Of a DNA stretch of 64,000 bases, positions 1-64,000 are shown one piece after another. Under the pieces are notes generated by a model, which had not been told where the DNA came from, did not search any database, and was given only the letters and a program-made list of their open reading frames with translations. The DNA is taken from the NCBI RefSeq assembly GCF_001413955.1, contig NZ_LCTZ01000002.1, positions 2,714,501-2,778,500 of the forward strand. The letters are read 5' to 3'. The translations under genes were made by a program, and so were the position numbers. Positions within the stretch are counted from its first letter, which is position 1, and every line of letters begins with the position of its first letter. This stretch comes from Flagellimonas eckloniae. Its GTDB lineage: Bacteria > Bacteroidota > Bacteroidia > Flavobacteriales > Flavobacteriaceae.

Positions 1-465
1 AGCTTTTGCAACCCGCATATTAATCTTATCATCACTTTCCGTGCTTCGTTTTTTCAGTCTGATTTTTAATTCATCAACACTGGGAGGTTTTACAAAAACA
101 GCTAAGGTTTCTTCCGGAAATTTCTTTTTTATACGCAATCCACCAACTACATCAATATCAAAAATTACATTTTTCCCCTCGGCCCAAAGACGTTCAACCT
201 CAGTTTTTAAGGTTCCATAAAAATTATCGCGATAGACTTCTTCCCATTCCAAAAAATCTTCATTCTTAATATGGGTTTTGAATTGGGAAATGGACATGAA
301 ATAATAGTTGATGCCATGTTTTTCCTTTCCCCTTCTTGGGCGTGATGTAGCGGAAACGGAAAACGCCAGATTAAGCTCTGGTTGTTTCAGCAGATGCCTA
401 ACAATTGTAGTTTTTCCACTGCCCGAAGGAGCGGAAAATATAATAAGCTTCCCTCCTTTTTTCAT
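1..465 (-). CDS. gmk: Guanylate kinase, C-terminus cut by the window edge
   Basis: Guanylate kinase phosphorylates GMP to GDP with ATP in the cytoplasm. I read 155 residues before the window ends; the family is usually about 190-205 residues, so roughly the last 40 are missing. The P-loop SAPSGSGKTT lies at residues 11-20, followed by the GMP-binding SATSRPRRG segment. The last visible residues (TESDDKINMRVAKA) are the conserved arginine-containing stretch that follows the lid. The ATG at 465-463 overlaps the yicC stop by 4 bp (ATGA), so translation of the two genes is probably coupled. This yicC-gmk order is common in Bacteroidota. Its absence from a closed-ORF list would only reflect the missing stop. 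Confidence 0.95.
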   Translation of the reverse strand, partial: MKKGGKLIIFSAPSGSGKTTIVRHLLKQPELNLAFSVSATSRPRRGKEKHGINYYFMSISQFKTHIKNEDFLEWEEVYRDNFYGTLKTEVERLWAEGKNVIFDIDVVGGLRIKKKFPEETLAVFVKPPSVDELKIRLKKRSTESDDKINMRVAKA

Positions 466-1319
466 AAAACATTCAACATTTGTTCTTTGATCTTCTCCAG
501 CTCATCTTTCATTTGCACCACCAACTGTTGCATAGGTGCATAATTGGCCTTTGAACCAATCGTGTTAATTTCCCTACCAATTTCTTGAGCAATAAACCCA
601 AGTTTCTTTCCATTGGAATCGTTAGATTCTAGCGTAGTTTCAAAATAGCCTAAATGGTTAGCCAAACGGACCTTCTCTTCAGTGATGTCGTATTTTTCCA
701 AATAATAGATTAATTCTTGCTCAAATCTATTGGCATCCAATTCCACTTTCAAATCTGCAACTGCTTTTTCCAGACGTTCGCGAACCGTGTCCAAACGTTC
801 CGGGTCGATGGCTTTCACATCATCCAATAAACGATTCAGGTTTTTAAGTCGGGCAATAAAATCCTTTTCCAATACTTGGCCTTCTTCATCACGGAAAATT
901 TTGATTTCTGAGAGCGCCTGCTTCATTGCCTCCTTAATGGATTCATATTCTGTCTCGTCAATATCTCCTTTTTCTGTCTTCATTGCATCCGGCAAACGCA
1001 ACGCCATTTCCAATAACTTCACCTTATCACCATCAGCAATATTGGCTAGTTGTTTCATATATTTTTTAACCACTGCTTCATTTACTTCGGCTGTTGTTTC
1101 TTCTCCGGTAATCTCAACATAAAGACCAAAGTCAACCTTACCCCTTACCAATACATCGGCAATCATTTTGCGCAATTCCAGCTCTTTTCCCCTGTAGAAT
1201 TGTGGAATTCTGGCGTTGATGTCAAGACTTTTGCTGTTAAGCGATTTAAGTTCTATGGTAATCTTTTTGGAAGGAAGTTGCACGATATGCTTTCCAAACC
1301 CTGTCATGGATTGAATCAT
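462..1319 (-). CDS. yicC: YicC family protein (YicC_N plus DUF1732)
   Basis: This 285-residue protein begins MIQSMTGFGK, the hallmark YicC N-terminus, and ends in a charged helical DUF1732 region with KLGFIAQEIGREINT near residues 238-252. E. coli YicC has been reported as an endoribonuclease linked to small-RNA turnover; the activity here is inferred from family membership only. Full length for the family. The start at 1319 is chosen because the MI-SMTGF form matches relatives; a second ATG four codons later is possible. It overlaps the downstream gmk by 4 bp and lies 87 bp from the DUF1080 gene that precedes it on the same strand. Confidence 0.93.
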   Translation of the reverse strand: MIQSMTGFGKHIVQLPSKKITIELKSLNSKSLDINARIPQFYRGKELELRKMIADVLVRGKVDFGLYVEITGEETTAEVNEAVVKKYMKQLANIADGDKVKLLEMALRLPDAMKTEKGDIDETEYESIKEAMKQALSEIKIFRDEEGQVLEKDFIARLKNLNRLLDDVKAIDPERLDTVRERLEKAVADLKVELDANRFEQELIYYLEKYDITEEKVRLANHLGYFETTLESNDSNGKKLGFIAQEIGREINTIGSKANYAPMQQLVVQMKDELEKIKEQMLNVL

Positions 1320-1406
1320 AAGGAATACTTAGATTTTGGCAAAGGTAACCAAAATAGGTTTTTGGTTTTATTGAATATAACTGAAAACAGAAAGGTTGAA
1401 AATATG

Positions 1407-2165
1407 CTAATCCAATTTTCTGACCCAAATATTTCTGTAGCTTACCCTGCTATTGTCTTTATGGTCTTGAAGCATCAAAGGAGCTTTCCCGTGAGCTTCA
1501 TAGTTGGGCCATCCAATATATTCCGTTGGGCCTTCAAGAATAAAGTTATCCTGAATTAAAACCCCATTGTGCAACACGGTAACCGTTGCAGCTTTTTCAA
1601 GGTTTCCTCCTCTGCTGAATTTTGGCGCATGAAAAATAATATCATACGTATTCCATTCCCCTGAAGGTACGGAAGCCATCGCCAGTGGAACAGCCTGCTT
1701 ATAAACGGATCCTACTTGACCATTTACATAGGTTGGGTTGTCGTTGTTATCCAGAACTTGGACTTCGTATCTTCTTTGCAGAAAAATCCCGCTGTTCGCT
1801 CTATGCTGACCTTCCCGTTGTACTTCTGCTGGTGATCTCCATTCAACATGAAGCTGCATACTTCCAAAATTTTCTTTTGTTTGAATATTCCCGGTCTTGT
1901 CCTTAACCGTCATGCTTCCATCATCATTTAAATGCCAGTTTACCGCAGTGCTATCAGTACTGCTAATCCATTTTGTAAAGTCTTTTCCATCAAAAAGAAC
2001 AGTCGCATCACTTGGTGCACTTCCATTTTCCCCTGGTGTAACTTTTGGTGGAACCGGTTCATAATATTCGGTAGCCCCTGGCTTGGTTGGCTCTTTTTCC
2101 TGGCCTAAAGAAATGGTAACAACTAAGGCAAATAACGGTAATAGGATATTCTTGTATTTAGGCAT
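1407..2165 (-). CDS. Secreted DUF1080 protein (3-keto-glycoside hydrolase/hydratase type)
   Basis: A 252-residue protein with a signal peptide at residues 1-21 (hydrophobic core, cleavage near SLGQ) and a DUF1080 beta-sandwich from about residue 54 (LFDGKDFTKW at 57-66) to the C-terminus (NIWVRKLD). The fold is concanavalin-like. Characterised members act on 3-keto-glucosides by hydrolysis or 1,2-dehydration/hydration. The signal peptide places it in the periplasm or envelope. It is the last gene of TIM-barrel - DUF1080 - DUF1080 and begins 1 bp after the stop of its paralogue, so the two are surely co-transcribed. They share the domain but little else, which suggests divided roles (different substrate or different step). 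The exact reaction is inferred. Confidence 0.88.
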   Translation of the reverse strand: MPKYKNILLPLFALVVTISLGQEKEPTKPGATEYYEPVPPKVTPGENGSAPSDATVLFDGKDFTKWISSTDSTAVNWHLNDDGSMTVKDKTGNIQTKENFGSMQLHVEWRSPAEVQREGQHRANSGIFLQRRYEVQVLDNNDNPTYVNGQVGSVYKQAVPLAMASVPSGEWNTYDIIFHAPKFSRGGNLEKAATVTVLHNGVLIQDNFILEGPTEYIGWPNYEAHGKAPLMLQDHKDNSRVSYRNIWVRKLD

Positions 2166-2166
2166 A

Positions 2167-2922
2167 TTACAGTTCCTTTATTTTTATATTTCTATAACCA
2201 ATTACAATGGGCTCTCCATGGTCTTGTAATGCAATTTTCCCTGTTTGTGATTTCCCAAAGGCCTCCCAAGTGGCAAATTTGGATTTGGATACCATAGCAT
2301 CCCAAGCTTCTCCATTTACGGGAAATTCGGTAATCAGAATATCATTTAAAACCACACTGCCCTTATTAGTTTTATGGTTTATAGAAATAGTATAGTGGTT
2401 CCACTCTCCAACCGGTTTTACCACATTTTTAGTTGGTGATACCATATCATACAAAGCTCCTGCTTGATGATTGGTCCCGTTCTTTGCATCTGGATGATCT
2501 ATATTATCCAGCACTTGAATCTCAGGACCCGTGGTGTAGGGTTCTGGGTATTTTTCATCTTCAACAACCCCCCACATAATACCGCTATTTGCTCCACTAT
2601 TTACCATCCACTCCACGGAAAGCACAAAATTGGTGTATTCCTTGTCTGTTATGATATTGAAACGACTCCCATCTTTTCGTGCTTCGGAAGTTTTGTTTAA
2701 CAGCATAGCTCCATCTTGCAGGCTCCATGCTTCTTCAATGTCCCTTCCGGAATACACATGCCATCCATCCCAAGATGATCCATCAAACAAAACAGTCCAT
2801 TCAGATTCTTCCTGTTCTATTTGTATTTCTGCTTCTTGCTCAACTTCTTTGGAATCTTCTTTTGGCTTTTCCTTACATGCAAAAACGACCAATACCAATG
2901 CGAACACAACTATTTTCTTCAT
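2167..2922 (-). CDS. DUF1080 lipoprotein (3-keto-glycoside hydrolase/hydratase type)
   Basis: A 251-residue lipoprotein: the lipobox ends at Cys16 (VFAC), followed by an acidic linker rich in Glu (residues 17-40) that probably lifts the domain off the membrane. The DUF1080 domain starts with VLFDGSSWDGW near 43-53 and ends with IGYRNIKIKEL. The motif NSGIMWGV near the first third is typical of the family. The ATG overlaps the stop of the upstream TIM-barrel gene (ATGA, 2919-2922), and the downstream paralogue follows after 1 bp. Acidic residues just after the lipid Cys suit surface export in Bacteroidota, but the leader here is KEKPKED, so surface display is not certain. Acts with the neighbouring sugar genes, by inference. 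Confidence 0.88.
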   Translation of the reverse strand: MKKIVVFALVLVVFACKEKPKEDSKEVEQEAEIQIEQEESEWTVLFDGSSWDGWHVYSGRDIEEAWSLQDGAMLLNKTSEARKDGSRFNIITDKEYTNFVLSVEWMVNSGANSGIMWGVVEDEKYPEPYTTGPEIQVLDNIDHPDAKNGTNHQAGALYDMVSPTKNVVKPVGEWNHYTISINHKTNKGSVVLNDILITEFPVNGEAWDAMVSKSKFATWEAFGKSQTGKIALQDHGEPIVIGYRNIKIKEL

Positions 2923-3971
2923 AATCCCAGAATTTTTTTAAGTTTTTCAGTGTCTGTATTCCCTCCGGCAAAATCATCAAAAGTCTTTGTTGTAGCTTCT
3001 ATAATATGATCGGCAATAAATTTTGCTCCTTCTCGCGCTCCTTGCTCCGGACTTTTAATACAACATTCCCATTCCATAACAGCCCAAACATCACAACCAT
3101 ATTGTGTTAACTTGGAAAAAATGGTTTTGAAATCAATCTGGCCATCTCCTAAAGAACGGTATCTTCCAGCTCTATCTCCCCAATCATTGTATCCGCCAAA
3201 TGCTCCCTTCTTTCCCGTAGGATTGAACTCGGAATCTTTAACATGAAATGATTTTATAAACTCATGATAATGATCAATGTAAGCGATATAATCCAACTGC
3301 TGCAATACAAAGTGACTTGGGTCGTACAAAATATTGACCCGCTTATGATTCCCTGTCGCTTCTAAAAATCGTTCAAACGTATCGCCATCATGCAAATCCT
3401 CTCCCGGATGAATTTCATAACAAACATCCACACCTTCTTCATCAAAATGGTTTAAGATAGGCATCCACCGTTTTGCCAACTCTTCAAAACCCATTTCCAC
3501 CAATCCAGGAGGTCTCTGTGGCCAGGGATGTGCGGTATGCCAAAGCAATGATCCGGAAAATGTAGCGTGCGCATTTATTCCCAGCCTTCGGCTTGCCGTA
3601 GCTGCTTTTTTTACCGTTTCAACTGCCCATTCTGTTCGTGCTTTTGGATTATTTCTCACGGATTCAGGCGCAAAACCATCGAACATTATATCATAAGCTG
3701 GGTGAACTGCCACCAGTTGACCTTGCAAGTGCGTGGACAGCTCGGTGATTTCCAAACCATACGAATTGATTTTCCCCTTTAGCTCATCGCAATAGTCCTG
3801 ACTTTCTGCAGCCTTATCCAAATCTATTAGAAAAGATTCCCAGGTTGGTATTTGAATTCCTTTATACCCCAAACCCGAGGCCCATTTACATAAACCATCC
3901 AAAGAATTAAAAGGTGGTTGGCTATCTACAAATTGGGCAAGAAATACGGCAGGTCCTTTAATTGTTTTCAT
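2919..3971 (-). CDS. Sugar phosphate isomerase/epimerase-like TIM barrel, cytoplasmic
   Basis: A 350-residue xylose-isomerase-like TIM barrel (AP_endonuc_2 family) without a signal peptide. The four expected metal ligands are visible: Glu186 (YEIHPG), Asp217 (LYDPSH), His243 (FHVKD) and Glu300 or Glu302 (MEWE). Relatives isomerise or epimerise keto sugars, and some cleave or eliminate 3-keto-glycosides. It heads a three-gene unit with two exported DUF1080 proteins and overlaps the next gene by 4 bp. This suggests it handles the imported product of that chemistry. It is transcribed away from the ASCH gene, with 123 bp of shared upstream DNA. Substrate unknown. Confidence 0.88.
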   Translation of the reverse strand: MKTIKGPAVFLAQFVDSQPPFNSLDGLCKWASGLGYKGIQIPTWESFLIDLDKAAESQDYCDELKGKINSYGLEITELSTHLQGQLVAVHPAYDIMFDGFAPESVRNNPKARTEWAVETVKKAATASRRLGINAHATFSGSLLWHTAHPWPQRPPGLVEMGFEELAKRWMPILNHFDEEGVDVCYEIHPGEDLHDGDTFERFLEATGNHKRVNILYDPSHFVLQQLDYIAYIDHYHEFIKSFHVKDSEFNPTGKKGAFGGYNDWGDRAGRYRSLGDGQIDFKTIFSKLTQYGCDVWAVMEWECCIKSPEQGAREGAKFIADHIIEATTKTFDDFAGGNTDTEKLKKILGL

Positions 3972-4094
3972 CTAATTTGCTTTTATGCGATGTTTTGGAT
4001 TAATTTTTTAGAATATTCGGTTATATTTAGTCCTAATATTTTCTTTTTCTTGGAAAGAGAAAAGTACTAAAAAAACCGAAAACTAATACCATAC

Positions 4095-4559
4095 ATGGAA
4101 AATAGTTCTGCTCGAAATCTCTGGGGTGATTTTTTGGATGCACATTTGGAATTTGCTTCAGAAGACGCTCCAAAAGTAATTCGCTTCTGTGATAATGAAA
4201 AGGACGCAAATATCTGTGCAGATTTAGTTCGCAAAGATGTTAAACGTGCTACGTCCCATTCATTACTGGGACTGCAACTGCGGAAAGAGAAGCTTCCAAA
4301 AATAGGAGATTTTGCCGTTGTTACGGATTGGTCTGGAAATGCCAAGTGTATTATCCGAACTACCAGTGTAAGATTGGTTCCCTATTTTGCGGTGAATTCG
4401 GATCATGCACGATTGGAAGGTGAAGGTGACAAAAGCTTAGAGCATTGGCAAAAAACCCACTGGGATTATTATACCCGAGAACTCTCTCAGTTTGATAGAA
4501 AACCAAGGGAGAGTATGATAGTAGTCTTTGAAAATTTTGAAAAACTGTTTGAAAAATAA
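4095..4559 (+). CDS. ASCH domain-containing protein
   Basis: A 154-residue soluble protein of the ASCH (PUA-like beta-barrel) family. Recognisable parts are the early WGDFLDAHLE segment, the LRKEKLPKIGDFAVVTDW strand-turn with the family's GD-V pattern, and the C-terminal WDYYTRELSQFDRKP. ASCH proteins bind RNA or modified nucleosides, and some are amidohydrolases of N4-acetylcytidine; I cannot assign the activity here. The gene stands alone, divergent from the TIM-barrel gene, and ends at a strong bidirectional hairpin. Its unrelated function suggests it is an unconnected neighbour of the sugar island. Confidence 0.85.
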   Translation: MENSSARNLWGDFLDAHLEFASEDAPKVIRFCDNEKDANICADLVRKDVKRATSHSLLGLQLRKEKLPKIGDFAVVTDWSGNAKCIIRTTSVRLVPYFAVNSDHARLEGEGDKSLEHWQKTHWDYYTRELSQFDRKPRESMIVVFENFEKLFEK

Positions 4560-4561
4560 AA

Positions 4562-4590
4562 TGGCCGCAAAAGCGGCCACTTTGTTTTTA
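4562..4590. terminator. Bidirectional rho-independent terminator
   Basis: The 7-bp arms TGGCCGC (4562-4568) and GCGGCCA (4573-4579) close an AAAA loop. They are followed on the plus side by CTTTGTTTTTA and on the minus side by ATTTTATTTTT. It therefore serves both the ASCH gene (plus) and the convergent oxidoreductase gene (minus). Confidence 0.88.
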
Positions 4591-4608
4591 TAGTGTATAC
4601 GCAAAGTA

Positions 4609-5745
4609 TTAGTCCATATCCACCCAAACATTTCCTTGCTTGTGCGAAGCCACGGTGCTTTCAATAAAATTCAATCCCCGCACTCCATCTAACATCGTTG
4701 GAAACTCACCATCATTGTATTTTTCACCTCGAATTGCCCGGGCAGCTCCTAAATATATATTGGCCATGGCATCAAAAATTCCTTCTGGATGTCCTGGTGG
4801 CAGTTTGGTCCCATCCAAAGATAATTCCGAGTTGTATGCATGACCTGGTTTGTATATTTGAACAGGTTCCGTATCGCTCATTTTGTACAGGAAGTTTGGT
4901 TTTTCCTGTTCCCATCTAAAAGCTCCTTTTTCGCCATAAATAGCTATTGCCAAACCATTTTCTTCACCAGTGGCCACTTGACTGCCACGAATAACACCTT
5001 TTACATGTTTATCCATTCGGATGAGAACAGTTCCATCCACATCCATTTGATTATCATCGTACAAATAATTAAAATCACACAACAATGATTTTATCTTTAA
5101 TCCAGTGGTAAATTCAATCATGTTGAACGCATGAACCCCGATATCTCCCATGCACGAACTTATTCCTGCTTTTTTAGGATCTAAGCGCCAAACAGAAGAA
5201 CGTTTTTCCTTGTCATGGATAATAGTATTTATCCACCCTTGATAGTACCTTGCATCCACCTTATGGATTTTTCCCAAAGCTCCCGCTTTGATCATTTCCC
5301 GCATTTGGCGTACCATAGGGTACCCCGTATAGGTATGGGTAACGGCAAATACTGTTCCTGCTTTTTCCAAAGTATCTTGAAGAATCTTGGCTTCTTCATA
5401 CGTTGTGGTCATCGGTTTTTCACAAATGACATGGAACCCGTTTTCCAACAATTTTTTTGCCATTGGAAAGTGAAGGAAATTAGGTGTTAATATGGAACAG
5501 ACTTGAATACGTTCGTCCTCAGGAAGTTTTAATTCCTCTTCTACCAAAGTTTCAAAATCTTTATAAATACGATTGGTGGGAACGTCAATTTCCTTTGCAA
5601 AATTTATACTTTGATCCAAATCTGGGTTAAAGACCGCACCAACAATCTCATAATTATCGTTAATAAACGAGGCTACTCTATGAAGTACTCCAATAAGGGA
5701 ATCTCCCCCTCCTCCTAGAATTCCGAGTCTTATTTTTTTAGGCAT
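4609..5745 (-). CDS. Gfo/Idh/MocA family NAD(P)-dependent oxidoreductase, cytoplasmic
   Basis: A 378-residue oxidoreductase with a Rossmann motif GILGGGGDS at residues 8-16 and the catalytic-lysine motif CEKP at 108-111. The typical C-terminal alpha/beta domain contains CMGDIGVHAFN, whose Asp and His are the usual sugar-contacting residues. No signal peptide, so it works in the cytoplasm. Family members oxidise or reduce hydroxyls of sugars, inositols and glycosides using NAD(P). It is the last gene of a five-gene minus-strand unit (TIM barrel, DinB, two MFS carriers, this gene), starting 15 bp after the MFS stop and ending at the bidirectional terminator. A role in forming or reducing 3-keto sugars is inferred from context. 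Confidence 0.92.
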   Translation of the reverse strand: MPKKIRLGILGGGGDSLIGVLHRVASFINDNYEIVGAVFNPDLDQSINFAKEIDVPTNRIYKDFETLVEEELKLPEDERIQVCSILTPNFLHFPMAKKLLENGFHVICEKPMTTTYEEAKILQDTLEKAGTVFAVTHTYTGYPMVRQMREMIKAGALGKIHKVDARYYQGWINTIIHDKEKRSSVWRLDPKKAGISSCMGDIGVHAFNMIEFTTGLKIKSLLCDFNYLYDDNQMDVDGTVLIRMDKHVKGVIRGSQVATGEENGLAIAIYGEKGAFRWEQEKPNFLYKMSDTEPVQIYKPGHAYNSELSLDGTKLPPGHPEGIFDAMANIYLGAARAIRGEKYNDGEFPTMLDGVRGLNFIESTVASHKQGNVWVDMD

Positions 5746-5760
5746 TATTCTTTTTTATTT

Positions 5761-6981
5761 TTAGTGTTCTTGTTTTAATCTTTTTTCCTCCAGCTTATTT
5801 CTCATCAGGAACAAAATTCCAAAAAGGACAATCAATATTACAGGAAGCCACATAATATTTCCCAATGTAGCTTGACCAGCTACTAGGTCTGCCGCTTCTG
5901 CAGAAACTCCGGAATCCAAGGCATTGGTGCGTTCTTCATCCAGCATTTGACCAATTTTTGGAAGTGAAATCCCTGTAATCAACATTCCAAACCCGCCTAT
6001 GATTGACATTCCCAATGCTCCAGTTTTATGACTGTACTCACTTATAAATCCAATCATAGTAGGCCAAAAATACATAACTCCACATGAGAATAAAATAGCT
6101 GCAACATATACCATTGGACCTGTGGCACTTGACAATAAATAAAGTGCAAGAGAAGCAATTATTGCAGACCCAAACAAAACTCCAACTGGATTCAATTTAT
6201 GAATAATCGGTCCCGCAAAATACCTTCCAACCGCCATCAATCCAGTAACTATTGCCAAAATAATAAGTGGTGGGGCTCCAGCTTGACCCAACAATCTTTC
6301 AATAAACTGACCTGTTCCAAGTTCTGTAGTGGCCGTTAAACCCATACATACAAGCATAAATATAAATAATGGTGTGAACATTGATTTGATATTCATCTTT
6401 ATGTCTGATTCTATATTCTCTGCTTTTGGGAATTTTTGCCCAAGTATTAAATAGCCATAAATTAATGTAGGTATGATCATTATAGCTATTTGAATTTGCC
6501 ATGAAAGTCCGGCATTTCCCATAAACTCACCAAGTAGAGCTCCAATAACTATCCCTCCCGGGAACCAAACATGAAACTTATTTAGCATAGTGGTTCTGTT
6601 CTTTGTGTACATATCCGCAATCAAAGGATTACATGCAGCTTCCACTGCACCATTGGCAAGGCCAATTAAGAAGGTTGATACAAGTAACGGAACAAAGCTT
6701 TTAGCAATAATTGTTAGAATCAATCCTAAGAGGTGACAAATAAATGCGACCCATAAGATTGGTTTAGGTCCGATTTTAGGGTAGATAAGACCCCCTATAA
6801 TCATGGACACTGGAAATCCATAAAATGCCATTGAATTCATCCATCCAAGTTGGGTGTCATTGAATCCAAATTCAACATTTAATTCTCCCATAATTCCAGC
6901 CCTTAAAGCAAAGGTCATTGCCGTAACTATCAGCGATATGCATGAGGCAATAAATAATCGATTCTTGTTTATATTTTCCAT
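5761..6981 (-). CDS. MFS transporter, probable sugar permease
   Basis: A 406-residue polytopic protein with about 12 hydrophobic segments. The N-half carries GLANGAVEAACNPL and LNKFHVWFPGG near residues 108-142. This N-x-E-A-x-x-N-P plus LN-x-x-H arrangement resembles the FHS/FucP branch of the major facilitator superfamily, which imports sugars with protons. It lies 22 bp downstream of another MFS gene and 15 bp upstream of the Gfo/Idh/MocA gene. The most likely cargo is a sugar or glycoside released by the exported enzymes of this island. Substrate not determinable from sequence. Confidence 0.87.
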   Translation of the reverse strand: MENINKNRLFIASCISLIVTAMTFALRAGIMGELNVEFGFNDTQLGWMNSMAFYGFPVSMIIGGLIYPKIGPKPILWVAFICHLLGLILTIIAKSFVPLLVSTFLIGLANGAVEAACNPLIADMYTKNRTTMLNKFHVWFPGGIVIGALLGEFMGNAGLSWQIQIAIMIIPTLIYGYLILGQKFPKAENIESDIKMNIKSMFTPLFIFMLVCMGLTATTELGTGQFIERLLGQAGAPPLIILAIVTGLMAVGRYFAGPIIHKLNPVGVLFGSAIIASLALYLLSSATGPMVYVAAILFSCGVMYFWPTMIGFISEYSHKTGALGMSIIGGFGMLITGISLPKIGQMLDEERTNALDSGVSAEAADLVAGQATLGNIMWLPVILIVLFGILFLMRNKLEEKRLKQEH

Positions 6982-7003
6982 GTTTACTAAATATATTGGT
7001 TGT

Positions 7004-8233
7004 TTAAGATTTATAAGTTACCTGTTCTTTTTTAAATAGCAAGGTGAACAACAGTAATACCACAAAAGCAAATATGGCTGGAATAATCCAAACATTTTCC
7101 CAACTGTGCCTATTTTCAGAAATTAAATACATGTCGGTAATCTTCCCTGCAACCCAAAAGCCTATCAACATTCCTACTCCATAGGTTGCTAGGGTAATAA
7201 GACCTTGGGCAGCGCTTTTGTATTTCTCACCTGCTTTGGAATCTGTGTAAATCTGACCGGATACAAAGAAAAAATCATAACATATCCCATGCAAAGCTAT
7301 TCCAATTAGTAACATAAAGGCCATTTCACCAGCATTGCCATATGAAAATAATAAGTATCGGATAGTCCATGCCAGCATTCCCAACATGATTGTTTTTTTG
7401 AATCCAAATTTTTTGAAAAAATATGGAAGCAACAACATAAAAAGTATTTCCGATGCCTGCCCAATGGTCATCTTTCCGGTTGGGTTGTCCATCCCAATTT
7501 CTGAAAGAAATGGATTCGCATTTTGGTAATAAAATGCCAGGGGTATGCATATGAGTATTGAGGCAAGAAAGAAGACGAGAAAGTTTTTATCCTTTAAAAG
7601 CTTTAGTGCATCCAATCCCAATAAACTTGAAACGTTGACCTTTTCATTTTTCAATATTTTTGGAGGGGTCCTTGGAAGTATAAAGCTAAAAAGTCCCAGA
7701 ATTGCAGAGGCAACAGCTACCATTAAAAAAGTGTTTTTTAGCATTCCTGCTGACCTTCCTTCTGGAGAATCCCAAAGAAATACATAACTAATTATCAACC
7801 CTGCAGCAATCCAGCCAATTGTTCCAAAGACTCGCACCAAGGAGAACTCCTTAGCGGGATCTTTCATTTGGTTGAATGCAATCGAATTCACCAAAGCCAG
7901 AGTAGGCATGTATAAAATCATATACCCAAAAACATAGGGGTAAAAGGAACCAAAACTATCTGCACCATACATTTGATACATTAAAAATGCCCCGGAAAGG
8001 TGTAAAATACCTAAAATTCGTTCTGCATTAAAATACCTGTCAGCTATCAGTCCTATAATAAACGGGGCAATAATAGCTCCCCATGATTGTGTTGAAAAAG
8101 CCAACGCTATTTCTCCACCTGAGGCATTTAAATTTTCTCCAAGAAAAGTACCAAGTGTAACGAACCACCCACCCCAAATGAAAAATTCAAAAAACATCAT
8201 AAAAGAGAGTTGAAACTTAATTTTTGGACTCAT
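7004..8233 (-). CDS. MFS permease of the nucleoside:H+ symporter (NupG-like) family
   Basis: A 409-residue membrane protein with about 12 hydrophobic segments. The N-terminus (MMFFEFFIWGGWFVTLGTFL) and SWGAIIAPFIIGLIADRYF are characteristic of the NupG/XapB nucleoside permease family. In Bacteroidota such carriers often sit in sugar operons beside Gfo/Idh/MocA and TIM-barrel genes, so the cargo may be a glycoside or sugar derivative rather than a nucleoside. It follows the DinB gene by 9 bp and precedes the second MFS gene by 22 bp. Two unrelated carriers in one operon suggests two substrates, or import plus export. Confidence 0.87.
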   Translation of the reverse strand: MSPKIKFQLSFMMFFEFFIWGGWFVTLGTFLGENLNASGGEIALAFSTQSWGAIIAPFIIGLIADRYFNAERILGILHLSGAFLMYQMYGADSFGSFYPYVFGYMILYMPTLALVNSIAFNQMKDPAKEFSLVRVFGTIGWIAAGLIISYVFLWDSPEGRSAGMLKNTFLMVAVASAILGLFSFILPRTPPKILKNEKVNVSSLLGLDALKLLKDKNFLVFFLASILICIPLAFYYQNANPFLSEIGMDNPTGKMTIGQASEILFMLLLPYFFKKFGFKKTIMLGMLAWTIRYLLFSYGNAGEMAFMLLIGIALHGICYDFFFVSGQIYTDSKAGEKYKSAAQGLITLATYGVGMLIGFWVAGKITDMYLISENRHSWENVWIIPAIFAFVVLLLFTLLFKKEQVTYKS

Positions 8234-8242
8234 AAAGAGAAA

Positions 8243-8686
8243 TTATCTTTTATAGAATATGTAGTCCAACGATTCTGGTTCAATTCCATTCGTTCGAAAA
8301 TCAGCCAAAATCTGTCCTCTATGGTGCGTGGAATGATTTACTACATGAAAAAGTATGTCCTTGAGCTCATTTGCATATGTTCTTCCCTTGCTGTTTTCAT
8401 AATCTATTCTTTTGCTGAAATCATCTGCATTGGTTATGATTTCAAAAGAAGTTCTTTGATTTTCATAATGAATTTCTTCCCAACTTTCAATCAAGTGCAC
8501 TTGCCAAACATCAAACTCTACTGGTTTTTCGACAATTCTTTTGTTCCATCTGTGATGTGCGTTCAAAATATGGCTAAATAAGTTTATGCTCTTTTCCGGA
8601 ACCTTTTCCATAGCAACGCACTGCTCAATGAGCTTTTTATTGCAGTAGAAATTGTAATCGAAGAGTTGGTGTAAAAACCCCTTCAT
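8243..8686 (-). CDS. DinB-like four-helix metalloprotein
   Basis: A 147-residue DinB/YfiT-like protein. The metal-binding histidines of the family are visible as H44/H45 (NAHHRWN) and the C-terminal H118-x-x-x-H122 (NHSTHHRGQ). Members include thiol transferases that conjugate bacillithiol or mycothiol to electrophiles and metal-dependent isomerases or hydrolases. The operon position, 11 bp after the exported TIM-barrel gene and 9 bp before the NupG-like carrier, points to a sugar-pathway or detoxification role. The window also encodes a bacilliredoxin, so bacillithiol may be available. Substrate unknown. Confidence 0.85.
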   Translation of the reverse strand: MKGFLHQLFDYNFYCNKKLIEQCVAMEKVPEKSINLFSHILNAHHRWNKRIVEKPVEFDVWQVHLIESWEEIHYENQRTSFEIITNADDFSKRIDYENSKGRTYANELKDILFHVVNHSTHHRGQILADFRTNGIEPESLDYIFYKR

Positions 8687-8697
8687 AAACTGAATTT

Positions 8698-9708
8698 TTA
8701 TGCAGATTGATTAAGTAATTTTAGCAATAGGCTTTTTGTGGCAAGTATTCCTTCTTCTTCGCTCAGTTCTTTTCCTTCATATTCTACTCCTATATAACCA
8801 GAATAACCTGCATCTTTAACAATTTCCATCATACGAACATAATCCGTGTTGGTCTCGTTACCTAGTTCGTCAAAATCATGCGATTTTGCACTTACTGCTT
8901 TTGCAAAAGGCATTAATTCTGTAATTCCTTTGTAACGATCATATTCCTCAACACAAGCTGTATCAAAGTAAGACCCATCTTCTCTTTTTACACAAAAGTT
9001 ACCAAAATCTGGAAGTGTACCACAGTTGGGCAGATTTACTTTTTCAATCACTTGAACCAGCATAGCAGCATTTGAAGAAAATCCTCCATGATTTTCTACA
9101 ATGACATTAATGTTTTTATCCTGTGCATACTTGGAAAGCTGTGTAAGGCCATCAATAGATGCCGGAGTCCATTCCTCAGCAATCTTGCTCCCCATTAGGT
9201 TCACCCTTACAGAATGACAGCCCAAGGCTTTAGCTGCATCTACCCACTTAAAGTGATTCTCTACAGCGGCTTTTCTTTCTTTTTCATCTGCTGCCGACAA
9301 ATCCCCTTCATGGTCAATCATGATAATCAGATTTTCCAATCCATGCTTTTCACTTTCCGTTTTGGATTTTTCTACAAACCTATCCATAGCTTCTTTAGAA
9401 AAATTAGCGGCTTTAAGCTCATCTTCATATAGCTGGCTTACGTACTCTAAGCCAGAAAACCCCCAACCTTTGGCTTTTTCAGCAAATAGATAAGGATCTA
9501 GTCCTTCTTCTTTGATCATTCTGTGTATGGACCATTGAGCAAGTGAAAGTTTAAACAATGACTCAACATGAGCATCCAATAAAGTATCTTCTTCTACCTC
9601 TGTATCCGCCATCTCCTTCTTCTTGTTTTGTTTACAACCATATATGCCTAATATGGATAATGCAATTCCAGCTTGGGCACTATTTTGAATAAAATTCCTT
9701 CTCTTCAT
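8698..9708 (-). CDS. Exported sugar isomerase/epimerase-like TIM barrel with Tat-type lipoprotein signal
   Basis: A 336-residue xylose-isomerase-like TIM barrel. The N-terminus MKRRNFIQ carries a twin-arginine motif, then a hydrophobic stretch ending IYGC, so Cys25 may be lipidated after Tat export. Metal ligands of the fold are visible: Glu205 (IVENHGG), Asp234 (LPDFGN), His277 (KSHDFD) and Glu309 (GVEYEG). Tat export fits an enzyme that must fold and load metal in the cytoplasm. It is first in the minus-strand unit and diverges from the GMC oxidoreductase gene across 133 bp that hold a perfect palindrome. A lyase or isomerase acting on keto-glycosides in the periplasm is inferred. Confidence 0.88.
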   Translation of the reverse strand: MKRRNFIQNSAQAGIALSILGIYGCKQNKKKEMADTEVEEDTLLDAHVESLFKLSLAQWSIHRMIKEEGLDPYLFAEKAKGWGFSGLEYVSQLYEDELKAANFSKEAMDRFVEKSKTESEKHGLENLIIMIDHEGDLSAADEKERKAAVENHFKWVDAAKALGCHSVRVNLMGSKIAEEWTPASIDGLTQLSKYAQDKNINVIVENHGGFSSNAAMLVQVIEKVNLPNCGTLPDFGNFCVKREDGSYFDTACVEEYDRYKGITELMPFAKAVSAKSHDFDELGNETNTDYVRMMEIVKDAGYSGYIGVEYEGKELSEEEGILATKSLLLKLLNQSA

Positions 9709-9741
9709 AAGGTATTCTTGAAATATTGGATAAAATTAAAA

Positions 9742-9757
9742 ACTATAACGTTATAGT
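9742..9757. promoter_or_regulatory. Perfect 16-bp palindromic operator candidate
   Basis: ACTATAACGTTATAGT is its own reverse complement. It lies midway in the 133-bp gap between the divergent TIM-barrel and GMC genes. A central CG inside AACGTT with A/T flanks is the form typical of LacI-family operators. No LacI gene is in the window, so the regulator would be encoded elsewhere. Confidence 0.6.
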
Positions 9758-9782
9758 GGCAAATTCTCAATAAACATAGGGA

Positions 9783-9821
9783 ATAAATGTAGAAAATTAA
9801 TTTAATAATTAATACATTTAT
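9783..9821. promoter_or_regulatory. Second dyad in the divergent promoter region
   Basis: Nine-base arms ATAAATGTA (9783-9791) and TACATTTAT (9813-9821) are perfect inverted repeats separated by 21 bp. The spacer is itself AT-rich and contains ATTAAT twice. It lies 20 bp before the GMC start codon, where a promoter or operator is expected. AT-richness makes chance symmetry possible. Confidence 0.4.
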
Positions 9822-9841
9822 GAAATAAACAATCCTTTTAA

Positions 9842-11560
9842 ATGAGTAAATTTTATTACAACGAAGAGCAGGAATCATATGATGCTATTGTAGTAGGAAC
9901 AGGCATTAGTGGTGGTTGGGCTGCCAAAGAACTATGCGAAAATGGTCTTAAAACATTGGTTTTGGAACGTGGTCGTATGGTTAATCACATCACAGATTAT
10001 CCTACAGCAAATCTAGACCCTTGGGATTTTCCAAACAATGGTGAGTTGTCTCCAGATAAAATTGCGCGACAAGAAAAACAAAATAGAACAGGATATACAG
10101 TAAAAGCACCACATCATTTTTGGTTTGTGGACGATATAGACCATCCTTATAATGAGACCAAACGTTTTGATTGGATGCGAGGATATCACGTAGGTGGAAG
10201 ATCTTTATTGTGGGGCCGCCATAGTTACCGATGGAGTCCTATGGATTTTGAAGCCAATAAGAAAGACGGAGTTGCTGTAGATTGGCCCGTTCGCTATAAA
10301 GATATTGCTCCATGGTATGATAAGGTTGAAAGTTATATTGGTGTTACTGGTGAATTATTGAATTTACCCCAGCTTCCTGATGGGAAATTTGAGCCCATGA
10401 TGGAGTTGAACTGTGTGGAACAGCATGTTCGTGAACGCGTTGCCGACCATTTTGACGGACGTGTAATAACTGCCGGCAGAGTAGCCCATATAAATAGTGA
10501 TAAAAAGTTTGAAGGTCTGAACCGTAGTTCTTGTAAGTTTAGAAATAGGTGTATAAGAGGATGTCCTTTTGGCGCATATTTCAGTAGTAACTCATCTACC
10601 TTACCAGCTGCTGAACGTACTGGAAACATGACCCTCAGACCAGATTCCATTGTACATGAGGTAATATATGATCCAGATACAAAAAAAGCCACTGGAGTCA
10701 AAGTTATAGATCGGGTTACCAAGGAAGTTTATGAGTTTAAGGCAAAGGTGATTTTCCTATGCGCCTCTGCTGTAGCATCCACTTCAATCTTAATGCAATC
10801 TAAATCGGATAGGTTCGAAAATGGCATGGGCAATGATTCTGGAGAGCTCGGCCACAATATTATGGACCATCACTTTAAAGCAGGAGCCAGAGGTAAAATG
10901 GATGGATTTACCGATAAATACTATAAAGGAAGGAAACCGAACGGGGTATACATTCCCCGTTTCCGCAATTTGGGAGGAAATAGTGACATGAAGGATTTTA
11001 TTCGCGGTTACGGTTACCAAGGTGGGGCAAGCAGGGGCAACTATGAAGATATAGTAGCTGAGGTTTCCCACGGAAAAGAACTTAAAGATGCTATTCTAAA
11101 TACAGGAGGGTGGCAAATGGGTATCAATGGGTTTGGTGAAATTTTGCCATATCACGAAAATAAAATGAGCCTAGATTATGATAAAAAGGACCAATGGGGT
11201 CTGCCAACAGTCACGTTTGATGCCGAGATAAAGGAAAATGAGTTAAACATGCGCAAAGACATGCAGGAGCAGGCTGCTGCCATGCTTGAAAAATCAGGAG
11301 TTCGGGATGTTGAAACTTATGATGAAGAGTATGCATTAGGTCTTGGAATCCATGAAATGGGAACCGCACGAATGGGTAGAGATCCAAAAACTTCTGTTGT
11401 AAATGGAAACAATCAAGTTCATACAGTTAAAAATGTTTACGTTACTGATGGTGCTTTTATGACATCTGCAAGTTGTGTAAATCCATCATTAACTTATATG
11501 GCATTTACTGCAAGAGCTGCCAATCATGCAGTGGAAGAACTTAAAAAAGGAAACATATAA
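9842..11560 (+). CDS. GMC-type FAD oxidoreductase, catalytic subunit (glucoside 3-dehydrogenase/gluconate dehydrogenase-like)
   Basis: A 572-residue flavoprotein. The FAD-binding GTGISGG is at residues 19-25 in a classic beta-alpha-beta. The C-terminal domain holds HEMGTARMG and SCVNPSLT, which carry the His and Asn of the GMC active site. A cysteine cluster C231-x5-C237-x3-C241-P resembles the segment that binds a 3Fe-4S cluster in FAD-dependent glucose and gluconate dehydrogenases; the cluster here is inferred. No signal peptide is seen. Export may therefore occur with the partner subunit, whose gene starts on the last base of this one. Bacterial two-subunit relatives oxidise the 3-hydroxyl of glycosides or sugar alcohols and pass electrons to the respiratory chain. 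Confidence 0.92.
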   Translation: MSKFYYNEEQESYDAIVVGTGISGGWAAKELCENGLKTLVLERGRMVNHITDYPTANLDPWDFPNNGELSPDKIARQEKQNRTGYTVKAPHHFWFVDDIDHPYNETKRFDWMRGYHVGGRSLLWGRHSYRWSPMDFEANKKDGVAVDWPVRYKDIAPWYDKVESYIGVTGELLNLPQLPDGKFEPMMELNCVEQHVRERVADHFDGRVITAGRVAHINSDKKFEGLNRSSCKFRNRCIRGCPFGAYFSSNSSTLPAAERTGNMTLRPDSIVHEVIYDPDTKKATGVKVIDRVTKEVYEFKAKVIFLCASAVASTSILMQSKSDRFENGMGNDSGELGHNIMDHHFKAGARGKMDGFTDKYYKGRKPNGVYIPRFRNLGGNSDMKDFIRGYGYQGGASRGNYEDIVAEVSHGKELKDAILNTGGWQMGINGFGEILPYHENKMSLDYDKKDQWGLPTVTFDAEIKENELNMRKDMQEQAAAMLEKSGVRDVETYDEEYALGLGIHEMGTARMGRDPKTSVVNGNNQVHTVKNVYVTDGAFMTSASCVNPSLTYMAFTARAANHAVEELKKGNI

Positions 11561-12210
11561 TGGAAAGAAGAGTTGCTTTAAAAAATATGGGGCTTGCCTT
11601 TGGCTATACTGTTGCTGCCCCTACCCTTTTAGGGATAGTACAGAGTTGTAATAGCAAGAAAGTATTGGACTGGACTCCAGATTTTTTCACCAAGGAGGAA
11701 GGAACAGTTTTACATACCCTTCTGGACATCTTATTGCCAAAAACTGATACTCCATCCGCCACAGAAGTAAATGTGCATGTTTTCATAGACAAATTTGCCA
11801 ATGAGGTTTTGCCGAAGGAGCATCAAGATTTTCTAAAAATGGGCATGGGCAAATTTGTGGGTAAAGTTTTGGCTTCAGCCGAAAAAGAAACAATGTCAGA
11901 GTTGGATGAAGAAGATTTAGAACCAATTTTTGCCACATATCTCAAGAAAAGAACAGATGAGGTTGAAGAAACTCATGAGAAAGCTTTAGAAGCTTATTTT
12001 AAAGCTGTTGAAGAAACTGGAGGTGCTCAACTGGATGATGAGATTTCCTGTTATAGTTTTGCAAATTCGTTACGTGACATTTCTATCTGGTCCTACAAGA
12101 CCTCTGAATATGTTGGTGAAGAAGTTTTAGCATATCTCCCTGTTCCAGGGGAATACATTGCTTGTGAAGATGAGCAAAAATTAACCCAAGGTAGAGCTTG
12201 GTCGTTGTAA
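11560..12210 (+). CDS. Gluconate 2-dehydrogenase subunit 3-like partner protein
   Basis: A 216-residue protein of the gluconate_2-dh3 family, the small subunit that accompanies GMC dehydrogenases and often carries the export signal for the complex. The N-terminus MERRVALKNMG has paired arginines, then a hydrophobic stretch ending with VQSC near residue 30, consistent with a Tat-type or lipoprotein signal. The conserved family region begins about FFTKEEGTVLHTLLDILLPK and continues in acidic helices. The ATG overlaps the final base of the GMC stop codon (TAATG), indicating translational coupling and a 1:1 complex. It ends just before a strong terminator. Confidence 0.9.
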   Translation: MERRVALKNMGLAFGYTVAAPTLLGIVQSCNSKKVLDWTPDFFTKEEGTVLHTLLDILLPKTDTPSATEVNVHVFIDKFANEVLPKEHQDFLKMGMGKFVGKVLASAEKETMSELDEEDLEPIFATYLKKRTDEVEETHEKALEAYFKAVEETGGAQLDDEISCYSFANSLRDISIWSYKTSEYVGEEVLAYLPVPGEYIACEDEQKLTQGRAWSL

Positions 12211-12230
12211 CTAAAAAACAATTTATAAAA

Positions 12231-12258
12231 AAGCCCGTTTTAAAACGGGCTTTTTTAT
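12231..12258 (+). terminator. Rho-independent terminator of the GMC operon
   Basis: AAGCCCGTTTT pairs with AAAACGGGCTT (12231-12252), and the T-rich tail TTTTATTTTT follows. It lies 20 bp after the subunit-3 stop. Confidence 0.9.
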
Positions 12259-12278
12259 TTTTCAAGTATCTGTTATTC

Positions 12279-12313
12279 AAAAAAACACCCCGGAAGTTGT
12301 TCTACGTGGGGTG
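12279..12313 (-). terminator. Rho-independent terminator of nrdA
   Basis: Read on the minus strand, CACCCCA (12313-12307) pairs with CGGGGTG (12292-12286), allowing one wobble pair, around a 14-base loop. Seven T residues follow (12285-12279). It lies 60 bp after the nrdA stop and back to back with the GMC-operon terminator. Confidence 0.78.
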
Positions 12314-12372
12314 AACTTTTCCGAGGCATTTGTTCAATAAACACTATCACATACTGATAAGTTCAGTATAAA

Positions 12373-14850
12373 CTATGATCCGCACATCAAGCAGTCATCG
12401 TCCGCTTGGCCTTCTTTAGCTCGTGCAATCATTTCTTTCATTTCTTCTGCGCTCATTGGTTGTATATCCACTTCCTGTTGGCTTACTGGAGTAGTATCTA
12501 CCTTAATTGCTTCTGCGGCCTGTGGTGTTGCAGCAACAACTTCTGCTTCTGCAGCCACACTAACAGGAACTTCTTTTTTCTTGGTATTGTCCAAAGTAAA
12601 TTTAATGGCATCTACCGCTGCTTTGGTCCTCAAGTAGTACATTCCTGTTTTAAGTCCACTTTTCCAAGCATAAAAGTGCATAGAGGTCAGCTTGGAATAA
12701 TTTGCATTTTCCATAAACAGGTTCAAGGATTGACTTTGGTCTATGAAGTATCCACGCTGTCTACTCATATCAATGATATCCTTCATGCTAAGCTCCCAAA
12801 CCGTCTTGTACAATTCTCTAATATCTTGTGGAATGGTTTCTATATGCTGAATAGATCCGTTGGCACGCATCAATTCTTGCTTCATATTTTCGTTCCAAAG
12901 ACCTAAATTCACCAAGTCTTCCAAAAGGTGCTTATTTACTACAATAAACTCTCCTGAAAGTACTCTTCGGGTATAAATGTTAGAGGTATACGGTTCAAAG
13001 CACTCATTATTGCCCAGTATTTGAGAAGTGGATGCTGTTGGCATTGGCGCCACCAACAAGGAGTTGCGAACACCATTTTTCTTAACGTCTTTTCTCAATT
13101 TAGCCCAATCCCAACGTCCAGAAAGTTCTTCGTCCTTAATTCCCCAAAGATTATGTTGAAACTCTCCTTGCTCAATTGGAGAGCCTTTGTATGATGAGTA
13201 TGGCCCATCCACTTTTGCTTGCTCCATAGAAGCCGTTACTGCAGCAAAATATAGGGTTTCAAATATCTCTTGATTCAGTTTTTTAGCTTCATCGCTGGTA
13301 AATGGTAAACGCAACATTATAAATGCATCTGCCAAGCCCTGTACTCCAAGACCAATAGGTCTATGACGCATATTGGAATTTTCAGCTTCTTTGACCGGGT
13401 AGTAATTTCTATCGATTACCATATTCAAGTTCTTGGTAACTCTTTTTGTAACCTTGAACAATTCTTTATGGTCAAACTCCCCATTTTTTATAAACATGGG
13501 CAATGCGATAGAAGCCAAATTACATACCGCCACCTCATCTGGTGAGGTATATTCCAAAATCTCCGTACAAAGGTTAGAAGAGCGGATAGTCCCTAAATTC
13601 TTCTGGTTGCTCTTGCGGTTAGCAGCATCCTTGTACAACATATAAGGTGTGCCCGTTTCAATTTGAGATTCTAATATTTTTTCCCAAAGTTCACGTGCTC
13701 GTACCGTTTTACGACCTTTTCCTTCCGCTTCGTATTTTAAGTATAGTTCTTCAAACTCCTCACTGTGATGCGTAAAAAGTCCTGGGCACTCGTTAGGACA
13801 CATTAATGTCCATTCTTCATTTGCTTCTACTCTTTTCATGAAAAGGTCAGAAATCCACATGGCATAGAACAAATCCCGTGCACGCATTTCTTCTTTTCCA
13901 TGATTCTTTTTCAAATCGAGAAACTCATAGATATCCGCATGCCACGGCTCCATATAGATTGCAAAACTTCCTTTACGTTTTCCTCCTCCTTGATCCACAT
14001 ACCTGGCCGTATCATTAAATACTTGAAGCATCGGAACAATTCCGTTAGATGTACCATTGGTACCGGCGATGTAGGATCCCGTAGCTCTTACATTATGGAT
14101 AGAAAGACCGATCCCACCTGCAGATTGCGAAATTTTTGCGGTTTGCTTCAACGTATCGTAAATACCATCTATACTGTCATCTTTCATTGCCAAAAGAAAG
14201 CAAGAGGACATCTGTGGTTTGGGTGTGCCGGAATTGAACAAGGTAGGTGTAGCATGAGTGAAGTACTTTTTTGACATCAACTCATATGTTTCTATGGCTG
14301 AATCCAAATCGTTCAAATGGATTCCTATGGATACACGCATCAACATGTGTTGTGGTCGCTCTGCAATATTTCCGTTCAATTTTAATAGGTATGAACGTTC
14401 CAAAGTTTTAAAACCGAAATAATCGTAGCCAAAATCACGGTTATAAATAATGGTTGAATCCAGTTTTTCTGAATTCTTGGAAATTACCTCATACACCTCA
14501 TCAGATAATAGTGGTGCCTTTTTACCTGTTCTAGGGTTTACGTATTCGTACAAATCCTTCATGGTTTCCGAGAAGGATTTTTTAGTGTTTTTGTGTAGGT
14601 TCGAAACTGAAATACGAGCTGCCAATTTCGCATAATCTGGATGTGTAGTTGTCATGGTAGCGGCAATCTCTGCTGCCAAATTATCCAACTCAGATGTGGT
14701 GACACCATCATAAAGTCCTTCTATGACACGCATAGCAACTTTTAGTGGATCTACCAATCCGTTAAGACCATAACATAATTTTCTTACTCTGGCCGTGATC
14801 TTGTCAAACATGATCAGCTCTTTTCTTCCGTCTCTTTTTACTACATACAT
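12373..14850 (-). CDS. nrdA: Ribonucleoside-diphosphate reductase, large subunit (class I)
   Basis: An 825-residue class I catalytic subunit that reduces ribonucleotides to deoxyribonucleotides. An ATP-cone opens the protein ([10 protein letters not shown], residues 1-90). The catalytic residues N426-C428-E430 lie in SSNLCTEI. The redox pair appears to be C217 (MSSCFLLAM) and C443 (AVCNLAS). The C-terminal shuttle CLMC (C820, C823) is followed by GS. The stretch before it (about 745-800) is a low-complexity Ala/Val/Glu linker. Long segments match the mammalian large subunit almost word for word, for example [11 protein letters not shown] and MCPNECPGL. It lies 137 bp downstream of nrdB on the same strand, with its own terminator. 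Confidence 0.97.
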
Positions 14851-14946
14851 GTGGCTACTATTCTTTTTATATGATACGTTTGTTGGTTATCCCAGCATAC
14901 ATTTAGCGGCGCTGGAAAAATTCCATCGCACTTAGGTTAAGGTCAT

Positions 14947-14971
14947 GAAAACACTAGGGGGTAGTGCTTTC
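14947..14971 (-). promoter_or_regulatory. Hairpin between nrdB and nrdA
   Basis: On the minus strand GAAAGCACTA pairs with TAGTGTTTTC (one wobble pair) around a CCCCC loop. It starts 17 bp after the nrdB stop and is not followed by a clean T run, so it may be an attenuator, RNA-processing or stabilising hairpin rather than a full terminator. Confidence 0.5.
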
Positions 14972-14987
14972 TTAAAGGTTGGTCAAT

Positions 14988-15974
14988 TTAAAAATCAGCG
15001 TCGAAACTGATTTTTTGTGCATCTTCATCTTTTTCTTTGTTGAGAACACCTGCCTTTTGATATTCAGACACGCGCTTTTCAAAGAAATTTGTTTTACCCT
15101 GAAGTGAAATCATATCCATGAAATCAAATGGGTTGGTGGCATTATATACTTTCTCGCATTCTAATTCTACCAATAACCTATCCGTTACAAACTCTAGGTA
15201 CTGTGTCATTAGTTTTGAGTTCATTCCAATAAGACTTGCTGGAAGCGACTCGGTAATAAATTCTCTTTCAATATCAAGAGCGTCAGTCAAAATCGCAGTA
15301 ATCCGCTCTTTTGGCACTTTGTTGATCAAGTGTTTGTTATGTAAATGAACCGCATAGTCACAGTGCATTCCTTCATCTCTAGAAATTAACTCGTTGGAAA
15401 ATGTAAGTCCTGGCATTAGCCCCCTTTTCTTTAACCAGAAAATGGAGCAGAAGGCACCTGAAAAGAAAATTCCCTCAACAGCGGCAAATGCAATTAATCT
15501 TTCCGCAAAACTTGGAGATTCAATCCAGTTTAAGGCCCAATCTGCCTTCTTTTTTATTGCAGGAAAGTTTTCTATCGCCTTGAAAAGGATGTTTTTTTCC
15601 TTTTCATCTTTAACGTAAGTATCAATAAGCAAAGAATAGGTTTCTGAATGGATGTTCTCCATCATAATCTGAAATCCGTAGAAAAACTTTGCTTCCGCGT
15701 ATTGAACTTCACTTACAAAATTCTCTGCCAAATTCTCGTTTACAATACCATCAGATGCAGCAAAAAAAGCGAGTATGTGTTTTATAAAATAACGCTCATC
15801 GTCATTTAATTTATTGTTCCAGTCCGTCAAATCCTCATGAAGATCTATTTCTTCTGCAGTCCAAAAACAAGCTTCACATTTCTTGTACCATTCCCAAAGA
15901 TCATGATGTTTAATGGGAAAAATCACAAATCTATCTTCGTTTTCTTGTAATATAGGTTCTACAGTTGCTGACAT
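14988..15974 (-). CDS. nrdB: Ribonucleoside-diphosphate reductase, small (radical) subunit
   Basis: A 328-residue class I radical subunit. The dimetal ligands can be placed: Asp44, Glu106, His109 (MENIHSETY), Glu167 (VEGIFFSG), Glu201 and His204 (SRDEGMHCD). The radical tyrosine is Tyr113, four residues after His109. The C-terminal tail ISFDADF is the peptide that docks into the large subunit. The protein reads like eukaryotic R2: [13 protein letters not shown] and [20 protein letters not shown] are nearly identical to the mammalian sequence. There is no N-terminal ATP-cone. A 137-bp gap with a hairpin separates it from nrdA, so subunit ratios may be set after transcription. Confidence 0.97.
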
Positions 15975-16190
15975 AGTTTATTCTTAAAAAAGTTTATTAT
16001 CCGGAAGGAAATTTCCTTGTGAACAGAGCCAACAAAGATTCAAAAATGTGATCAGATTGTAAAGTTTGTTTTACTAAAAGGGCAGCAAAGTTTTTAACAC
16101 AACATGTTGAAATCTAGGTTCACAAGTGATGTTACTTGGCTTTTTGGAAATACAATTGTTGAATAAGATTTTTGGTTAGGATTAAACAAT

Positions 16191-16231
16191 AAAAAAAGAC
16201 CAAAAAGTATATCTCGGTACACTTTTTGGCC
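16191..16231 (-). terminator. Rho-independent terminator ending the small-gene transcript
   Basis: Arms CCAAAAAGT (16200-16208) and ACTTTTTGG (16221-16229) enclose a 12-base loop. On the minus strand the hairpin is followed by a run of seven T (16197-16191). On the plus strand only CCTTTTGG follows, so minus-strand termination is favoured. It lies 230 bp downstream of the 39-codon gene and 216 bp upstream of nrdB, and shows that the gap is transcribed leftward. Confidence 0.82.
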
Positions 16232-16460
16232 TTTTGGTTAATTTTATTGATGTTACACTACCAAAAGCACGGCCATTTCCAGTTTAACTGTGGAATACAA
16301 TTTTAATCTTAGGTAGTTCCCCCGAAACCTAAAACCAAACTTTGAAACCCCAGCTCAACCGAAAAATTTTTTTTGCAAGCAGTTCTTAATAGAAGAGGTT
16401 GGTTGCTATGGCCGTACATTTAAATTGGTAATGTATATGAACTTTTATTGTGGGAGCTTG

Positions 16461-16580
16461 TTAGTCCGTATTTGCTACTTTCTCCCAGTTTGACTGTATT
16501 TTTAAATCCTTACTCTCTAATGTAGCAGCGTATATTAGAGCAAATATCAAAATCACGAATAACACAATGCATTTTCTCAT
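16461..16580 (-). CDS. Small membrane peptide, 39 residues, unrecognised
   Basis: This short ORF runs from ATG at 16580 to a TAA at 16463-16461. The peptide begins MRKC and has a hydrophobic segment, residues 5-19 (IVLFVILIFALIYAA). A polar tail with two lysines, several Asp/Glu and a Trp (Trp32) follows. It could be a single-span membrane peptide or a secreted peptide with an uncleaved signal. An in-frame stop lies three codons upstream, so the start cannot move far. Support comes from its signal-like composition, its place in an otherwise empty 892-bp gap, and a terminator in the same direction. It diverges from the LytTR regulator gene. No function can be named. Confidence 0.5.
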   Translation of the reverse strand: MRKCIVLFVILIFALIYAATLESKDLKIQSNWEKVANTD

Positions 16581-16839
16581 TTTGATTTAGTTTTAAGTTG
16601 TCTCTAATTTTTGACAAGGCCAAGGTATTAAACTAAAAGCCACGTTCAAGCGCAGCATGTATGAACGGTTGGTTTTTGTGTATAATTGGTTTTTGATGTT
16701 TAACAGTTTTGCTGATTGTTGAAAAATGTATTCTCTTGTAGAAAATTTTATAGTCTTCCTTTTGCCGACCAATTTTAACCAGTTATAAGTGTAAAACGTC
16801 CATTAACACATATTTTTAAAAATCTAAACGGAATAATCC

Positions 16840-16847
16840 TAAATTTG
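16840..16847 (+). promoter_or_regulatory. -7 promoter box for the LytTR/kinase operon
   Basis: TAAATTTG matches the Bacteroidota -7 consensus TAnnTTTG exactly and ends 19 bp before the start codon. No clear TTTG -33 box is seen at the expected spacing. Confidence 0.5.
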
Positions 16848-16866
16848 ATTTATATTCTATAAAAGC

Positions 16867-17601
16867 ATGTTAGAAGCGGTTATTGTTGATGACGAGGTAA
16901 AAGCCCTGCAGAGCTTAAGTTGGGAATTGACCAATTTAAGTGACGAAGTGGATATAATTGCATCTTTTACCGATGCCCATGAGGCTCTGGACTATCTTGA
17001 ACGCAATACTCCAGATTGTCTTTTTTTGGATATTGAAATGCCCGCAATGGACGGTTTTCAGTTTATAAAAAATCTGAAAAATAAAGACTTCCCCGTTGTC
17101 ATTACTACGGCTTACAATCAATACGCTTTGCAGGCCTTGAAAAATGAGGCTATTGACTATTTGCTGAAACCCATTGATACGGACGATCTTCAGGTAACCA
17201 TTTCAAAAATAAAAAAGCATAATACCAAAAATTTGACCGTTGAAAAATTAGAAAAAATTCTATTGAATTTCAACGCGGATTCCCATAGTAAAAAAATCAC
17301 GATAAATACAGATGGCAAATTGTTGTTCTTGAACAGTGACGATATTCTCTATGCAGAATCTGATGGTAATTACAGTACAATTTTTTTAAGTGATGGCCAA
17401 AAGATTTTACTTACAAAGAAGCTAAAGGAGGTAAACACCCTATTACCGGAAAGCAGCTTTTTCAGAATTCACAATTCATATATTATCAACCTTAATAAGA
17501 TAAAAGAATTTCTCAAAACTGACGGTTATGTGGTTTTAGAATCCAACCACAAGATTCCTGTCTCCCGGCAAAAAAAATCCGATTTTTTGGATATGCTGTA
17601 A
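16867..17601 (+). CDS. LytTR family response regulator
   Basis: A 244-residue two-component regulator. The receiver domain (1-120) shows the acidic pair D8-D9, the phosphoacceptor Asp55 (FLDIEMP), Thr80 and Lys101 (LLKPID). The LytTR DNA-binding domain spans about 140-244 with the typical AESDGNYSTIFLSDG and SFFRIHNSYIINL segments. It would bind promoter direct repeats as a dimer after phosphorylation. The partner kinase begins 15 bp downstream. The target genes are not visible, although the divergent 39-codon gene is a candidate. Confidence 0.94.
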   Translation: MLEAVIVDDEVKALQSLSWELTNLSDEVDIIASFTDAHEALDYLERNTPDCLFLDIEMPAMDGFQFIKNLKNKDFPVVITTAYNQYALQALKNEAIDYLLKPIDTDDLQVTISKIKKHNTKNLTVEKLEKILLNFNADSHSKKITINTDGKLLFLNSDDILYAESDGNYSTIFLSDGQKILLTKKLKEVNTLLPESSFFRIHNSYIINLNKIKEFLKTDGYVVLESNHKIPVSRQKKSDFLDML

Positions 17602-17616
17602 CTTCCCAAAACACCT

Positions 17617-19584
17617 GTGTATAAAATACAAGAAACAAAAAGTAAAAATCCAAATCGGCAAATAAAAGACATCCTACTGTTCTTTTCTTTCTTCTTGGCT
17701 CTATTTCCTTCTTTTGGTCAAGAAATTCCAACAACTTTTAAGGAAAAAGCGGAAAGACTGGTGCAAATGCGTCCTAAAACATACTTGACACTGGATACCG
17801 AGTTGAAATCTGAAAAGAGGGACACAACGCTATTACGGTATTTTGCCAATTTATGTGAAAAGGAAAATTATTTGGAAGGACAGGCGTATGCCCTAGATCA
17901 AATCGGCACAAAATACAGGAACATATCCCAGTATAAAAAAGCGGTGGACCTTCACCAACAAGCATTAGAGCTCTCTGAAAAGATAAATAATACCGAATTA
18001 AAGGTTTTAAGCCTAAACATGCTAGGTGTTGTTTATAGACGAACCGATGCCATTAAAACTGCATTGGACTATAATCAAAAAGCTTTGGAGCTGGCCGAAG
18101 AAGTTGAGAACCCTTCACACCATATAAAAAGGAGTATAAATGTTTCCCTGAACAGTATTGGAAATCTATATCAAGCCTTGGAACAGTATGATTTAGCAAT
18201 CGTTCAGTTTAAAAGAGCCCTTAAGTTTGAAACGGAACTGGATAATAAATTGGGTTTGGCCATTAATCATCAAAATATTGGTGACTGTCTTGAGAAAAAA
18301 GGAGATTTGGAAGGTGCGCTTGAGAACTATAGAAAGTCTTTGGCCTATAACGAAGAAATCAATTCTGACTTTGGTCGTGTTATTTGTAAAAACAGCCTTG
18401 CCCAAATCTATCTTAAACAAGATATGCCCTATGCTGCCCTTGTATTATTGGAGCCACTTCATGAACAATCAAAATCAATTGGCGATTTTTTCATTACTGC
18501 CTCGATCTATATAAATACCGGATGGGCCCATACCAAACTTGGAAATTTTGACAAGGCGGGCAAATTTATAATGGATGGGTTGGAGATGTCCAAAAATCGC
18601 AACATGCCCAGCAACATTTTGTACGGCTACCAAAAACTTTCGGATTACGAAAAGGAAAGGGGGAACTACAAAGAGGCCTATGAATATTACAAAAAGGCAG
18701 ATGAATATGAGAATGAAATTACAAGTGCGACCAATGTAAGGTACATGAACGACATTATTGTCCGGTATGAAGCTGATAAGAAAAATAATCAGATTTCGGT
18801 GCTGGCAAAAGAAAATGAGATTGTACGTTTACGACTAAGAAAGAACCAGACCACCTTACTTGTAAGTGCTCTTATAGTTGGGTTGATTTCCTCTATACTC
18901 TATATCCTTTATCGTCAATATCAAAGTAATAATGAGAAACGGGTTCTTTCATTGGAACAAAACATGCTACGCAGCCAAATGAACCCTCATTTTTTGTTCA
19001 ACTCCCTGAATTCCATAAAATTATATATCATCAATAATGAGCAAAAAAATGCAGTTCATTATTTGAACAAATTCTCAAAGTTGATTCGTAAAATTTTAGA
19101 AGCTTCATCATTAAAGGAAATTTCCCTAGCGGAAGAATTGGAGACCGTAGAACTTTATATGAACATTGAGAACATAAGATTCTCCAATGAAATAGATTTT
19201 AAAATTTCGGTAGATGACGACATAAACATTGATAACATAAAAGTGCCTTCTCTTGCCTTACAGCCATTTTTGGAAAATTCCCTTTGGCATGGCCTTTCAC
19301 CAAAAGAAGGTAAAAAAATCATTCAATTAAATATAAAAAAGAAAAAGCAAGGCTTTATATCAATAGAAATTATAGATAATGGTGTTGGGCGCGGGGCCGC
19401 GCAAACCAATAAAGAAAATAGGGTGTTAAAAAGAAAGTCTGTTGGCATCCGCATTACCAAGGAACGTTTCGCAAACTTTTCAAAGGACTATCAAAATAAT
19501 TTTGTGGTAGATATTGTTGACTTATTCGATGACAAAGGAAATCCAAAAGGAACTAAAGTTATTCTTGATGTACCTACTGTTTAG
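17617..19584 (+). CDS. Sensor histidine kinase with N-terminal TPR repeats (LytS/YehU type)
   Basis: A 655-residue kinase that pairs with the LytTR regulator. A signal peptide (to about residue 34, ending SFGQ) is followed by six or more tetratricopeptide repeats outside the membrane, one transmembrane helix near 411-430, a short coiled-coil and a His_kinase domain. The phosphoaccepting His458 is in NPHFLFNSLNS, and the ATPase domain has DNGVGRG. The GTG start is required: the first ATG (17767) would remove the signal peptide. The TPR region suggests it senses protein or peptide contacts in the periplasm. The 3' end overlaps the convergent DUF3109 gene by 11 bp. Confidence 0.92.
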   Translation: MYKIQETKSKNPNRQIKDILLFFSFFLALFPSFGQEIPTTFKEKAERLVQMRPKTYLTLDTELKSEKRDTTLLRYFANLCEKENYLEGQAYALDQIGTKYRNISQYKKAVDLHQQALELSEKINNTELKVLSLNMLGVVYRRTDAIKTALDYNQKALELAEEVENPSHHIKRSINVSLNSIGNLYQALEQYDLAIVQFKRALKFETELDNKLGLAINHQNIGDCLEKKGDLEGALENYRKSLAYNEEINSDFGRVICKNSLAQIYLKQDMPYAALVLLEPLHEQSKSIGDFFITASIYINTGWAHTKLGNFDKAGKFIMDGLEMSKNRNMPSNILYGYQKLSDYEKERGNYKEAYEYYKKADEYENEITSATNVRYMNDIIVRYEADKKNNQISVLAKENEIVRLRLRKNQTTLLVSALIVGLISSILYILYRQYQSNNEKRVLSLEQNMLRSQMNPHFLFNSLNSIKLYIINNEQKNAVHYLNKFSKLIRKILEASSLKEISLAEELETVELYMNIENIRFSNEIDFKISVDDDINIDNIKVPSLALQPFLENSLWHGLSPKEGKKIIQLNIKKKKQGFISIEIIDNGVGRGAAQTNKENRVLKRKSVGIRITKERFANFSKDYQNNFVVDIVDLFDDKGNPKGTKVILDVPTV

Positions 19585-20146
19585 AATTTTCTAAGGCCAC
19601 TTCTTCCAATTCTTTATACCAAGCTTTTCCAAATTTTCTGATCAGAGCCTCCTTTACAAATTTATATACCGGCACTTTTAGTTCTTCTCCCAAACTGCAT
19701 GCTGGGTCACAAATTTCCCATTTATGGTAGTTCACAGCCGTAAATTCTGAATACTCTCGGGTTCTTACCGGATACAAATGGCATGAAACTGGTTTCTTCC
19801 ATTTGGTCGCACCGTTGTTATAGGCCTCCTCTAAACCACATTTGGCAATTCCATCAGTGGAAAAAATCACATAAGCACATTCACTTTCGTTCACTAAAGG
19901 AGTTTCCCATTCCCCATCTTCCCCTTTTACAAAAGCACCTTGCTCCATAATAGCGGCTACTCCTTCAGGTCGCAAATATGGCTTTACTTCTTTAAAAATA
20001 TCGACCAATATCTCCGTCTCCGAATCTTCTAAAGGTGCACCATAATGACCATCTACACAACAGGCCCCCTTGCATGCACTTAAATTACAAACAAAGTCGT
20101 TTTGAATAATCTCTTCAGAAACTATGGTCTTTCCTATTTGGAACAT
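19574..20146 (-). CDS. DUF3109 family protein, cysteine-rich
   Basis: A 190-residue soluble protein of the DUF3109 family, common in Bacteroidota and not biochemically characterised. Cysteines cluster at the N-terminus (C20, C25, C29, C30 in CNLSACKGACC), with further ones near SECAYVIF, KCGLEEA, SCHLYPVR and CDPACSLG. The pattern resembles the YkgJ-type zinc or iron-sulfur binding family. Binding of Zn or Fe-S is inferred. It is convergent with the TPR kinase and shares its last 11 bp with it. The neighbours give no clue to function. Confidence 0.88.
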   Translation of the reverse strand: MFQIGKTIVSEEIIQNDFVCNLSACKGACCVDGHYGAPLEDSETEILVDIFKEVKPYLRPEGVAAIMEQGAFVKGEDGEWETPLVNESECAYVIFSTDGIAKCGLEEAYNNGATKWKKPVSCHLYPVRTREYSEFTAVNYHKWEICDPACSLGEELKVPVYKFVKEALIRKFGKAWYKELEEVALENSKQ

Positions 20147-20238
20147 GCTAATCCCTGCTTTTTGAACAAAGTTAATTCAAAACCAAAAAATGATGCGAAC
20201 TAAACCCATTAATGTAATCCAAAAGCTCTTTTTAGACG

Positions 20239-20246
20239 TAAATTTG
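20239..20246 (+). promoter_or_regulatory. -7 promoter box upstream of the MarC gene
   Basis: TAAATTTG matches TAnnTTTG exactly, about 16-19 bp before the candidate start codons. Confidence 0.45.
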
Positions 20247-20265
20247 CCTGTCAAATAGAAACGTG

Positions 20266-20844
20266 ATGAATTTTAGTTTTAAGGAGATAGTGACAGCAAG
20301 TATGGTTCTTTTTGCTGTTATAGATATTTTGGGAAGTGTTCCCATTGTTATCTCATTACGGAATAAAGTGGGGCATATTCAATCTGAAAAAGCTTCAATT
20401 GTTGCTGCATGTATTATGGTGGCTTTTCTTTTTGTGGGGGAACGAATCTTGAATTTGATCGGGATAGATGTAAACTCTTTTGCCGTAGCGGGAGCATTTG
20501 TCATTTTTTTCCTAGCTCTGGAAATGGTGTTGGGCATTACTCTTTTTAAGGATGACCAGCCAGAAAGTGCCTCTGTTGTCCCTATCGCTTTTCCACTTAT
20601 TGCGGGTGCTGGTACCTTGACGTCCATTTTAGCTTTACGCGCCGAATATCATGTGGAAAACATTGTAGTGGCCATTATCATTAATATTATCTTTGTTTAT
20701 CTTGTTCTAAAATCCAGCTCTAAAATAGAACGGATTTTGGGCAAGAATGGCCTTAGTGTTATTCGCAAGGTGTTTGGGGTTATCCTATTGGCGATAGCTG
20801 TAAAACTATTCGCTACAAATATCAATCAGTTATGGATGAACTGA
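20266..20844 (+). CDS. MarC family integral membrane protein
   Basis: A 192-residue inner-membrane protein with six predicted hydrophobic helices and the family motif PIAFPLIAGAGTLTSI near residue 105. MarC/YhgN proteins were once linked to multiple antibiotic resistance, but their function remains unknown; export of small metabolites has been suggested. I chose the ATG at 20266 over the GTG at 20263 because ATG starts dominate here. The gene is followed after 16 bp by a short membrane-protein gene on the same strand, probably in one transcript. Confidence 0.92.
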   Translation: MNFSFKEIVTASMVLFAVIDILGSVPIVISLRNKVGHIQSEKASIVAACIMVAFLFVGERILNLIGIDVNSFAVAGAFVIFFLALEMVLGITLFKDDQPESASVVPIAFPLIAGAGTLTSILALRAEYHVENIVVAIIINIIFVYLVLKSSSKIERILGKNGLSVIRKVFGVILLAIAVKLFATNINQLWMN

Positions 20845-20860
20845 TAAACTTTTCTTAGGT

Positions 20861-21064
20861 ATGAACAAGACGTTTAGTATTATTCTAATTCTATTGGCAC
20901 TGGCACTGGTTGCCTATAATGTAACTTTAGTGGATTTTGAGAATCCTTTTCAAGGGGATAGCACTATTGCTTTAATAGGTATTGTAGCTTCATTGTGTGC
21001 AATAGTATTGCTGCTCATTTTTATGACTTCAAAAAAGATTGACAAAAAATTGAAGGAGGATTAA
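20861..21064 (+). CDS. Small two-helix membrane protein, unknown
   Basis: A 67-residue protein with two hydrophobic helices (about 5-24 and 37-57) and a lysine-rich C-terminal tail (KKIDKKLKED) that should face the cytoplasm. The family is not recognised, but the layout is common among flavobacterial short membrane proteins downstream of marC. It starts 16 bp after marC. Its TAA stop shares the palindromic TTAA (21061-21064) with the stop of the convergent S41 protease gene. Confidence 0.75.
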   Translation: MNKTFSIILILLALALVAYNVTLVDFENPFQGDSTIALIGIVASLCAIVLLLIFMTSKKIDKKLKED

Positions 21065-22689
21065 TTTTCCAAATCCAATACTCCTATTTCGGATTGCTTA
21101 AAAATTGCTGCATCCAATTCCTTTACTTTTTCCAACATGGTATCATGTTCACCTTTAATCTGTGCCGATATGTTGGGTGAGAATAATTGTTCAGCAATAT
21201 TTGCTTTTAAATAGGCCTTTATTTTGTCTTCCTGGGCGTAGAAGTCAATTTTTATTTTCCTGTTCAGCATAAATTGAATGAATTCGTCAAGCAGTATATC
21301 ATCCACTCCGTATTCATCCAAAAATTGGTTTTTTGTAAACTCGGCATAGCGATTTCTATCCTTTTCCAAATGTTCAAAAATAAAACGGGAGAAGAACTCG
21401 TACGTATCATCCATGCTTTCAATAGCTTCTTCTTCATTACTTCCTATAGGCACAAAAACATCTGGAATAATACCACCACCGCCATATACAATCTTACCTT
21501 TTGGTGTCTTGAACTTTAACGAATCAGCCACTTTTATACTGTCAACAGAAATTAATTCACCACTACTATAGCGTTCCATAAAAGTTTGGTAGTAATCGCG
21601 GTGTCCTTTTTTGTATGATTTCTGGATAGAACGACCCGTTGGGGTATAATATCTAGAAACTGTTAAGCGCACTGCAGAACCATCTCCCAAATCCATTTCT
21701 CGCTGCACCAGACCTTTTCCGAAAGATCGTCTTCCTATAATGGTGCCCACATCATTGTCCTGCAAGGCACCTGCAATAATTTCACTTGCAGATGCGGAAC
21801 GTTCATTGATCAGAACATAAACGGGTTTATCTTCAAAGTCGCCTTTTTTGGTGGCAAAAGCTTTTTTGATCCTTCCCTTTTTATTTTTGGTATATAAAAT
21901 CAATTTGTCATCTTCCAAAAATTCATCGGCCAATTTTTCAGCTATTCCCAAATATCCTCCAGGATTATCCCTTAAATCCAAAACCAATTTTTCAGCTCCA
22001 CGGAGCTTAAGTTTTTTAAGGGCATCTTTAAACTCACCAAAGGTTGATTCCGCAAAACGGTTGATTTTGATATAGCCCATATCACGGGTGAGCATATAAT
22101 AGGCATCAACACTTTTTATGGGCACCCTATCACGGGTAACGGTAATGTTCATGATCTTATTCTCCGACTTTCGGAACACTTTTAAATCAACCTTACTCCC
22201 TTCTTTGCCCTTTAATGTTGAAACAACGGTGCTATTGGGTATTCTCCTCCCAAAAAGGGTGTCGCTATCCGCCATTAATATTCGGTCCCCAGGTTTTATC
22301 CCTCTAATGTAACTAGGCCCATTTTTAATGGTTCTAATTACAGTGATAGTATCTTTATACATATAGAAGCTTACCCCAATACCTACAAAATCACCTTTCA
22401 TGTTTTCGGAAACTTCCTCCATCTCGCTCTTTGGAATATAGACGGAATGGGGATCTAACTTTCCCAGAATATTATTGACGGTAACATCTACAATGCTATC
22501 TGTATTTATATCGTCTACGTATTCGTAATCGATATAATCGATCAAGCGGTTTAGTTTGTCTTTTTTGGAATTGGTAGAAAACAGTTTTTCTGGAGTGTCA
22601 TTAAAATGGAGTTTGCCTCCAATAAAAATTCCAATAGCCACTGCAAGAGCAATTAGGGTAGGTAAAATATAGCTGTACTTCTTTTTCAT
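21061..22689 (-). CDS. S41 family C-terminal processing peptidase (CtpA/Prc-like)
   Basis: A 542-residue periplasmic serine protease anchored by an N-terminal helix (about 7-24). A PDZ domain spans roughly 90-185 (GVSFYMYKDTITV, GDRILMADSD). The catalytic dyad is Ser300 in RSASASE and Lys325 in FGKG, spaced 25 residues apart as in characterised Prc enzymes. Such proteases degrade or trim proteins with nonpolar C-termini and are involved in envelope quality control. The C-terminal 150 residues form a helical extension typical of Bacteroidota members. It follows the deaminase gene by 14 bp on the same strand. Confidence 0.95.
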   Translation of the reverse strand: MKKKYSYILPTLIALAVAIGIFIGGKLHFNDTPEKLFSTNSKKDKLNRLIDYIDYEYVDDINTDSIVDVTVNNILGKLDPHSVYIPKSEMEEVSENMKGDFVGIGVSFYMYKDTITVIRTIKNGPSYIRGIKPGDRILMADSDTLFGRRIPNSTVVSTLKGKEGSKVDLKVFRKSENKIMNITVTRDRVPIKSVDAYYMLTRDMGYIKINRFAESTFGEFKDALKKLKLRGAEKLVLDLRDNPGGYLGIAEKLADEFLEDDKLILYTKNKKGRIKKAFATKKGDFEDKPVYVLINERSASASEIIAGALQDNDVGTIIGRRSFGKGLVQREMDLGDGSAVRLTVSRYYTPTGRSIQKSYKKGHRDYYQTFMERYSSGELISVDSIKVADSLKFKTPKGKIVYGGGGIIPDVFVPIGSNEEEAIESMDDTYEFFSRFIFEHLEKDRNRYAEFTKNQFLDEYGVDDILLDEFIQFMLNRKIKIDFYAQEDKIKAYLKANIAEQLFSPNISAQIKGEHDTMLEKVKELDAAIFKQSEIGVLDLEN

Positions 22690-22703
22690 AATAAATGGTG
22701 GGG

Positions 22704-23141
22704 TTAAACCATTTCCTCTAAAATAGGAAGGTGATGGGTTATTACACCTGCACGTTCCAAAAATTTTAATCCAGAATCATCTTTGTATGCCTTCTGATAT
22801 ACTACACGTTTTATCCCGGATTGATGTATGAGCTTGCTGCATTCCCTACATGGGGATAACGTAATGTACAAGGTAGCTCCCTCACAGGATTGGGTAGAGG
22901 ATGCAACTTTTGAAATCGCATTGGCCTCGGCATGCAAAACGTACCACTTGGTGTACCCTTCTTCATCTTCGCAAATGTTTTCAAAACCTGTTGGCGTTCC
23001 ATTGTAACCATCAGATATAATCATTCTATCTTTTACGATAATGGCGCCAACCTGTTTTCTTTGGCAATAGGATAGTTTTCCCCATTCTTTTGCCATTCGC
23101 AAATAGGCCTTATCGTACTTCTCTTGTTTACGCTCCTTCAT
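22704..23141 (-). CDS. dCMP deaminase/ComEB-like zinc deaminase
   Basis: A 145-residue cytidine-deaminase-fold enzyme. The zinc ligands are His70 in HAE (Glu72 is the proton shuttle) and Cys98/Cys101 in PCREC. The N-terminal SYCQRKQVGAIIVKD and GYNGTPTGF segments match deoxycytidylate deaminase, which makes dUMP for thymidylate synthesis. The length suits a dCMP deaminase better than a tRNA adenosine deaminase. It sits 14 bp upstream of the S41 protease gene, an arrangement common in flavobacteria. Confidence 0.92.
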   Translation of the reverse strand: MKERKQEKYDKAYLRMAKEWGKLSYCQRKQVGAIIVKDRMIISDGYNGTPTGFENICEDEEGYTKWYVLHAEANAISKVASSTQSCEGATLYITLSPCRECSKLIHQSGIKRVVYQKAYKDDSGLKFLERAGVITHHLPILEEMV

Positions 23142-23226
23142 ACATCAGAAAATATCTGATTTTTAAATAAATATACCTGCTTTGAAAGACCCTTACAATC
23201 TTATTCTATTAAATTTAACGAAGGCC

Positions 23227-23811
23227 TTACTTGGGAAACGTGGCAATTAGCAAGGGTATTGTAATACAGATGACCAAAATAGATGCCAAAGCAATAAAAA
23301 TTTTCCTTTTTACCTTAAAAATATCCAAAACCAAAAAAGCCAACGCAAGAACGCAAAGAATTATAATAATCTGAGAAAATTCTATTCCTGTGGCAAATGC
23401 TATTAGGGGCATCACTTTTTCTTCCTCTTCGGCCATAAGTAATTTGAAGTAATTGGAGAATCCAAAGCCATGAACAAGACCAAAAAAAGCCGTTGCCAAT
23501 ACATGTGGATACATACTGGGCATTTTTGTCTCCTTAACCACATAAGTGAAATTATACAACGCGGTCAATAAAATGGTAACGGGGATAAAGAATTCTATGA
23601 GTCCTGCATCAACCGTAAAAATATCAAAGGCAGAAAGTGCCAGTGAAGTACAATGGGTTAATGTAAAGATTGTTGCCAGAACAATCACTTGTTTCCAATT
23701 TTTGAATGTGAACGGCACTGCCAAAGCAGCTAAAAAAAGAATATGATCATAGGCACCAAAATCCAGCACATGATCTAATCCTAACTTTATATAAAACCAA
23801 AATTCTTGCAT
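23227..23811 (-). CDS. HupE/UreJ family membrane protein
   Basis: A 194-residue membrane protein with six or seven hydrophobic segments and the HupE/UreJ signature GAYDHILFLAALAVPF (residues 19-34) with TLTHCTSLALS further on. The His and Asp residues in the helices probably bind metal. Relatives are nickel or cobalt permeases attached to hydrogenase and urease operons, but most Bacteroidota copies have no such neighbours, and none is seen here. It starts 9 bp after the stop of the TerB/DnaJ gene. Confidence 0.88.
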   Translation of the reverse strand: MQEFWFYIKLGLDHVLDFGAYDHILFLAALAVPFTFKNWKQVIVLATIFTLTHCTSLALSAFDIFTVDAGLIEFFIPVTILLTALYNFTYVVKETKMPSMYPHVLATAFFGLVHGFGFSNYFKLLMAEEEEKVMPLIAFATGIEFSQIIIILCVLALAFLVLDIFKVKRKIFIALASILVICITIPLLIATFPK

Positions 23812-23820
23812 AGTTCTTTA

Positions 23821-24579
23821 TTATGAAATTCCACGTTCCTGCTGAATAACCTCATAGGCCTTTTGTACCTCCTTAAACTTTTCTTCGGCCCCTTTTTTTA
23901 TGGCTTCATTTTCGGTGACAACCTTATCCGGATGATATTTTTTCGCCATGGTTCGGTATGCTTTTTTTACCTCATCGTCCGTTACCGTTTTTTCTATCTC
24001 TAAAATTTTGTAGGCATTGTCAGCAGATTTGATGAACATGGCCATAATACTTTCAAAATCATGTTGCCCAATTCGCAAGTAGCCTGCAAGTTCTTTGAGT
24101 TTGATAACTTCAGCCTTACTTACCTGACCATCGGCCTGTGCAATTCCAAAAAGAAAATGAAGCAACTGTAATCGGACTTCGTAACGCGTGCGTTGCACCA
24201 AATAAGAACAGATACGTTGTGCCGAAACCTCCCGCTTTTTAATTACTTCATTGAAGGTTCTAAAGATTGCGTTCGCTTTTTCCTTTCCATAAGTGCTTAA
24301 AAAATACTGTCGCACATAATCCAATTCCCGTTGGCTTACTTGCCCATCAGCTTTGATTATAATAGAACAGAGAGACAACAAATTCAGTTCAAAATCTGCC
24401 GGAGAAACATTTTGTTGCGTGAAATCTCGAAAAACAGTTCTTCCGCCTCCTTTGCTGCCTCCAAGATTATCAAGCAGACTTCCAACAATAAACCCCAAAA
24501 CAGCTCCTGGAAAACGAAGTATAAAATAGCCAAGAAATGCAGCTACCCATTTAATCATCTTAAAAAATTTAAAGGTCAA
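23821..24579 (-). CDS. TerB-DnaJ domain protein (DjlA-like co-chaperone)
   Basis: A 252-residue protein with a short N-terminal membrane helix (about 10-30) and a glycine-rich linker (GGSKGGGRT). A TerB-like helical domain spans about 60-175, with a C-terminal J domain from about 190. The HPD motif that stimulates Hsp70 is at 216-218 (KKYHPDK). This order is that of DjlA, an inner-membrane co-chaperone of DnaK. The TerB segment contains two copies of the motif AQADGQVSKAE/IKADGQVSQRE. It is divergent from the bacilliredoxin gene and probably co-transcribed with the HupE-like gene. Confidence 0.92.
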   Translation of the reverse strand: MTFKFFKMIKWVAAFLGYFILRFPGAVLGFIVGSLLDNLGGSKGGGRTVFRDFTQQNVSPADFELNLLSLCSIIIKADGQVSQRELDYVRQYFLSTYGKEKANAIFRTFNEVIKKREVSAQRICSYLVQRTRYEVRLQLLHFLFGIAQADGQVSKAEVIKLKELAGYLRIGQHDFESIMAMFIKSADNAYKILEIEKTVTDDEVKKAYRTMAKKYHPDKVVTENEAIKKGAEEKFKEVQKAYEVIQQERGIS

Positions 24580-24650
24580 ATATAGGCTTTTGACCTAGAA
24601 ATAAAGCCCAAACTGATGTTAAGGCCCTCGAAAAAATACGACAAAAGCCG

Positions 24651-24658
24651 TATCTTTG
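24651..24658 (+). promoter_or_regulatory. -7 promoter box for the bacilliredoxin gene
   Basis: TATCTTTG matches TAnnTTTG exactly and ends 24 bp before the ATG. Confidence 0.5.
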
Positions 24659-24682
24659 AATGTTTAAATAAAATTCGAGACT

Positions 24683-25093
24683 ATGTATCCAGAAGAATTG
24701 GTAAAACCTATGAGAGCTGATCTAGCTTCTGCTGGGTTTGAAGAGTTATATACAAGCGAAGCTGTGGAAGATGCCCTTAAGCAAGACGGAACTACTTTGG
24801 TAGTGGTAAATTCTGTTTGTGGGTGTGCCGCTGCCAATGCAAGACCAGCTGCAAAGCTAAGTTTACAGAACAACAAAAAACCAAATAATTTGGTTACTGT
24901 TTTTGCGGGAGTTGATACAGATGCTGTTGATACGGCAAGAAACCATATGGTGCCTTTCCCACCATCATCGCCAAGTATGGCGCTTTTCAGGGATGGGGAA
25001 TTGGTTCACATGATTGAAAGACACCATATTGAAGGAAGACCTGCAGAAATGATTGCTGAAAATTTAATGGAAGCCTATAACGAGTTCTGCTAA
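24683..25093 (+). CDS. BrxA/BrxB family bacilliredoxin
   Basis: A 136-residue thioredoxin-like protein with the CGC active site at Cys46-Gly47-Cys48 (NSVCGCAAANARP). Bacilliredoxins remove bacillithiol from S-bacillithiolated proteins under oxidative stress. The sequence RHHIEGRPAEMIA near the C-terminus is the conserved family tail. Its presence implies that the organism uses bacillithiol, although the synthesis genes (bshA-C) are not in the window. It is a single-gene unit with an exact -7 box upstream and a strong terminator downstream. Confidence 0.94.
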   Translation: MYPEELVKPMRADLASAGFEELYTSEAVEDALKQDGTTLVVVNSVCGCAAANARPAAKLSLQNNKKPNNLVTVFAGVDTDAVDTARNHMVPFPPSSPSMALFRDGELVHMIERHHIEGRPAEMIAENLMEAYNEFC

Positions 25094-25115
25094 ACTTCAA
25101 TTAAAAAAATGTTTT

Positions 25116-25149
25116 AAAACCACCTCTATCCAGGTGGTTTTTTATTTTT
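25116..25149 (+). terminator. Rho-independent terminator of the bacilliredoxin gene
   Basis: AAAACCACCT (25116-25125) pairs with AGGTGGTTTT (25132-25141) around a 6-base loop, and TTATTTTT follows. The T tract runs into the start region of the next gene. Confidence 0.88.
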
Positions 25150-25150
25150 G
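25143..25150 (+). promoter_or_regulatory. Possible -7 box for the SDR operon, inside the terminator T tract
   Basis: TATTTTTG matches TAnnTTTG and ends 5 bp before the SDR ATG, so a transcript starting there would be leaderless or nearly so. The box may arise by chance from the T-rich terminator tail. Confidence 0.35.
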
Positions 25151-25155
25151 GTGTC

Positions 25156-25872
25156 ATGGATAAAAAAGTAATTGTGATTGGTGCTACTTCAGGAATTGGA
25201 AAGGAACTTGCTCTTGTTTTATCTCAAAATGATTACTTGGTAGGTATTACCGGTAGACGAGAACCTATGTTAACGGAGCTCACAAAAAATAACCCAAATT
25301 CCTTTGTGCCAAAAACTTTTGATTGCACCGAAGAAAATACACTAACATTCCTCAATGAACTGCTTGCCGATTTAGGAGGATTGGACCTTCTTGTTCTTTC
25401 CTCTGGTACGGGGGACCTAAATGACAGCCTTGAATACGCCATTGAGGATAGGACAAACCAATTAAATGTCATTGCCTTTACCAATATTATCGGATGGGCC
25501 TTTAATTTATTTCAAGAACAGGGATATGGGCATTTAGTGGCAATAAGTTCCATTGCTGGGTTACGTGGAAGCAGAATAGCTCCATCCTATAATGCATCCA
25601 AAGCATACCAAATCAATTATTTGGAAGGGCTTCGTCAAAAAGCAAAGAAATCAAAATTAAAAATTACCATAACTGATATTCGCCCTGGGTTTGTGGATAC
25701 CCCAATGGCAAAAGGGGAAGGACAGTTTTGGGTGGCTTCGCCAAAAAAAGCGGCAAAACAACTCTACCTGGCCATTAAAAGAAAAAAAGATATAGCCTAC
25801 ATTACCAAAAGGTGGCGATTGATTGCTATTATTGTTAAGATTTTACCAAATTGGCTCTATAAAAGAATGTAA
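25156..25872 (+). CDS. Short-chain dehydrogenase/reductase
   Basis: A 238-residue SDR. The cofactor motif GATSGIG is at 9-15, the catalytic Ser is at 131/132 (AISSIAG), and Tyr145-x3-Lys149 lies in SYNASKA. The C-terminus carries a hydrophobic helix (IAIIVKILPNWLYK), as in acyl-CoA or lipid-modifying SDRs. The next gene, an acyltransferase, starts 2 bp later, followed by an HD hydrolase overlapping by 4 bp. A lipid-related reductase is a reasonable inference; the substrate is unknown. The start lies only 6 bp after the T tract of the upstream terminator. Confidence 0.92.
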   Translation: MDKKVIVIGATSGIGKELALVLSQNDYLVGITGRREPMLTELTKNNPNSFVPKTFDCTEENTLTFLNELLADLGGLDLLVLSSGTGDLNDSLEYAIEDRTNQLNVIAFTNIIGWAFNLFQEQGYGHLVAISSIAGLRGSRIAPSYNASKAYQINYLEGLRQKAKKSKLKITITDIRPGFVDTPMAKGEGQFWVASPKKAAKQLYLAIKRKKDIAYITKRWRLIAIIVKILPNWLYKRM

Positions 25873-25874
25873 CC

Positions 25875-26612
25875 TTGCAAAAACTACTTTCATACCCTCT
25901 CACTATCCTCTTTTTTATTTTTTTTGGATTTACCTTGATTGTATTTCATCCCATTCAATGGTTCTGTCTAAATGTTTTAGGTTATGATGCGCACAAAAGA
26001 ACCGTGAGTATCCTTAACTGGTTTTTAATGCGGTGTACCAATATTCTTGGCACACGATATAGATTTGAAAACAAACAGGACATTCCAACAGACAGACCTC
26101 TGATTATCGTTACCAATCATCAAAGCATGTACGACATTCCTCCCATAATTTGGTACATGCGAAAACATCATCCCAAGTTTGTTGCAAAAAAAGAATTGGG
26201 CAAGGGTATTCCAAGTGTTTCCTATAACCTTAGGCATGGTGGTGGTGCCCTGATCGATAGAAAGGATGGTAAACAGGCCATTCTTGAAATAGGAAGGTTG
26301 GGAGCATATATTGAAAAACATAATAGAAGTGCTGTGATTTTTCCGGAAGGAACCCGAAGCAGAACCGGCAAACCCAAACCTTTTAAACCCTTGGGGCTTA
26401 AAATTTTGATGAAAAAATCCCCATCTGCCTTACTTGTTCCAATAACCATCAACAACTCTTGGAAGATTCTTAAATATGGTAAATTCCCCATGGGTATTGG
26501 TGCTTATCTAAAATTTAAGGTTCATCCTCCAATTGAAAATACCGGAAACGCGGATGAATTAATTGCTCAAGTAGAAAAACAAATTACGGGAAGTATAATC
26601 CTAACAGAATGA
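25875..26612 (+). CDS. 1-acyl-sn-glycerol-3-phosphate acyltransferase (PlsC-like)
   Basis: A 245-residue acyltransferase with an N-terminal membrane helix (about 8-33), the catalytic HX4D motif NHQSMYD (His82, Asp87) and the substrate motif FPEGTRSR at 156-163. It should acylate lysophosphatidic acid at the inner membrane to make phosphatidic acid. The start is TTG at 25875, 2 bp after the SDR stop; no ATG gives the full transmembrane segment. The close spacing means translation is likely coupled to the SDR. Its TGA stop overlaps the start of the following HD gene. Confidence 0.92.
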   Translation: MQKLLSYPLTILFFIFFGFTLIVFHPIQWFCLNVLGYDAHKRTVSILNWFLMRCTNILGTRYRFENKQDIPTDRPLIIVTNHQSMYDIPPIIWYMRKHHPKFVAKKELGKGIPSVSYNLRHGGGALIDRKDGKQAILEIGRLGAYIEKHNRSAVIFPEGTRSRTGKPKPFKPLGLKILMKKSPSALLVPITINNSWKILKYGKFPMGIGAYLKFKVHPPIENTGNADELIAQVEKQITGSIILTE

Positions 26613-27274
26613 TGCATTCAGAAATCATTGAAAAAACCATAACTTTTGTAAAAGACACCCTTAAAAATGCAGAAGGCGGCCATGATTGGTTTCATATTGA
26701 ACGTGTTTTCAATACCACAAAATCAATCGCCAGACATGAACAGGTAGATGGACTGGTGGTTGAATTGGCAGCGCTCTTGCATGATATTGCCGACCCAAAA
26801 TTCCATAACGGTGATGAAAGCGTAGGACCCAAAACTGCCCAAGATTTTCTGAATTCCATAAAGGTTGATGAAAAAACCATAGCTCATGTGGTAAAAATTA
26901 TTCAGCACATGTCTTTTAAAAACAGTTTGGAAAAAAACCAAAAAGCATTCTCTTCCGAAGAGTTAAAGTTAGTGCAAGATGCAGATCGTTTAGATGCCAT
27001 AGGAGCAATCGGTGTAGCCAGAGCTTTTAACTATGGCGGTTTTAAAAACAGGGAATTGCACAATCCTTCCATACCTCCTAATCCCAAGATGACAAAAGAG
27101 GAATACAAAAAGTCAAATGCTCCGACTATCAACCATTTTTATGAAAAATTGTTGCTACTCAAAGACCAAATGAACACAGAAACGGGCAAAAAGCTGGCCA
27201 AAGAGCGGCATCAATTTATGTTGGATTACCTAGACCAGTTCTATAAAGAATGGAATGGGGAACAACTGCCCTAG
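26609..27274 (+). CDS. HD domain-containing phosphohydrolase
   Basis: A 221-residue HD-superfamily protein (YedJ-like). Metal-binding residues appear in order: H25-D26-x-x-H29 (GGHDWFHIERV), the HD doublet H58-D59 (LLHDIAD), and the later Asp in VQDADRLDAIGA near residue 128. Such proteins hydrolyse phosphate esters of nucleotides; the substrate is unknown. It overlaps the acyltransferase gene by ATGA, and an ATG at 26612 is an equally good start. It closes the SDR-PlsC-HD unit. Confidence 0.9.
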   Translation: MMHSEIIEKTITFVKDTLKNAEGGHDWFHIERVFNTTKSIARHEQVDGLVVELAALLHDIADPKFHNGDESVGPKTAQDFLNSIKVDEKTIAHVVKIIQHMSFKNSLEKNQKAFSSEELKLVQDADRLDAIGAIGVARAFNYGGFKNRELHNPSIPPNPKMTKEEYKKSNAPTINHFYEKLLLLKDQMNTETGKKLAKERHQFMLDYLDQFYKEWNGEQLP

Positions 27275-27322
27275 TCTATTGTTGTTTTTTGTATCTTCAA
27301 TGCAACGTCAAATTCAACCAAA

Positions 27323-28747
27323 ATGCAAAGAAGAAAGTTTCTAAAAAACACCGCAGCGGCATCTGCCGCTTTTTCCATAGTTCCAAGTCACGTATTGGGA
27401 AAGACCCATATTCCACCAAGTGATACACTTTATGTTGCCGCTTTTGGAGTTGGGGGTCGTGGTAATGGGGTAATTAAGGGGCTTGCTGCCACCGAAAAGG
27501 TAAAGTTTGTGGCTTTTTGTGACGTTGATGACCGCAGGGCTCAGGGAACCTATGAACTTTTCCCGGATGTAAAACGATATAAAGATTTTAGAAAGGTCTA
27601 TAAAAAACACTTAAAAGACATTGATGCTGTTATGGTTGCAACTCCAGACCATACCCATGCTACCATTGCACTTCCTTTTATGCGTGAAAAGAAACATGCT
27701 TATGTTGAGAAACCTTTGACACATAATATTCATGAGGCCAGATTGATGACTAAAGTTGCTGCAGAAAACGGAATCGTTACGCAAATGGGCAACCAAGGAG
27801 CTTCCAGTGATGATAGTAGAATTGCGCGCGAATGGGTTGAATCTGGAATTATAGGAAAAATACATACTATTGATTGTTGGACAAATAGACCCGTGTGGCC
27901 ACAAGGAGTTCCCATTCCTTCAGAAAAACAACAAATTCCCAAGGAGTTGGATTGGGACCTTTGGCTTGGTCCAGCTGCAATGCGTGATTACAATGCGGCA
28001 TATTTGCCATTTAAATGGCGCGGTTGGTGGGATTTTGGAACAGGTGCCTTGGGGGATATGGGATGCCACATTATGGAGACTCCCTTTAGTGTTTTGAATT
28101 TAGGCTATCCAAAAGAAGCTGAAGCCAGTTGCACCACTGTTTGGGTAGATGATTTTGTGGAGGCCGACTACAGTCCTTCATGCCCTCCATCTTCTAAAAT
28201 CCATTTAAAGTTTGAGCATGAACACCACGGAGATATTGCGCTAAATTGGTATGATGGGGGAATAAAGCCAAACCTTCCCGATGAATTGAAAGACAACGAG
28301 ACCATTGGTGATGGTGGTGGCGGAACCATTATGTATGGTGACAAAGGAATCATTGTTACGGACACCTACTCAAGAAATGCACGTTTGTTGCCCTCTGAAA
28401 TGATGGATCTTTACAAATCCCCAGCACCCAAATATCCAAGAGTTCCGGGAAGTATGGATGGACATATCGCTAATTTTGTTGATGGGTGTATGAATGGAGT
28501 CGAAACTTCTTCTGACTTCGCAAAAGCCGGACCACTAACGGAAACCGTTCTTATGGGCAACTTGGCTGTAAAAGCATATCAATACAAAGAATTGAAAGAA
28601 GGCAAAAAAATTGGTGATTGGGCTCCTTATGCCTACCCTGGTCAGCGAAAGTTACTTTGGGATGGTGAGAATATGAGAATCACCAATTACGAAAAGGCAA
28701 ACGAGTGGGTAACACGGGATTATCGAAAAGGTTGGGAATTGACTTAA
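27323..28747 (+). CDS. Tat-exported Gfo/Idh/MocA family oxidoreductase
   Basis: A 474-residue oxidoreductase. The N-terminus MQRRKFLKN is a twin-arginine signal with a small hydrophobic core (about 8-26), so the enzyme folds with its NAD cofactor before export. The Rossmann motif GVGGRG is at 42-47, the motif VEKP at 128-131, and LGDMGCHIMETPF lies in the C-terminal domain. Exported Gfo/Idh/MocA proteins of this length are known in Bacteroidota that modify glycosides by redox-neutral oxidation with a bound cofactor. It lies 15 kb from the DUF1080 island but could work with it. A membrane-protein gene follows 10 bp later. Confidence 0.92.
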   Translation: MQRRKFLKNTAAASAAFSIVPSHVLGKTHIPPSDTLYVAAFGVGGRGNGVIKGLAATEKVKFVAFCDVDDRRAQGTYELFPDVKRYKDFRKVYKKHLKDIDAVMVATPDHTHATIALPFMREKKHAYVEKPLTHNIHEARLMTKVAAENGIVTQMGNQGASSDDSRIAREWVESGIIGKIHTIDCWTNRPVWPQGVPIPSEKQQIPKELDWDLWLGPAAMRDYNAAYLPFKWRGWWDFGTGALGDMGCHIMETPFSVLNLGYPKEAEASCTTVWVDDFVEADYSPSCPPSSKIHLKFEHEHHGDIALNWYDGGIKPNLPDELKDNETIGDGGGGTIMYGDKGIIVTDTYSRNARLLPSEMMDLYKSPAPKYPRVPGSMDGHIANFVDGCMNGVETSSDFAKAGPLTETVLMGNLAVKAYQYKELKEGKKIGDWAPYAYPGQRKLLWDGENMRITNYEKANEWVTRDYRKGWELT

Positions 28748-28757
28748 TATTTAAAAT

Positions 28758-29429
28758 ATGTCTGCCAATAAAAGAGTCTTAGTTTCTGTATCCTTTTACA
28801 CTGTCTTATTTATTGTTTCAGTCATCCTATTTTTCAACACTAAATTTACAGGTAATGATGCGGCCGGAAATGGTATGGCAAGTGGCCTGACTTTTTTATT
28901 TGGTCTACTAGGTTTATTTATAGTTGCACTGATCTTAACGGTCATTAATGCATTTTCTTTCAAAAATATTTCCCAGTATTGGATTAAATTGCTTTTTTTT
29001 ATTCCACTAATCCTTCCTTTATCAGTTCTTGCAGCTGAATATTTTCAAACAGGTATACCTAAGGAGCCTTCAATAAAGGAACAAGAGCATAGGCTAACAA
29101 TTCAAATTAAAACAACGGAAAAGCTAGAGAACCCCAAGCTTTCATTTATGTCGTCTAAAGGCAGCTATAACAGTAAATTAACCTATAAAAAAACAGAGGG
29201 AAGTTTTTACATTTATGAAAAGAGTACTGTTATTGTTTTTGAGAGTGACAGAAATTTTTACATTAGTTCAAATAAAATTAAAACCCAGCGGTATTATTTG
29301 GAAATCCCATATGAACCTAAAATCATTCCATATACCGATTGGAAAAACCTCCTAGGAACAGAGAGTAACATAAACGAACCCCTAAAGCTTGAATTTAGAT
29401 ATACAATTACCAAATCAAACAACCAATAA
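28758..29429 (+). CDS. Membrane protein of unknown function
   Basis: A 223-residue protein not recognised as any family. Three hydrophobic segments occupy the first third (about 8-26, 44-65 and 76-93). A soluble C-terminal domain follows with beta-strand-like alternation (QHRLTIQIKTTEK style segments, residues 110-223) that probably lies in the periplasm. It starts 10 bp after the exported oxidoreductase and ends 2 bp before the convergent sigma-factor gene, so it belongs to the oxidoreductase transcript. No catalytic motif is apparent. Confidence 0.75.
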   Translation: MSANKRVLVSVSFYTVLFIVSVILFFNTKFTGNDAAGNGMASGLTFLFGLLGLFIVALILTVINAFSFKNISQYWIKLLFFIPLILPLSVLAAEYFQTGIPKEPSIKEQEHRLTIQIKTTEKLENPKLSFMSSKGSYNSKLTYKKTEGSFYIYEKSTVIVFESDRNFYISSNKIKTQRYYLEIPYEPKIIPYTDWKNLLGTESNINEPLKLEFRYTITKSNNQ

Positions 29430-29431
29430 TG

Positions 29432-30685
29432 TTAGAGAAATAGGACCAGTTTCTTTTGCAAATGCTTCCTAACAAGTTTATTTTCAGTGAATTCAATTGC
29501 TTTTTTTAGGGTACCGGTATAATCAGAATGTTTCAGTTCGAAAAGCAGCTCAGCTTTTATCGCATAATACAAGCCTGATTTGCTAAAATCCGTTCTGTTT
29601 GCTAAGTTATTAAGTTCTAAAAGAGCCTTTTTTGATCCATGAAGCTTTTCAAAAGACACAATTCTGTTTAAAGCCAGCATAGGCGAATATTGAGCCTTTA
29701 ATTGGATGTCATAAAGCTCCAAAATGCTCTTCCAATCCGTTTCTAGAAATGTTTCGGCCACACAATGGTAGTATGATCTCGCAGCCTCTAGATGATAGTT
29801 TGAAGGCAACCTATTTTCTGTTCCTGAATTCTCGAGGTGTTGAATCCCAATTCTAATGAGTTCCCGATTGTATTTAGATCGATTTTGGTACTCCAAGGTT
29901 ACCAGTTCCCCTTTTTCGTTAATCCGTGCATCAAAACGGGATGCGTGAAAGCAGATTAATGCTATCAAAGCATCTAAATTAGGGTGTTTGCAATACTTGT
30001 TTTCCCTTAATAAAAGAGCGAGTCGCAAGGCTTCATAACTAATATCCCTTTTTAACACCTGTGATCCCGTGGTTGCGGAATAGCCCTCTGAAAACAATAA
30101 ATAGATCACCCGAAGCACCTTAAAAAGGCGGGATTGCAATCCCATTTCAACAGGAATCTGTAAAAACTGCACCTCTTCTCTAAACTTTTTCTTCGCCCTT
30201 GTGAAGGACTTGGCAACCGTCTCTTCCTTTTTCAAAAGGGCCTCCGCCAATTCTTTGTTGCTAAAACCACCAATTAGTTTTAAACTTAGAATGATTTGAT
30301 ACTCCTCTGAAAGGGATGGATGGCAACAAGCAAAAATGAGTTGAAGTTGACTATCAGAAATGGCATTTTCGGGCAAAAGCTCACCATTAGAACTATCCGT
30401 ATGCTTTTCCAACAAATTGTTTTCCTCTAAAAAAGAAGATTTTTTTTGTTTTCGCAGTACATCTATAAGTGAATTGCTGGCCACACTATACAACCAAGCC
30501 GTTGGCTTGTCAGGAACCTCTTTATAAGCCCAAACCTGCATGGCTTTTAAAAAAGTATCCTGAACAGCATCTTCAATCCGTTCTAAATTTGAAATTCCAA
30601 ACTTATGGGTAAGCACCGCCACTACCTTTCCATATTCATTTCGGAAGAGATGGTCTATAGTATTGGTTAGGTTATTGGGTTGCAT
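29432..30685 (-). CDS. ECF42-like sigma factor with C-terminal helical (TPR/DUF6596) extension
   Basis: A 417-residue sigma factor. Sigma-70 region 2 (about 10-80) includes AVQDTFLKAMQVW and KPTAWLYSVASNSLIDVLRK. Region 4 (about 110-165) has LIGGFSNKELAEALLKKEETVAKSF-type helix-turn-helix residues. A roughly 230-residue alpha-helical extension follows, where AARSYYHCVAETFLETDW and SPMLALNRIVSFEKLHGS resemble tetratricopeptide repeats. Length and domains match group ECF42, which uses no anti-sigma factor and is linked to YCII/DGPF proteins. Two such genes lie directly upstream on the same strand. The start codon lies 10 bp past a hairpin (30696-30723). Confidence 0.92.
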   Translation of the reverse strand: MQPNNLTNTIDHLFRNEYGKVVAVLTHKFGISNLERIEDAVQDTFLKAMQVWAYKEVPDKPTAWLYSVASNSLIDVLRKQKKSSFLEENNLLEKHTDSSNGELLPENAISDSQLQLIFACCHPSLSEEYQIILSLKLIGGFSNKELAEALLKKEETVAKSFTRAKKKFREEVQFLQIPVEMGLQSRLFKVLRVIYLLFSEGYSATTGSQVLKRDISYEALRLALLLRENKYCKHPNLDALIALICFHASRFDARINEKGELVTLEYQNRSKYNRELIRIGIQHLENSGTENRLPSNYHLEAARSYYHCVAETFLETDWKSILELYDIQLKAQYSPMLALNRIVSFEKLHGSKKALLELNNLANRTDFSKSGLYYAIKAELLFELKHSDYTGTLKKAIEFTENKLVRKHLQKKLVLFL

Positions 30686-30743
30686 AGGGTTTATAAAAGA
30701 GCCTGATAAAAATCAGGCTCTTTAGTATTAATTATTGGGTTGC
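30672..30743. repeat. 12-bp direct repeats flanking the terminator hairpin
   Basis: TTATTGGGTTGC occurs at 30672-30683 and again at 30732-30743, 60 bp apart. The copies flank the hairpin at 30696-30723: one is the start of the sigma gene (encoding MQPNN, read in reverse), the other the end of the YCII gene (encoding QQPNN). A small duplication or a pairing element are both possible. Confidence 0.6.
30696..30723 (-). terminator. Hairpin between the YCII genes and the sigma-factor gene
   Basis: AAAGAGCCTGAT and ATCAGGCTCTTT form a perfect 12-bp stem with a 4-base loop. On the minus strand a short T run (CTTTTAT) follows. It lies 4 bp after the YCII stop and 10 bp before the sigma start, so it should cut sigma expression relative to the YCII genes. 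Confidence 0.75.
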
Positions 30744-31093
30744 TGAACGTCCATTGAAGTGATTTCTCTAATTTCCAAGATACTATTTTCGAAGTTAAAA
30801 TGCGGATTCCCTTTTGATATTTCCACTGCTTCATCAATATCTTTTGCAATTACAATGGTATACCCTCCAACTACCTCCACTCCTTCTGCAAAGGGCCCAT
30901 TCGTAATCAAACCCCCTTTTATATGCACAACCTTGCCTTCTTGGGAGAGTGGGAGTCCTTCTACAAGTTTTCCCTGTTCTTTTAATCGTCCCAACCATTT
31001 CTCCCAATCCTTGGTCAAATCTTCCTTTTCTTCTTGGGATAACTTGTTATAGTCATCATATCCGCCTCTAAACAGATATAAAAAATTACTCAT
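30728..31093 (-). CDS. YCII/DGPF-domain protein, copy 2
   Basis: A 121-residue YCII-related protein. The N-terminus MSNFLYLFRGG and the NGPFAEGVEVVGGYTIVIAKDIDEA stretch, split by the conserved Gly-Tyr, match the DGPF family. It is a paralogue of the gene just upstream, with the same length and the same opening residues. The His and Asp residues of the YCII fold are thought to be catalytic, but no substrate is known. YCII genes beside ECF42 sigma factors are a conserved pairing. The sigma gene follows 42 bp later beyond a hairpin. Confidence 0.88.
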   Translation of the reverse strand: MSNFLYLFRGGYDDYNKLSQEEKEDLTKDWEKWLGRLKEQGKLVEGLPLSQEGKVVHIKGGLITNGPFAEGVEVVGGYTIVIAKDIDEAVEISKGNPHFNFENSILEIREITSMDVQQPNN

Positions 31094-31105
31094 ACATTAT
31101 TTGAT

Positions 31106-31459
31106 TTAATGCCCATCCATAGAGTGGATTTCACGTACCTCAACATTGCTTCCTTCATAGTCAAAAATTGGGCATCCTTTAGATATTTCAACAGCTTCGT
31201 CCATATCTTTTGCAGATACAATTAAATACCCTCCTACTACCTCTGCTCCTTCGGCAAAAGGTCCATTGGTCACCAATTCCCCTCTATTGTGCACTACTCT
31301 TCCATCCGCGCCCAAGGGGAGCCCATCCAAGAGATGGCCTTTTTCTTTTAGACCACCCATCCATTCTCCCCATACCTGCATATGGGCTTGTTTCTCTTCC
31401 TGTGACAATTGGTTGAAGTTTTCGTCTCCTCCCCTGAATAAATACAAAAAATTGCTCAT
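31106..31459 (-). CDS. YCII/DGPF-domain protein, copy 1
   Basis: I place the start at 31459 (MSNFLYLFRGGDENF, 117 residues) rather than ten codons earlier, because the tandem paralogue begins with the same MSNFLYLFRGG. The family motif NGPFAEGAEVVGGYLI is present. It lies 12 bp upstream of copy 2, and the pair is a recent tandem duplication by its look. Both probably belong to the regulon of the downstream ECF42-type sigma factor, as reported for that group. Function unknown. Confidence 0.88.
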   Translation of the reverse strand: MSNFLYLFRGGDENFNQLSQEEKQAHMQVWGEWMGGLKEKGHLLDGLPLGADGRVVHNRGELVTNGPFAEGAEVVGGYLIVSAKDMDEAVEISKGCPIFDYEGSNVEVREIHSMDGH

Positions 31460-31561
31460 TGGTTTTAGTTTTATGTTCGTCCATGACAAACTGATTTATA
31501 CTTTGTTTACGTTCTTATGACGAAGGTCAAAGTACAAATTGGACAATCTTTATAAATTTAT

Positions 31562-32635
31562 TTAAAATAATTTCATTTGGCCAGTTTTATATTGGTCATG
31601 AAGCTCTTTGTTAAGCTTTGGAAAACTTTTGTTCTTAAAATAACGCAGTCTAGCCAATCTTGCCATATCATGAATCTGTGTAGCTACTTTACCCTCTCCT
31701 CTATTACGAAGTCCAAATCTGCTATCGTTGATAGAACCGCCATGGCAATCCTGAATTAGGTGCAGCACCTTTTCCGCTCTATCCGGCATCGCTTTTTTTA
31801 TCCAATCTGTAAAAATTTGACCAATGGCGCCATTCAATCTAACTACAGTAAATGCAAACGAGGATGCTCCATTATCGGAAACAGCTTTGGCAAGCTTAAG
31901 TATTTCATGGCTGTTGATTCCCGGTATCATAGGTGCCAACATTGCATTTACCGGAATGTTGTTTTCTGATAATATTCTTATGGTTTTTAATCGCTTTTGA
32001 ATGGAAGCTGTTCTGGGTTCTAGTTTTCTTCTCGTCTTTTCTGAAAGAGAGGTCACCGAAATATTTACTCCCACCAGCTGATGGGAGGTCAATTCTTTTA
32101 AAATGTCCAAATCTCTAAGAATCAATGCATTTTTGGTGATTATTCCGACAGGGTGTCTATATTTTAGAAAGATTTCGAGACATTTCCTGGTGATTTCAAA
32201 TTTCTTTTCTGCGGGTTGATAGCAATCCGTATTACCCGACATAACAATGGTCTGCGCTTTCCAATTTTTGTGTCTGATTTTGGCTTCCAACAATTCGGGA
32301 GCTGATTTTTTAACCAAAATCTTTCGCTCAAAATCAAGTCCAGCACTATACCCCCAATATTCATGGGCATTTCGGGCATAGCAATAAATACATCCATGTT
32401 CACAACCCTGATAGGGGTTCATGGAAAACATCATTCCCACATCTGGGCTATCTACCTTATTTACAATTGTTTTTGGAAAAATGGGAATGTATTCGGTTTT
32501 GTTGTTTCCGGCTTCTTCACCCTCCAACCTGCAAAACTCCAAGAAATCTTCACGTTGTTCATACACATGTTGAAGAAACCTGTTTGGGGTATTTTTTTGG
32601 GCACCACGCCCTTTGAGAAATTCTTTGTGATTCAA
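31562..32635 (-). CDS. PA0069-type radical SAM protein
   Basis: A 357-residue radical SAM enzyme. The cluster motif C78-x3-C82-x2-C85 lies in YQGCEHGCIYCYARN. The N-terminal KGRGAQKNTPNRF and the IVNKVDSPDVGMMFSMNPY stretch are typical of the PA0069/Rv2578c family (related to spore photoproduct lyase), whose substrate is unknown. The start is TTG at 32635-32633. No in-frame ATG precedes the cluster, and an in-frame stop lies 21 bp upstream. A perfect 13-bp inverted repeat sits 4 bp before the start codon. Confidence 0.92.
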   Translation of the reverse strand: MNHKEFLKGRGAQKNTPNRFLQHVYEQREDFLEFCRLEGEEAGNNKTEYIPIFPKTIVNKVDSPDVGMMFSMNPYQGCEHGCIYCYARNAHEYWGYSAGLDFERKILVKKSAPELLEAKIRHKNWKAQTIVMSGNTDCYQPAEKKFEITRKCLEIFLKYRHPVGIITKNALILRDLDILKELTSHQLVGVNISVTSLSEKTRRKLEPRTASIQKRLKTIRILSENNIPVNAMLAPMIPGINSHEILKLAKAVSDNGASSFAFTVVRLNGAIGQIFTDWIKKAMPDRAEKVLHLIQDCHGGSINDSRFGLRNRGEGKVATQIHDMARLARLRYFKNKSFPKLNKELHDQYKTGQMKLF

Positions 32636-32639
32636 TTTA

Positions 32640-32673
32640 TTGGATTTATTCCAAATTTATGGAATAAATCCAA
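32640..32673 (-). repeat. Perfect 13-bp inverted repeat (hairpin)
   Basis: TTGGATTTATTCC (32640-32652) and GGAATAAATCCAA (32661-32673) flank an 8-base AT spacer. It lies between the META-like gene stop (32689) and the TTG start of the radical SAM gene (32635). It lacks a good T run, so a role in translation control, RNA stability or protein binding is as likely as termination. Confidence 0.65.
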
Positions 32674-32688
32674 TATTAAATGTTAAGA

Positions 32689-33144
32689 TTATTGTCTTTG
32701 TAGCGTTAAAAATTTAAAGCCATTGTGTTCCAAGTTCAGCTCATCTTCGTCTTGTACCGCAATTTCAAATTCTGAAAAACCTGTTTCAGAATTTATGCTT
32801 TCGTTGAACGCATCATAAAAAGCTTGACCAAAACTAGTATCAGCCACTTCGGTAGTGACCATTTCTTCAATGAAAAGCATATTCTCGGTAGATGAACTTC
32901 GACCACCAAAGGAGTTTACCGAAGTTGTTCCCATAAACTCTCCATTACGTGGAAAAATAATGGAAATGACTTCTTCGGTATTGGGCCCTAAAGTAAGCCC
33001 AGTGGGGCTTGAACTATGAATGGCAACCACATGCCATGTTCCCAATATAATTTGATTCTCTATAGTTTCAGAATCATTGTTGCAACTGAAAATCAAACTA
33101 AAAAGTAAACAAGCTACTGTTTTTTTAAAAAAACTAGTCTTCAT
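32689..33144 (-). CDS. META/lipocalin-like lipoprotein, copy 2
   Basis: A 151-residue lipoprotein with the lipobox ending at Cys21 (IFSC). The mature part starts with a beta-strand ILGTWHVVAI, then GEFMGTTSVNSFGGR and an acidic C-terminal half ending in FKFLTLQRQ. The G-x-x-N-x-F-x-G pattern recalls META/HslJ and lipocalin-like domains, but the match is by eye only. It is a paralogue of the gene 101 bp upstream; both have TYGQAFF/SFGQAFY followed by -DAFNE/-NAVEA. It probably acts at the outer or inner membrane. Substrate or partner unknown. Confidence 0.7.
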   Translation of the reverse strand: MKTSFFKKTVACLLFSLIFSCNNDSETIENQIILGTWHVVAIHSSSPTGLTLGPNTEEVISIIFPRNGEFMGTTSVNSFGGRSSSTENMLFIEEMVTTEVADTSFGQAFYDAFNESINSETGFSEFEIAVQDEDELNLEHNGFKFLTLQRQ

Positions 33145-33245
33145 TCGTGTTATTTTTCTCTAGAGGCAATAAAACGAAAAACGTTGCTTTGATATTTTAA
33201 GGTTAAGAAACTTTAACAGACAGCTTTTTTTGGCTAACGTGTGAT

Positions 33246-33695
33246 TCATTTTTCCAGAACCATTTCTCCCGAGTCACCAAAGACCAAAATCAGGTCCTGG
33301 CTTTCAAAACTATATCCAAACTGTGTGGATTCCAATTCAGATACGGTAGCTGCTTCTACGGCATTGAAAAATGCCTGTCCATATGTTGTGTCTTCTGCCT
33401 CTGTGGCGCCAAACTCGATTATCGTCAAAGTATTTGTACCTTCAAATCCATAAAGTCCGTTAAACGTATTGTTCGGGGTTGATCCATTGAACGCTCCATC
33501 TTCTAAAAAAGAAATGGAAATTGCTTCACCAGTAGGTGGTCTTTGGGTCAAGCTAGCGGAGGAAACCTTAATGGAAGTGATTTTCCAGGTTCCAAGGATT
33601 GCACTGTTATTGTCTCCAATATTGCTTTCTTCCTTGGCACCGCAACTACCAAGGCACACACAAAGAACTAAGCCGAGTAAGCACCTTTTCATCAC
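33246..33695 (-). CDS. META/lipocalin-like lipoprotein, copy 1
   Basis: A 149-residue lipoprotein with lipobox LGSC (Cys18). The mature domain begins ILGTWKITSIKV and has GAFNGSTPNNTFNGLYGF, resembling META/HslJ-type repeats, then an acidic stretch (GATEAEDTTYGQAFF) and a C-terminal strand pair. It shares layout and several motifs with the downstream paralogue. It starts 3 bp after the stop of the upstream secreted protein and is therefore likely co-transcribed with it. The start could also be the second Met. Function unknown. Confidence 0.7.
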   Translation of the reverse strand: MMKRCLLGLVLCVCLGSCGAKEESNIGDNNSAILGTWKITSIKVSSASLTQRPPTGEAISISFLEDGAFNGSTPNNTFNGLYGFEGTNTLTIIEFGATEAEDTTYGQAFFNAVEAATVSELESTQFGYSFESQDLILVFGDSGEMVLEK

Positions 33696-33698
33696 AAA

Positions 33699-35252
33699 TC
33701 AATTAAACGCTACTTTTACCAATTGTTTTTTGGAACCACGTTTGGCATAAAATAGCATATTATTTTCCGCTATGTTCTTTAATGGCTTTGAAACCATCAA
33801 TGGAAGTCTGGCTTCTTGGTTGTCTATTATTTTCTCATAGTCCATTTTTCCATCCTCATCCAAAGAGATTATAAAAACATTCCTGTTCCTACTAAGTCCC
33901 TGCTTGAAAATAATGCGTTCATTATTTATCAATTGGGGGTTCTCGGAAGATGTACAGATAAAGAAGTATGTTTTTCCATTTCTGGAATATGAGCTGTACG
34001 AAGCATATGCTCCATCACCTTGGGTAACCTCAGCCTTATTAATATTTCTTGCCCATGCCAAATCTCCATTGGTATTCAATTTGGCGCTTACAATGTCATT
34101 GTGGTGAAACCGTTCAATTCGTATTCGTTGCCCAGCTCCGGTTACTTCCATGCTATTGGTCACAAAATACTCTTCAGCATTGAAAAAGATTTCTTCTTCA
34201 GGTGTTATCTCCACTCCTTTAAAAACCAAATTCTTGATTTCCTTTTCTTCATCCCTACCAAATTTGTCTTCCATAAACTGTTGCGAAAATGGATTGTATT
34301 TTTTGGAATTGATGTTCAGCGAAATGGGATTAACATCAAAATAGGCAATACCATTATATCTATTATCCTTCCTATCTGCATAAAATCCAGTACAGACCAG
34401 TCTGTCACTTAATATAATAGGATATAATCCTTCCGAATACTTTCCGGGATCGTCAAAAGACTGTGTTTGACTTCCATTTTGTGAAACCTTAATCAATTCG
34501 TATTGAAATTTTCGCTCATCAACTCGAAACCGTTTCTTTTTAAAATAGGCTTTACCAATTATATATGCCGTTTGTAAATCTGAGGATATGGCAATATTTT
34601 CAAACGCATAGTTCTTTTCTTCTATTTCATATGAAAAGTCATGCTCAAATTTTTTGTTCAATGCGGTGTCATACAAATGAATAATATGTTTGTTGGATTT
34701 TCCTTTCTTGTGATGGGTACTAATAATGAAGCCCGTCTTTTCTTGGTTGAAAAGTATGGCCGTGGAGAAACCTTTTGAAAAATTCCTATTATAATAATTC
34801 TTGCCCACTGGATTCTGTACCTGCTCAGAAGAAATGGACAATAGCTTTTTCTCTCTAAAATTAAATTCGTGAATAGGGCTTGTATGCACTGAATACTCAT
34901 ACTGACCACGATCATAATTATAATTCAAAAACAACAGGTTCAATTGTCCGTTTTTTAGAAACCCATCTACAAAGTCAAGACCTTTGAGCTTGTAATTGTA
35001 TTCTGAGACTAACTGCAGGTTTCGGTCATAACGCTCAATCAAATATCCTTTTGGTTTAAGAATAAGCCCTTGAAAATAAGCTCTAACCAGTACATATCCG
35101 TCTTCACCATCATCAGCGATGGTCAAAAGGTTGGAATATCGGTATCTATCATTGAATTTTTCGCCAAAATCATAGGAAACGGGCATTTTTTGGGCATTAC
35201 CCATAACACCCATCAAAAATAGGAACAGTAGTACAAATCTTTGTTTCATCAT
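33699..35252 (-). CDS. Secreted protein of unknown function, probably beta-propeller-like
   Basis: A 517-residue protein with a signal peptide (cleavage near GNAQ, residues 1-20). No family is recognised. The mature part is rich in beta-strand-forming residues, with repeated Tyr/Phe-Asp and Gly-Asp turns (for example YSNLLTIADDGEDGYVLV and AYFKKKRFRVDERKF). It resembles a propeller or repeat domain. There is no C-terminal sorting tail. It lies 24 bp after the enoyl-CoA hydratase gene and 3 bp before the first META-like lipoprotein gene, suggesting a joint envelope function. Confidence 0.75.
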   Translation of the reverse strand: MMKQRFVLLFLFLMGVMGNAQKMPVSYDFGEKFNDRYRYSNLLTIADDGEDGYVLVRAYFQGLILKPKGYLIERYDRNLQLVSEYNYKLKGLDFVDGFLKNGQLNLLFLNYNYDRGQYEYSVHTSPIHEFNFREKKLLSISSEQVQNPVGKNYYNRNFSKGFSTAILFNQEKTGFIISTHHKKGKSNKHIIHLYDTALNKKFEHDFSYEIEEKNYAFENIAISSDLQTAYIIGKAYFKKKRFRVDERKFQYELIKVSQNGSQTQSFDDPGKYSEGLYPIILSDRLVCTGFYADRKDNRYNGIAYFDVNPISLNINSKKYNPFSQQFMEDKFGRDEEKEIKNLVFKGVEITPEEEIFFNAEEYFVTNSMEVTGAGQRIRIERFHHNDIVSAKLNTNGDLAWARNINKAEVTQGDGAYASYSSYSRNGKTYFFICTSSENPQLINNERIIFKQGLSRNRNVFIISLDEDGKMDYEKIIDNQEARLPLMVSKPLKNIAENNMLFYAKRGSKKQLVKVAFN

Positions 35253-35276
35253 AGTCTGGTTTGGTTAGACCAACAG

Positions 35277-36059
35277 CTAGGACCCAGGAAAATCTGCTTT
35301 CCGCTTCTCTAAAAAGGCCGAAGTACCTTCCTTAAAATCATTGGTACCAAAGCAGCTACCAAAAGCATCAACTTCTGCGGCATAACCGTTTACATCATAC
35401 TTAAAACCAGCATTTACAGCATTTATTGCATATTTTATCGCTACAGAGGAGTTATTCGATATCCTGCTTGCTATTTTATGGCCTAACGGGAGTAATTCTT
35501 CTTGCGAAACCACATGGTTTACAAGGCCATAATCAAGAGCTGTTGCTGCATCGATCATTCCAGCTGTCATAATCATTTCCATGGCCCTTCCTTTACCAAT
35601 AAGCATTGGAAGGCGTTGTGTGCCTCCATACCCTGGTATAAGGCCTAATGTAACCTCGGGCAGCCCCATTTTTGCATTTTCGCTCGCCAATCTAAAATGG
35701 CATGACATTGCCAATTCCAATCCACCCCCCAAAGCAAAACCATTTACCGCGGCAATCACCGGCGTGGAAAGGTTCTCTACAAAATTGAACAACAGTTTTT
35801 GACCTTCTGCCGCCAACTGCCATCCCTCTTGAATGGAAAAATCGGAAAACTCAGAAATATCGGCTCCCGCCACAAAAGCTTTTTCTCCGCTTCCTGTTAT
35901 AATGATAACCTTGATTCCAGTATCCTCATCCAACTCTTTGAAAGCAACATGAAGTTCTTCAATGGTTCTTTTGTTAAGCGCATTCAGTTTTTTGGGACGA
36001 TTAATCGTTATCGTTGCGATATTGTTCTCTTCTTCGATATAAATGTTCTTGTAATCCAT
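35277..36059 (-). CDS. Enoyl-CoA hydratase/isomerase family protein
   Basis: A 260-residue crotonase-fold enzyme. The oxyanion-hole segment AFVAGADISEF is at 61-71, and the two catalytic glutamates are Glu115 (GGGLELAMSC) and Glu135 (LPEVTLG). Both glutamates present supports a hydratase, probably in fatty-acid or branched-chain amino-acid degradation, acting on short-chain enoyl-CoA. It begins 36 bp after the histidine kinase stop and is followed by the secreted unknown after 24 bp. The grouping is probably one transcript of mixed function. Confidence 0.94.
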   Translation of the reverse strand: MDYKNIYIEEENNIATITINRPKKLNALNKRTIEELHVAFKELDEDTGIKVIIITGSGEKAFVAGADISEFSDFSIQEGWQLAAEGQKLLFNFVENLSTPVIAAVNGFALGGGLELAMSCHFRLASENAKMGLPEVTLGLIPGYGGTQRLPMLIGKGRAMEMIMTAGMIDAATALDYGLVNHVVSQEELLPLGHKIASRISNNSSVAIKYAINAVNAGFKYDVNGYAAEVDAFGSCFGTNDFKEGTSAFLEKRKADFPGS

Positions 36060-36095
36060 CTTAACGTCCTATGTAATTAAATTCTATATGAAATA

Positions 36096-37547
36096 TTATA
36101 GCTCTTTGGGAAATTTCACGGTAAATACGGTTCCCTTGCCTTCTTGTGAGGTAAAATCTATACTTCCGTTGTAATTTTCCACAATATTCTTAACCATTCC
36201 AAGACCAAGGCCCATTCCACTGGATTTTGTAGTGAATTTGGGTTCAAATATTTTTTGTTTGAATTGGTCTGAAATACCAATTCCGTTATCTGCCACCGAA
36301 ATTTTTACCATCTCTTCTTCGGAAGCCACAGTGACAAGAATTCTTGGGGAATCTACCTCAGGTAGGGCTTGAATCGCATTTTTTACCAGATTGGTGATGA
36401 CCCTGATGAGTTGTGTGCGATCTAGCTTGGCAATAACTTCTTTTTCATCAGCAATAAAATGAATGTACTCTTCATTAAAAATTTCCAATGCCAGTTTTAC
36501 GATTTTAACCACATTCAAGGTCTCATTTTGCTGGGCCGGCATATTCGCAAAATTTGAAAATGCTGAGGCAATATTGCTCATGGTATCTATCTGCTGAATC
36601 AATGTTTTCGAGAACTCTTTAATCTTGGTTTCTGCTTTTGGATCGTTGGGATCAAACTTGCGTTCAAAACTCTGTACTGTTAACCGCAAGGGTGTCAATG
36701 GATTTTTAATTTCATGTGCCACTTGCTTTGCCATTTCCCGCCAAGCTTGTTCCCGTTCACTTCTTGCTAATTTTACCGCGCTCTGTTCCAGCTCATCAAT
36801 CATTCCATTATAGGAATCCACCAATTTTCCAATCTCCTCTGTTGGATTTTCGATGTGGATTTTCTCATTCCCTTGGGTTAGGTTGGTCTGGTTCATCTTA
36901 TCCGATATGGTCTGTAATGACCGGGTAATGTATTTTGATATAAAATAGGCAAGGATAATTGCTGAAAGTAGCATCAACAAATACACCCCTCCCAACCGAA
37001 ACATAAACTCGCGCAACTCCATATTGCTGAAGGAATTATCTTCAAAATAGGGCAGGTTCATTATACCGATTGGTTTAAACTTTGCATCGTTTATGTAGGT
37101 ATACGAGGCCTTATAATTATCTCCAGCAGCTGTCTTTTCTTCAACATAACGTTTATTTGCACTGGACTGAAGATTATTTAAAATGGACGCATCTAGACAA
37201 TTGGAAATGGAATCTGCCTCAAAACTGGGTCGGGAACTTTTTACCAAAGCTCCTTCAAGGTCATAAATGTTGAAATTTACATTCTGCACATCCGCAATCT
37301 TGTAAATTTCGTCCATGAAAATAAATTCTAGATTCTCAGGAGTGGTTGGGTAAGTAGTTTCCCTTAAGGCGTAGGCTAAACTCTGGAGTATCTGTTCTTC
37401 TTTTCGCTCCAACCTATTTTCATGGTAGTCCTTGCTTTGTTCCCTATACTGATAAATGGTGACTCCTGCGATTAAAACAGATGCTATGAGCACCAGCAAA
37501 ATCATAGTGATAAAAATTCGAGACCTCAGGGAAAATTTCTTGAACAA
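36096..37547 (-). CDS. HAMP-domain sensor histidine kinase (NtrY-like)
   Basis: A 483-residue membrane kinase. It has transmembrane helices at about 12-32 and 186-205 enclosing a 150-residue periplasmic sensor domain, a HAMP domain (205-258), and an H box with His278 in AHEIKNPLTPLRL. The ATPase domain shows N (LVKNAIQAL), G1 (DNGIGIS) and G2 (GMGLGLGMV) boxes. The EIKNPLTP form is typical of NtrY-type kinases. No response regulator is adjacent; the upstream gene is hemJ, 69 bp away. The signal sensed is unknown. Confidence 0.93.
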   Translation of the reverse strand: MFKKFSLRSRIFITMILLVLIASVLIAGVTIYQYREQSKDYHENRLERKEEQILQSLAYALRETTYPTTPENLEFIFMDEIYKIADVQNVNFNIYDLEGALVKSSRPSFEADSISNCLDASILNNLQSSANKRYVEEKTAAGDNYKASYTYINDAKFKPIGIMNLPYFEDNSFSNMELREFMFRLGGVYLLMLLSAIILAYFISKYITRSLQTISDKMNQTNLTQGNEKIHIENPTEEIGKLVDSYNGMIDELEQSAVKLARSEREQAWREMAKQVAHEIKNPLTPLRLTVQSFERKFDPNDPKAETKIKEFSKTLIQQIDTMSNIASAFSNFANMPAQQNETLNVVKIVKLALEIFNEEYIHFIADEKEVIAKLDRTQLIRVITNLVKNAIQALPEVDSPRILVTVASEEEMVKISVADNGIGISDQFKQKIFEPKFTTKSSGMGLGLGMVKNIVENYNGSIDFTSQEGKGTVFTVKFPKEL

Positions 37548-37616
37548 ATTGAAACTGATTTGAGGTAAATTTACGCAATTATCACGCCATATTTAGGTTG
37601 AATTTAAGAGCAAGTT

Positions 37617-38165
37617 TCAAGCATTTGGATTTTTGTCCCTAATCCTTTTATACAGGCGGATACCAAGCATCAACAAAATAGCCAAGACAAAAATCCCAAA
37701 CACACCATAAATCCAATTGAAGGCATTTTTTAAAACAACCAAGAAAACTATTGCAAACAGGACCAACGTGGCAATCTCATTCCAGATGCGCATAAAACGC
37801 GAAGTATACTTGACATCATCTCGCTGTAACTGTTTGAAAATTTGATGGCATTTTAAATGATAGAAAAAAAGTAAACCCACAAACCCCAATTTTACATGCA
37901 TCCAAGCTTGCTGAAGCCAACCGGGCATCAAAATCAAAAGCCAAATGGCAAATAGGGTACATAAAATGGCCGATGGCCAGGTAATGATGTACCACAATCT
38001 TTTGGTCATGAGCTTTAACTGTTCCGATAAGATTTCTTTATCAGGAGATGGTTTTTGCCAAGCTTCAATATGATAAATAAACAATCGAGGAATGTAAAAC
38101 AACCCGGCAAACCAGGTAACCACAAAAATTAGGTGCAGTGATTTTATGTAATTGTAGATTTCCAT
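37617..38165 (-). CDS. hemJ: Protoporphyrinogen oxidase HemJ (UPF0093)
   Basis: A 182-residue protein with four or more transmembrane helices. The N-terminal YIKSLHLIFVVTWFAGLFYI (His11) and the following R27-L-F-I-Y-H match HemJ, which oxidises protoporphyrinogen IX to protoporphyrin IX in bacteria lacking HemG or HemY. It provides the step between HemF and HemH, whose genes lie 14-23 kb away in the same window. Here it is separated from other heme genes and followed by a histidine kinase. The strong motif match makes the assignment likely but not proven. Confidence 0.88.
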   Translation of the reverse strand: MEIYNYIKSLHLIFVVTWFAGLFYIPRLFIYHIEAWQKPSPDKEILSEQLKLMTKRLWYIITWPSAILCTLFAIWLLILMPGWLQQAWMHVKLGFVGLLFFYHLKCHQIFKQLQRDDVKYTSRFMRIWNEIATLVLFAIVFLVVLKNAFNWIYGVFGIFVLAILLMLGIRLYKRIRDKNPNA

Positions 38166-38183
38166 ATTATCGGTTGGTGGATC

Positions 38184-38227
38184 AAAGGTAAAGGGTGTCG
38201 TTCAAAAATGAAACACCCGTAACCTTT
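38184..38227 (-). terminator. Imperfect hairpin between the BNR-repeat gene and hemJ
   Basis: Two near-complementary 15-base arms (38184-38198 and 38213-38227, 13 of 15 pair) enclose a loop with TTC/GAA inner pairs. It lies 14 bp after the BNR-protein stop on the minus strand. No long T run follows, so termination is uncertain. Confidence 0.45.
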
Positions 38228-38240
38228 ATCCTTTGCCCAT

Positions 38241-41200
38241 TTATTCCTCAATACTTAAATAATCCAAGCGTAAACCATTAAACTCGGTATTAAACTCCTT
38301 CATCTCTTTTTCTATTAAGGCATCAAAAGCAGTTAGTTGTGTTTTTATTTTGGATGAAAGTTCATTTTTCACCGCGATATCTTGTTCTGTTGGTGGAAAA
38401 TCATCAATGGAGACCAAACTGTTGAGGTGCCCCAGCTTGTTTGTCAACCGAATTGGAAAATTAAGTGGGTCTTGATTGCTACGGTTCTTGGTTTGATACA
38501 AGGCTTTTTCTATCTCACCAAAATCCTCTTTCATTTTTTTTGCCTTTTCCACTAAATCTGTAGTTTGCCCATTGTCCTTATATTGTTTTACAAAAGCATC
38601 TAGTTTCGTATTGATTTTCCTAATCTTTTTTATGGATTTATGCGCTAGATCCACGGTTTCATTAATGTCTGAAATAAAATCATATTGCTTTTGCATATCG
38701 GTAACAGAAACCTCGGCCCTAGGATCTAGGAGAATATTAAATTCTTTGGATTGATTGTCCCCATTCACATTTAAATGAACCTGGTAGTTACCTGGGACCG
38801 CCTTTGCTCCACCTAAATTGGCCCACCAAAGTATCATGCCCTCCAATTTTTCTGCTCCCTTACCACGCGTATCCCAAACATGTGTGTTCCCTCCTTTTTT
38901 TATTTTTATTTTTTTCTTCTTGTCTTTCGAAAAATTACTGTAGCCCGCCAAAGTATCTCCATTCATTTTGGTATAGGTAACAGCAACACTATCCTTTTCT
39001 GTAAAATCTTTAAGGTAAAAATGGGTGACAACTCCATTTGGGTGATTTTGACCCTCCGTTTTTGAAGGTTTCTTAGCAGCAGTACCTTTGGTTCTATAGC
39101 TGTCATTAGGTTGATATAAAATGGCATTGGAACTCTTCTTGGAGACATCTAACTGATGTAAAACCGTTAAATCATCAATGACCCATAAACTTCGCCCTTG
39201 GGTAGCCACAATCAAATTGTTGTTCTTAATGGTTAAATCCGTAATGGGAACTATGGGTAAATTCAACTGAAATTTTTGCCAGCTTTTGCCATCATTAAAA
39301 GAAATATACATTCCCGTTTCAGTTCCTGCATACAATAGGCCCTTTACTTTTGGGTCTTCCCGAAGCACTCGTGTAAAGTGTTCGTTATTTATACCGTTCG
39401 TTATTTTATACCATGTCTTGCCATAATCTGTAGTCTTGTAAAGGTAAGGTTGAAAGTCCCCCAATTTATATCGTGTTGCTGCAACATAGCAAGTACCTTC
39501 ATCAAAAGCTGAAGGTTCTATACTGTTAATCATATTCCACTCGGGCATATTGGGTGGAGTAACATTTTCCCAATTTGCCCCACCATCTTTGGTCACGTGT
39601 ATCAGCCCATCGTCACTCCCTACCCAAAGCAATCCCTCTTTTATGGGACTTTCATTAGCGGCGAAAATGGTACAATAATATTCCACTCCTGTATTGTCTT
39701 GCGTAATTGGACCTCCACTGCTAACCAGTTTGTTCGGATCATTTCGTGTCAGGTCACCACTGAGCAATTCCCAACTTTGCCCTTCATTAGTGCTTAAATG
39801 TACATGGTTGGAAAACGTATACAGTTTTTTAGGGTCATGCTTACTAAAAATGATTGGAAAATTCCACTGAAAGCGATATTTCATGCCTTCGGCTCCATAT
39901 CCCATTGGGTTGTCTGGCCATACATTAACTCCCCTAACGGTATTATTCTTATGGTTTACTCTTGTTAAAAATCCGCCATAACTACCTCCATACACAATAT
40001 CATTGTTTGTTGGGTCTACAGCAATATGAGCCGATTCTCCCCCAGCTGTTGGTTCCCAATCGTCTTCACCAATAAAACCGCCATCGCTACGATGATTAAT
40101 TCTTATGGTAGAATTATCTTGCTGTGCCACATAAATCCGATACGGAAAAGCATTATCTGTTGTTACTCGATAAAACTGGGCTGTTGGTTGGTTGTAATAG
40201 GTGCTCCAGGTTTCACCACCGTCATAGCTGATCTGTGCTCCACCATCATCACCTATAATCATCCGTTTTGAATTCTCTGGGGAAATCCAAAGATCATGAT
40301 GATCTCCATGGGGTGCATTAAAGGTATTAAAGGTTTTACCCCCGTCTGTAGATTTGTGATAGCGTACGTTGAGAACATAAACCACATCTTCATCTTCGGT
40401 ATCCGCATATACTCGGGTATAGTACCAGGCCCGCTGTCTTAGTTTTCGTTCTTCATTGACACGTGTCCATTTTTTACCCCCATCATCAGAACGGTACAGC
40501 CCTCCTTTTTCCTTGTTTTCAATAATGGCCCAAACCCTGTCACTGTTTTTTGGTGACACGGTAACACCAATAATTCCTAAAGTGTCCTTTGGAAAGCCTT
40601 CATTTTTTGAAATTTCCATCCACGTTTCCCCACTATCAGTGCTCTTCCAAAGTGCGGATCCATCGCCCCCACTGCTCAAGCTATACGGTGTTCTTTTGGC
40701 TCGCCATGTGGATGCATAAAGTATTCTTGGGTTGTTAGGGTCAAAGGTTAAATCCACGGCCCCAGATTGATCATTTACGAACAAGACTTGCTTCCATGTT
40801 TTTCCACCATCAATACTTTTATACACTCCGCGTTCATTGGTAGGTTTGTAGATATTCCCCAGAACAGCTGCGAATACTGTGTTATAGTCTGTTGGATGGA
40901 TTCGAATTCGTGGTACATGACGACTGTTTTTAAGCCCCGCCGAAGTCCATGTTTTGCCAGCGTCCTCGGTCTTCCATATACCGTAACCACTGGATACATT
41001 TCCACGAAGTGTTTTTTCTCCACCTCCAGCATAAATTATATTAGGGTCACTTTTGGCCACCTCAACAGCGCCAATACTTCCTCCAAAATAGCCATCGGAA
41101 ATATTCTCCCAGCTACGGCCACCATCCAATGTTTTCCAAACACCGCCTCCAGTGGCTCCAAAATAAAAAAGATTCGGTTCTCCTGGAACTCCAGTTACTG

Positions 41201-41378
41201 CGGCAGAACGCCCACCTCGAAATGGCCCTACCAAACGGTACTCCAAACTGGAATAGAGTTCTTCTGGATATTCAGGAGCTGTTTGTGAAGATTTATTGCG
41301 TCGTTGAGCCTCTGCTATAGGGGTAAAAAGGCATAGTGCCAGCAATAACAAGCCGGCTTTGGAAAGTAGTTGTTTCAT
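38241..41378 (-). CDS. Large secreted VPS10/sortilin-like BNR-repeat protein
   Basis: About 1045 residues from the second ATG (MKQLLSKAG at 41378), which gives a standard signal peptide ending IAEAQ; the longer reading from 41429 adds 17 unlikely residues. The mature protein has at least eleven Asp-box motifs of the form S/T-x-D-x-G-x-x-W, including KTLDGGRSW, KTEDAGKTW and KSIDGGKTW. Together they form a beta-propeller like sortilin or glycosyl-hydrolase-74 proteins. The last 250 residues are helical and charged. It is a common flavobacterial secreted protein of unknown function, possibly binding carbohydrates or proteins. The start of hemJ follows 75 bp after its stop. Confidence 0.9.
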   Translation of the reverse strand: MKQLLSKAGLLLLALCLFTPIAEAQRRNKSSQTAPEYPEELYSSLEYRLVGPFRGGRSAAVTGVPGEPNLFYFGATGGGVWKTLDGGRSWENISDGYFGGSIGAVEVAKSDPNIIYAGGGEKTLRGNVSSGYGIWKTEDAGKTWTSAGLKNSRHVPRIRIHPTDYNTVFAAVLGNIYKPTNERGVYKSIDGGKTWKQVLFVNDQSGAVDLTFDPNNPRILYASTWRAKRTPYSLSSGGDGSALWKSTDSGETWMEISKNEGFPKDTLGIIGVTVSPKNSDRVWAIIENKEKGGLYRSDDGGKKWTRVNEERKLRQRAWYYTRVYADTEDEDVVYVLNVRYHKSTDGGKTFNTFNAPHGDHHDLWISPENSKRMIIGDDGGAQISYDGGETWSTYYNQPTAQFYRVTTDNAFPYRIYVAQQDNSTIRINHRSDGGFIGEDDWEPTAGGESAHIAVDPTNNDIVYGGSYGGFLTRVNHKNNTVRGVNVWPDNPMGYGAEGMKYRFQWNFPIIFSKHDPKKLYTFSNHVHLSTNEGQSWELLSGDLTRNDPNKLVSSGGPITQDNTGVEYYCTIFAANESPIKEGLLWVGSDDGLIHVTKDGGANWENVTPPNMPEWNMINSIEPSAFDEGTCYVAATRYKLGDFQPYLYKTTDYGKTWYKITNGINNEHFTRVLREDPKVKGLLYAGTETGMYISFNDGKSWQKFQLNLPIVPITDLTIKNNNLIVATQGRSLWVIDDLTVLHQLDVSKKSSNAILYQPNDSYRTKGTAAKKPSKTEGQNHPNGVVTHFYLKDFTEKDSVAVTYTKMNGDTLAGYSNFSKDKKKKIKIKKGGNTHVWDTRGKGAEKLEGMILWWANLGGAKAVPGNYQVHLNVNGDNQSKEFNILLDPRAEVSVTDMQKQYDFISDINETVDLAHKSIKKIRKINTKLDAFVKQYKDNGQTTDLVEKAKKMKEDFGEIEKALYQTKNRSNQDPLNFPIRLTNKLGHLNSLVSIDDFPPTEQDIAVKNELSSKIKTQLTAFDALIEKEMKEFNTEFNGLRLDYLSIEE

Positions 41379-41519
41379 TTTCTTAAGTGTTGAATTAGTC
41401 GGTATTAAATGTAGGGAAAAACATGGCATGTAACAATGTGGATAATTTAATACTAATGTATCAGATGAAGTAATCGTTCATTTTTAGTAGTTTTAGATTA
41501 TTAACACAAACACATTACC

Positions 41520-42653
41520 ATGGATATTTTTAGCAAGATCAAAGAGAAACTCACACATGAGTTTATTGATATTATTGAATGGCTCGACTATACTGATGAC
41601 ACCATTGCCCATAGATTTGAGCGTTATCAAAATGAAATAAAGAATGGGGCCAAGCTTATTGTAAGGGAAGGGCAGACCGCTGTTTTTATAAACGAAGGTC
41701 AATTGGCAGATGTATTTAAACCAGGCACTTATGACCTAACTACACAAAACCTCCCCATTTTAGCAACCCTAAAGGGTTGGAAATATGGTTTTAATTCTCC
41801 CTTTAAAGCTGAGGTCTATTTTGTGAACACCCATCTTTTTACCGATGAAAAGTGGGGCACCAAAAGCCCAATCACTTTAAGCGATGATCGTTTTGGCTTA
41901 GTGGAGATCAGAGCTTTTGGTACTTATGCCTTTAAAATTTCGGATGCCGGAAAATTTATTACGGACATTGTTGGAACCGATAACAACTTCACCAATTTTG
42001 AAATCAATGAACATCTAAAAAGTTTGATTGCAACCCGATTCACGGATACCGTCGGCGAAGCCAATTTGCCCATAGAATTGTATGCCGCAAATACTTCTGA
42101 ACTTTCAGAAACTTGTCAAGACGTCATGAAACCAGAATTCCTTTCTGTAGGGATTTCCTTGGAGAAATTCTATATCGAGAACGTCTCCATGCCCGAAGAC
42201 CTCAAAAAAGAAATCTTTGAGTACAGCCGTATTGATAAGTTGGATTTGGACAAATTGACCAAGTTTAAAACTGCAAAAGCTATTGAGGCAGCAGCCAAGA
42301 ATGAAGGTGGTACCGCCGGAGCTGGTATGGGAATGGGAATGGGTTTTGTATTGGCTCAACAAATGGGTGGCATGATGAGCCCCCAAATGGGTGGCGTTCA
42401 ACAAATTCAGCAGCCAGGAGTAACAGTTCCTCCACCAATGCCAACTGCAGTTCAGTATTTCTATGCTTCAAATGGAACGCAACAAGGACCAGTGTCTTTT
42501 GAGCAATTACAGGCTCTTTTTGCGGGGCGTACCGTTAATAGAGACAGTTTGGTTTGGAAACAAGGCATGGCAGCTTGGACCGCCTTGAAGGATGTTGAGG
42601 AATTAAAATCGTTTTTAGGGGGAAATACCCCACCACCGTTGCCAAACAATTAA
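41520..42653 (+). CDS. SPFH-domain protein with C-terminal GYF_2 domain (YdjI-like)
   Basis: A 377-residue soluble protein. The SPFH-type (virion core/YdjI-like) domain runs from about 30 to 250 (LIVREGQTAVFINEGQLAD, RAFGTYAFKISD). A Gly/Met-rich linker spans 265-290 (GAGMGMGMGF), then a PQM-rich spacer and a GYF_2/DUF4339 domain at 310-365 (FYASNGTQQGPVSFEQL, WKQGMAAWTAL). Bacillus YdjI acts with YdjG to recruit PspA during envelope stress. Here the GYF_2 domain replaces the usual C-terminal zinc ribbon. A zinc-ribbon membrane protein starts 3 bp downstream, so a complex is likely. No PspA gene is in the window. Confidence 0.88.
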   Translation: MDIFSKIKEKLTHEFIDIIEWLDYTDDTIAHRFERYQNEIKNGAKLIVREGQTAVFINEGQLADVFKPGTYDLTTQNLPILATLKGWKYGFNSPFKAEVYFVNTHLFTDEKWGTKSPITLSDDRFGLVEIRAFGTYAFKISDAGKFITDIVGTDNNFTNFEINEHLKSLIATRFTDTVGEANLPIELYAANTSELSETCQDVMKPEFLSVGISLEKFYIENVSMPEDLKKEIFEYSRIDKLDLDKLTKFKTAKAIEAAAKNEGGTAGAGMGMGMGFVLAQQMGGMMSPQMGGVQQIQQPGVTVPPPMPTAVQYFYASNGTQQGPVSFEQLQALFAGRTVNRDSLVWKQGMAAWTALKDVEELKSFLGGNTPPPLPNN

Positions 42654-42656
42654 TCT

Positions 42657-43748
42657 TTGGAACCATCAATCCAAAAAACAGAACTTAAAAAACCCTGCGT
42701 TAATTGCGGTGCAGAGCTCAAATACAAACCTGGAACTACCAATATTAGTTGCGAGTATTGTGGGCATGAGGAATCTATCAATATAGATGGAAATGGGTTT
42801 GCAGAACTGGAGTTATATCCATATCTGAAAGAGATGGGTGCCCAAAAACACAGTGAGGAAATCTCTATGCTTCATTGTAAAAATTGTGGTGCCAATCAGC
42901 ATGTAGAAGAAAATTACAAGTCCCTTCATTGCGTTTATTGCAGTATGCCTTTAATCATAGAAGATGCTTATATAGAAGATTGGATACTTCCCGGCGCCGT
43001 GCTGCCTTTTCAGATTGAAAAACAGAAATCATTCCTCATTTTTCAAAAGTGGGTCAGTAAATTGTGGTGTGCGCCCACTAAACTTAAAAAGGCTTCTTTA
43101 GACCCTCAATTTACCAAAGGATTGTATCTGCCCTATTGGACGTTTGACGCACAACTTTCAGCTTTTTATACTGGGCAACGAGGTGAATATTATTATGAGA
43201 CACGTAGAGTTAGGAATGCACAAGGTAAAATGGTCTCGCAACGGGTTAGAAAAACGCGTTGGTATCCTGCTTCTGGAAGAGTTTCCGGTTTTGTAGATGA
43301 TACTTTGATAGAGGCTTCCAAACAGAAGGCAGGCAGAATCCCAACCAAAATCGCACATTGGAATTTAAAAAAATTACAGCCTTTCAATAGTGGTTTCCTT
43401 TCCGGGTTTGTCACCGAAAAATATACCATCCCTTTAAAGCAAGGGCATTTATCGGCAAAGGGTGAGGCGGAACGTATTGCCAAGCGCTGGTGCAGACAAG
43501 ATATTGGGGGAGATACACAACGAGTGACCAGCATGAACATGAGTCTATCCGATGAAACCTTCAAACATATTTTATTACCTGTTTATATAAGTGCATATCG
43601 GTACAAAGGCAAAGAATACAATTTTTACATTAATGGGGAAAATGGTACAATTTCAGGAACACGACCTTATAGTTTTTGGAAAATATTTTCAGCTGTTGTC
43701 TTTGGAGTTATCATAATTGCCATATTGGTATTTCTGGCACAGGGGTAA
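42657..43748 (+). CDS. Zinc-ribbon protein with C-terminal membrane helix (YdjG-like)
   Basis: A 363-residue protein. Two zinc ribbons open it: C14-x2-C17 with C32-x2-C35, and C74-x2-C77 with C92-x2-C95. A central domain follows (YLPYWTFDAQLSAFYTG, residues 150-300) and one C-terminal transmembrane helix (about 340-360) that anchors it facing the cytoplasm. The start is TTG at 42657, 3 bp after the SPFH stop. The layout matches the YdjG partner of SPFH proteins. The C-terminus overlaps the raw reading frame of the next gene, whose true start is later. Confidence 0.82.
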   Translation: MEPSIQKTELKKPCVNCGAELKYKPGTTNISCEYCGHEESINIDGNGFAELELYPYLKEMGAQKHSEEISMLHCKNCGANQHVEENYKSLHCVYCSMPLIIEDAYIEDWILPGAVLPFQIEKQKSFLIFQKWVSKLWCAPTKLKKASLDPQFTKGLYLPYWTFDAQLSAFYTGQRGEYYYETRRVRNAQGKMVSQRVRKTRWYPASGRVSGFVDDTLIEASKQKAGRIPTKIAHWNLKKLQPFNSGFLSGFVTEKYTIPLKQGHLSAKGEAERIAKRWCRQDIGGDTQRVTSMNMSLSDETFKHILLPVYISAYRYKGKEYNFYINGENGTISGTRPYSFWKIFSAVVFGVIIIAILVFLAQG

Positions 43749-43764
43749 TTATAAAAAATTGATA

Positions 43765-45078
43765 ATGGGGAATTATAATTTTTTGGAATCTAAACTCTGG
43801 TTTTTTGGAATTTGCTTTATATCTATATTAATTTCCAACCATAAATGTTATGGTCAAGGGAACACTCATATTACAACACTTCATTTTGAAAAAGACCTTA
43901 TTCCAGAAGGTATTGCCATCGATACAAAAACCAAAAAGGTATATATCAATAGTCTTAAGCACAACAAAATTGTGCGTTGTAATCTGGATGGCAGCGATCC
44001 AGAAGATTTCATCATTGAAAATGAACATGGGTATTTATCCGGTTTTGGAATGACCATTAAGGGTGATACGCTTTTTGCTTTAGGCAACAGTTTGCCCAAA
44101 GCAGATAACAAGTCGATTCTTTTACTTTTGAATACCCTCACAGGTGATTTAATCAAATCATATTCCATTGATAATTCAGAGTTTATTTATTTAAATGATA
44201 TTGCCATAAGTGATGAAGGAACGGTATTTATTACTGATTCAGAAAGTAACAACATCTATACCATCAACAAAGAAGAAGATAACCTAGAAATCTTTTTAAG
44301 CCATGACAACCTTAAACATAGCAATGGCATTGCTATCTCCTCCAATGATAAATACCTCTATTTCGCTTCCTATGCTAGTGGACTAAGAATTCTAGATATC
44401 GCTTCAAAAAAACTGGTGAATCCTCCTAACAATTATAAAGGTGTTGATGGATTGAAATTTTATAAAAACAAGCTCATCGCCATAATAAACGGCAAACGAG
44501 ATCAAACCCAAAATGGCGTATATCAATTTCAACTCACTACAAAGGGTACCGCGATTGAAAGCAAAGAGAAAATATGGGAGCTTAAAAACGAAACGGACAT
44601 CCCAACCACCTTTGATATTGAAAACGATGTTCTGTATTTTATTGCTGACTCCCAAATGGACCAAATGAACCAAGAAGCCAATACAATACAGGATGAATCT
44701 AAGTTGGAAGATTATTCGTTGATCATAAAATCATTGAAACCTAAGGTACAGGCCAAAAACTATTGCACTGAAATTGGCAGGTTTGATTTGCTCATTGATG
44801 CGGATGAAGTGGCCGGCTCCTATTTATTGATTCATAAAGATGCTTTGGGTGGTGTTTGGGGGCGACTAAAGGGTAATGTAATGAACGGAAGATGGCATGA
44901 CGCTGATGGAAAAGGGGATATCATCATCACCTTTACGGAAGACTTCTCTTTTTTTACCGCTGATTATAGAAGCGATGATGAGCCTGAAAAATGGCACAAA
45001 GATTCATGGCATGGCGCTCTTAGGCCAGATACCGGTACTTCGTTTGATTTCAATAATAAAACCTATCAATGCGAATAG
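43765..45078 (+). CDS. Secreted SMP-30-like beta-propeller with a C-terminal Trp-rich domain
   Basis: I start at the ATG at 43765 (437 residues), giving a signal peptide that ends CYGQ. Residues about 30-330 are a six-bladed propeller of the SMP-30/gluconolactonase/NHL type (IPEGIAIDTKTKKVY, YLNDIAISDEGTVFITDSES). The last 105 residues form a separate domain with GVWGRLKG, NGRWHDADGKGDI and WHKDSWHG, whose spaced Trp and Gly-Trp pairs suggest an avidin- or lipocalin-like beta-barrel. I cannot name that domain. The gene is convergent with a lactonase gene, six bases away. Confidence 0.8.
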   Translation: MGNYNFLESKLWFFGICFISILISNHKCYGQGNTHITTLHFEKDLIPEGIAIDTKTKKVYINSLKHNKIVRCNLDGSDPEDFIIENEHGYLSGFGMTIKGDTLFALGNSLPKADNKSILLLLNTLTGDLIKSYSIDNSEFIYLNDIAISDEGTVFITDSESNNIYTINKEEDNLEIFLSHDNLKHSNGIAISSNDKYLYFASYASGLRILDIASKKLVNPPNNYKGVDGLKFYKNKLIAIINGKRDQTQNGVYQFQLTTKGTAIESKEKIWELKNETDIPTTFDIENDVLYFIADSQMDQMNQEANTIQDESKLEDYSLIIKSLKPKVQAKNYCTEIGRFDLLIDADEVAGSYLLIHKDALGGVWGRLKGNVMNGRWHDADGKGDIIITFTEDFSFFTADYRSDDEPEKWHKDSWHGALRPDTGTSFDFNNKTYQCE

Positions 45079-45084
45079 GGCTTT

Positions 45085-46179
45085 TCAATTCAAAAACTCA
45101 AGACAAACAGGACTGGATAATTTAGTTTCACTTAAAAATTCCATTGTACCGTTTTCAACATCTCGTTTAAATACGGTAATGTTATTGCTTCTTTGGTTAG
45201 CAACTAACACAAAATTACCGCTAGGGTCAATCGAGAAATTTCTGGGCCAATCTCCATGAACAGATTCACGACCAGTCAGGCTGATTTTTCCCGTTGCCTG
45301 ATCAACCGAGAATATAACAATGGTATTTTCACCTCGGTTTGAGCCGTATAAAAACCGTCCGTCCGGAGATAAATGAATATCTGCGCAGGATTTTACACCT
45401 TCCCAATCGGGTGCCAAGGTATTTTCGGTTTGAATTGGGTTATAACTCCCCTCATCATCCCTTTTTAAAACAGTAATAGTAGCATTTAGTTCATTGATTA
45501 CATAAAGGAAACTTCCGTCTGCATTAAACTCAAAATGACGTGGCCCGGCGCCATCTGGAAAATCCAATGAAGCTTGATGTGCAGGTATCCATGAGCCCTC
45601 ATTCTGAATATATCTTTTTATTGCATCCAGCCCTAAATCAGAAACAAATAATCCATCTTTATTGAAATGTGCCTTGTGGGCATGAGCTACCTTAGCAGTA
45701 TCCAACACTTTATGGTCAATAATTTGTGGATTGGGCTTTAAACTTCCATCAGCATTCAAATCAAAAATAGAAACACTACCCCCTGTATAGTTTGAAGCGG
45801 CCAGTTGCCTCTTATCGGACAAGGTTACGTGACAAGGGTGAGCCCCGCCTACATCGACTGTATTCAAATGTGATAATTCCCCATCAATTAATTCAAAAGA
45901 AGAAATACCTCCATTTACGTCATTAAAATCCGCAGTTTCTTGAATTGAATACAAATATTTTTTATCGTTTGATATCTCCAAAAACGAAGGATTGGGCAAA
46001 ACTGCTGAAAGTTTTGGTTCACTTAAAATTCCTGTATTGGCATCAAAAGTCAACTTATAAATACCTTCGCTATCCCCATTGGTATAGGTTCCCACAAATA
46101 ATGGATACATCTTTTCCATTTGTTTCTTTTCTGAACAACCGATCAAAAGAACACTAAAAATTAAATACGAAAACTTCAT
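45085..46179 (-). CDS. Lactonase family (Pgl/YbhE-type) beta-propeller lipoprotein
   Basis: A 364-residue seven-bladed propeller of the cycloisomerase-2/6-phosphogluconolactonase type. The family signatures are LFVGTYTNGDSEGIYKL, GGAHPCHVTLS, GAGPRHFEFNADG and SPDGRFLYGSNRGENTI. A lipobox at Cys15 (LLIGC) shows that it is an envelope lipoprotein. It therefore cannot process cytoplasmic 6-phosphogluconolactone and must act on another lactone or play another role. It diverges from the AraC regulator and converges with the SMP-30-like gene. Confidence 0.9.
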   Translation of the reverse strand: MKFSYLIFSVLLIGCSEKKQMEKMYPLFVGTYTNGDSEGIYKLTFDANTGILSEPKLSAVLPNPSFLEISNDKKYLYSIQETADFNDVNGGISSFELIDGELSHLNTVDVGGAHPCHVTLSDKRQLAASNYTGGSVSIFDLNADGSLKPNPQIIDHKVLDTAKVAHAHKAHFNKDGLFVSDLGLDAIKRYIQNEGSWIPAHQASLDFPDGAGPRHFEFNADGSFLYVINELNATITVLKRDDEGSYNPIQTENTLAPDWEGVKSCADIHLSPDGRFLYGSNRGENTIVIFSVDQATGKISLTGRESVHGDWPRNFSIDPSGNFVLVANQRSNNITVFKRDVENGTMEFLSETKLSSPVCLEFLN

Positions 46180-46261
46180 GTTTTAAAAGGTCTTTTGCTA
46201 AAAATAGTAACTAAATGCGACATGCAAGTTTTCTTTATCTCCTTCTTTATATTTTTGAACA

Positions 46262-47275
46262 GTGAATACGGATGTCTTAATTTTGGTTTTAAGTTCTTTG
46301 GGCGTTGCGCAAGCGCTCTTTCTTTCTTTTTACCTTCTAACCCTAAAAAAGGGAAACAGAAATGCCAACATTTTTTTGGGGCTGGCTATTTTTGGATTGA
46401 CCATGCGAATAGGCAAGTCCATACTTAATGTGCATTTGAATTTAGACCCTTGGCAACGCAATTTGGGCCTATCCGGTATTTTGTTGACTGGTCCCTTTTT
46501 GTGGTTTTATGGTAAAGCATTATTGGACGCTCAAAAAAAATTCGTTCTAAAGGATTACATCCATATTGTTCCATTTGTTTTATTTGCCTTTTTATGTGCC
46601 ATTATTCCTAACGATGGTCGTCCAATCTCTTATGCTATTTATCTTACAGTATTTGCACATTTGGCAACTTATGTTGTTTTCTCTTCTCAGGTATTCTATA
46701 AGCATAGAACAAAAGTGCATCCGCAGCGGGCTTCTTGGTACAGAAATCTGGTTATAGGAGTTGCCTTAATCTGGCTTTTTTACATGGGTCACCTTGCAGG
46801 GTTGTTCTCCCTTTACATAGGTGGTGCTGTTTTTTTCTCTGTATTGATTTATATTTTCTCTTTTCTTTTTTTGCAGAAACATGCTTTTCAATTGGGAAAG
46901 TACAATGCCTCTTCTTTGAACAAATCTGCTTCGGAGGAGCTTTTGCATTCCATAAAAAATCTTTTTGAACAAGAACAGGTTTTCCTTGATAATACTATTT
47001 CACTTGAAACTGTAGCGGAAAAATTACATGCCTCACCCAGAAAACTGTCTCAGGCCATAAATGAAAATGAGAACAAGAATTTCTCAGAATTTGTGAATGG
47101 CTATCGCATTGAAAAAGCCAAAAAACTGTTGGCTGATTCGGATTACAATAAGGAGAAAATAGTAGCCATAGCCTACGATTGTGGTTTCAGTAATGCCACA
47201 TCCTTTAACTTGGCTTTTAAAGCCAGAACCCAATTAACACCTTCGCAATACCGAAAAGAATTTGGAACAGTCTAG
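46262..47275 (+). CDS. Membrane-embedded AraC family transcriptional regulator
   Basis: A 337-residue protein with about seven hydrophobic helices in the first 210 residues. A C-terminal AraC HTH domain (about 225-335) includes LETVAEKLHASPRKLSQAIN and IVAIAYDCGFSNATSFNLAFK. Such membrane-bound AraC regulators are typical of Bacteroidota and sense envelope or small-molecule signals. The GTG start (46262) gives MNTDVLILVLSSLG, the normal N-terminal helix. It is divergent from the lactonase gene and lies 79 bp upstream of the PQQ-type sugar dehydrogenase, either of which it may regulate. Confidence 0.88.
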   Translation: MNTDVLILVLSSLGVAQALFLSFYLLTLKKGNRNANIFLGLAIFGLTMRIGKSILNVHLNLDPWQRNLGLSGILLTGPFLWFYGKALLDAQKKFVLKDYIHIVPFVLFAFLCAIIPNDGRPISYAIYLTVFAHLATYVVFSSQVFYKHRTKVHPQRASWYRNLVIGVALIWLFYMGHLAGLFSLYIGGAVFFSVLIYIFSFLFLQKHAFQLGKYNASSLNKSASEELLHSIKNLFEQEQVFLDNTISLETVAEKLHASPRKLSQAINENENKNFSEFVNGYRIEKAKKLLADSDYNKEKIVAIAYDCGFSNATSFNLAFKARTQLTPSQYRKEFGTV

Positions 47276-47354
47276 CTTCTTTTCGTCTTAAAAATCATGT
47301 TTTTTAAAGGATTTTAGTTCTGGTTTTTTATCATTTGTAGAAAAGTTATATAGG

Positions 47355-48497
47355 ATGAAAAACTTGATAGTTGCTTTTATAGTTCTTTTGATCGGTTGTT
47401 CAGAAAAGCAATCAACAATACCATCTTTACCGACCAAGGAAATTGTAATGGACGGGCTCAACCATCCTTGGAGCATGGCCTTCTTATCCAATGAAGAAGC
47501 TTTGGTTTCCGAAAAAGACGGACATCTTCTACGCATCAATCTTAACTCAAAAGAAAAACGAATCATCAAAGGGTTTCCAACGGATTTAACCGATAGCATA
47601 CGTGCCATTCACTTTGGCGACAATTCAGGAATTTTTGAGGTGCTTATTGATCCTGATTTTACTAGTGACCCATGGGTATATGTTTCATACGCCGCCAAAG
47701 TACCAGGGAAAGGAACAACTACCAAAATAGTTCGCGCACAGCTAAAGAACGATTCCCTTCTCCAGCATCAAACTCTTCTTGAGGCAAATCCCTTTACAAA
47801 AGAATACTATCATTATGGTGGCGGTATGACCTTTGGGCCAGATGGCAAACTATACATCACCATTGGTGAGCGCCTCTATTGGGAAAAAGATGAGCCTGAA
47901 ATACCAATTGCACAAGATGTGTCTGATAAAAGAGGAAAGATATATCGCATTAATCCTGATGGGAGTATTCCAGACGATAACCCAGATTTTGGTCCAAATG
48001 CCGTGCCCGGTTTATATGCAATGGGTATACGAGCAGCACAAGGAATAACTGTAGAACCTAAAACGGGTAATATTTGGTTTAGCGAACATGGTACTATTCA
48101 AGGTGATGAAATCAATATTCTCAAAGCTAGAGCAAATTACGGGTGGCCCAATGTAACCTCTGGAAAATTGCGTAGTCAAGATTATACTCCACCAAAATTT
48201 GAAGGCGTGACCTTTACACCTCCTGTTTGGTTTTGGCAACATACCGTAGCTCCCACAGGACTTACATTCTATACTGGCAACGAATTCCCCCAATGGGAGA
48301 ATAATTTAATTGTTCCCGGTTTATCCCGTGGAAGTCTATGGCGATTTCGCATTGAAAGTGAAATTATCAAAAGTGCCGAAGAACTATTCATCGACGACCG
48401 TGTTCGTATACGTAAAGTAAGACAAAGCCCAGATGGAAAATTATATATCCTTACCGATGAGGATAATGGAAAACTTATTCAAATTAAAGCACAATAA
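47355..48497 (+). CDS. PQQ-dependent sugar dehydrogenase family lipoprotein
   Basis: A 380-residue soluble glucose dehydrogenase-like (GDH-B/aldose sugar dehydrogenase) propeller. A lipobox at Cys15 (LLIGC) makes it an envelope lipoprotein; the same LLIGCSEK is found in the lactonase gene. Motifs include HPWSMAF, HYGGGMTFGPDGKLYITIGE, GIRAAQGI and WFSEHGTIQGDE, as in the Yli aldose dehydrogenase family. It would oxidise aldoses to lactones with PQQ and pass electrons to the membrane. It heads a three-gene run with an NTF2-like protein and a serine hydrolase. Confidence 0.9.
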   Translation: MKNLIVAFIVLLIGCSEKQSTIPSLPTKEIVMDGLNHPWSMAFLSNEEALVSEKDGHLLRINLNSKEKRIIKGFPTDLTDSIRAIHFGDNSGIFEVLIDPDFTSDPWVYVSYAAKVPGKGTTTKIVRAQLKNDSLLQHQTLLEANPFTKEYYHYGGGMTFGPDGKLYITIGERLYWEKDEPEIPIAQDVSDKRGKIYRINPDGSIPDDNPDFGPNAVPGLYAMGIRAAQGITVEPKTGNIWFSEHGTIQGDEINILKARANYGWPNVTSGKLRSQDYTPPKFEGVTFTPPVWFWQHTVAPTGLTFYTGNEFPQWENNLIVPGLSRGSLWRFRIESEIIKSAEELFIDDRVRIRKVRQSPDGKLYILTDEDNGKLIQIKAQ

Positions 48498-48525
48498 ATA
48501 ATTCAATTCTAAAACTTAGCAACAC

Positions 48526-48951
48526 ATGAAAACACAATTCTTGACTATTACACTTTTGTTCCTATCACTTTCTTTATCAGCACAGTCTGAAGAAGAGGAA
48601 ATTAAACAAACATTACAGAACTATATTGATGGTTCATCGTATAACAACCAAGAACTTATTCAATCAGCATTTTATAAAGGCGCCGATTTGTTCCTTTCCA
48701 AAAAAGACCAAGAGTTATGGGTTTTATCCCCTGAGGAATATGCAAACCTATTTAAGAATAGAGAACAAGGAAAGTTCAATGGAAGGGTTGGAAAAATTCT
48801 GAATGTGGATTATGCAAACAATATAGCATCCGCTAAAGCTGAAATCCTGATTCCTAAACAGAATCTAAAGTTTATAGACATCTTCCTATTGAAAAAACTT
48901 GATGGTAAATGGAAAATCATCAGCAAAGCGGCAACTTTAATAACTGAATAA
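48526..48951 (+). CDS. Secreted NTF2-like (SnoaL/lumazine-binding type) protein
   Basis: A 141-residue protein with a signal peptide (cleavage near LSAQ, residue 20). An NTF2-like alpha+beta cone follows: EEIKQTLQNYIDGSSYNN opening and VDYANNIASAKAEILIPK near the end. Such domains bind small molecules or act as enzymes; lumazine-binding family members are common in Bacteroidota. It lies between the PQQ-type dehydrogenase (28 bp) and the serine hydrolase (24 bp), so all three are probably one transcript. Ligand unknown. Confidence 0.8.
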   Translation: MKTQFLTITLLFLSLSLSAQSEEEEIKQTLQNYIDGSSYNNQELIQSAFYKGADLFLSKKDQELWVLSPEEYANLFKNREQGKFNGRVGKILNVDYANNIASAKAEILIPKQNLKFIDIFLLKKLDGKWKIISKAATLITE

Positions 48952-48975
48952 TACTCTAATCTTATTATTTTAAAC

Positions 48976-50415
48976 ATGAAAAATATTGGTGTTTCCCTTT
49001 TAAAGCTTTTTTTGCTATTATCATCTATCTATGGATTCTCTCAAGACAAAAGTGGAGATTTAGAAAAGGCAATTGATAATTTATTTAGTTCTTATACAAC
49101 AGAAACTCCAGGAGTAGCTGTGGCCATCGTCAAAGACACTACTATTGTATTCAAAAAGGGATATGGTCAAGCCACATTAGAGTATGACATTCCCATAACA
49201 CCAAAAACAATTTTTCATGTCGCATCTGTTTCTAAACAGTTTACCGCATTTGCTATTTACCTTTTAGAGAAGAAGGGTAAGCTATCATTTGAAGATGATG
49301 TTCGAACATACTTGCCCGAATTACCTGATTACCACAAAATCATCCGTATCAAACATCTGCTCTCACATACGAGTGGATTGCGAGACCAATGGGCCTTATT
49401 GACATTGGCAGGATGGTCACTCGAAGATGTAATCACCACTGAACAAATCTTGGGTTTGGCCTATAACCAAAAAGGTTTAAACTTTGAATCAGGTACTGCC
49501 TTTGGTTATTGTAATACTGGATATACTATACTTGCTAAAATAGTAGAAAAAATTAGTGGGCAATCTTTTGCAGTATTTACAAAACAAAACATCTTTCAAC
49601 CTCTTAAAATGGGTAATACCCAGTTTTATGATGATTATCAAAAAGTGGTGGAAAACAGAGCATATTCTTATGAAATAAAGAATGGGAATTATATCAAAAA
49701 AGAACTGAATTACTCAAATGTTGGACCAACAAGCCTCTTTACAACCGTTGAAGATTTAGCGAAATGGGCCAATAATTTTGACAATCCCATCGTTGGAGAC
49801 ATCGATTTATTCAAAGAATTCAACAAGGTTTCTAACTTAGAAAATGGCAATGCTGTTATCTATAGACAAACCAAAAAAGATACACTTTACCATGCAAAAG
49901 GACAATTAATTTGGAAATACAAAGATCACAAACTCATCAGTCATGGTGGGCATGATGCAGGTTTTAGAGCTTTCTTGGCCCGTTTTCCTGAAGATGACTG
50001 GAAAATAATCACCCTTAGTAATGATGAACATTACAACATTCTAAAAAATGGATTTCAAATTGCAGATTTGTTTTTAGGCAAAAGGCAAGCCGAAAATTAT
50101 CTTGAAAAACCATTGCAACAGCCGAAAGCAGAAGTAAGGCCTAAATTCACAAGTAATTTTAAAGAATTTAAAGGTCTATACGCCAGTAATGAGCTTCAAA
50201 CGAGCTATGAAATAGACATTGAAAATAATATGCTCGTACTCAAACACCACAGATTGGGAAATATGAAATTGACACAAACTGGTGAGGCTGATTTTATAGG
50301 AAACAATTATTTTAATTTTCAGCTCACTTTTCTTAAAGAAGCAGAAAAAGTGATTGGTTTTTCAATTTCCAATTTCGGGGTCAAAAACCTTTTGGTCAAT
50401 AAAATTAGCGACTAG
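48976..50415 (+). CDS. Serine hydrolase, class C beta-lactamase fold
   Basis: A 479-residue exported serine hydrolase with a signal peptide ending GFSQ. Catalytic motifs are S84-V-S-K87 (SxxK), Tyr178-Cys-Asn (YxN) and His323-Gly-Gly (HGG in SHGGHDAGF). A C-terminal lipocalin-like domain covers the last 90 residues. Family members include D-amino-acid peptidases, esterases and beta-lactamase-like enzymes; the HGG box in place of KTG argues against a classical lactamase. Its TAG stop shares CTAG (50412-50415) with the convergent MATE gene. Confidence 0.92.
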   Translation: MKNIGVSLLKLFLLLSSIYGFSQDKSGDLEKAIDNLFSSYTTETPGVAVAIVKDTTIVFKKGYGQATLEYDIPITPKTIFHVASVSKQFTAFAIYLLEKKGKLSFEDDVRTYLPELPDYHKIIRIKHLLSHTSGLRDQWALLTLAGWSLEDVITTEQILGLAYNQKGLNFESGTAFGYCNTGYTILAKIVEKISGQSFAVFTKQNIFQPLKMGNTQFYDDYQKVVENRAYSYEIKNGNYIKKELNYSNVGPTSLFTTVEDLAKWANNFDNPIVGDIDLFKEFNKVSNLENGNAVIYRQTKKDTLYHAKGQLIWKYKDHKLISHGGHDAGFRAFLARFPEDDWKIITLSNDEHYNILKNGFQIADLFLGKRQAENYLEKPLQQPKAEVRPKFTSNFKEFKGLYASNELQTSYEIDIENNMLVLKHHRLGNMKLTQTGEADFIGNNYFNFQLTFLKEAEKVIGFSISNFGVKNLLVNKISD

Positions 50416-51785
50416 TCCAAACCGCGTATTTCTTTCCGCAAATAAATCCCCGTGACTATTGTTGCCAAAACATCCGCAATTGGAAAAGATATCCAAACTC
50501 CCAATTCTCCCAAAAAACAGGGTAAAATCAAAACAAGTGGAATAAAAAAGAATCCTTGTCGCGTTAAGGTTAGAAGCAAGGCAGGGATTGCTTTTCCAAC
50601 AGCTTGAAAATAGGCAGCCCCGATTAATTGTAATGCTATAATAGGTGTTGCCGCAAAGACCCATCGCATTGCTGTAGGGGCATGTTCCAATACAAAAGCA
50701 TTGGCTATTAATTCTTCTGCAGGCAAATCTTCCCTGCTACTTAGGAACAATGATGTTATGGCTTCTGGAAAGACCATCAATCCTATGAATACAAGTGTGG
50801 CTACCAAAGCCGCATATTTAATAGCTGTATAAATGGATTCTTTGACGCGGTCATATTTTAAAGCGCCATAATTAAACCCTGCAATAGGTAAAAACCCTTG
50901 GGTAACACCAAAAACAGGGAATAGCGCAAACATGAGCATTCTACCAATAATAGCGTACACAGCAACCATGGCCTCGCCTCCTAAATTGAACAAGATATTG
51001 TTCATCAACAAATAGGTGATACTGGTAACTGCCTGTCTTGCCAAGGTTACAAAACCAAGAGAACCAATTTCTTTTAAAATTGGCATGTTCATCCCAAAAT
51101 GTGATAGACTTATTTTTAGTTCTGAATTCTTAGAAAGAAAAAAATAGAAGATGTAGCCAAAACAGAGCAGGTAACCAACTGTTGTTGCCCATGCTGCTCC
51201 ATGCATCCCCCAGTCAAAAACATAGATAAAGATGTAATCCATGAGCAGGTTTCCAACAGAAGGAATAATCATGGCAATCATGGCAAATTTTGGTTTCCCT
51301 TCGGCCCTAATGACCGTATTGCCCATCATACAAAGTGCTAAAAATGGTACTCCGTATAAAATAATGGTATAATAAATTTTTGCGGGTTCAAAGATGGTTC
51401 CCTTACCGCCAAAGGCAGGTATAAGATCATCTACAAAGTAGAGCCCCAAAGCCACCATACTGATAGTCACCAAAAGGGTCAGTGTAATCTGGTTTCCAAA
51501 AGTTTTAAGGGCTTTTTCTTTGTTTTCAGCTCCCAGTGCCCTGGAAATTATGCTGGAACCGCCAATACCGATTGCCATTCCCAATGCAGCAATAAAAAAG
51601 GATACGGGTAGCACAACATTAATGGCGGCTATGGCAATGGAGCCAATCCAATTTCCTACGAAAATGGAATCCACCAAAACATTCAGGGACATCACTAAAA
51701 TTCCTATGGAAGCGGGTACCGCTTGCTTGATCAGCAATTTGCCAATCGGCTCTGTTCCTAATTGATCAGAGGAGACTTTTGCCAT
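50412..51785 (-). CDS. MATE family efflux transporter
   Basis: A 457-residue inner-membrane transporter with 12 hydrophobic helices. The opening (LLIKQAVPASIGILVMSLNVLVD split by family residues) and GIGGSSIISRALGA are MATE signatures. It uses a Na+ or H+ gradient to export cations, drugs or metabolites. It abuts hemH with no gap (stop 51786, start 51785), so the two are co-transcribed. Whether it exports porphyrin or drugs is unknown. The C-terminal stop overlaps the convergent serine hydrolase by 4 bp. Confidence 0.92.
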   Translation of the reverse strand: MAKVSSDQLGTEPIGKLLIKQAVPASIGILVMSLNVLVDSIFVGNWIGSIAIAAINVVLPVSFFIAALGMAIGIGGSSIISRALGAENKEKALKTFGNQITLTLLVTISMVALGLYFVDDLIPAFGGKGTIFEPAKIYYTIILYGVPFLALCMMGNTVIRAEGKPKFAMIAMIIPSVGNLLMDYIFIYVFDWGMHGAAWATTVGYLLCFGYIFYFFLSKNSELKISLSHFGMNMPILKEIGSLGFVTLARQAVTSITYLLMNNILFNLGGEAMVAVYAIIGRMLMFALFPVFGVTQGFLPIAGFNYGALKYDRVKESIYTAIKYAALVATLVFIGLMVFPEAITSLFLSSREDLPAEELIANAFVLEHAPTAMRWVFAATPIIALQLIGAAYFQAVGKAIPALLLTLTRQGFFFIPLVLILPCFLGELGVWISFPIADVLATIVTGIYLRKEIRGLD

Positions 51786-52817
51786 CTACACGGGCAGGGT
51801 TTCTTTGGACTGCCAATCATTGACCCATTTGGCCATTAGCTCCACCCATTCCTCATTATCATTTAGACAAGGGATGTGAATATAGGATTCGCCGCCGGCT
51901 TCCATAAATTGGTCCTTACCTTCCATTGCAATTTCTTCCAACGTCTCCAAACAATCAGAGACAAATGCTGGGGTAATTACTGCCAACTTTGTCTTTCCCT
52001 CTTTTGCCAAACGTTCAAATTCAAAATCGGTGAATGGTTTTAGCCATGGATCATTGGGCAACCTAGATTGAAAAGAAATACTTGTTTTATCCTCTGGCAA
52101 TCCTAAAAAAGCTTTTACTTTTTCTGTAGTATCAAAACATTGGTGACGATAGCATGTATGGTGCGCCACAGAATTTGTTTGACAACAGCTTCCATCTATT
52201 TTACAGTGGAATTTTGTTGGATCCGATTTTCGAATATGACGTTCCGGGATACCATGATACGAAAACAGGATGTGGTCATAGTCGAACTCTTCAAGTCCTC
52301 TTTCAATACTTTTTGAAAGCACTTCTATATAGTCCGGATTGTTGTAAAAAGCCGGTAGCGTAGTAATTTCCATTTCTGGAAAATGTGCAGTCTGCACTTC
52401 CATGGTTTTTACCACAACGGTTTCAAAAGAACTCATTGCATATTGCGGATACAAAGGAACCAACAGTACCTCATCCACGCCTTTATCTTTTAATTCTTGT
52501 AACGCATTTTTGATGGTCATTGAACCATAACGCATACCAAGGGCAACAGGCATTTCTGTTTGATTCTTCACTTTTTCAGCAAATCGTTCTGAGATTACAA
52601 TCAATGGAGAACCTTCTTCCCACCAAATTTTGGAATACGCTTCAGCAGATTTTTTTGGGCGCGTCTGTAATATGATTCCCCTAACAATGATGTTTCGCAA
52701 CCATTTGGGAACATCAATAACGCGTTCATCCATCAAAAATTCATCCAAATATGGTTTTACATCTTTTGCGGTTGGACTATCTGGAGAACCCAAATTAACC
52801 AATAATACTCCTTTCAT
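51786..52817 (-). CDS. hemH: Ferrochelatase
   Basis: A 343-residue ferrochelatase that inserts Fe(II) into protoporphyrin IX, the last heme step. The N-terminal LLVNLGSPDSP, the active-site histidine in FSYHGIPERH and the C-terminal acidic region are family features. Cysteines in CKIDGSCC and TCYRHQC recall the metal-binding cysteines of some bacterial ferrochelatases; an Fe-S cluster is possible but unproven. It is adjacent to the MATE gene and 3 kb from the main hem operon. Its upstream gap of 116 bp separates it from the divergent DUF1460 gene. Confidence 0.95.
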   Translation of the reverse strand: MKGVLLVNLGSPDSPTAKDVKPYLDEFLMDERVIDVPKWLRNIIVRGIILQTRPKKSAEAYSKIWWEEGSPLIVISERFAEKVKNQTEMPVALGMRYGSMTIKNALQELKDKGVDEVLLVPLYPQYAMSSFETVVVKTMEVQTAHFPEMEITTLPAFYNNPDYIEVLSKSIERGLEEFDYDHILFSYHGIPERHIRKSDPTKFHCKIDGSCCQTNSVAHHTCYRHQCFDTTEKVKAFLGLPEDKTSISFQSRLPNDPWLKPFTDFEFERLAKEGKTKLAVITPAFVSDCLETLEEIAMEGKDQFMEAGGESYIHIPCLNDNEEWVELMAKWVNDWQSKETLPV

Positions 52818-52933
52818 AGCAATTTGTTAAGAGCAGTAAAAATACTACTTGAAGATGGTTTTACATTTGATTCCACCAATTTGTTTCCTTATAATTCCAT
52901 AGATAATCCTAATTTAGTTGGGCAAACCTAAAC

Positions 52934-53752
52934 TTGGCTATGTTACATCGTATTTGCATCTATCTAATTTTTGTTTTCACGTTGACGTTGAATTCTCAAA
53001 TTACTTACTCTCCATTGGATTCCACTTTGTTTTATTCAAAATTGACCGAGCTTAAGGACGATTCAATCGTAGAAATAGGAAAATCATTTTTAGGTACTCC
53101 GTACGTTGAAAAAACCTTGGAAATAGGTGACAAAGAAAGCATCGTAATAAATTTAAGAGGTTTTGATTGTACTACCTATGTTGAGAATGTTTTGGCCTTT
53201 GGTCTAATGCTCCAAAATAATCAAACCGACTTTGAAAGTTTTACGGAAAATTTAAAAACCATTCGGTATAGAAATAGCGTGTTAGATGGATACCCTTCTC
53301 GTTTGCACTACTTTACAGATTGGATCAAAAATAATGAAAGCAAGGGGTTGGTTAAGGATATTACATCGAGTCTAGGAGGAATTGAAGTGAATAAATCCAT
53401 CAACTTTATGGGAACACATCGCTCTCTTTATCCTTTTTTAAAGAATGACAAGAATTTTGAGGATATGCTAAAAGTTGAAAAAGAGTTGGCGAAACAAAGT
53501 CTATGTATTTTACCTCAAAATCAAATTGAAAATAACGAACACCTTATTCAATCTGGAGACATCATAGCCTTGGCCACATCTATTAAGGGTTTGGATGTGA
53601 CCCATACCGGCTTTGCTATTAGACAAAATGGAAGAATCCATCTACTACATGCTTCCAGTTCTGGGTCTGTTAGAATAACCGAAGAACCTTTGGTAGATTA
53701 TTTAAGGAAAATAAAAAATAACATTGGTATCGTTGTAGCTAGGCCGCAATAG
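52934..53752 (+). CDS. DUF1460 family protein (N-acetylmuramoyl-alanine amidase-like)
   Basis: A 272-residue exported protein with a signal peptide (LNSQ near residue 21) and a DUF1460 domain. The conserved NLRGFDCTTYVENVLAFG segment carries the catalytic Cys, and HTGFAIRQNGRIHLLHASSSG near residues 228-246 holds the histidines. DUF1460 has an NlpC/P60-like papain fold and is thought to cut cell-wall peptides. It is a single gene between hemH and the ThuA lipoprotein. The function is inferred from the family. Confidence 0.9.
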   Translation: MAMLHRICIYLIFVFTLTLNSQITYSPLDSTLFYSKLTELKDDSIVEIGKSFLGTPYVEKTLEIGDKESIVINLRGFDCTTYVENVLAFGLMLQNNQTDFESFTENLKTIRYRNSVLDGYPSRLHYFTDWIKNNESKGLVKDITSSLGGIEVNKSINFMGTHRSLYPFLKNDKNFEDMLKVEKELAKQSLCILPQNQIENNEHLIQSGDIIALATSIKGLDVTHTGFAIRQNGRIHLLHASSSGSVRITEEPLVDYLRKIKNNIGIVVARPQ

Positions 53753-53760
53753 CAACTATA

Positions 53761-54624
53761 TCAGGGCAGCATAAATGCAAATGCATTGGTCATTAATTGA
53801 ACGAATTCAGTATCTGAATATTTACCTTTAGCGTGTCCCATACTTGTGTAAAAAGATTTACCTCCATCTGCCCTGTTCCAATAATGCGCTGTCATTCTAG
53901 CATCGTCATAACTATTAGACCCTGTATCTGAAACCCTTAATAGCTCGGTAAAAGATGAATCAATATATCCGTCTTCCCAATAATACCATTCTTCATTATC
54001 ACTCCAAGGAAAACTAATTCCATTGGTTAATTCAGTATTTCCATTTTGTATGCTTACCGTTGCGCCAAATCCTGAGGAAGTATGGTTCGGACTGTTTCTA
54101 ACACTACATCCGGTTACATTCTCTGCATACCAATCCCACACCCCTTTTCCATTGCCACTGACAGAACTCGCCGTACTATGCCCATAGGCATCACTAGCTG
54201 CATGGTTCGAAATAAAATTACCTCCTTGGGCAGCATAGGATTCCACATTACTTCTTTGCGAAGCGTTAAGCATATCACCTGAAGTATTGGTAAAGAAAAT
54301 AACATCATAATTATTTAAGTTACTTGCTGAATCAAATTCACTACCTGTGTTGTCCACAGTAATCTCAAATCCTAGTTGGTCAGCTATAGCTTGAACCATA
54401 GTTTCGCTTTCTTCTCTCGTGTTATGGTCGAAGCCGCTTGTCTTGGTAAATAATAGAACTCTTATTGAAGTCGAGCCTGCTTCCGTAGTTACATCGTCCG
54501 ATTCACAGGAACTTAAAACAGGTAGTATAAATACAATCGCCGCTAATCCATTTCTTATCCCTGCTTTGGTTGATTCAATAGCAAAACGGAGACCATTCAA
54601 AATTGACTTATAAAAATTATACAT
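53761..54624 (-). CDS. ThuA-like (trehalose utilisation) lipoprotein
   Basis: A 287-residue protein. A long N-terminal stretch leads into a hydrophobic segment with a lipobox at Cys40 (PVLSSC), so it may be a lipoprotein; the unusually long leader hints that the start may be misread. The ThuA-like domain has the glutamine-amidotransferase-like fold: IRVLLFTKTSGFDHNTREES, YDVIFFTNTSGDML and NFISNHAASDAYG. ThuA proteins act in oxidation of trehalose and related sugars to keto forms. It lies 78 bp downstream of the AraC gene on the same strand. Its role may connect to the keto-sugar genes at the left of the window. Confidence 0.88.
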   Translation of the reverse strand: MYNFYKSILNGLRFAIESTKAGIRNGLAAIVFILPVLSSCESDDVTTEAGSTSIRVLLFTKTSGFDHNTREESETMVQAIADQLGFEITVDNTGSEFDSASNLNNYDVIFFTNTSGDMLNASQRSNVESYAAQGGNFISNHAASDAYGHSTASSVSGNGKGVWDWYAENVTGCSVRNSPNHTSSGFGATVSIQNGNTELTNGISFPWSDNEEWYYWEDGYIDSSFTELLRVSDTGSNSYDDARMTAHYWNRADGGKSFYTSMGHAKGKYSDTEFVQLMTNAFAFMLP

Positions 54625-54702
54625 CTAGTGGGTTCATCTACAAGAATATACGATAAGATATTGCCCTTCGGTTCATAACTAACAATTCCTTAACGATTAT
54701 AG

Positions 54703-55581
54703 TCAAACAAGGCTGTTTAAATACTTTTTGGGTGTGGTCCCATATTTCTTTTTAAAGGATGCGATAAAATGACTTGCCGTACTATAACCTACCCTAAGCC
54801 CAACTTCGTTTACATTATGTGCCCCTGTTTCAAGCATTTTTCGGGCAAATTCCATCTTATAATCGAGCAAAAAACCATAAACCGAATCACCATAGATTTG
54901 CTTAAACCCTTCTTTTAATTTCTTCAAGCTTAGACCAATTTCTTTAGAAAGTTCATCTAATGTTGGTGGCTCCACCATTCTGGAAATCATAATTTCTTTT
55001 GCCATTTTTATACGGCGCACATTGTCTTCATCCGCTAAAAAGGGGCATTGTTCCAAGTCTGCATCTTTTGTTTTATTAAAATACAACGAGATCAGCTCGT
55101 ATACTTTTCCTCTTACATATAATTCTTTAATGGATGGATGAAGATTATAATTCATCATTTGACTTAGCACTACTGCAATTGCAGGAGAAACAACTTCCTG
55201 TGAATAGTATTTCTTTTCCTTATTGTCATCACTTAAAAAGGGAATATAATTGGCTTCATTGGAAAAAAGGGAGTGAAACTTTCTGATAGTCATAATAACA
55301 GACAACAACCAAGTATTGGGAGAAATATTCAAATTTAATGGCAAATCTTTCTGTGTATTGTATAACAAAAGGGAATTCTCCTCAGATACTTCCAAATGAT
55401 AATTTCCTTGATTAAAATGAAAGCGAGACCCTCCCTTTAAACAAAAATGAAATTGAATAAATGAGCTATCAATTTCCCTTTCAATTACATTAAATTCTTC
55501 TGTATCATTCTGAATTTTAAGTATATAAAATCCATCTTCCACCAGAATTTCCTCATATGAACCTTTGGCGACATTTTCCAT
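54703..55581 (-). CDS. AraC family transcriptional regulator, divergent from hemA
   Basis: A 292-residue AraC protein. A cupin-like N-terminal domain of about 150 residues (FHFCLKGGSRFHFNQG) is followed by a linker and two helix-turn-helix motifs in the last 100 residues (TLDELSKEIGLSLKKLKEG, VGLRVGYSTASHFIASFKKK). It lies head-to-head with hemA across 209 bp that hold repeats and promoter boxes. This gene pair is common in Bacteroidota, so it probably responds to heme, iron or a precursor and controls the hem operon. The ligand is unknown. Confidence 0.92.
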   Translation of the reverse strand: MENVAKGSYEEILVEDGFYILKIQNDTEEFNVIEREIDSSFIQFHFCLKGGSRFHFNQGNYHLEVSEENSLLLYNTQKDLPLNLNISPNTWLLSVIMTIRKFHSLFSNEANYIPFLSDDNKEKKYYSQEVVSPAIAVVLSQMMNYNLHPSIKELYVRGKVYELISLYFNKTKDADLEQCPFLADEDNVRRIKMAKEIMISRMVEPPTLDELSKEIGLSLKKLKEGFKQIYGDSVYGFLLDYKMEFARKMLETGAHNVNEVGLRVGYSTASHFIASFKKKYGTTPKKYLNSLV

Positions 55582-55647
55582 TACTAAACACTATTTTTTA
55601 AAGCAACTAATTCTATTTAGAATGACTCTAAATTGTTTTTTATAATT

Positions 55648-55655
55648 CAAATTTA
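55648..55655 (-). promoter_or_regulatory. -7 promoter box for the AraC gene
   Basis: Read on the minus strand, TAAATTTG matches TAnnTTTG exactly, 66 bp from the AraC start codon. No good -33 TTTG is seen. Confidence 0.42.
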
Positions 55656-55693
55656 CCAATAAATGCAGTGTTTTTGAAGTATTTAGTCAAAAA

Positions 55694-55764
55694 GTGACCA
55701 TAATTGTACACTGACTGTTATTTATAGTTCCGCTAGCGTTATTTTTTAAAATATGGTGACCCTA
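55694..55764 (+). promoter_or_regulatory. Direct repeats GTGACC(A/C)TA plus CGCTAGCG palindrome upstream of hemA
   Basis: GTGACCATA (55694-55702) and GTGACCCTA (55756-55764) match at 8 of 9 bases and are 62 bp apart, close to six helical turns. The second copy overlaps the hemA -7 box. An 8-bp palindrome CGCTAGCG (55731-55738) sits near the expected -33 position. These are candidate sites for the divergent AraC protein. Confidence 0.45.
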
Positions 55765-55770
55765 TTTTTG
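55763..55770 (+). promoter_or_regulatory. -7 promoter box of the hem operon
   Basis: TATTTTTG matches TAnnTTTG exactly and ends 20 bp before the hemA ATG. Confidence 0.5.
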
Positions 55771-55790
55771 TGGCACGATTATAATCCCTC

Positions 55791-57047
55791 ATGAGGAGTT
55801 ACCACATTTCAAAACATAATTCTTTTTATGCTATTGGCTTAAGCTATAAAAAAGCGGATGCTGAAGTAAGAGGAAAATTCAGTCTAGATGTCCTTGGGGT
55901 TGACCACATTATGGTCCAGGCCAAGGAGCAAGGTATAGATGGTCTTTTGGTAATTTCCACCTGTAACCGAACAGAGTTATATGGTTTTGCACAACACCCT
56001 TTTCAACTTATTAAATTACTCTGTGATCAAACCCTAGGTAACGTGGAGGAGTTTCAAGAGGTTGCATACGTTTATAAAAACCATGATGCCATTTCACATA
56101 TGTTTAGGGTAGGGACAGGTTTGGACAGTCAAATTTTAGGTGACTTTGAAATCATAAGCCAAATTAAGCAAGGTTTTTATCGTTCCAAAAAACAAGAGAT
56201 GGCGAATCCGTTTCTTGAGCGTTTATGTAATGCCGTTATTCAAGCCAGTAAACGAATCAAGAATGAAACGGAATTATCATCGGGCGCTACATCCGTTGCT
56301 TTTGCCTCGGTAAAATATATTCTAAACACAATTTCAGATATCTCCGAAAAGAACATCCTACTTTTTGGCACGGGCAAAATAGGAAGAAATACCTGCGAAA
56401 ACCTTATAAAACATTCTAAAAATTCCCATATTACCCTCATTAATAGAACTCGAGAAAAAGCTGAGGTCATAGCGGGGAAATTTGATTTAACCGTAAAAGA
56501 TTACGGTGATTTACAGACCGAAATTAGAAAAGCCGATATTCTTGTTGTTGCTACGGGAGCTCAATTGCCCACAATTTCCAAAGCATTGATCTACCCAAAA
56601 AAGCCATTGCTCATTTTGGATCTTTCGGTGCCCAAAAACGTATCCGATGACGTTTTGGAATTGGATAATGTATCCTTGGTGCATTTGGACCAGCTTTCTC
56701 AAATTACGGATGATACCCTAACCAAAAGAAAAGAGTTTGTCCCCAAAGCAGAGGCTATCAATGAGCAGGTAAGAAAAGAGTTTTTAAAATGGTTGGAAAC
56801 TAGAAAATTTGCCCCCGTCATTAATGCGCTCAAAGAGAAACTCAAAACAATGAAGGCCGAAGAAATTGACTTTCATTCAAAAAAATTATCCGACTTTAAT
56901 CAAGATCAAGCCGAAATAATTTCGGAACGTATTATTCAAAAAATCACAAAACAGTTTGCTAACCATTTAAAGAGTTCCGAAGTTGATACACAAGATAGTT
57001 TGGAACTTATTCAAAAGGTTTTTCAGTTAGAACTTGATTCAAAATGA
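55791..57047 (+). CDS. hemA: Glutamyl-tRNA reductase
   Basis: A 418-residue enzyme that reduces glutamyl-tRNA to glutamate-1-semialdehyde with NADPH, the first committed step of heme synthesis in this lineage. The active-site Cys58 is in STCNRTELYG. The NADPH motif is LLFGTGKIGRNTCEN (about 184-198), and the C-terminal helix is a dimerisation domain. It opens the operon behind an exact -7 box and AraC-type repeats. hemC begins inside its last codon (ATGA overlap at 57044-57047). Confidence 0.96.
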   Translation: MRSYHISKHNSFYAIGLSYKKADAEVRGKFSLDVLGVDHIMVQAKEQGIDGLLVISTCNRTELYGFAQHPFQLIKLLCDQTLGNVEEFQEVAYVYKNHDAISHMFRVGTGLDSQILGDFEIISQIKQGFYRSKKQEMANPFLERLCNAVIQASKRIKNETELSSGATSVAFASVKYILNTISDISEKNILLFGTGKIGRNTCENLIKHSKNSHITLINRTREKAEVIAGKFDLTVKDYGDLQTEIRKADILVVATGAQLPTISKALIYPKKPLLILDLSVPKNVSDDVLELDNVSLVHLDQLSQITDDTLTKRKEFVPKAEAINEQVRKEFLKWLETRKFAPVINALKEKLKTMKAEEIDFHSKKLSDFNQDQAEIISERIIQKITKQFANHLKSSEVDTQDSLELIQKVFQLELDSK

Positions 57048-57970
57048 GCAAGATCATAAGAATCGGAACCCGCGATAGCGAATTGGCATTGTGGCAGGCA
57101 ACAACTGTACAACAAAAAATTGAAGCCCTTGGTTTTGATGCCACTTTGATTCCAATAAAATCCACCGGCGATCAAGTTTTGGACAAACCACTTTATGAAC
57201 TTGGAATAACCGGAATTTTCACCAAAACATTAGATGTTGCTTTATTAAAAGGTCAGATTGATATTGCCGTGCATTCCATGAAAGATGTACCTACCCAATT
57301 ACCAAAAGGAATTGTTCAAACGGCTGTTCTGGAACGGGCCGTTACCAGCGATATATTGGTTCATAAGGGCTCAGAATTTTTGGAATCTGAAAAACCAGCT
57401 ACAATTGCCACTGGGAGCTTGCGGAGAAAAGCACAATGGTTACATAAATACCCTCACCACAAGGTTGTGGATTTGAGAGGCAATGTTAACTCTAGACTTC
57501 TAAAGCTTATTGAGAATGATTGGAGCGGTGCTATTTTTGCCCATGCAGGTTTGGAACGCATAAAGCTATTGCCTAAAGATGCCATATCCCTCGATTGGAT
57601 GATTCCAGCGCCAGCCCAGGGAGCGATGCTAATCGTTGCTTTGGAGAAAGATGAATTTTCCAAGGATGTTACTCAAAAGCTAAACCATCACAACTCTGAA
57701 ATTACGACCACAATTGAACGAGAATTTTTAAGGACCTTGGAAGGTGGCTGTACCGCTCCAATTGGAGCTTTGGCTACCATAAAAGATGAATCCATTAATT
57801 TTATTGGAACAGTATTCTCATTGGACGGAAAACAAAAAATTGACATAAAAAAGAACGTTCCTGTTCAATCCGCCAAAGGGTTTGGAGAGCAGTGTGCAAA
57901 AGATGTTTTAAACAAGGGAGGGGCTAAACTCATGGAAAGTATACGAAATGAAAACAGCACTCTCCACTAA
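57044..57970 (+). CDS. hemC: Porphobilinogen deaminase (hydroxymethylbilane synthase)
   Basis: A 308-residue enzyme that joins four porphobilinogen units to hydroxymethylbilane. Cys236 in LEGGCTAP carries the dipyrromethane cofactor, and the catalytic Asp81 is in HSMKDVPT. Arginine-rich substrate motifs ATGSLRRKAQ and DLRGNVNSR are present. The length is standard. Its ATG overlaps the hemA stop by 4 bp, and hemD begins 23 bp before its stop, so translation is strongly coupled. Confidence 0.96.
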   Translation: MSKIIRIGTRDSELALWQATTVQQKIEALGFDATLIPIKSTGDQVLDKPLYELGITGIFTKTLDVALLKGQIDIAVHSMKDVPTQLPKGIVQTAVLERAVTSDILVHKGSEFLESEKPATIATGSLRRKAQWLHKYPHHKVVDLRGNVNSRLLKLIENDWSGAIFAHAGLERIKLLPKDAISLDWMIPAPAQGAMLIVALEKDEFSKDVTQKLNHHNSEITTTIEREFLRTLEGGCTAPIGALATIKDESINFIGTVFSLDGKQKIDIKKNVPVQSAKGFGEQCAKDVLNKGGAKLMESIRNENSTLH

Positions 57971-58613
57971 AATACTTTCACCTTCACAAAAGGAATTGTT
58001 CTTAAACTCTGGGCTTGGCCTAGTTGAGTATAATGCATTGAAAATTGAATTTTTGGACACCTTAATTCCCCTTCACTATCAAAACTATATTTTCACAAGT
58101 AAAAATGCTGTAAAAGCTTTTTTGAACCACTCAAAAAAAACAGACCATTCAAATTGCAATGCATTTTGTGTAGGGGAAAAGACGAAGACTATACTTGAAG
58201 AAAATGACATTAAAATCATAAAAACTACTGAAAATGCATCAGATTTAGCTGATTTCATTGTAAAAAATCATAAAAACGATGAGTTTTTGTTTTTATGTGG
58301 AAACATGAGAAGAGAAGAATTACCAGAAATATTATCAAAAAATAACATTCGGTATGCTGAAGTAGAAGTATATAAGACCCATTTAGAAATTAGAAAGTTC
58401 AATCGGTCTTTTGATGGTATACTTTTTTTTAGTCCAAGCGGGTTTAAAAGTTACGCCCAGGAAAATTCAATTTTAAAAAGTATGGCCTTTTGCATTGGGA
58501 GTACTACCGCCGCCGAAGCAAAGAAATATACAGATCAGATAATAATCGCGAATAAACCAACAGTGGAAAACGTGTTGGTTCAAGCTATAAAACATTTTAA
58601 AAAGTATGATTAA
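57948..58613 (+). CDS. hemD: Uroporphyrinogen-III synthase
   Basis: A 221-residue protein with two alpha/beta domains. As usual for HemD, the sequence is poorly conserved, but [45 protein letters not shown] and [17 protein letters not shown] fit the family. It closes and inverts ring D of hydroxymethylbilane. The position between hemC and hemE with overlaps of 23 bp and 8 bp makes the call secure despite low similarity. No missing residue can be judged by eye. Confidence 0.92.
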
Positions 58614-59631
58614 AAACGACTTGTTTCTAAGGGCTTTAAAAGGTGAAACATTAGATAGACCTCCTGTTTGGATGATGCGACAGGCCGGCCGTTATCTTCC
58701 AGAGTTTATGGAACTAAAAGAGAAGTACGATTTCTTTACTCGTTGCCAAACACCCGAATTAGCTTCAGAAATAACTGTACAGCCCATTAGGCGTTATGGA
58801 ATGGATGCAGCTATCCTATTCAGCGATATTCTGGTGATTCCGCAAGCCATGAACATCGAGGTGGAAATGAAACCCAACTTTGGTCCTTATTTACCTAATC
58901 CCATAAGAACCGTTGAAGATTTGGACAGGGTTGTTGTCCCCAACATTCAAGATTCTCTAGGCTATGTATTGGATGCCATAAGCATGACTAAGGAAAAATT
59001 GCAAGATGAAATTCCATTGATCGGTTTTGCAGGATCTCCGTGGACTATACTTTGTTATTGTGTTGAGGGACAGGGAAGCAAAAGTTTTGATAAAGCTCGC
59101 GGATTTTGTTTTACACAACCCGAAGCTGCTCATCAACTACTTCAAAAAATAACAGATACTACTATTGCTTATCTAAAAGCAAAGGTGAAAGCTGGTGTAA
59201 ATGCCGTCCAAATTTTTGATTCTTGGGGCGGAATGCTATCCCCTGTGGACTATCAGGAGTTTTCATGGAAATACATTCAACAAATTGTGGATGCATTAAA
59301 AGATGAAGCTCCCGTAATTGTCTTTGGAAAAGGCTGCTGGTTTGCGCTAAAAGAAATGTCTCAATCGGGAGCTTCAGCTCTAGGTGTGGATTGGACTTGT
59401 TCTGCGCAAAATGCACGTTACCTAACTGGAGGAAAAATAACCTTACAAGGAAATTTTGATCCTGCTCGACTACTTTCCCCTCCAGAAGTGATAAAGAACA
59501 TGGTAACTCAAATGATTCGCGAATTTGGAAAAGACAGATACGTGGTCAATTTGGGTCATGGTATCCTACCGCACATACCATTAGAAAATGCAAAGGCATT
59601 TATTGATGCCGTGAAAGACTACTCGGAATAA
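58606..59631 (+). CDS. hemE: Uroporphyrinogen decarboxylase
   Basis: A 341-residue enzyme that removes four carboxylates from uroporphyrinogen III to give coproporphyrinogen III. The N-terminal signature [16 protein letters not shown] is at about 18-33. The [12 protein letters not shown] segment follows, including a conserved Asp, and the later [12 protein letters not shown] and [11 protein letters not shown] motifs fit. It overlaps hemD by 8 bp. A GNAT gene starts 15 bp after its stop. Full-length and without anomalies. Confidence 0.97.
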
Positions 59632-59645
59632 TTTTAATATTGAGG

Positions 59646-60188
59646 ATGCAATTTGATTTTGACAACTATAGCATAAGTCCCATCCAAGAAAAAGACGCTT
59701 GGAGGCTTTGTGATTTTGTGGTGTCAAACTCGGAACGCCTTAAAGCCTATTTTCCACAGACCTTACAACAAAATCTCACCCCTACTTTGGCAGAATTATT
59801 TGTTTCAAAAAAGGCCAAAGAATTTTTAAACCGTACCGAGTATCTCTTTACAATAAAAGAAAATACCAATAGGACAATTGCTGGGCTCGTTTATGTAAAA
59901 GAACTACATAAGATTAAACATCAAGGGGAGTTGGCCTATTGTGTCGGATATCAATATGAGGGAAAAGGCATTGTCACTCGAGCTATTCAAAAAATAATCC
60001 CGTGGTGCTTTACTGAAGTGGCGTTAAACACGCTGCAAATTATTGTTCACGACAGCAATTTGGCCAGCAAAAGGATTGCGGAGAAAAATAAATTTGTTTG
60101 GAAAAAAACCTTGCCTAAAGAACATACCACGGGCTCCGGCGAACATCTAGACATGGAACTTTATGAACTCCATAATCCAAAACAATGA
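59646..60188 (+). CDS. GNAT N-acetyltransferase (RimJ/RimL-like)
   Basis: A 180-residue acetyltransferase from the ATG at 59646; a TTG two codons upstream is possible. The GNAT fold shows SISPIQEKDAWRLCDF near the N-terminus and the acetyl-CoA-binding CVGYQYEGKGIVTRAI with Gly-rich turn. LNTLQIIVHDSNLASKRIAEK also matches the RimJ/RimL subgroup, which acetylates protein N-termini or amines. It is embedded in the hem operon and overlaps the next gene by 4 bp, although a heme role is not obvious. The target is unknown. Confidence 0.88.
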   Translation: MQFDFDNYSISPIQEKDAWRLCDFVVSNSERLKAYFPQTLQQNLTPTLAELFVSKKAKEFLNRTEYLFTIKENTNRTIAGLVYVKELHKIKHQGELAYCVGYQYEGKGIVTRAIQKIIPWCFTEVALNTLQIIVHDSNLASKRIAEKNKFVWKKTLPKEHTTGSGEHLDMELYELHNPKQ

Positions 60189-60676
60189 AACTAATTAAAC
60201 AGCTAAAAAGGCTAGATTTTAAAAGCATCTTAACACTGCTAAGATTATGTTTTAGATTTCCATTTTTTGTTTTTCCAACCCTATCAGCAACCAAAAAATG
60301 TATGTCAATTTCAACAGAACATTATGGCCGGAAACATTATAAAAATGGTCCCGCAAATGCTTTCAGACATGCACTTTGGAACTATGTAATAGCTAAAAAA
60401 TGTAGTTTCATAACCTCAAATAAAGCTACATTGCTTATGTGGGCAAAAAAAATAACGGATTGGCATGAGCATGCATTTCCCAATCGTGAATTGGCAAAAA
60501 AAATGGACTTGCATAACAATGAAGTTGGAAGGTTCATCTTTTCAGAATATTCGCTTAAAACAGAATATGAAGTGATAAAAATTCTAAAAAAAATGACACT
60601 GATATCTGTAAAAGTGGATTCCAGTTCCAACTTTGATGATTTTAAGAATAGACTGGTTCATATTATTAACGACTGA
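60185..60676 (+). CDS. DUF6973-like protein of unknown function within the heme operon
   Basis: A 163-residue protein, basic at the N-terminus, that I place in the DUF6973 type by the conserved GPANAFRHALWN core. The invariant-looking residues are His and Asn: GPANAFRHALWN near 58-69, DWHEHAFPN near 95-103 and MDLHNNEVGR near 110-119. They suggest a metal-dependent hydrolase or nuclease active site, but no activity is known. It overlaps the GNAT gene by ATGA and hemF by one base, so it is translated with the heme enzymes. Confidence 0.72.
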   Translation: MKLIKQLKRLDFKSILTLLRLCFRFPFFVFPTLSATKKCMSISTEHYGRKHYKNGPANAFRHALWNYVIAKKCSFITSNKATLLMWAKKITDWHEHAFPNRELAKKMDLHNNEVGRFIFSEYSLKTEYEVIKILKKMTLISVKVDSSSNFDDFKNRLVHIIND

Positions 60677-61578
60677 TGAAAGATAAATTTTACGCATACA
60701 TACAAACGCTTCAAGACACTATTACCTCAAAACTTGAAGAGGTTGATGGAAAGGCCAAATTCAAAGAAGATATTTGGAAACGTCCTGAAGGTGGTGGTGG
60801 AAGAACACGGGTTATAGAAAATGGAAGTGTTTTTGAAAAAGGTGGAGTCAACATTTCTGGCGTGCATGGAGAGCTTCCAAAAAGTATGCAGCAATATTTT
60901 GGAGTTAAAAACGCTGACTTTTTTGCCTGCGGACTGAGTTTGGTATTACATCCAAAAAGTCCCATGGTGCCAACAGTACATGCCAATTGGCGGTATTTTG
61001 AAATGTATGATAAGGAAGGTAACATTATTGATCAATGGTTTGGAGGCGGACAAGATCTTACTCCGTACTATTTGTTTGAAGAAGATGGAAAACACTTTCA
61101 TACCATCTGCAAAAAAGCTTGTGATGCACATAACCCAGAATTTTATTCAAACTATAAAAAGAGATGCGATGACTATTTTTGGAATTCCCATAGAAATGAA
61201 GCTCGTGGTTTAGGCGGTCTTTTTTTTGATTATTGCAAAGCAACAGATACGATGCAAATGGAAGACTGGTACAACTATGTAACTGAGGTCGGGAATAGTT
61301 TTTTAGAAGCGTATATACCAATCGTTTTAAAAAGAAAAGAACTTTCATACTCGCAAAAACAAAGGGATTGGCAGGAAATAAGACGTGGACGTTATGTGGA
61401 ATTTAATCTAGTTCACGACAAGGGAACGCTATTCGGGTTAAAAACAAATGGACGTATAGAAAGTATCTTAATGAGCCTTCCCCCGCATGTACAATGGAAA
61501 TATGATCATCATCCAGAAAAAGGTAGCCAAGAAGAAAAATTAATTCAAGTATTACAAAGCCCAAAAGATTGGGTTTAA
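60676..61578 (+). CDS. hemF: Coproporphyrinogen III oxidase, oxygen-dependent
   Basis: A 300-residue HemF that uses O2 to convert coproporphyrinogen III to protoporphyrinogen IX, which marks an aerobic heme route. Motifs are GGGGRTRVIENG near 36-47, VPTVHANWRYFEM near 98-110, WFGGGQDLTPYY near 120-131, and RRGRYVEFNLVHDKGT. The ATG overlaps the previous stop codon by one base (TGATG). The PhzF-like gene follows 16 bp later. The sequence is full length. Confidence 0.97.
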   Translation: MKDKFYAYIQTLQDTITSKLEEVDGKAKFKEDIWKRPEGGGGRTRVIENGSVFEKGGVNISGVHGELPKSMQQYFGVKNADFFACGLSLVLHPKSPMVPTVHANWRYFEMYDKEGNIIDQWFGGGQDLTPYYLFEEDGKHFHTICKKACDAHNPEFYSNYKKRCDDYFWNSHRNEARGLGGLFFDYCKATDTMQMEDWYNYVTEVGNSFLEAYIPIVLKRKELSYSQKQRDWQEIRRGRYVEFNLVHDKGTLFGLKTNGRIESILMSLPPHVQWKYDHHPEKGSQEEKLIQVLQSPKDWV

Positions 61579-61594
61579 TATGTAGTTTTATACC

Positions 61595-62383
61595 ATGAAA
61601 TTGAATTTATACCAGATAGATGCTTTTACCGACACCGTTTTTGGTGGCAATCCAGCGGCCGTTTGTATTCTTGATGAATGGCTCGATTCTCGTTTAATGC
61701 AGAAAATTGCCCAAGAAAACAATCTGGCTGAAACCGCTTTTATTGTGCAAAAAAATTCTACGTATGAATTGCGTTGGTTTACTCCAGAAACCGAAGTTGA
61801 TCTTTGCGGACACGCGACCTTGGCGGCGGCCTATGTCCTCTTCAATTATCACGGCCATCCAGATAATACCATTCAGTTTTATTCGCCTCGGAGCGGTAAA
61901 TTGCAAGTTGAAAAAGGATTTAAAGGATTAATGACCTTGGATTTCCCCACAGATGAAACAGTTTCTTTACGAGGAATTACAGAAATTAATGAAGCCATTG
62001 GACTTACTCCTTTGAAAACTATAAAAGGGAAAACGGATTATCTTTTAATATATAATTCCCAACAGGAAATTGAGGCCATAGCCCCCAACTTCCATTTGTT
62101 GGACAAATTGGCCTGTAGGGGAGTTATTATCTCGGCTCCAGGCGACAAGGTGGATTTTGTATCACGCTTTTTTGCCCCAAGATGTGTAATTCCAGAAGAC
62201 CCGGTTACAGGCTCAGCACACACCACCTTGACTCCTTATTGGTCAAAAACTCTTGGAAAAACAAAAATGACCGCAAAACAACTTTCTAAAAGAGGAGGAG
62301 ATTTAATTTGTGAATATTTAGGAGAGCGGGTAAAAATATCGGGGAAAGCGGTTCCATATCTTATCGGTGAAATAGAAATATAA
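61595..62383 (+). CDS. PhzF family isomerase/epimerase-like protein
   Basis: A 262-residue PhzF-fold protein. The N-terminal FTDTVFGGNPAAVC and the catalytic Glu46 in NNLAETAFI are present, followed by VDLCGHATLAA near 69-79 and the C-terminal DPVTGSAHTTL near 201-211. PhzF and relatives catalyse isomerisation or epimerisation by proton shuttling; the substrate of this housekeeping subgroup is unknown. It is located between hemF (16 bp) and hemB (5 bp) in the same operon, perhaps only a passenger. Confidence 0.9.
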   Translation: MKLNLYQIDAFTDTVFGGNPAAVCILDEWLDSRLMQKIAQENNLAETAFIVQKNSTYELRWFTPETEVDLCGHATLAAAYVLFNYHGHPDNTIQFYSPRSGKLQVEKGFKGLMTLDFPTDETVSLRGITEINEAIGLTPLKTIKGKTDYLLIYNSQQEIEAIAPNFHLLDKLACRGVIISAPGDKVDFVSRFFAPRCVIPEDPVTGSAHTTLTPYWSKTLGKTKMTAKQLSKRGGDLICEYLGERVKISGKAVPYLIGEIEI

Positions 62384-62388
62384 AGGTT

Positions 62389-63378
62389 ATGTACCCACTA
62401 ATACGAAATAGAAGACTGCGGGCATCAGAATCCATTAGAAGGTTGGTTCGCGAAACGGTAATAACACCAGATGATTTTTTAGTGCCCCTCTTTGTGGTGG
62501 AAGGCAAAGGAATCAAAGAAGAAATTCCTTCAATGCCCAATTATTACAGATTGAGTTTGGACAATCTGGAAAAGGAAACAAAAGAACTATGGAAAATGGG
62601 GCTTTGTGCAGTACTGCTTTTTGTGAAAGTGCCAGATAACCTGAAAGACAATAAGGGAGCCGAAGCACTAAATGCGGAAGGTTTAATGCAACGCGCCATT
62701 AAAACGGTAAAAAATGCCTGCCCAGATATGTTGGTCATGACGGATGTTGCCCTAGACCCCTACTCCTCGTACGGACATGACGGGATTGTTGCTGATGGAC
62801 AAATTTTGAATGATGAAACCTCGGAAGTTTTGGCAGAAATGAGCGTTTCGCATGCACAGGCAGGAGCTGATTTTGTTGCGCCAAGCGATATGATGGATGG
62901 CCGAATTCTAACCATTCGTGAAGCTTTGGAAGATGAAGGTTATCAAAACACGGGAATCATGAGCTATTCTGCAAAATACGCCAGTGCTTTTTATGGCCCC
63001 TTTAGGGATGCATTGGATTCTGCACCAGTGGATATTGCCAATGTCCCTAAAGACAAAAAAACTTACCAAATGGATTTTGCCAATAGGTTTGAAGCCATTC
63101 GTGAAACCCAAATGGATATTGATGAAGGAGCAGATATCGTGATGGTAAAACCTGGCTTAGCGTATTTAGACATTGTACGCGAAATCAAAAATGAGGTCGA
63201 TGTTCCCGTTGCAGTATATCAAGTTTCAGGCGAATATGCCATGTTAAAAGCTGCTACCGAAAAAGGCTGGTTAGATCATGATGCTGTAATGATGGAACAA
63301 CTTATCGCCATTAAAAGAGCTGGAGCCAATATTATTGCCAGTTATTTTGCCAAAGATTTCATTCGGGTAATCGGTTAA
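62389..63378 (+). CDS. hemB: Porphobilinogen synthase (delta-aminolevulinate dehydratase)
   Basis: A 329-residue enzyme that condenses two 5-aminolevulinates to porphobilinogen. The Schiff-base lysines are Lys196 (YSAKYASAFYG) and Lys254 (VMVKPG). The metal loop is D119-VAL-D123-PYSSYGH-D131 with Asp in place of the zinc-binding cysteines, so this is the magnesium-type enzyme, as in Pseudomonas. It closes the heme run. A serine hydrolase gene starts 24 bp later. Confidence 0.97.
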   Translation: MYPLIRNRRLRASESIRRLVRETVITPDDFLVPLFVVEGKGIKEEIPSMPNYYRLSLDNLEKETKELWKMGLCAVLLFVKVPDNLKDNKGAEALNAEGLMQRAIKTVKNACPDMLVMTDVALDPYSSYGHDGIVADGQILNDETSEVLAEMSVSHAQAGADFVAPSDMMDGRILTIREALEDEGYQNTGIMSYSAKYASAFYGPFRDALDSAPVDIANVPKDKKTYQMDFANRFEAIRETQMDIDEGADIVMVKPGLAYLDIVREIKNEVDVPVAVYQVSGEYAMLKAATEKGWLDHDAVMMEQLIAIKRAGANIIASYFAKDFIRVIG

Positions 63379-63402
63379 CCACTACTAATCAAAATAGAGA
63401 CC

Positions 63403-64000
63403 ATGAAAAATCTGGTTGTATTCATTTTCTCGATTTTTCTGTTTGCGCAATCAAATTATGCGCAACAAAACCTTGGCAAAGAAATAATTCTTGAAACAGG
63501 TTTTGATACAGTGTCCGTTTCCTATCAAGTAGATTCCATAATGGCTCTGGGCATAAAAAACAGTGCCTTTCCCGGAGCACAAGTGTTGGTGGCAAAAGAC
63601 AATGAGGTGATTTTTCATAAAGCATATGGGTACCACACCTATGACAGCATTCAAACCGTAAGTTTAAACGACATTTACGATTTGGCTTCAGTAACCAAAA
63701 TTACGGGGCCACTCCCTGCAATCATGAAGCTTGTTGATGAGAAAAAACTGGATTTAGACAAGCCGTTCAGCACCTATTGGAAGTCTTGGAGAAAAAGAAG
63801 GGACAAGAAAGACCTTACCTTAAGACAAATCTTAAGCCATCAAGCGGGTTTGGTTCCGTACATTGTTTTCATGGGGAAAGTGATGAAAGATGGTAAACTT
63901 AAAAAGCGTTTTATTAAAGAAAATCCAAGCAAACGATTTCAAAAGCAAATTTATGATGGCCTCTACATCAAAAATCGTTTTCAGAGAAAAATGCATCGAA
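63403..64000 (+). CDS. Serine hydrolase, beta-lactamase fold, cut by the window edge
   Basis: The frame is open from the ATG at 63403 to the end of the window (199 residues). A signal peptide ends near NYAQ (residue 21). The SxxK motif is S96-V-T-K99 in YDLASVTKI, and the following segment LTLRQILSHQAGL is typical of beta-lactamase-related penicillin-binding proteins and esterases. The YxN and HGG/KTG motifs would lie beyond the window. It starts 24 bp after hemB, so it may be the last gene of the heme transcript. It is distinct from the class C enzyme at 48976. Confidence 0.9.
   Translation, partial: MKNLVVFIFSIFLFAQSNYAQQNLGKEIILETGFDTVSVSYQVDSIMALGIKNSAFPGAQVLVAKDNEVIFHKAYGYHTYDSIQTVSLNDIYDLASVTKITGPLPAIMKLVDEKKLDLDKPFSTYWKSWRKRRDKKDLTLRQILSHQAGLVPYIVFMGKVMKDGKLKKRFIKENPSKRFQKQIYDGLYIKNRFQRKMHR

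Follow-up and report, generated by a model that had tools for sequence, protein, structure and literature searches.

In the Agrobacterium tumefaciens operon GlycDH-AtOGE-AtHYD-Gfo, a glucoside dehydrogenase (GlycDH) is encoded together with a Gfo oxidoreductase which reduces 3-keto-glucose to glucose (PMC10628242). In Caulobacter the lacABC locus combines a three-part 3-dehydrogenase with DUF1080, a pair of sugar epimerases, a transporter and a reductase; similar loci are carried by Pedobacter and Indibacter, among others (PMC9007349). The levoglucosan operon lgdA-B1-B2-C proceeds through oxidation, elimination, hydration and reduction and has two sugar-phosphate-isomerase-type proteins (PMC7676230). 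Further points of comparison are DUF1080 proteins, such as Bacteroides thetaiotaomicron BT2157 (3osd), and the alpha subunits of C-glycoside eliminases (DgpC, PuCGE, CGD). We take the three parts of lacABC to be a GMC protein, subunit 3 and a cytochrome c (LacB), and GlycDH to be of the GMC type; the latter agrees with the layout of another locus (L093), where a GMC ORF 55.9% identical to that of Flagellimonas eckloniae adjoins an AtOGE-type lyase.

The locus compared here lies in a 64,000-nucleotide stretch of F. eckloniae DNA (the window) and has the following features:

1407..2165, minus strand: DUF1080a, PF06439, 4qhz-like subfamily; probable 3-keto-glycoside eliminase/hydratase
2167..2922, minus strand: DUF1080b, PF06439 (149.2 bits), predicted lipoprotein; probable 3-keto-glycoside eliminase/hydratase
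2919..3971, minus strand: HYD, PF01261 TIM barrel; predicted cytoplasmic 2-hydroxy-3-keto-glucal hydratase of the 8ro4 type
4095..4559, plus strand: ASCH-domain gene; passenger, probably outside the pathway
4558..4583, both strands: terminator-like hairpin between ASCH (plus) and GFO (minus)
4609..5745, minus strand: GFO, GFO_IDH_MocA, predicted cytoplasmic; probable 3-keto-glucose reductase
5761..6981, minus strand: MFS carrier, MFS_1; accessory, of a type found in 4 of 50 HYD loci outside the F. eckloniae genome
7004..8233, minus strand: NHS, PF03825 Nuc_H_symport (374.6 bits); probable keto-sugar or glycal importer
8243..8686, minus strand: DinB-family gene; passenger, probably outside the pathway
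8698..9708, minus strand: TIM2, PF01261 TIM barrel, predicted exported lipoprotein, 4ovx-like; candidate 3-keto-glycoside lyase
9842..11560, plus strand: GMC; putative FAD glycoside 3-dehydrogenase catalytic subunit
11560..12210, plus strand: SUB3, PF13618 Gluconate_2-dh3 (79.2 bits); Tat-type RR and lipobox-like N-terminus
12225..12258, minus strand (that of nrdA): terminator-like hairpin between convergent SUB3 (plus) and nrdA (minus)

The initial annotation had named nine genes in two minus-strand units and one divergent unit, and ORF calls and Pfam scans found all nine in place as open frames with the expected domains (9/9). Its strand layout likewise matched the ORF map: TIM2-DinB-NHS-MFS-GFO and HYD-DUF1080b-DUF1080a on the minus strand, and GMC-SUB3 on the plus strand. 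The ASCH and DinB genes, absent from that gene list, are interleaved in the block. Terminator-like sites showed no excess in the region (9 vs a shuffle mean of 9.2), and the frequency of promoter-like sites was not above that in shuffles. Comparisons were made across 247 Bacteroidota genomes (raw counts, shared ancestry ignored), 62 near loci with full flanks found via GMC in a large group of Flavobacteriaceae, and the fetched stretches of 50 HYD loci outside the F. eckloniae genome (other HYD loci).

The island resembles the A. tumefaciens operon in having a dehydrogenase, a hydratase TIM barrel, a probable Gfo reductase and a lyase slot, and differs from it in its DUF1080 proteins, two MFS carriers, three transcription units and a TIM2 that is not an AtOGE orthologue (PMC10628242). 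Compared by gene content with the lacABC-type loci, it shares GMC plus subunit 3, DUF1080, two sugar-epimerase-type proteins, a probable reductase and a transporter, whereas Pfam scans of the island genes found no cytochrome c (PMC9007349). With the levoglucosan operon it has in common the four steps and a pair of sugar-phosphate-isomerase-type proteins, but the first oxidant there is NAD-dependent, in contrast to the GMC protein here (PMC7676230). Very probably, the island is a known kind of glycoside-utilisation locus, one that works by oxidation, elimination, hydration and reduction. The complete oxidative route proposed earlier is the best reading because of the HYD match, the DUF1080 matches and the HYD-Gfo-GMC linkage outside the family; the accompanying idea that FAD and NAD oxidoreductases in one locus are unusual has to be given up, since the A. 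tumefaciens operon has both and its Gfo reduces 3-keto-glucose, making the pair a normal layout (PMC10628242). By the same comparison, GFO more probably acts as a reductase here than as a second oxidant.

HYD aligned over its full length (residues 1-350) with the solved 2-hydroxy-3-keto-glucal hydratase 8ro4 (E = 6.8e-163) and has in common with it the likely metal-site motifs YExH, YDPSH, HVKD and EWEC. The intact metal ligands formerly ascribed to both TIM barrels hold for this one but not for TIM2, which has Ser273 at the beta-7 His site. GFO matched structure 3v5n (E = 3e-86) and is only 34-41% identical to its counterparts in loci L090, L091 and L093. A Gfo gene is the co-directional neighbour of HYD in 39 of the 50 other HYD loci. 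In F. eckloniae the ASCH gene lies between the two. A levoglucosan route was discarded, GFO scoring 94 bits against the levoglucosan-dehydrogenase model, far under its cut-off of 650. Catabolism of an inositol-type cyclitol, with HYD as inosose dehydratase, GFO as inositol dehydrogenase and TIM2 as isomerase, would account for weak NCBIfam matches of HYD to IolE (61.8 bits) and GFO to IolG (52.2 bits), but these fall far under the curated cut-offs of 290 and 355 bits, on which the inositol route was rejected. Moreover, HYD matches the IolE structure 3cny at just E = 6e-10, and such a route has no place for DUF1080 or GMC, leaving it highly improbable.

Alignment of the DUF1080 proteins to characterised 3-keto-glycoside eliminase/hydratases, proposed in the initial annotation as a check, bore out the resemblance, by sequence for one copy and by fold for the other. 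DUF1080b matched 8v31, 3osd, 8rr2 and 8tda at E = 4e-30 to 2e-29, while DUF1080a, 51% identical to 4qhz and 27-28% identical to 3osd, 8rr2, 9fbe and 8tda, belongs to a subfamily separate from these four. Both copies have in common with them the DUF1080 fold and a near-C-terminal QxH, the histidine of which (H235) was invariant in 16/16 DUF1080 sequences, both island copies included, and may be equivalent to H275 of the B. thetaiotaomicron enzyme, as equated via residue numbers. The N-terminus of DUF1080a was judged by eye to be of the Sec type, indicating export, and a lipobox-type N-terminus was found by pattern in 66/67 sequences, DUF1080b of F. eckloniae included.

As in the A. tumefaciens type of locus, a GMC protein with a Tat-signal partner was found, judging by sequence. 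The motif CX5CX3CP occurred in 147/151 GMC ORFs, and identity of the F. eckloniae protein was only 31% to the GMC of L090 and 46% to that of L091, which, like the low GFO identities, counts against the proposed pathway. The arginine pair, lipobox and hydrophobic stretch were detected by pattern in 73/80 sequences, SUB3 of F. eckloniae among them; no solved structure related to SUB3 turned up at E up to 1. Among solved structures, GMC is closest to the large subunits of fructose and glucose dehydrogenases, enzymes without C3 activity on glycosides. This would fit a dehydrogenase that acts generally on sugars or sugar alcohols and feeds the respiratory chain, with HYD, GFO and DUF1080 using 3-keto sugars made elsewhere, as would the 23 of 50 other HYD loci with no GMC in the fetched stretch (the stretches of L159 and L174 are short, and G108 and G203 carry GMC just outside theirs). 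Against it, GMC was present in 49/49 genomes with HYD (F. eckloniae included) vs 30/198 without, and in 56/56 genomes with TIM2 vs 23/191 others, as raw counts with shared ancestry ignored; the F. eckloniae genome holds a single GMC_oxred_C match, the island GMC; and GMC lay within 27/50 of the other HYD stretches, compared to a roughly estimated chance of ~2.5% per locus (assuming 5 copies in 4 Mb). We regard a general dehydrogenase as unlikely and retain the glycoside 3-dehydrogenase reading. A small cytochrome c adjoins HYD in 19/50 other HYD loci; the best match in a search of the F. eckloniae genome was no more than one domain within an open frame of 1035 aa.

In the proposed route, GMC/SUB3, exported by the Tat-type signal of SUB3, would oxidise the glycoside at C3 outside the inner membrane and pass electrons to an acceptor encoded outside the island. 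Beta-elimination of the 3-keto-glycoside would then fall to the exported DUF1080 proteins, perhaps joined by the lipoprotein TIM2; hydration of the elimination product may be a further DUF1080 activity, as shown for its relatives. NHS would import 2-hydroxy-3-keto-glucal or 3-keto-glucose, HYD would add water to the glucal, and GFO would use NAD(P)H to turn 3-keto-glucose into glucose, the last two steps being placed in the cytoplasm because of their relatives and missing export signals. Export signals suggest cleavage outside the cell and finishing inside, which raises the question of which compound crosses the membrane. The NHS type was found in 35/50 other HYD loci, 25 of which have it at most 2 kb from HYD.

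SUB3, HYD and Gfo were present in all 62 near loci, and the non-hydrolytic glycoside route, described only recently, looks standard and conserved across this large group of Flavobacteriaceae. Synteny within the near family was dropped as proof of the pathway and proves little, since the passengers are equally conserved there (ASCH in 61/62 near loci vs 4/50 other HYD loci, DinB in 59/62 vs 3/50).

While the kind of pathway is already known, TIM2 appears to be a new, uncharacterised enzyme in it. It matched 4ovx (E = 2.6e-83) and, in profile searches, DgpC1 (E = 6e-13), the PuCGE chain (E = 2e-8) and tagatose epimerase (E = 5e-5). Glu205 and His207 of the beta-5 ExH were kept in 37/37 TIM2 sequences, the former aligning with the metal Glu and the latter with the catalytic PuCGE His143; the fold, too, is that of the C-glycoside eliminase alpha subunits. 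Unlike these, TIM2 seems to be without the beta-7 His metal ligand: in the DgpC-chain alignment Ser273, which lies in strand 272-276 of the model, takes its place in 36/36 sequences with a residue there. Close to it is residue 277, which most sequences have as His or Tyr. The small beta subunit of those eliminases was not recognised among island genes of at least 147 aa, all of which had other Pfam assignments.

TIM2 is not an AtOGE-type beta-eliminase, with BLAST E = 0.015 against the OGE-type protein of L090 and, in profile comparison with 18 OGE-type proteins, a probability of 94.7 at 14% identity. The latter comparison uses a different register, likewise with no His at the beta-7 position. 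The two types occurred together in 0/62 full-flank near loci and in 0/27 of the other HYD loci that hold a GMC, yet TIM2 does not strictly replace AtOGE, as L193-L195 have both in one cluster. TIM2 could instead be an epimerase or isomerase turning other 3-keto-hexoses (e.g. keto-galactose) toward reduction to usable hexoses, a reading with an appreciable but less than even chance, and structure comparison of its model did not separate the two activities. However, the C-glycoside eliminase subunits score ahead of tagatose epimerase, His207 falls on PuCGE His143, TIM2 is predicted to be exported like the oxidase whereas the reductase is not, and, of the 20 TIM2 loci fetched, 8 have a GMC within 1 kb (12 of the 20 had been picked for a near GMC). 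A lyase is therefore more likely than an epimerase. We tentatively propose, at clearly less than even confidence, that TIM2 represents a new class of exported lyase for 3-keto-glycosides, its metal site altered and its occurrence tied to GMC 3-dehydrogenases across Bacteroidota. If TIM2 is a lyase, three cleavage enzymes would act outside the membrane while hydration and reduction took place within the cell, and the imported nutrient could be 2-hydroxy-3-keto-glucal itself. Within the sample the family is confined to GMC-bearing genomes, and its role is directly testable. A literature search found no paper naming the TIM2 family, which is not meant to say that the GMC link is new to the literature.

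The initial annotation also held that the window has no glycoside hydrolase and that the route needs none. The Pfam scan covered DinB and 54 of the 57 window ORFs of at least 150 aa and found no GH-family match; the other three of the 57 (1050-1559, 12406-12906 and 40767-41288, all plus strand) lie antisense to other genes. Both statements can be made of the island or the scanned ORFs but not of the organism, as the whole F. eckloniae genome has eight GH3 matches and hydrolases are therefore missing from the window only.

The island, a candidate oxidative glycoside-cleavage locus at 1407-12210, lies between yicC (462-1319) on one side and nrdA/nrdB (12373-15974) on the other. Its genes are as follows:

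1407-2165, minus strand, first DUF1080 gene (DUF1080a)
2167-2922, minus strand, second DUF1080 gene (DUF1080b)
2919-3971, minus strand, 2-hydroxy-3-keto-glucal hydratase-type TIM barrel (HYD)
4095-4559, plus strand, ASCH passenger gene
4609-5745, minus strand, Gfo/Idh/MocA oxidoreductase (GFO)
5761-6981, minus strand, MFS carrier
7004-8233, minus strand, Nuc_H_symport-family MFS carrier (NHS)
8243-8686, minus strand, DinB passenger gene
8698-9708, minus strand, second TIM barrel (TIM2), candidate 3-keto-glycoside lyase
9842-11560, plus strand, GMC oxidoreductase
11560-12210, plus strand, Gluconate_2-dh3 partner of GMC (SUB3)

On the direct basis available here, namely gene content, pattern-based export signals, relatives and linkage, we assign the island to the known oxidation-elimination-hydration-reduction kind of pathway. 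For related enzymes, among them those of the Agrobacterium tumefaciens operon, C3 oxidation by the glucoside dehydrogenase GlycDH (co-expressed with a 'TAT-pathway signal protein') and elimination by AtOGE and by the C-glycoside eliminase PuCGE are demonstrated, and evidence for hydration by AtHYD followed by Gfo reduction is preliminary (PMC10628242). Lactose use in Caulobacter depends on lacABC and DUF1080, with cleavage proposed to be periplasmic (PMC9007349). By analogy, oxidation and cleavage in the island's pathway would take place outside, import would proceed via NHS, and hydration and reduction would follow inside the cell. The island departs from the known pathway kind in having DUF1080 twice, in carrying TIM2 rather than a recognised AtOGE-type lyase, and in the absence of a cytochrome c gene from its sequence. 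The initial annotation had singled out the pairing of an FAD and an NAD enzyme as unusual; this was not borne out, the pairing being the normal layout for this kind of pathway.

The closest solved relatives of the island's GMC protein were the large subunits of fructose (E = 1e-34) and glucose (E = 2e-31) dehydrogenases. A CX5CX3CP motif, which we take to be an iron-sulfur cluster ligand motif as in FAD glucose dehydrogenases, was kept in 147 of 151 GMC open reading frames, and GlycDH is presumably also of the GMC type. Neither RR nor a lipobox was found at the GMC N-terminus. By a simple pattern, 73/80 SUB3 sequences had RR and a lipobox-like Cys together with a hydrophobic stretch. A lipobox-like Cys was present in 69 of 77 near TIM2 sequences and an RR N-terminus in 42 of the same 77.

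Conservation was assessed in the best 80 of 493 GMC relatives (genome_contigs; at least 79% identity, titles nearly all Flavobacteriaceae), 62 of which had full flanks. The GMC was 99% identical in an uncultured Allomuricauda (L010), and the nearest named relatives were Allomuricauda and Flagellimonas genomes, which makes a host from this part of the Flavobacteriaceae probable. HYD, GFO, GMC and SUB3 were each found in 62/62 full-flank loci, followed by TIM2 (61/62), DUF1080a and NHS (60/62 each) and DUF1080b (58/62). Since the passengers ASCH (61/62) and DinB (59/62) were equally kept, this near set reflects shared ancestry more than function.

A second GMC gene was seen in 29/62 of these loci (e.g. 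L011, 2582-4282, plus strand), and in the five near loci whose layout was listed it is flanked by HYD on one side and ASCH on the other. The HYD-ASCH gap in the window is only 123 bp and the own genome yielded a single GMC_oxred_C match, so the second copy is a lineage-variable element.

Linkage was measured in a phylum sample of 247 Bacteroidota genomes, with HYD and GMC each called at E up to 1e-60. HYD was present in 49 and GMC in 79 genomes; GMC accompanied HYD in 49/49 cases, versus 30/198 genomes without HYD (Fisher p = 3e-31, shared ancestry uncorrected). Within the own family the figures were 11/11 and 1/16, respectively. We also inspected all 50 sampled HYD places outside the own genome, 10 of which belong to the own family; four of the stretches fell short of 20 kb, and one measured just 7.3 kb. 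GFO was found at 44/50, adjoining HYD on the same strand at 39/50, together with NHS (35/50), DUF1080 (28/50), GMC (27/50) and SUB3 (23/50); ASCH and DinB occurred at 4/50 and 3/50. RR N-termini were present in 21/21 OGE-type (AtOGE-like) and 25/25 SUB3 sequences from these places and in 0/6 TIM2 sequences. A small cytochrome c adjoined HYD at 19/50; this CXXCH protein, mostly 120-150 aa long (e.g. L135, 9051-9434; L137, 10603-10986), is likely an electron acceptor.

Comparable gene sets were identified on plasmids of Pseudoalteromonas (Gfo-HYD-MFS-DUF1080-GMC-SUB3-TIM), Croceicoccus (Gfo-HYD-SUB3-GMC) and Ketogulonicigenium (HYD-Gfo-GMC-SUB3-lyase), with GMC identities to that of the island of 31%, 46% and 56%, respectively, the first of these being low. 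The Ketogulonicigenium lyase matched 8BVK, the AtOGE structure entry (E = 1.5e-94). Plasmid loci of Catenovulum and Runella carried GMC, subunit 3 and an annotated DUF1080 gene, and a HYD search of both gave no match. At L186-L191, TIM2 adjoins GMC/SUB3 as a minimal TIM2-GMC-SUB3 module, and HYD, GFO and DUF1080 were not recognised within ~20 kb.

The own genome contained 15 PF06439 stretches (14 above cut-off), which makes further 3-keto-sugar loci probable. These stretches lie at several places on contig C2, and a frame of 490 aa and another of 464 aa contain two apiece. Eight GH3 matches were also obtained in the own genome. Window ORFs 33699-35252 (517 aa) and 28758-29429 (223 aa) gave no Pfam hit with 0.001 as the E-value limit. 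Away from the island, sugar-related genes at 27323-28747, 45085-48497 and 53761-54624 comprise a further Gfo/Idh/MocA protein, a lactonase, an AraC regulator, a GSDH-type dehydrogenase and a ThuA-domain protein. A haem biosynthesis row (hemA, hemC, hemD, hemE, GNAT, DUF6973, hemF, PhzF-like, hemB) occupies 55791-63378.
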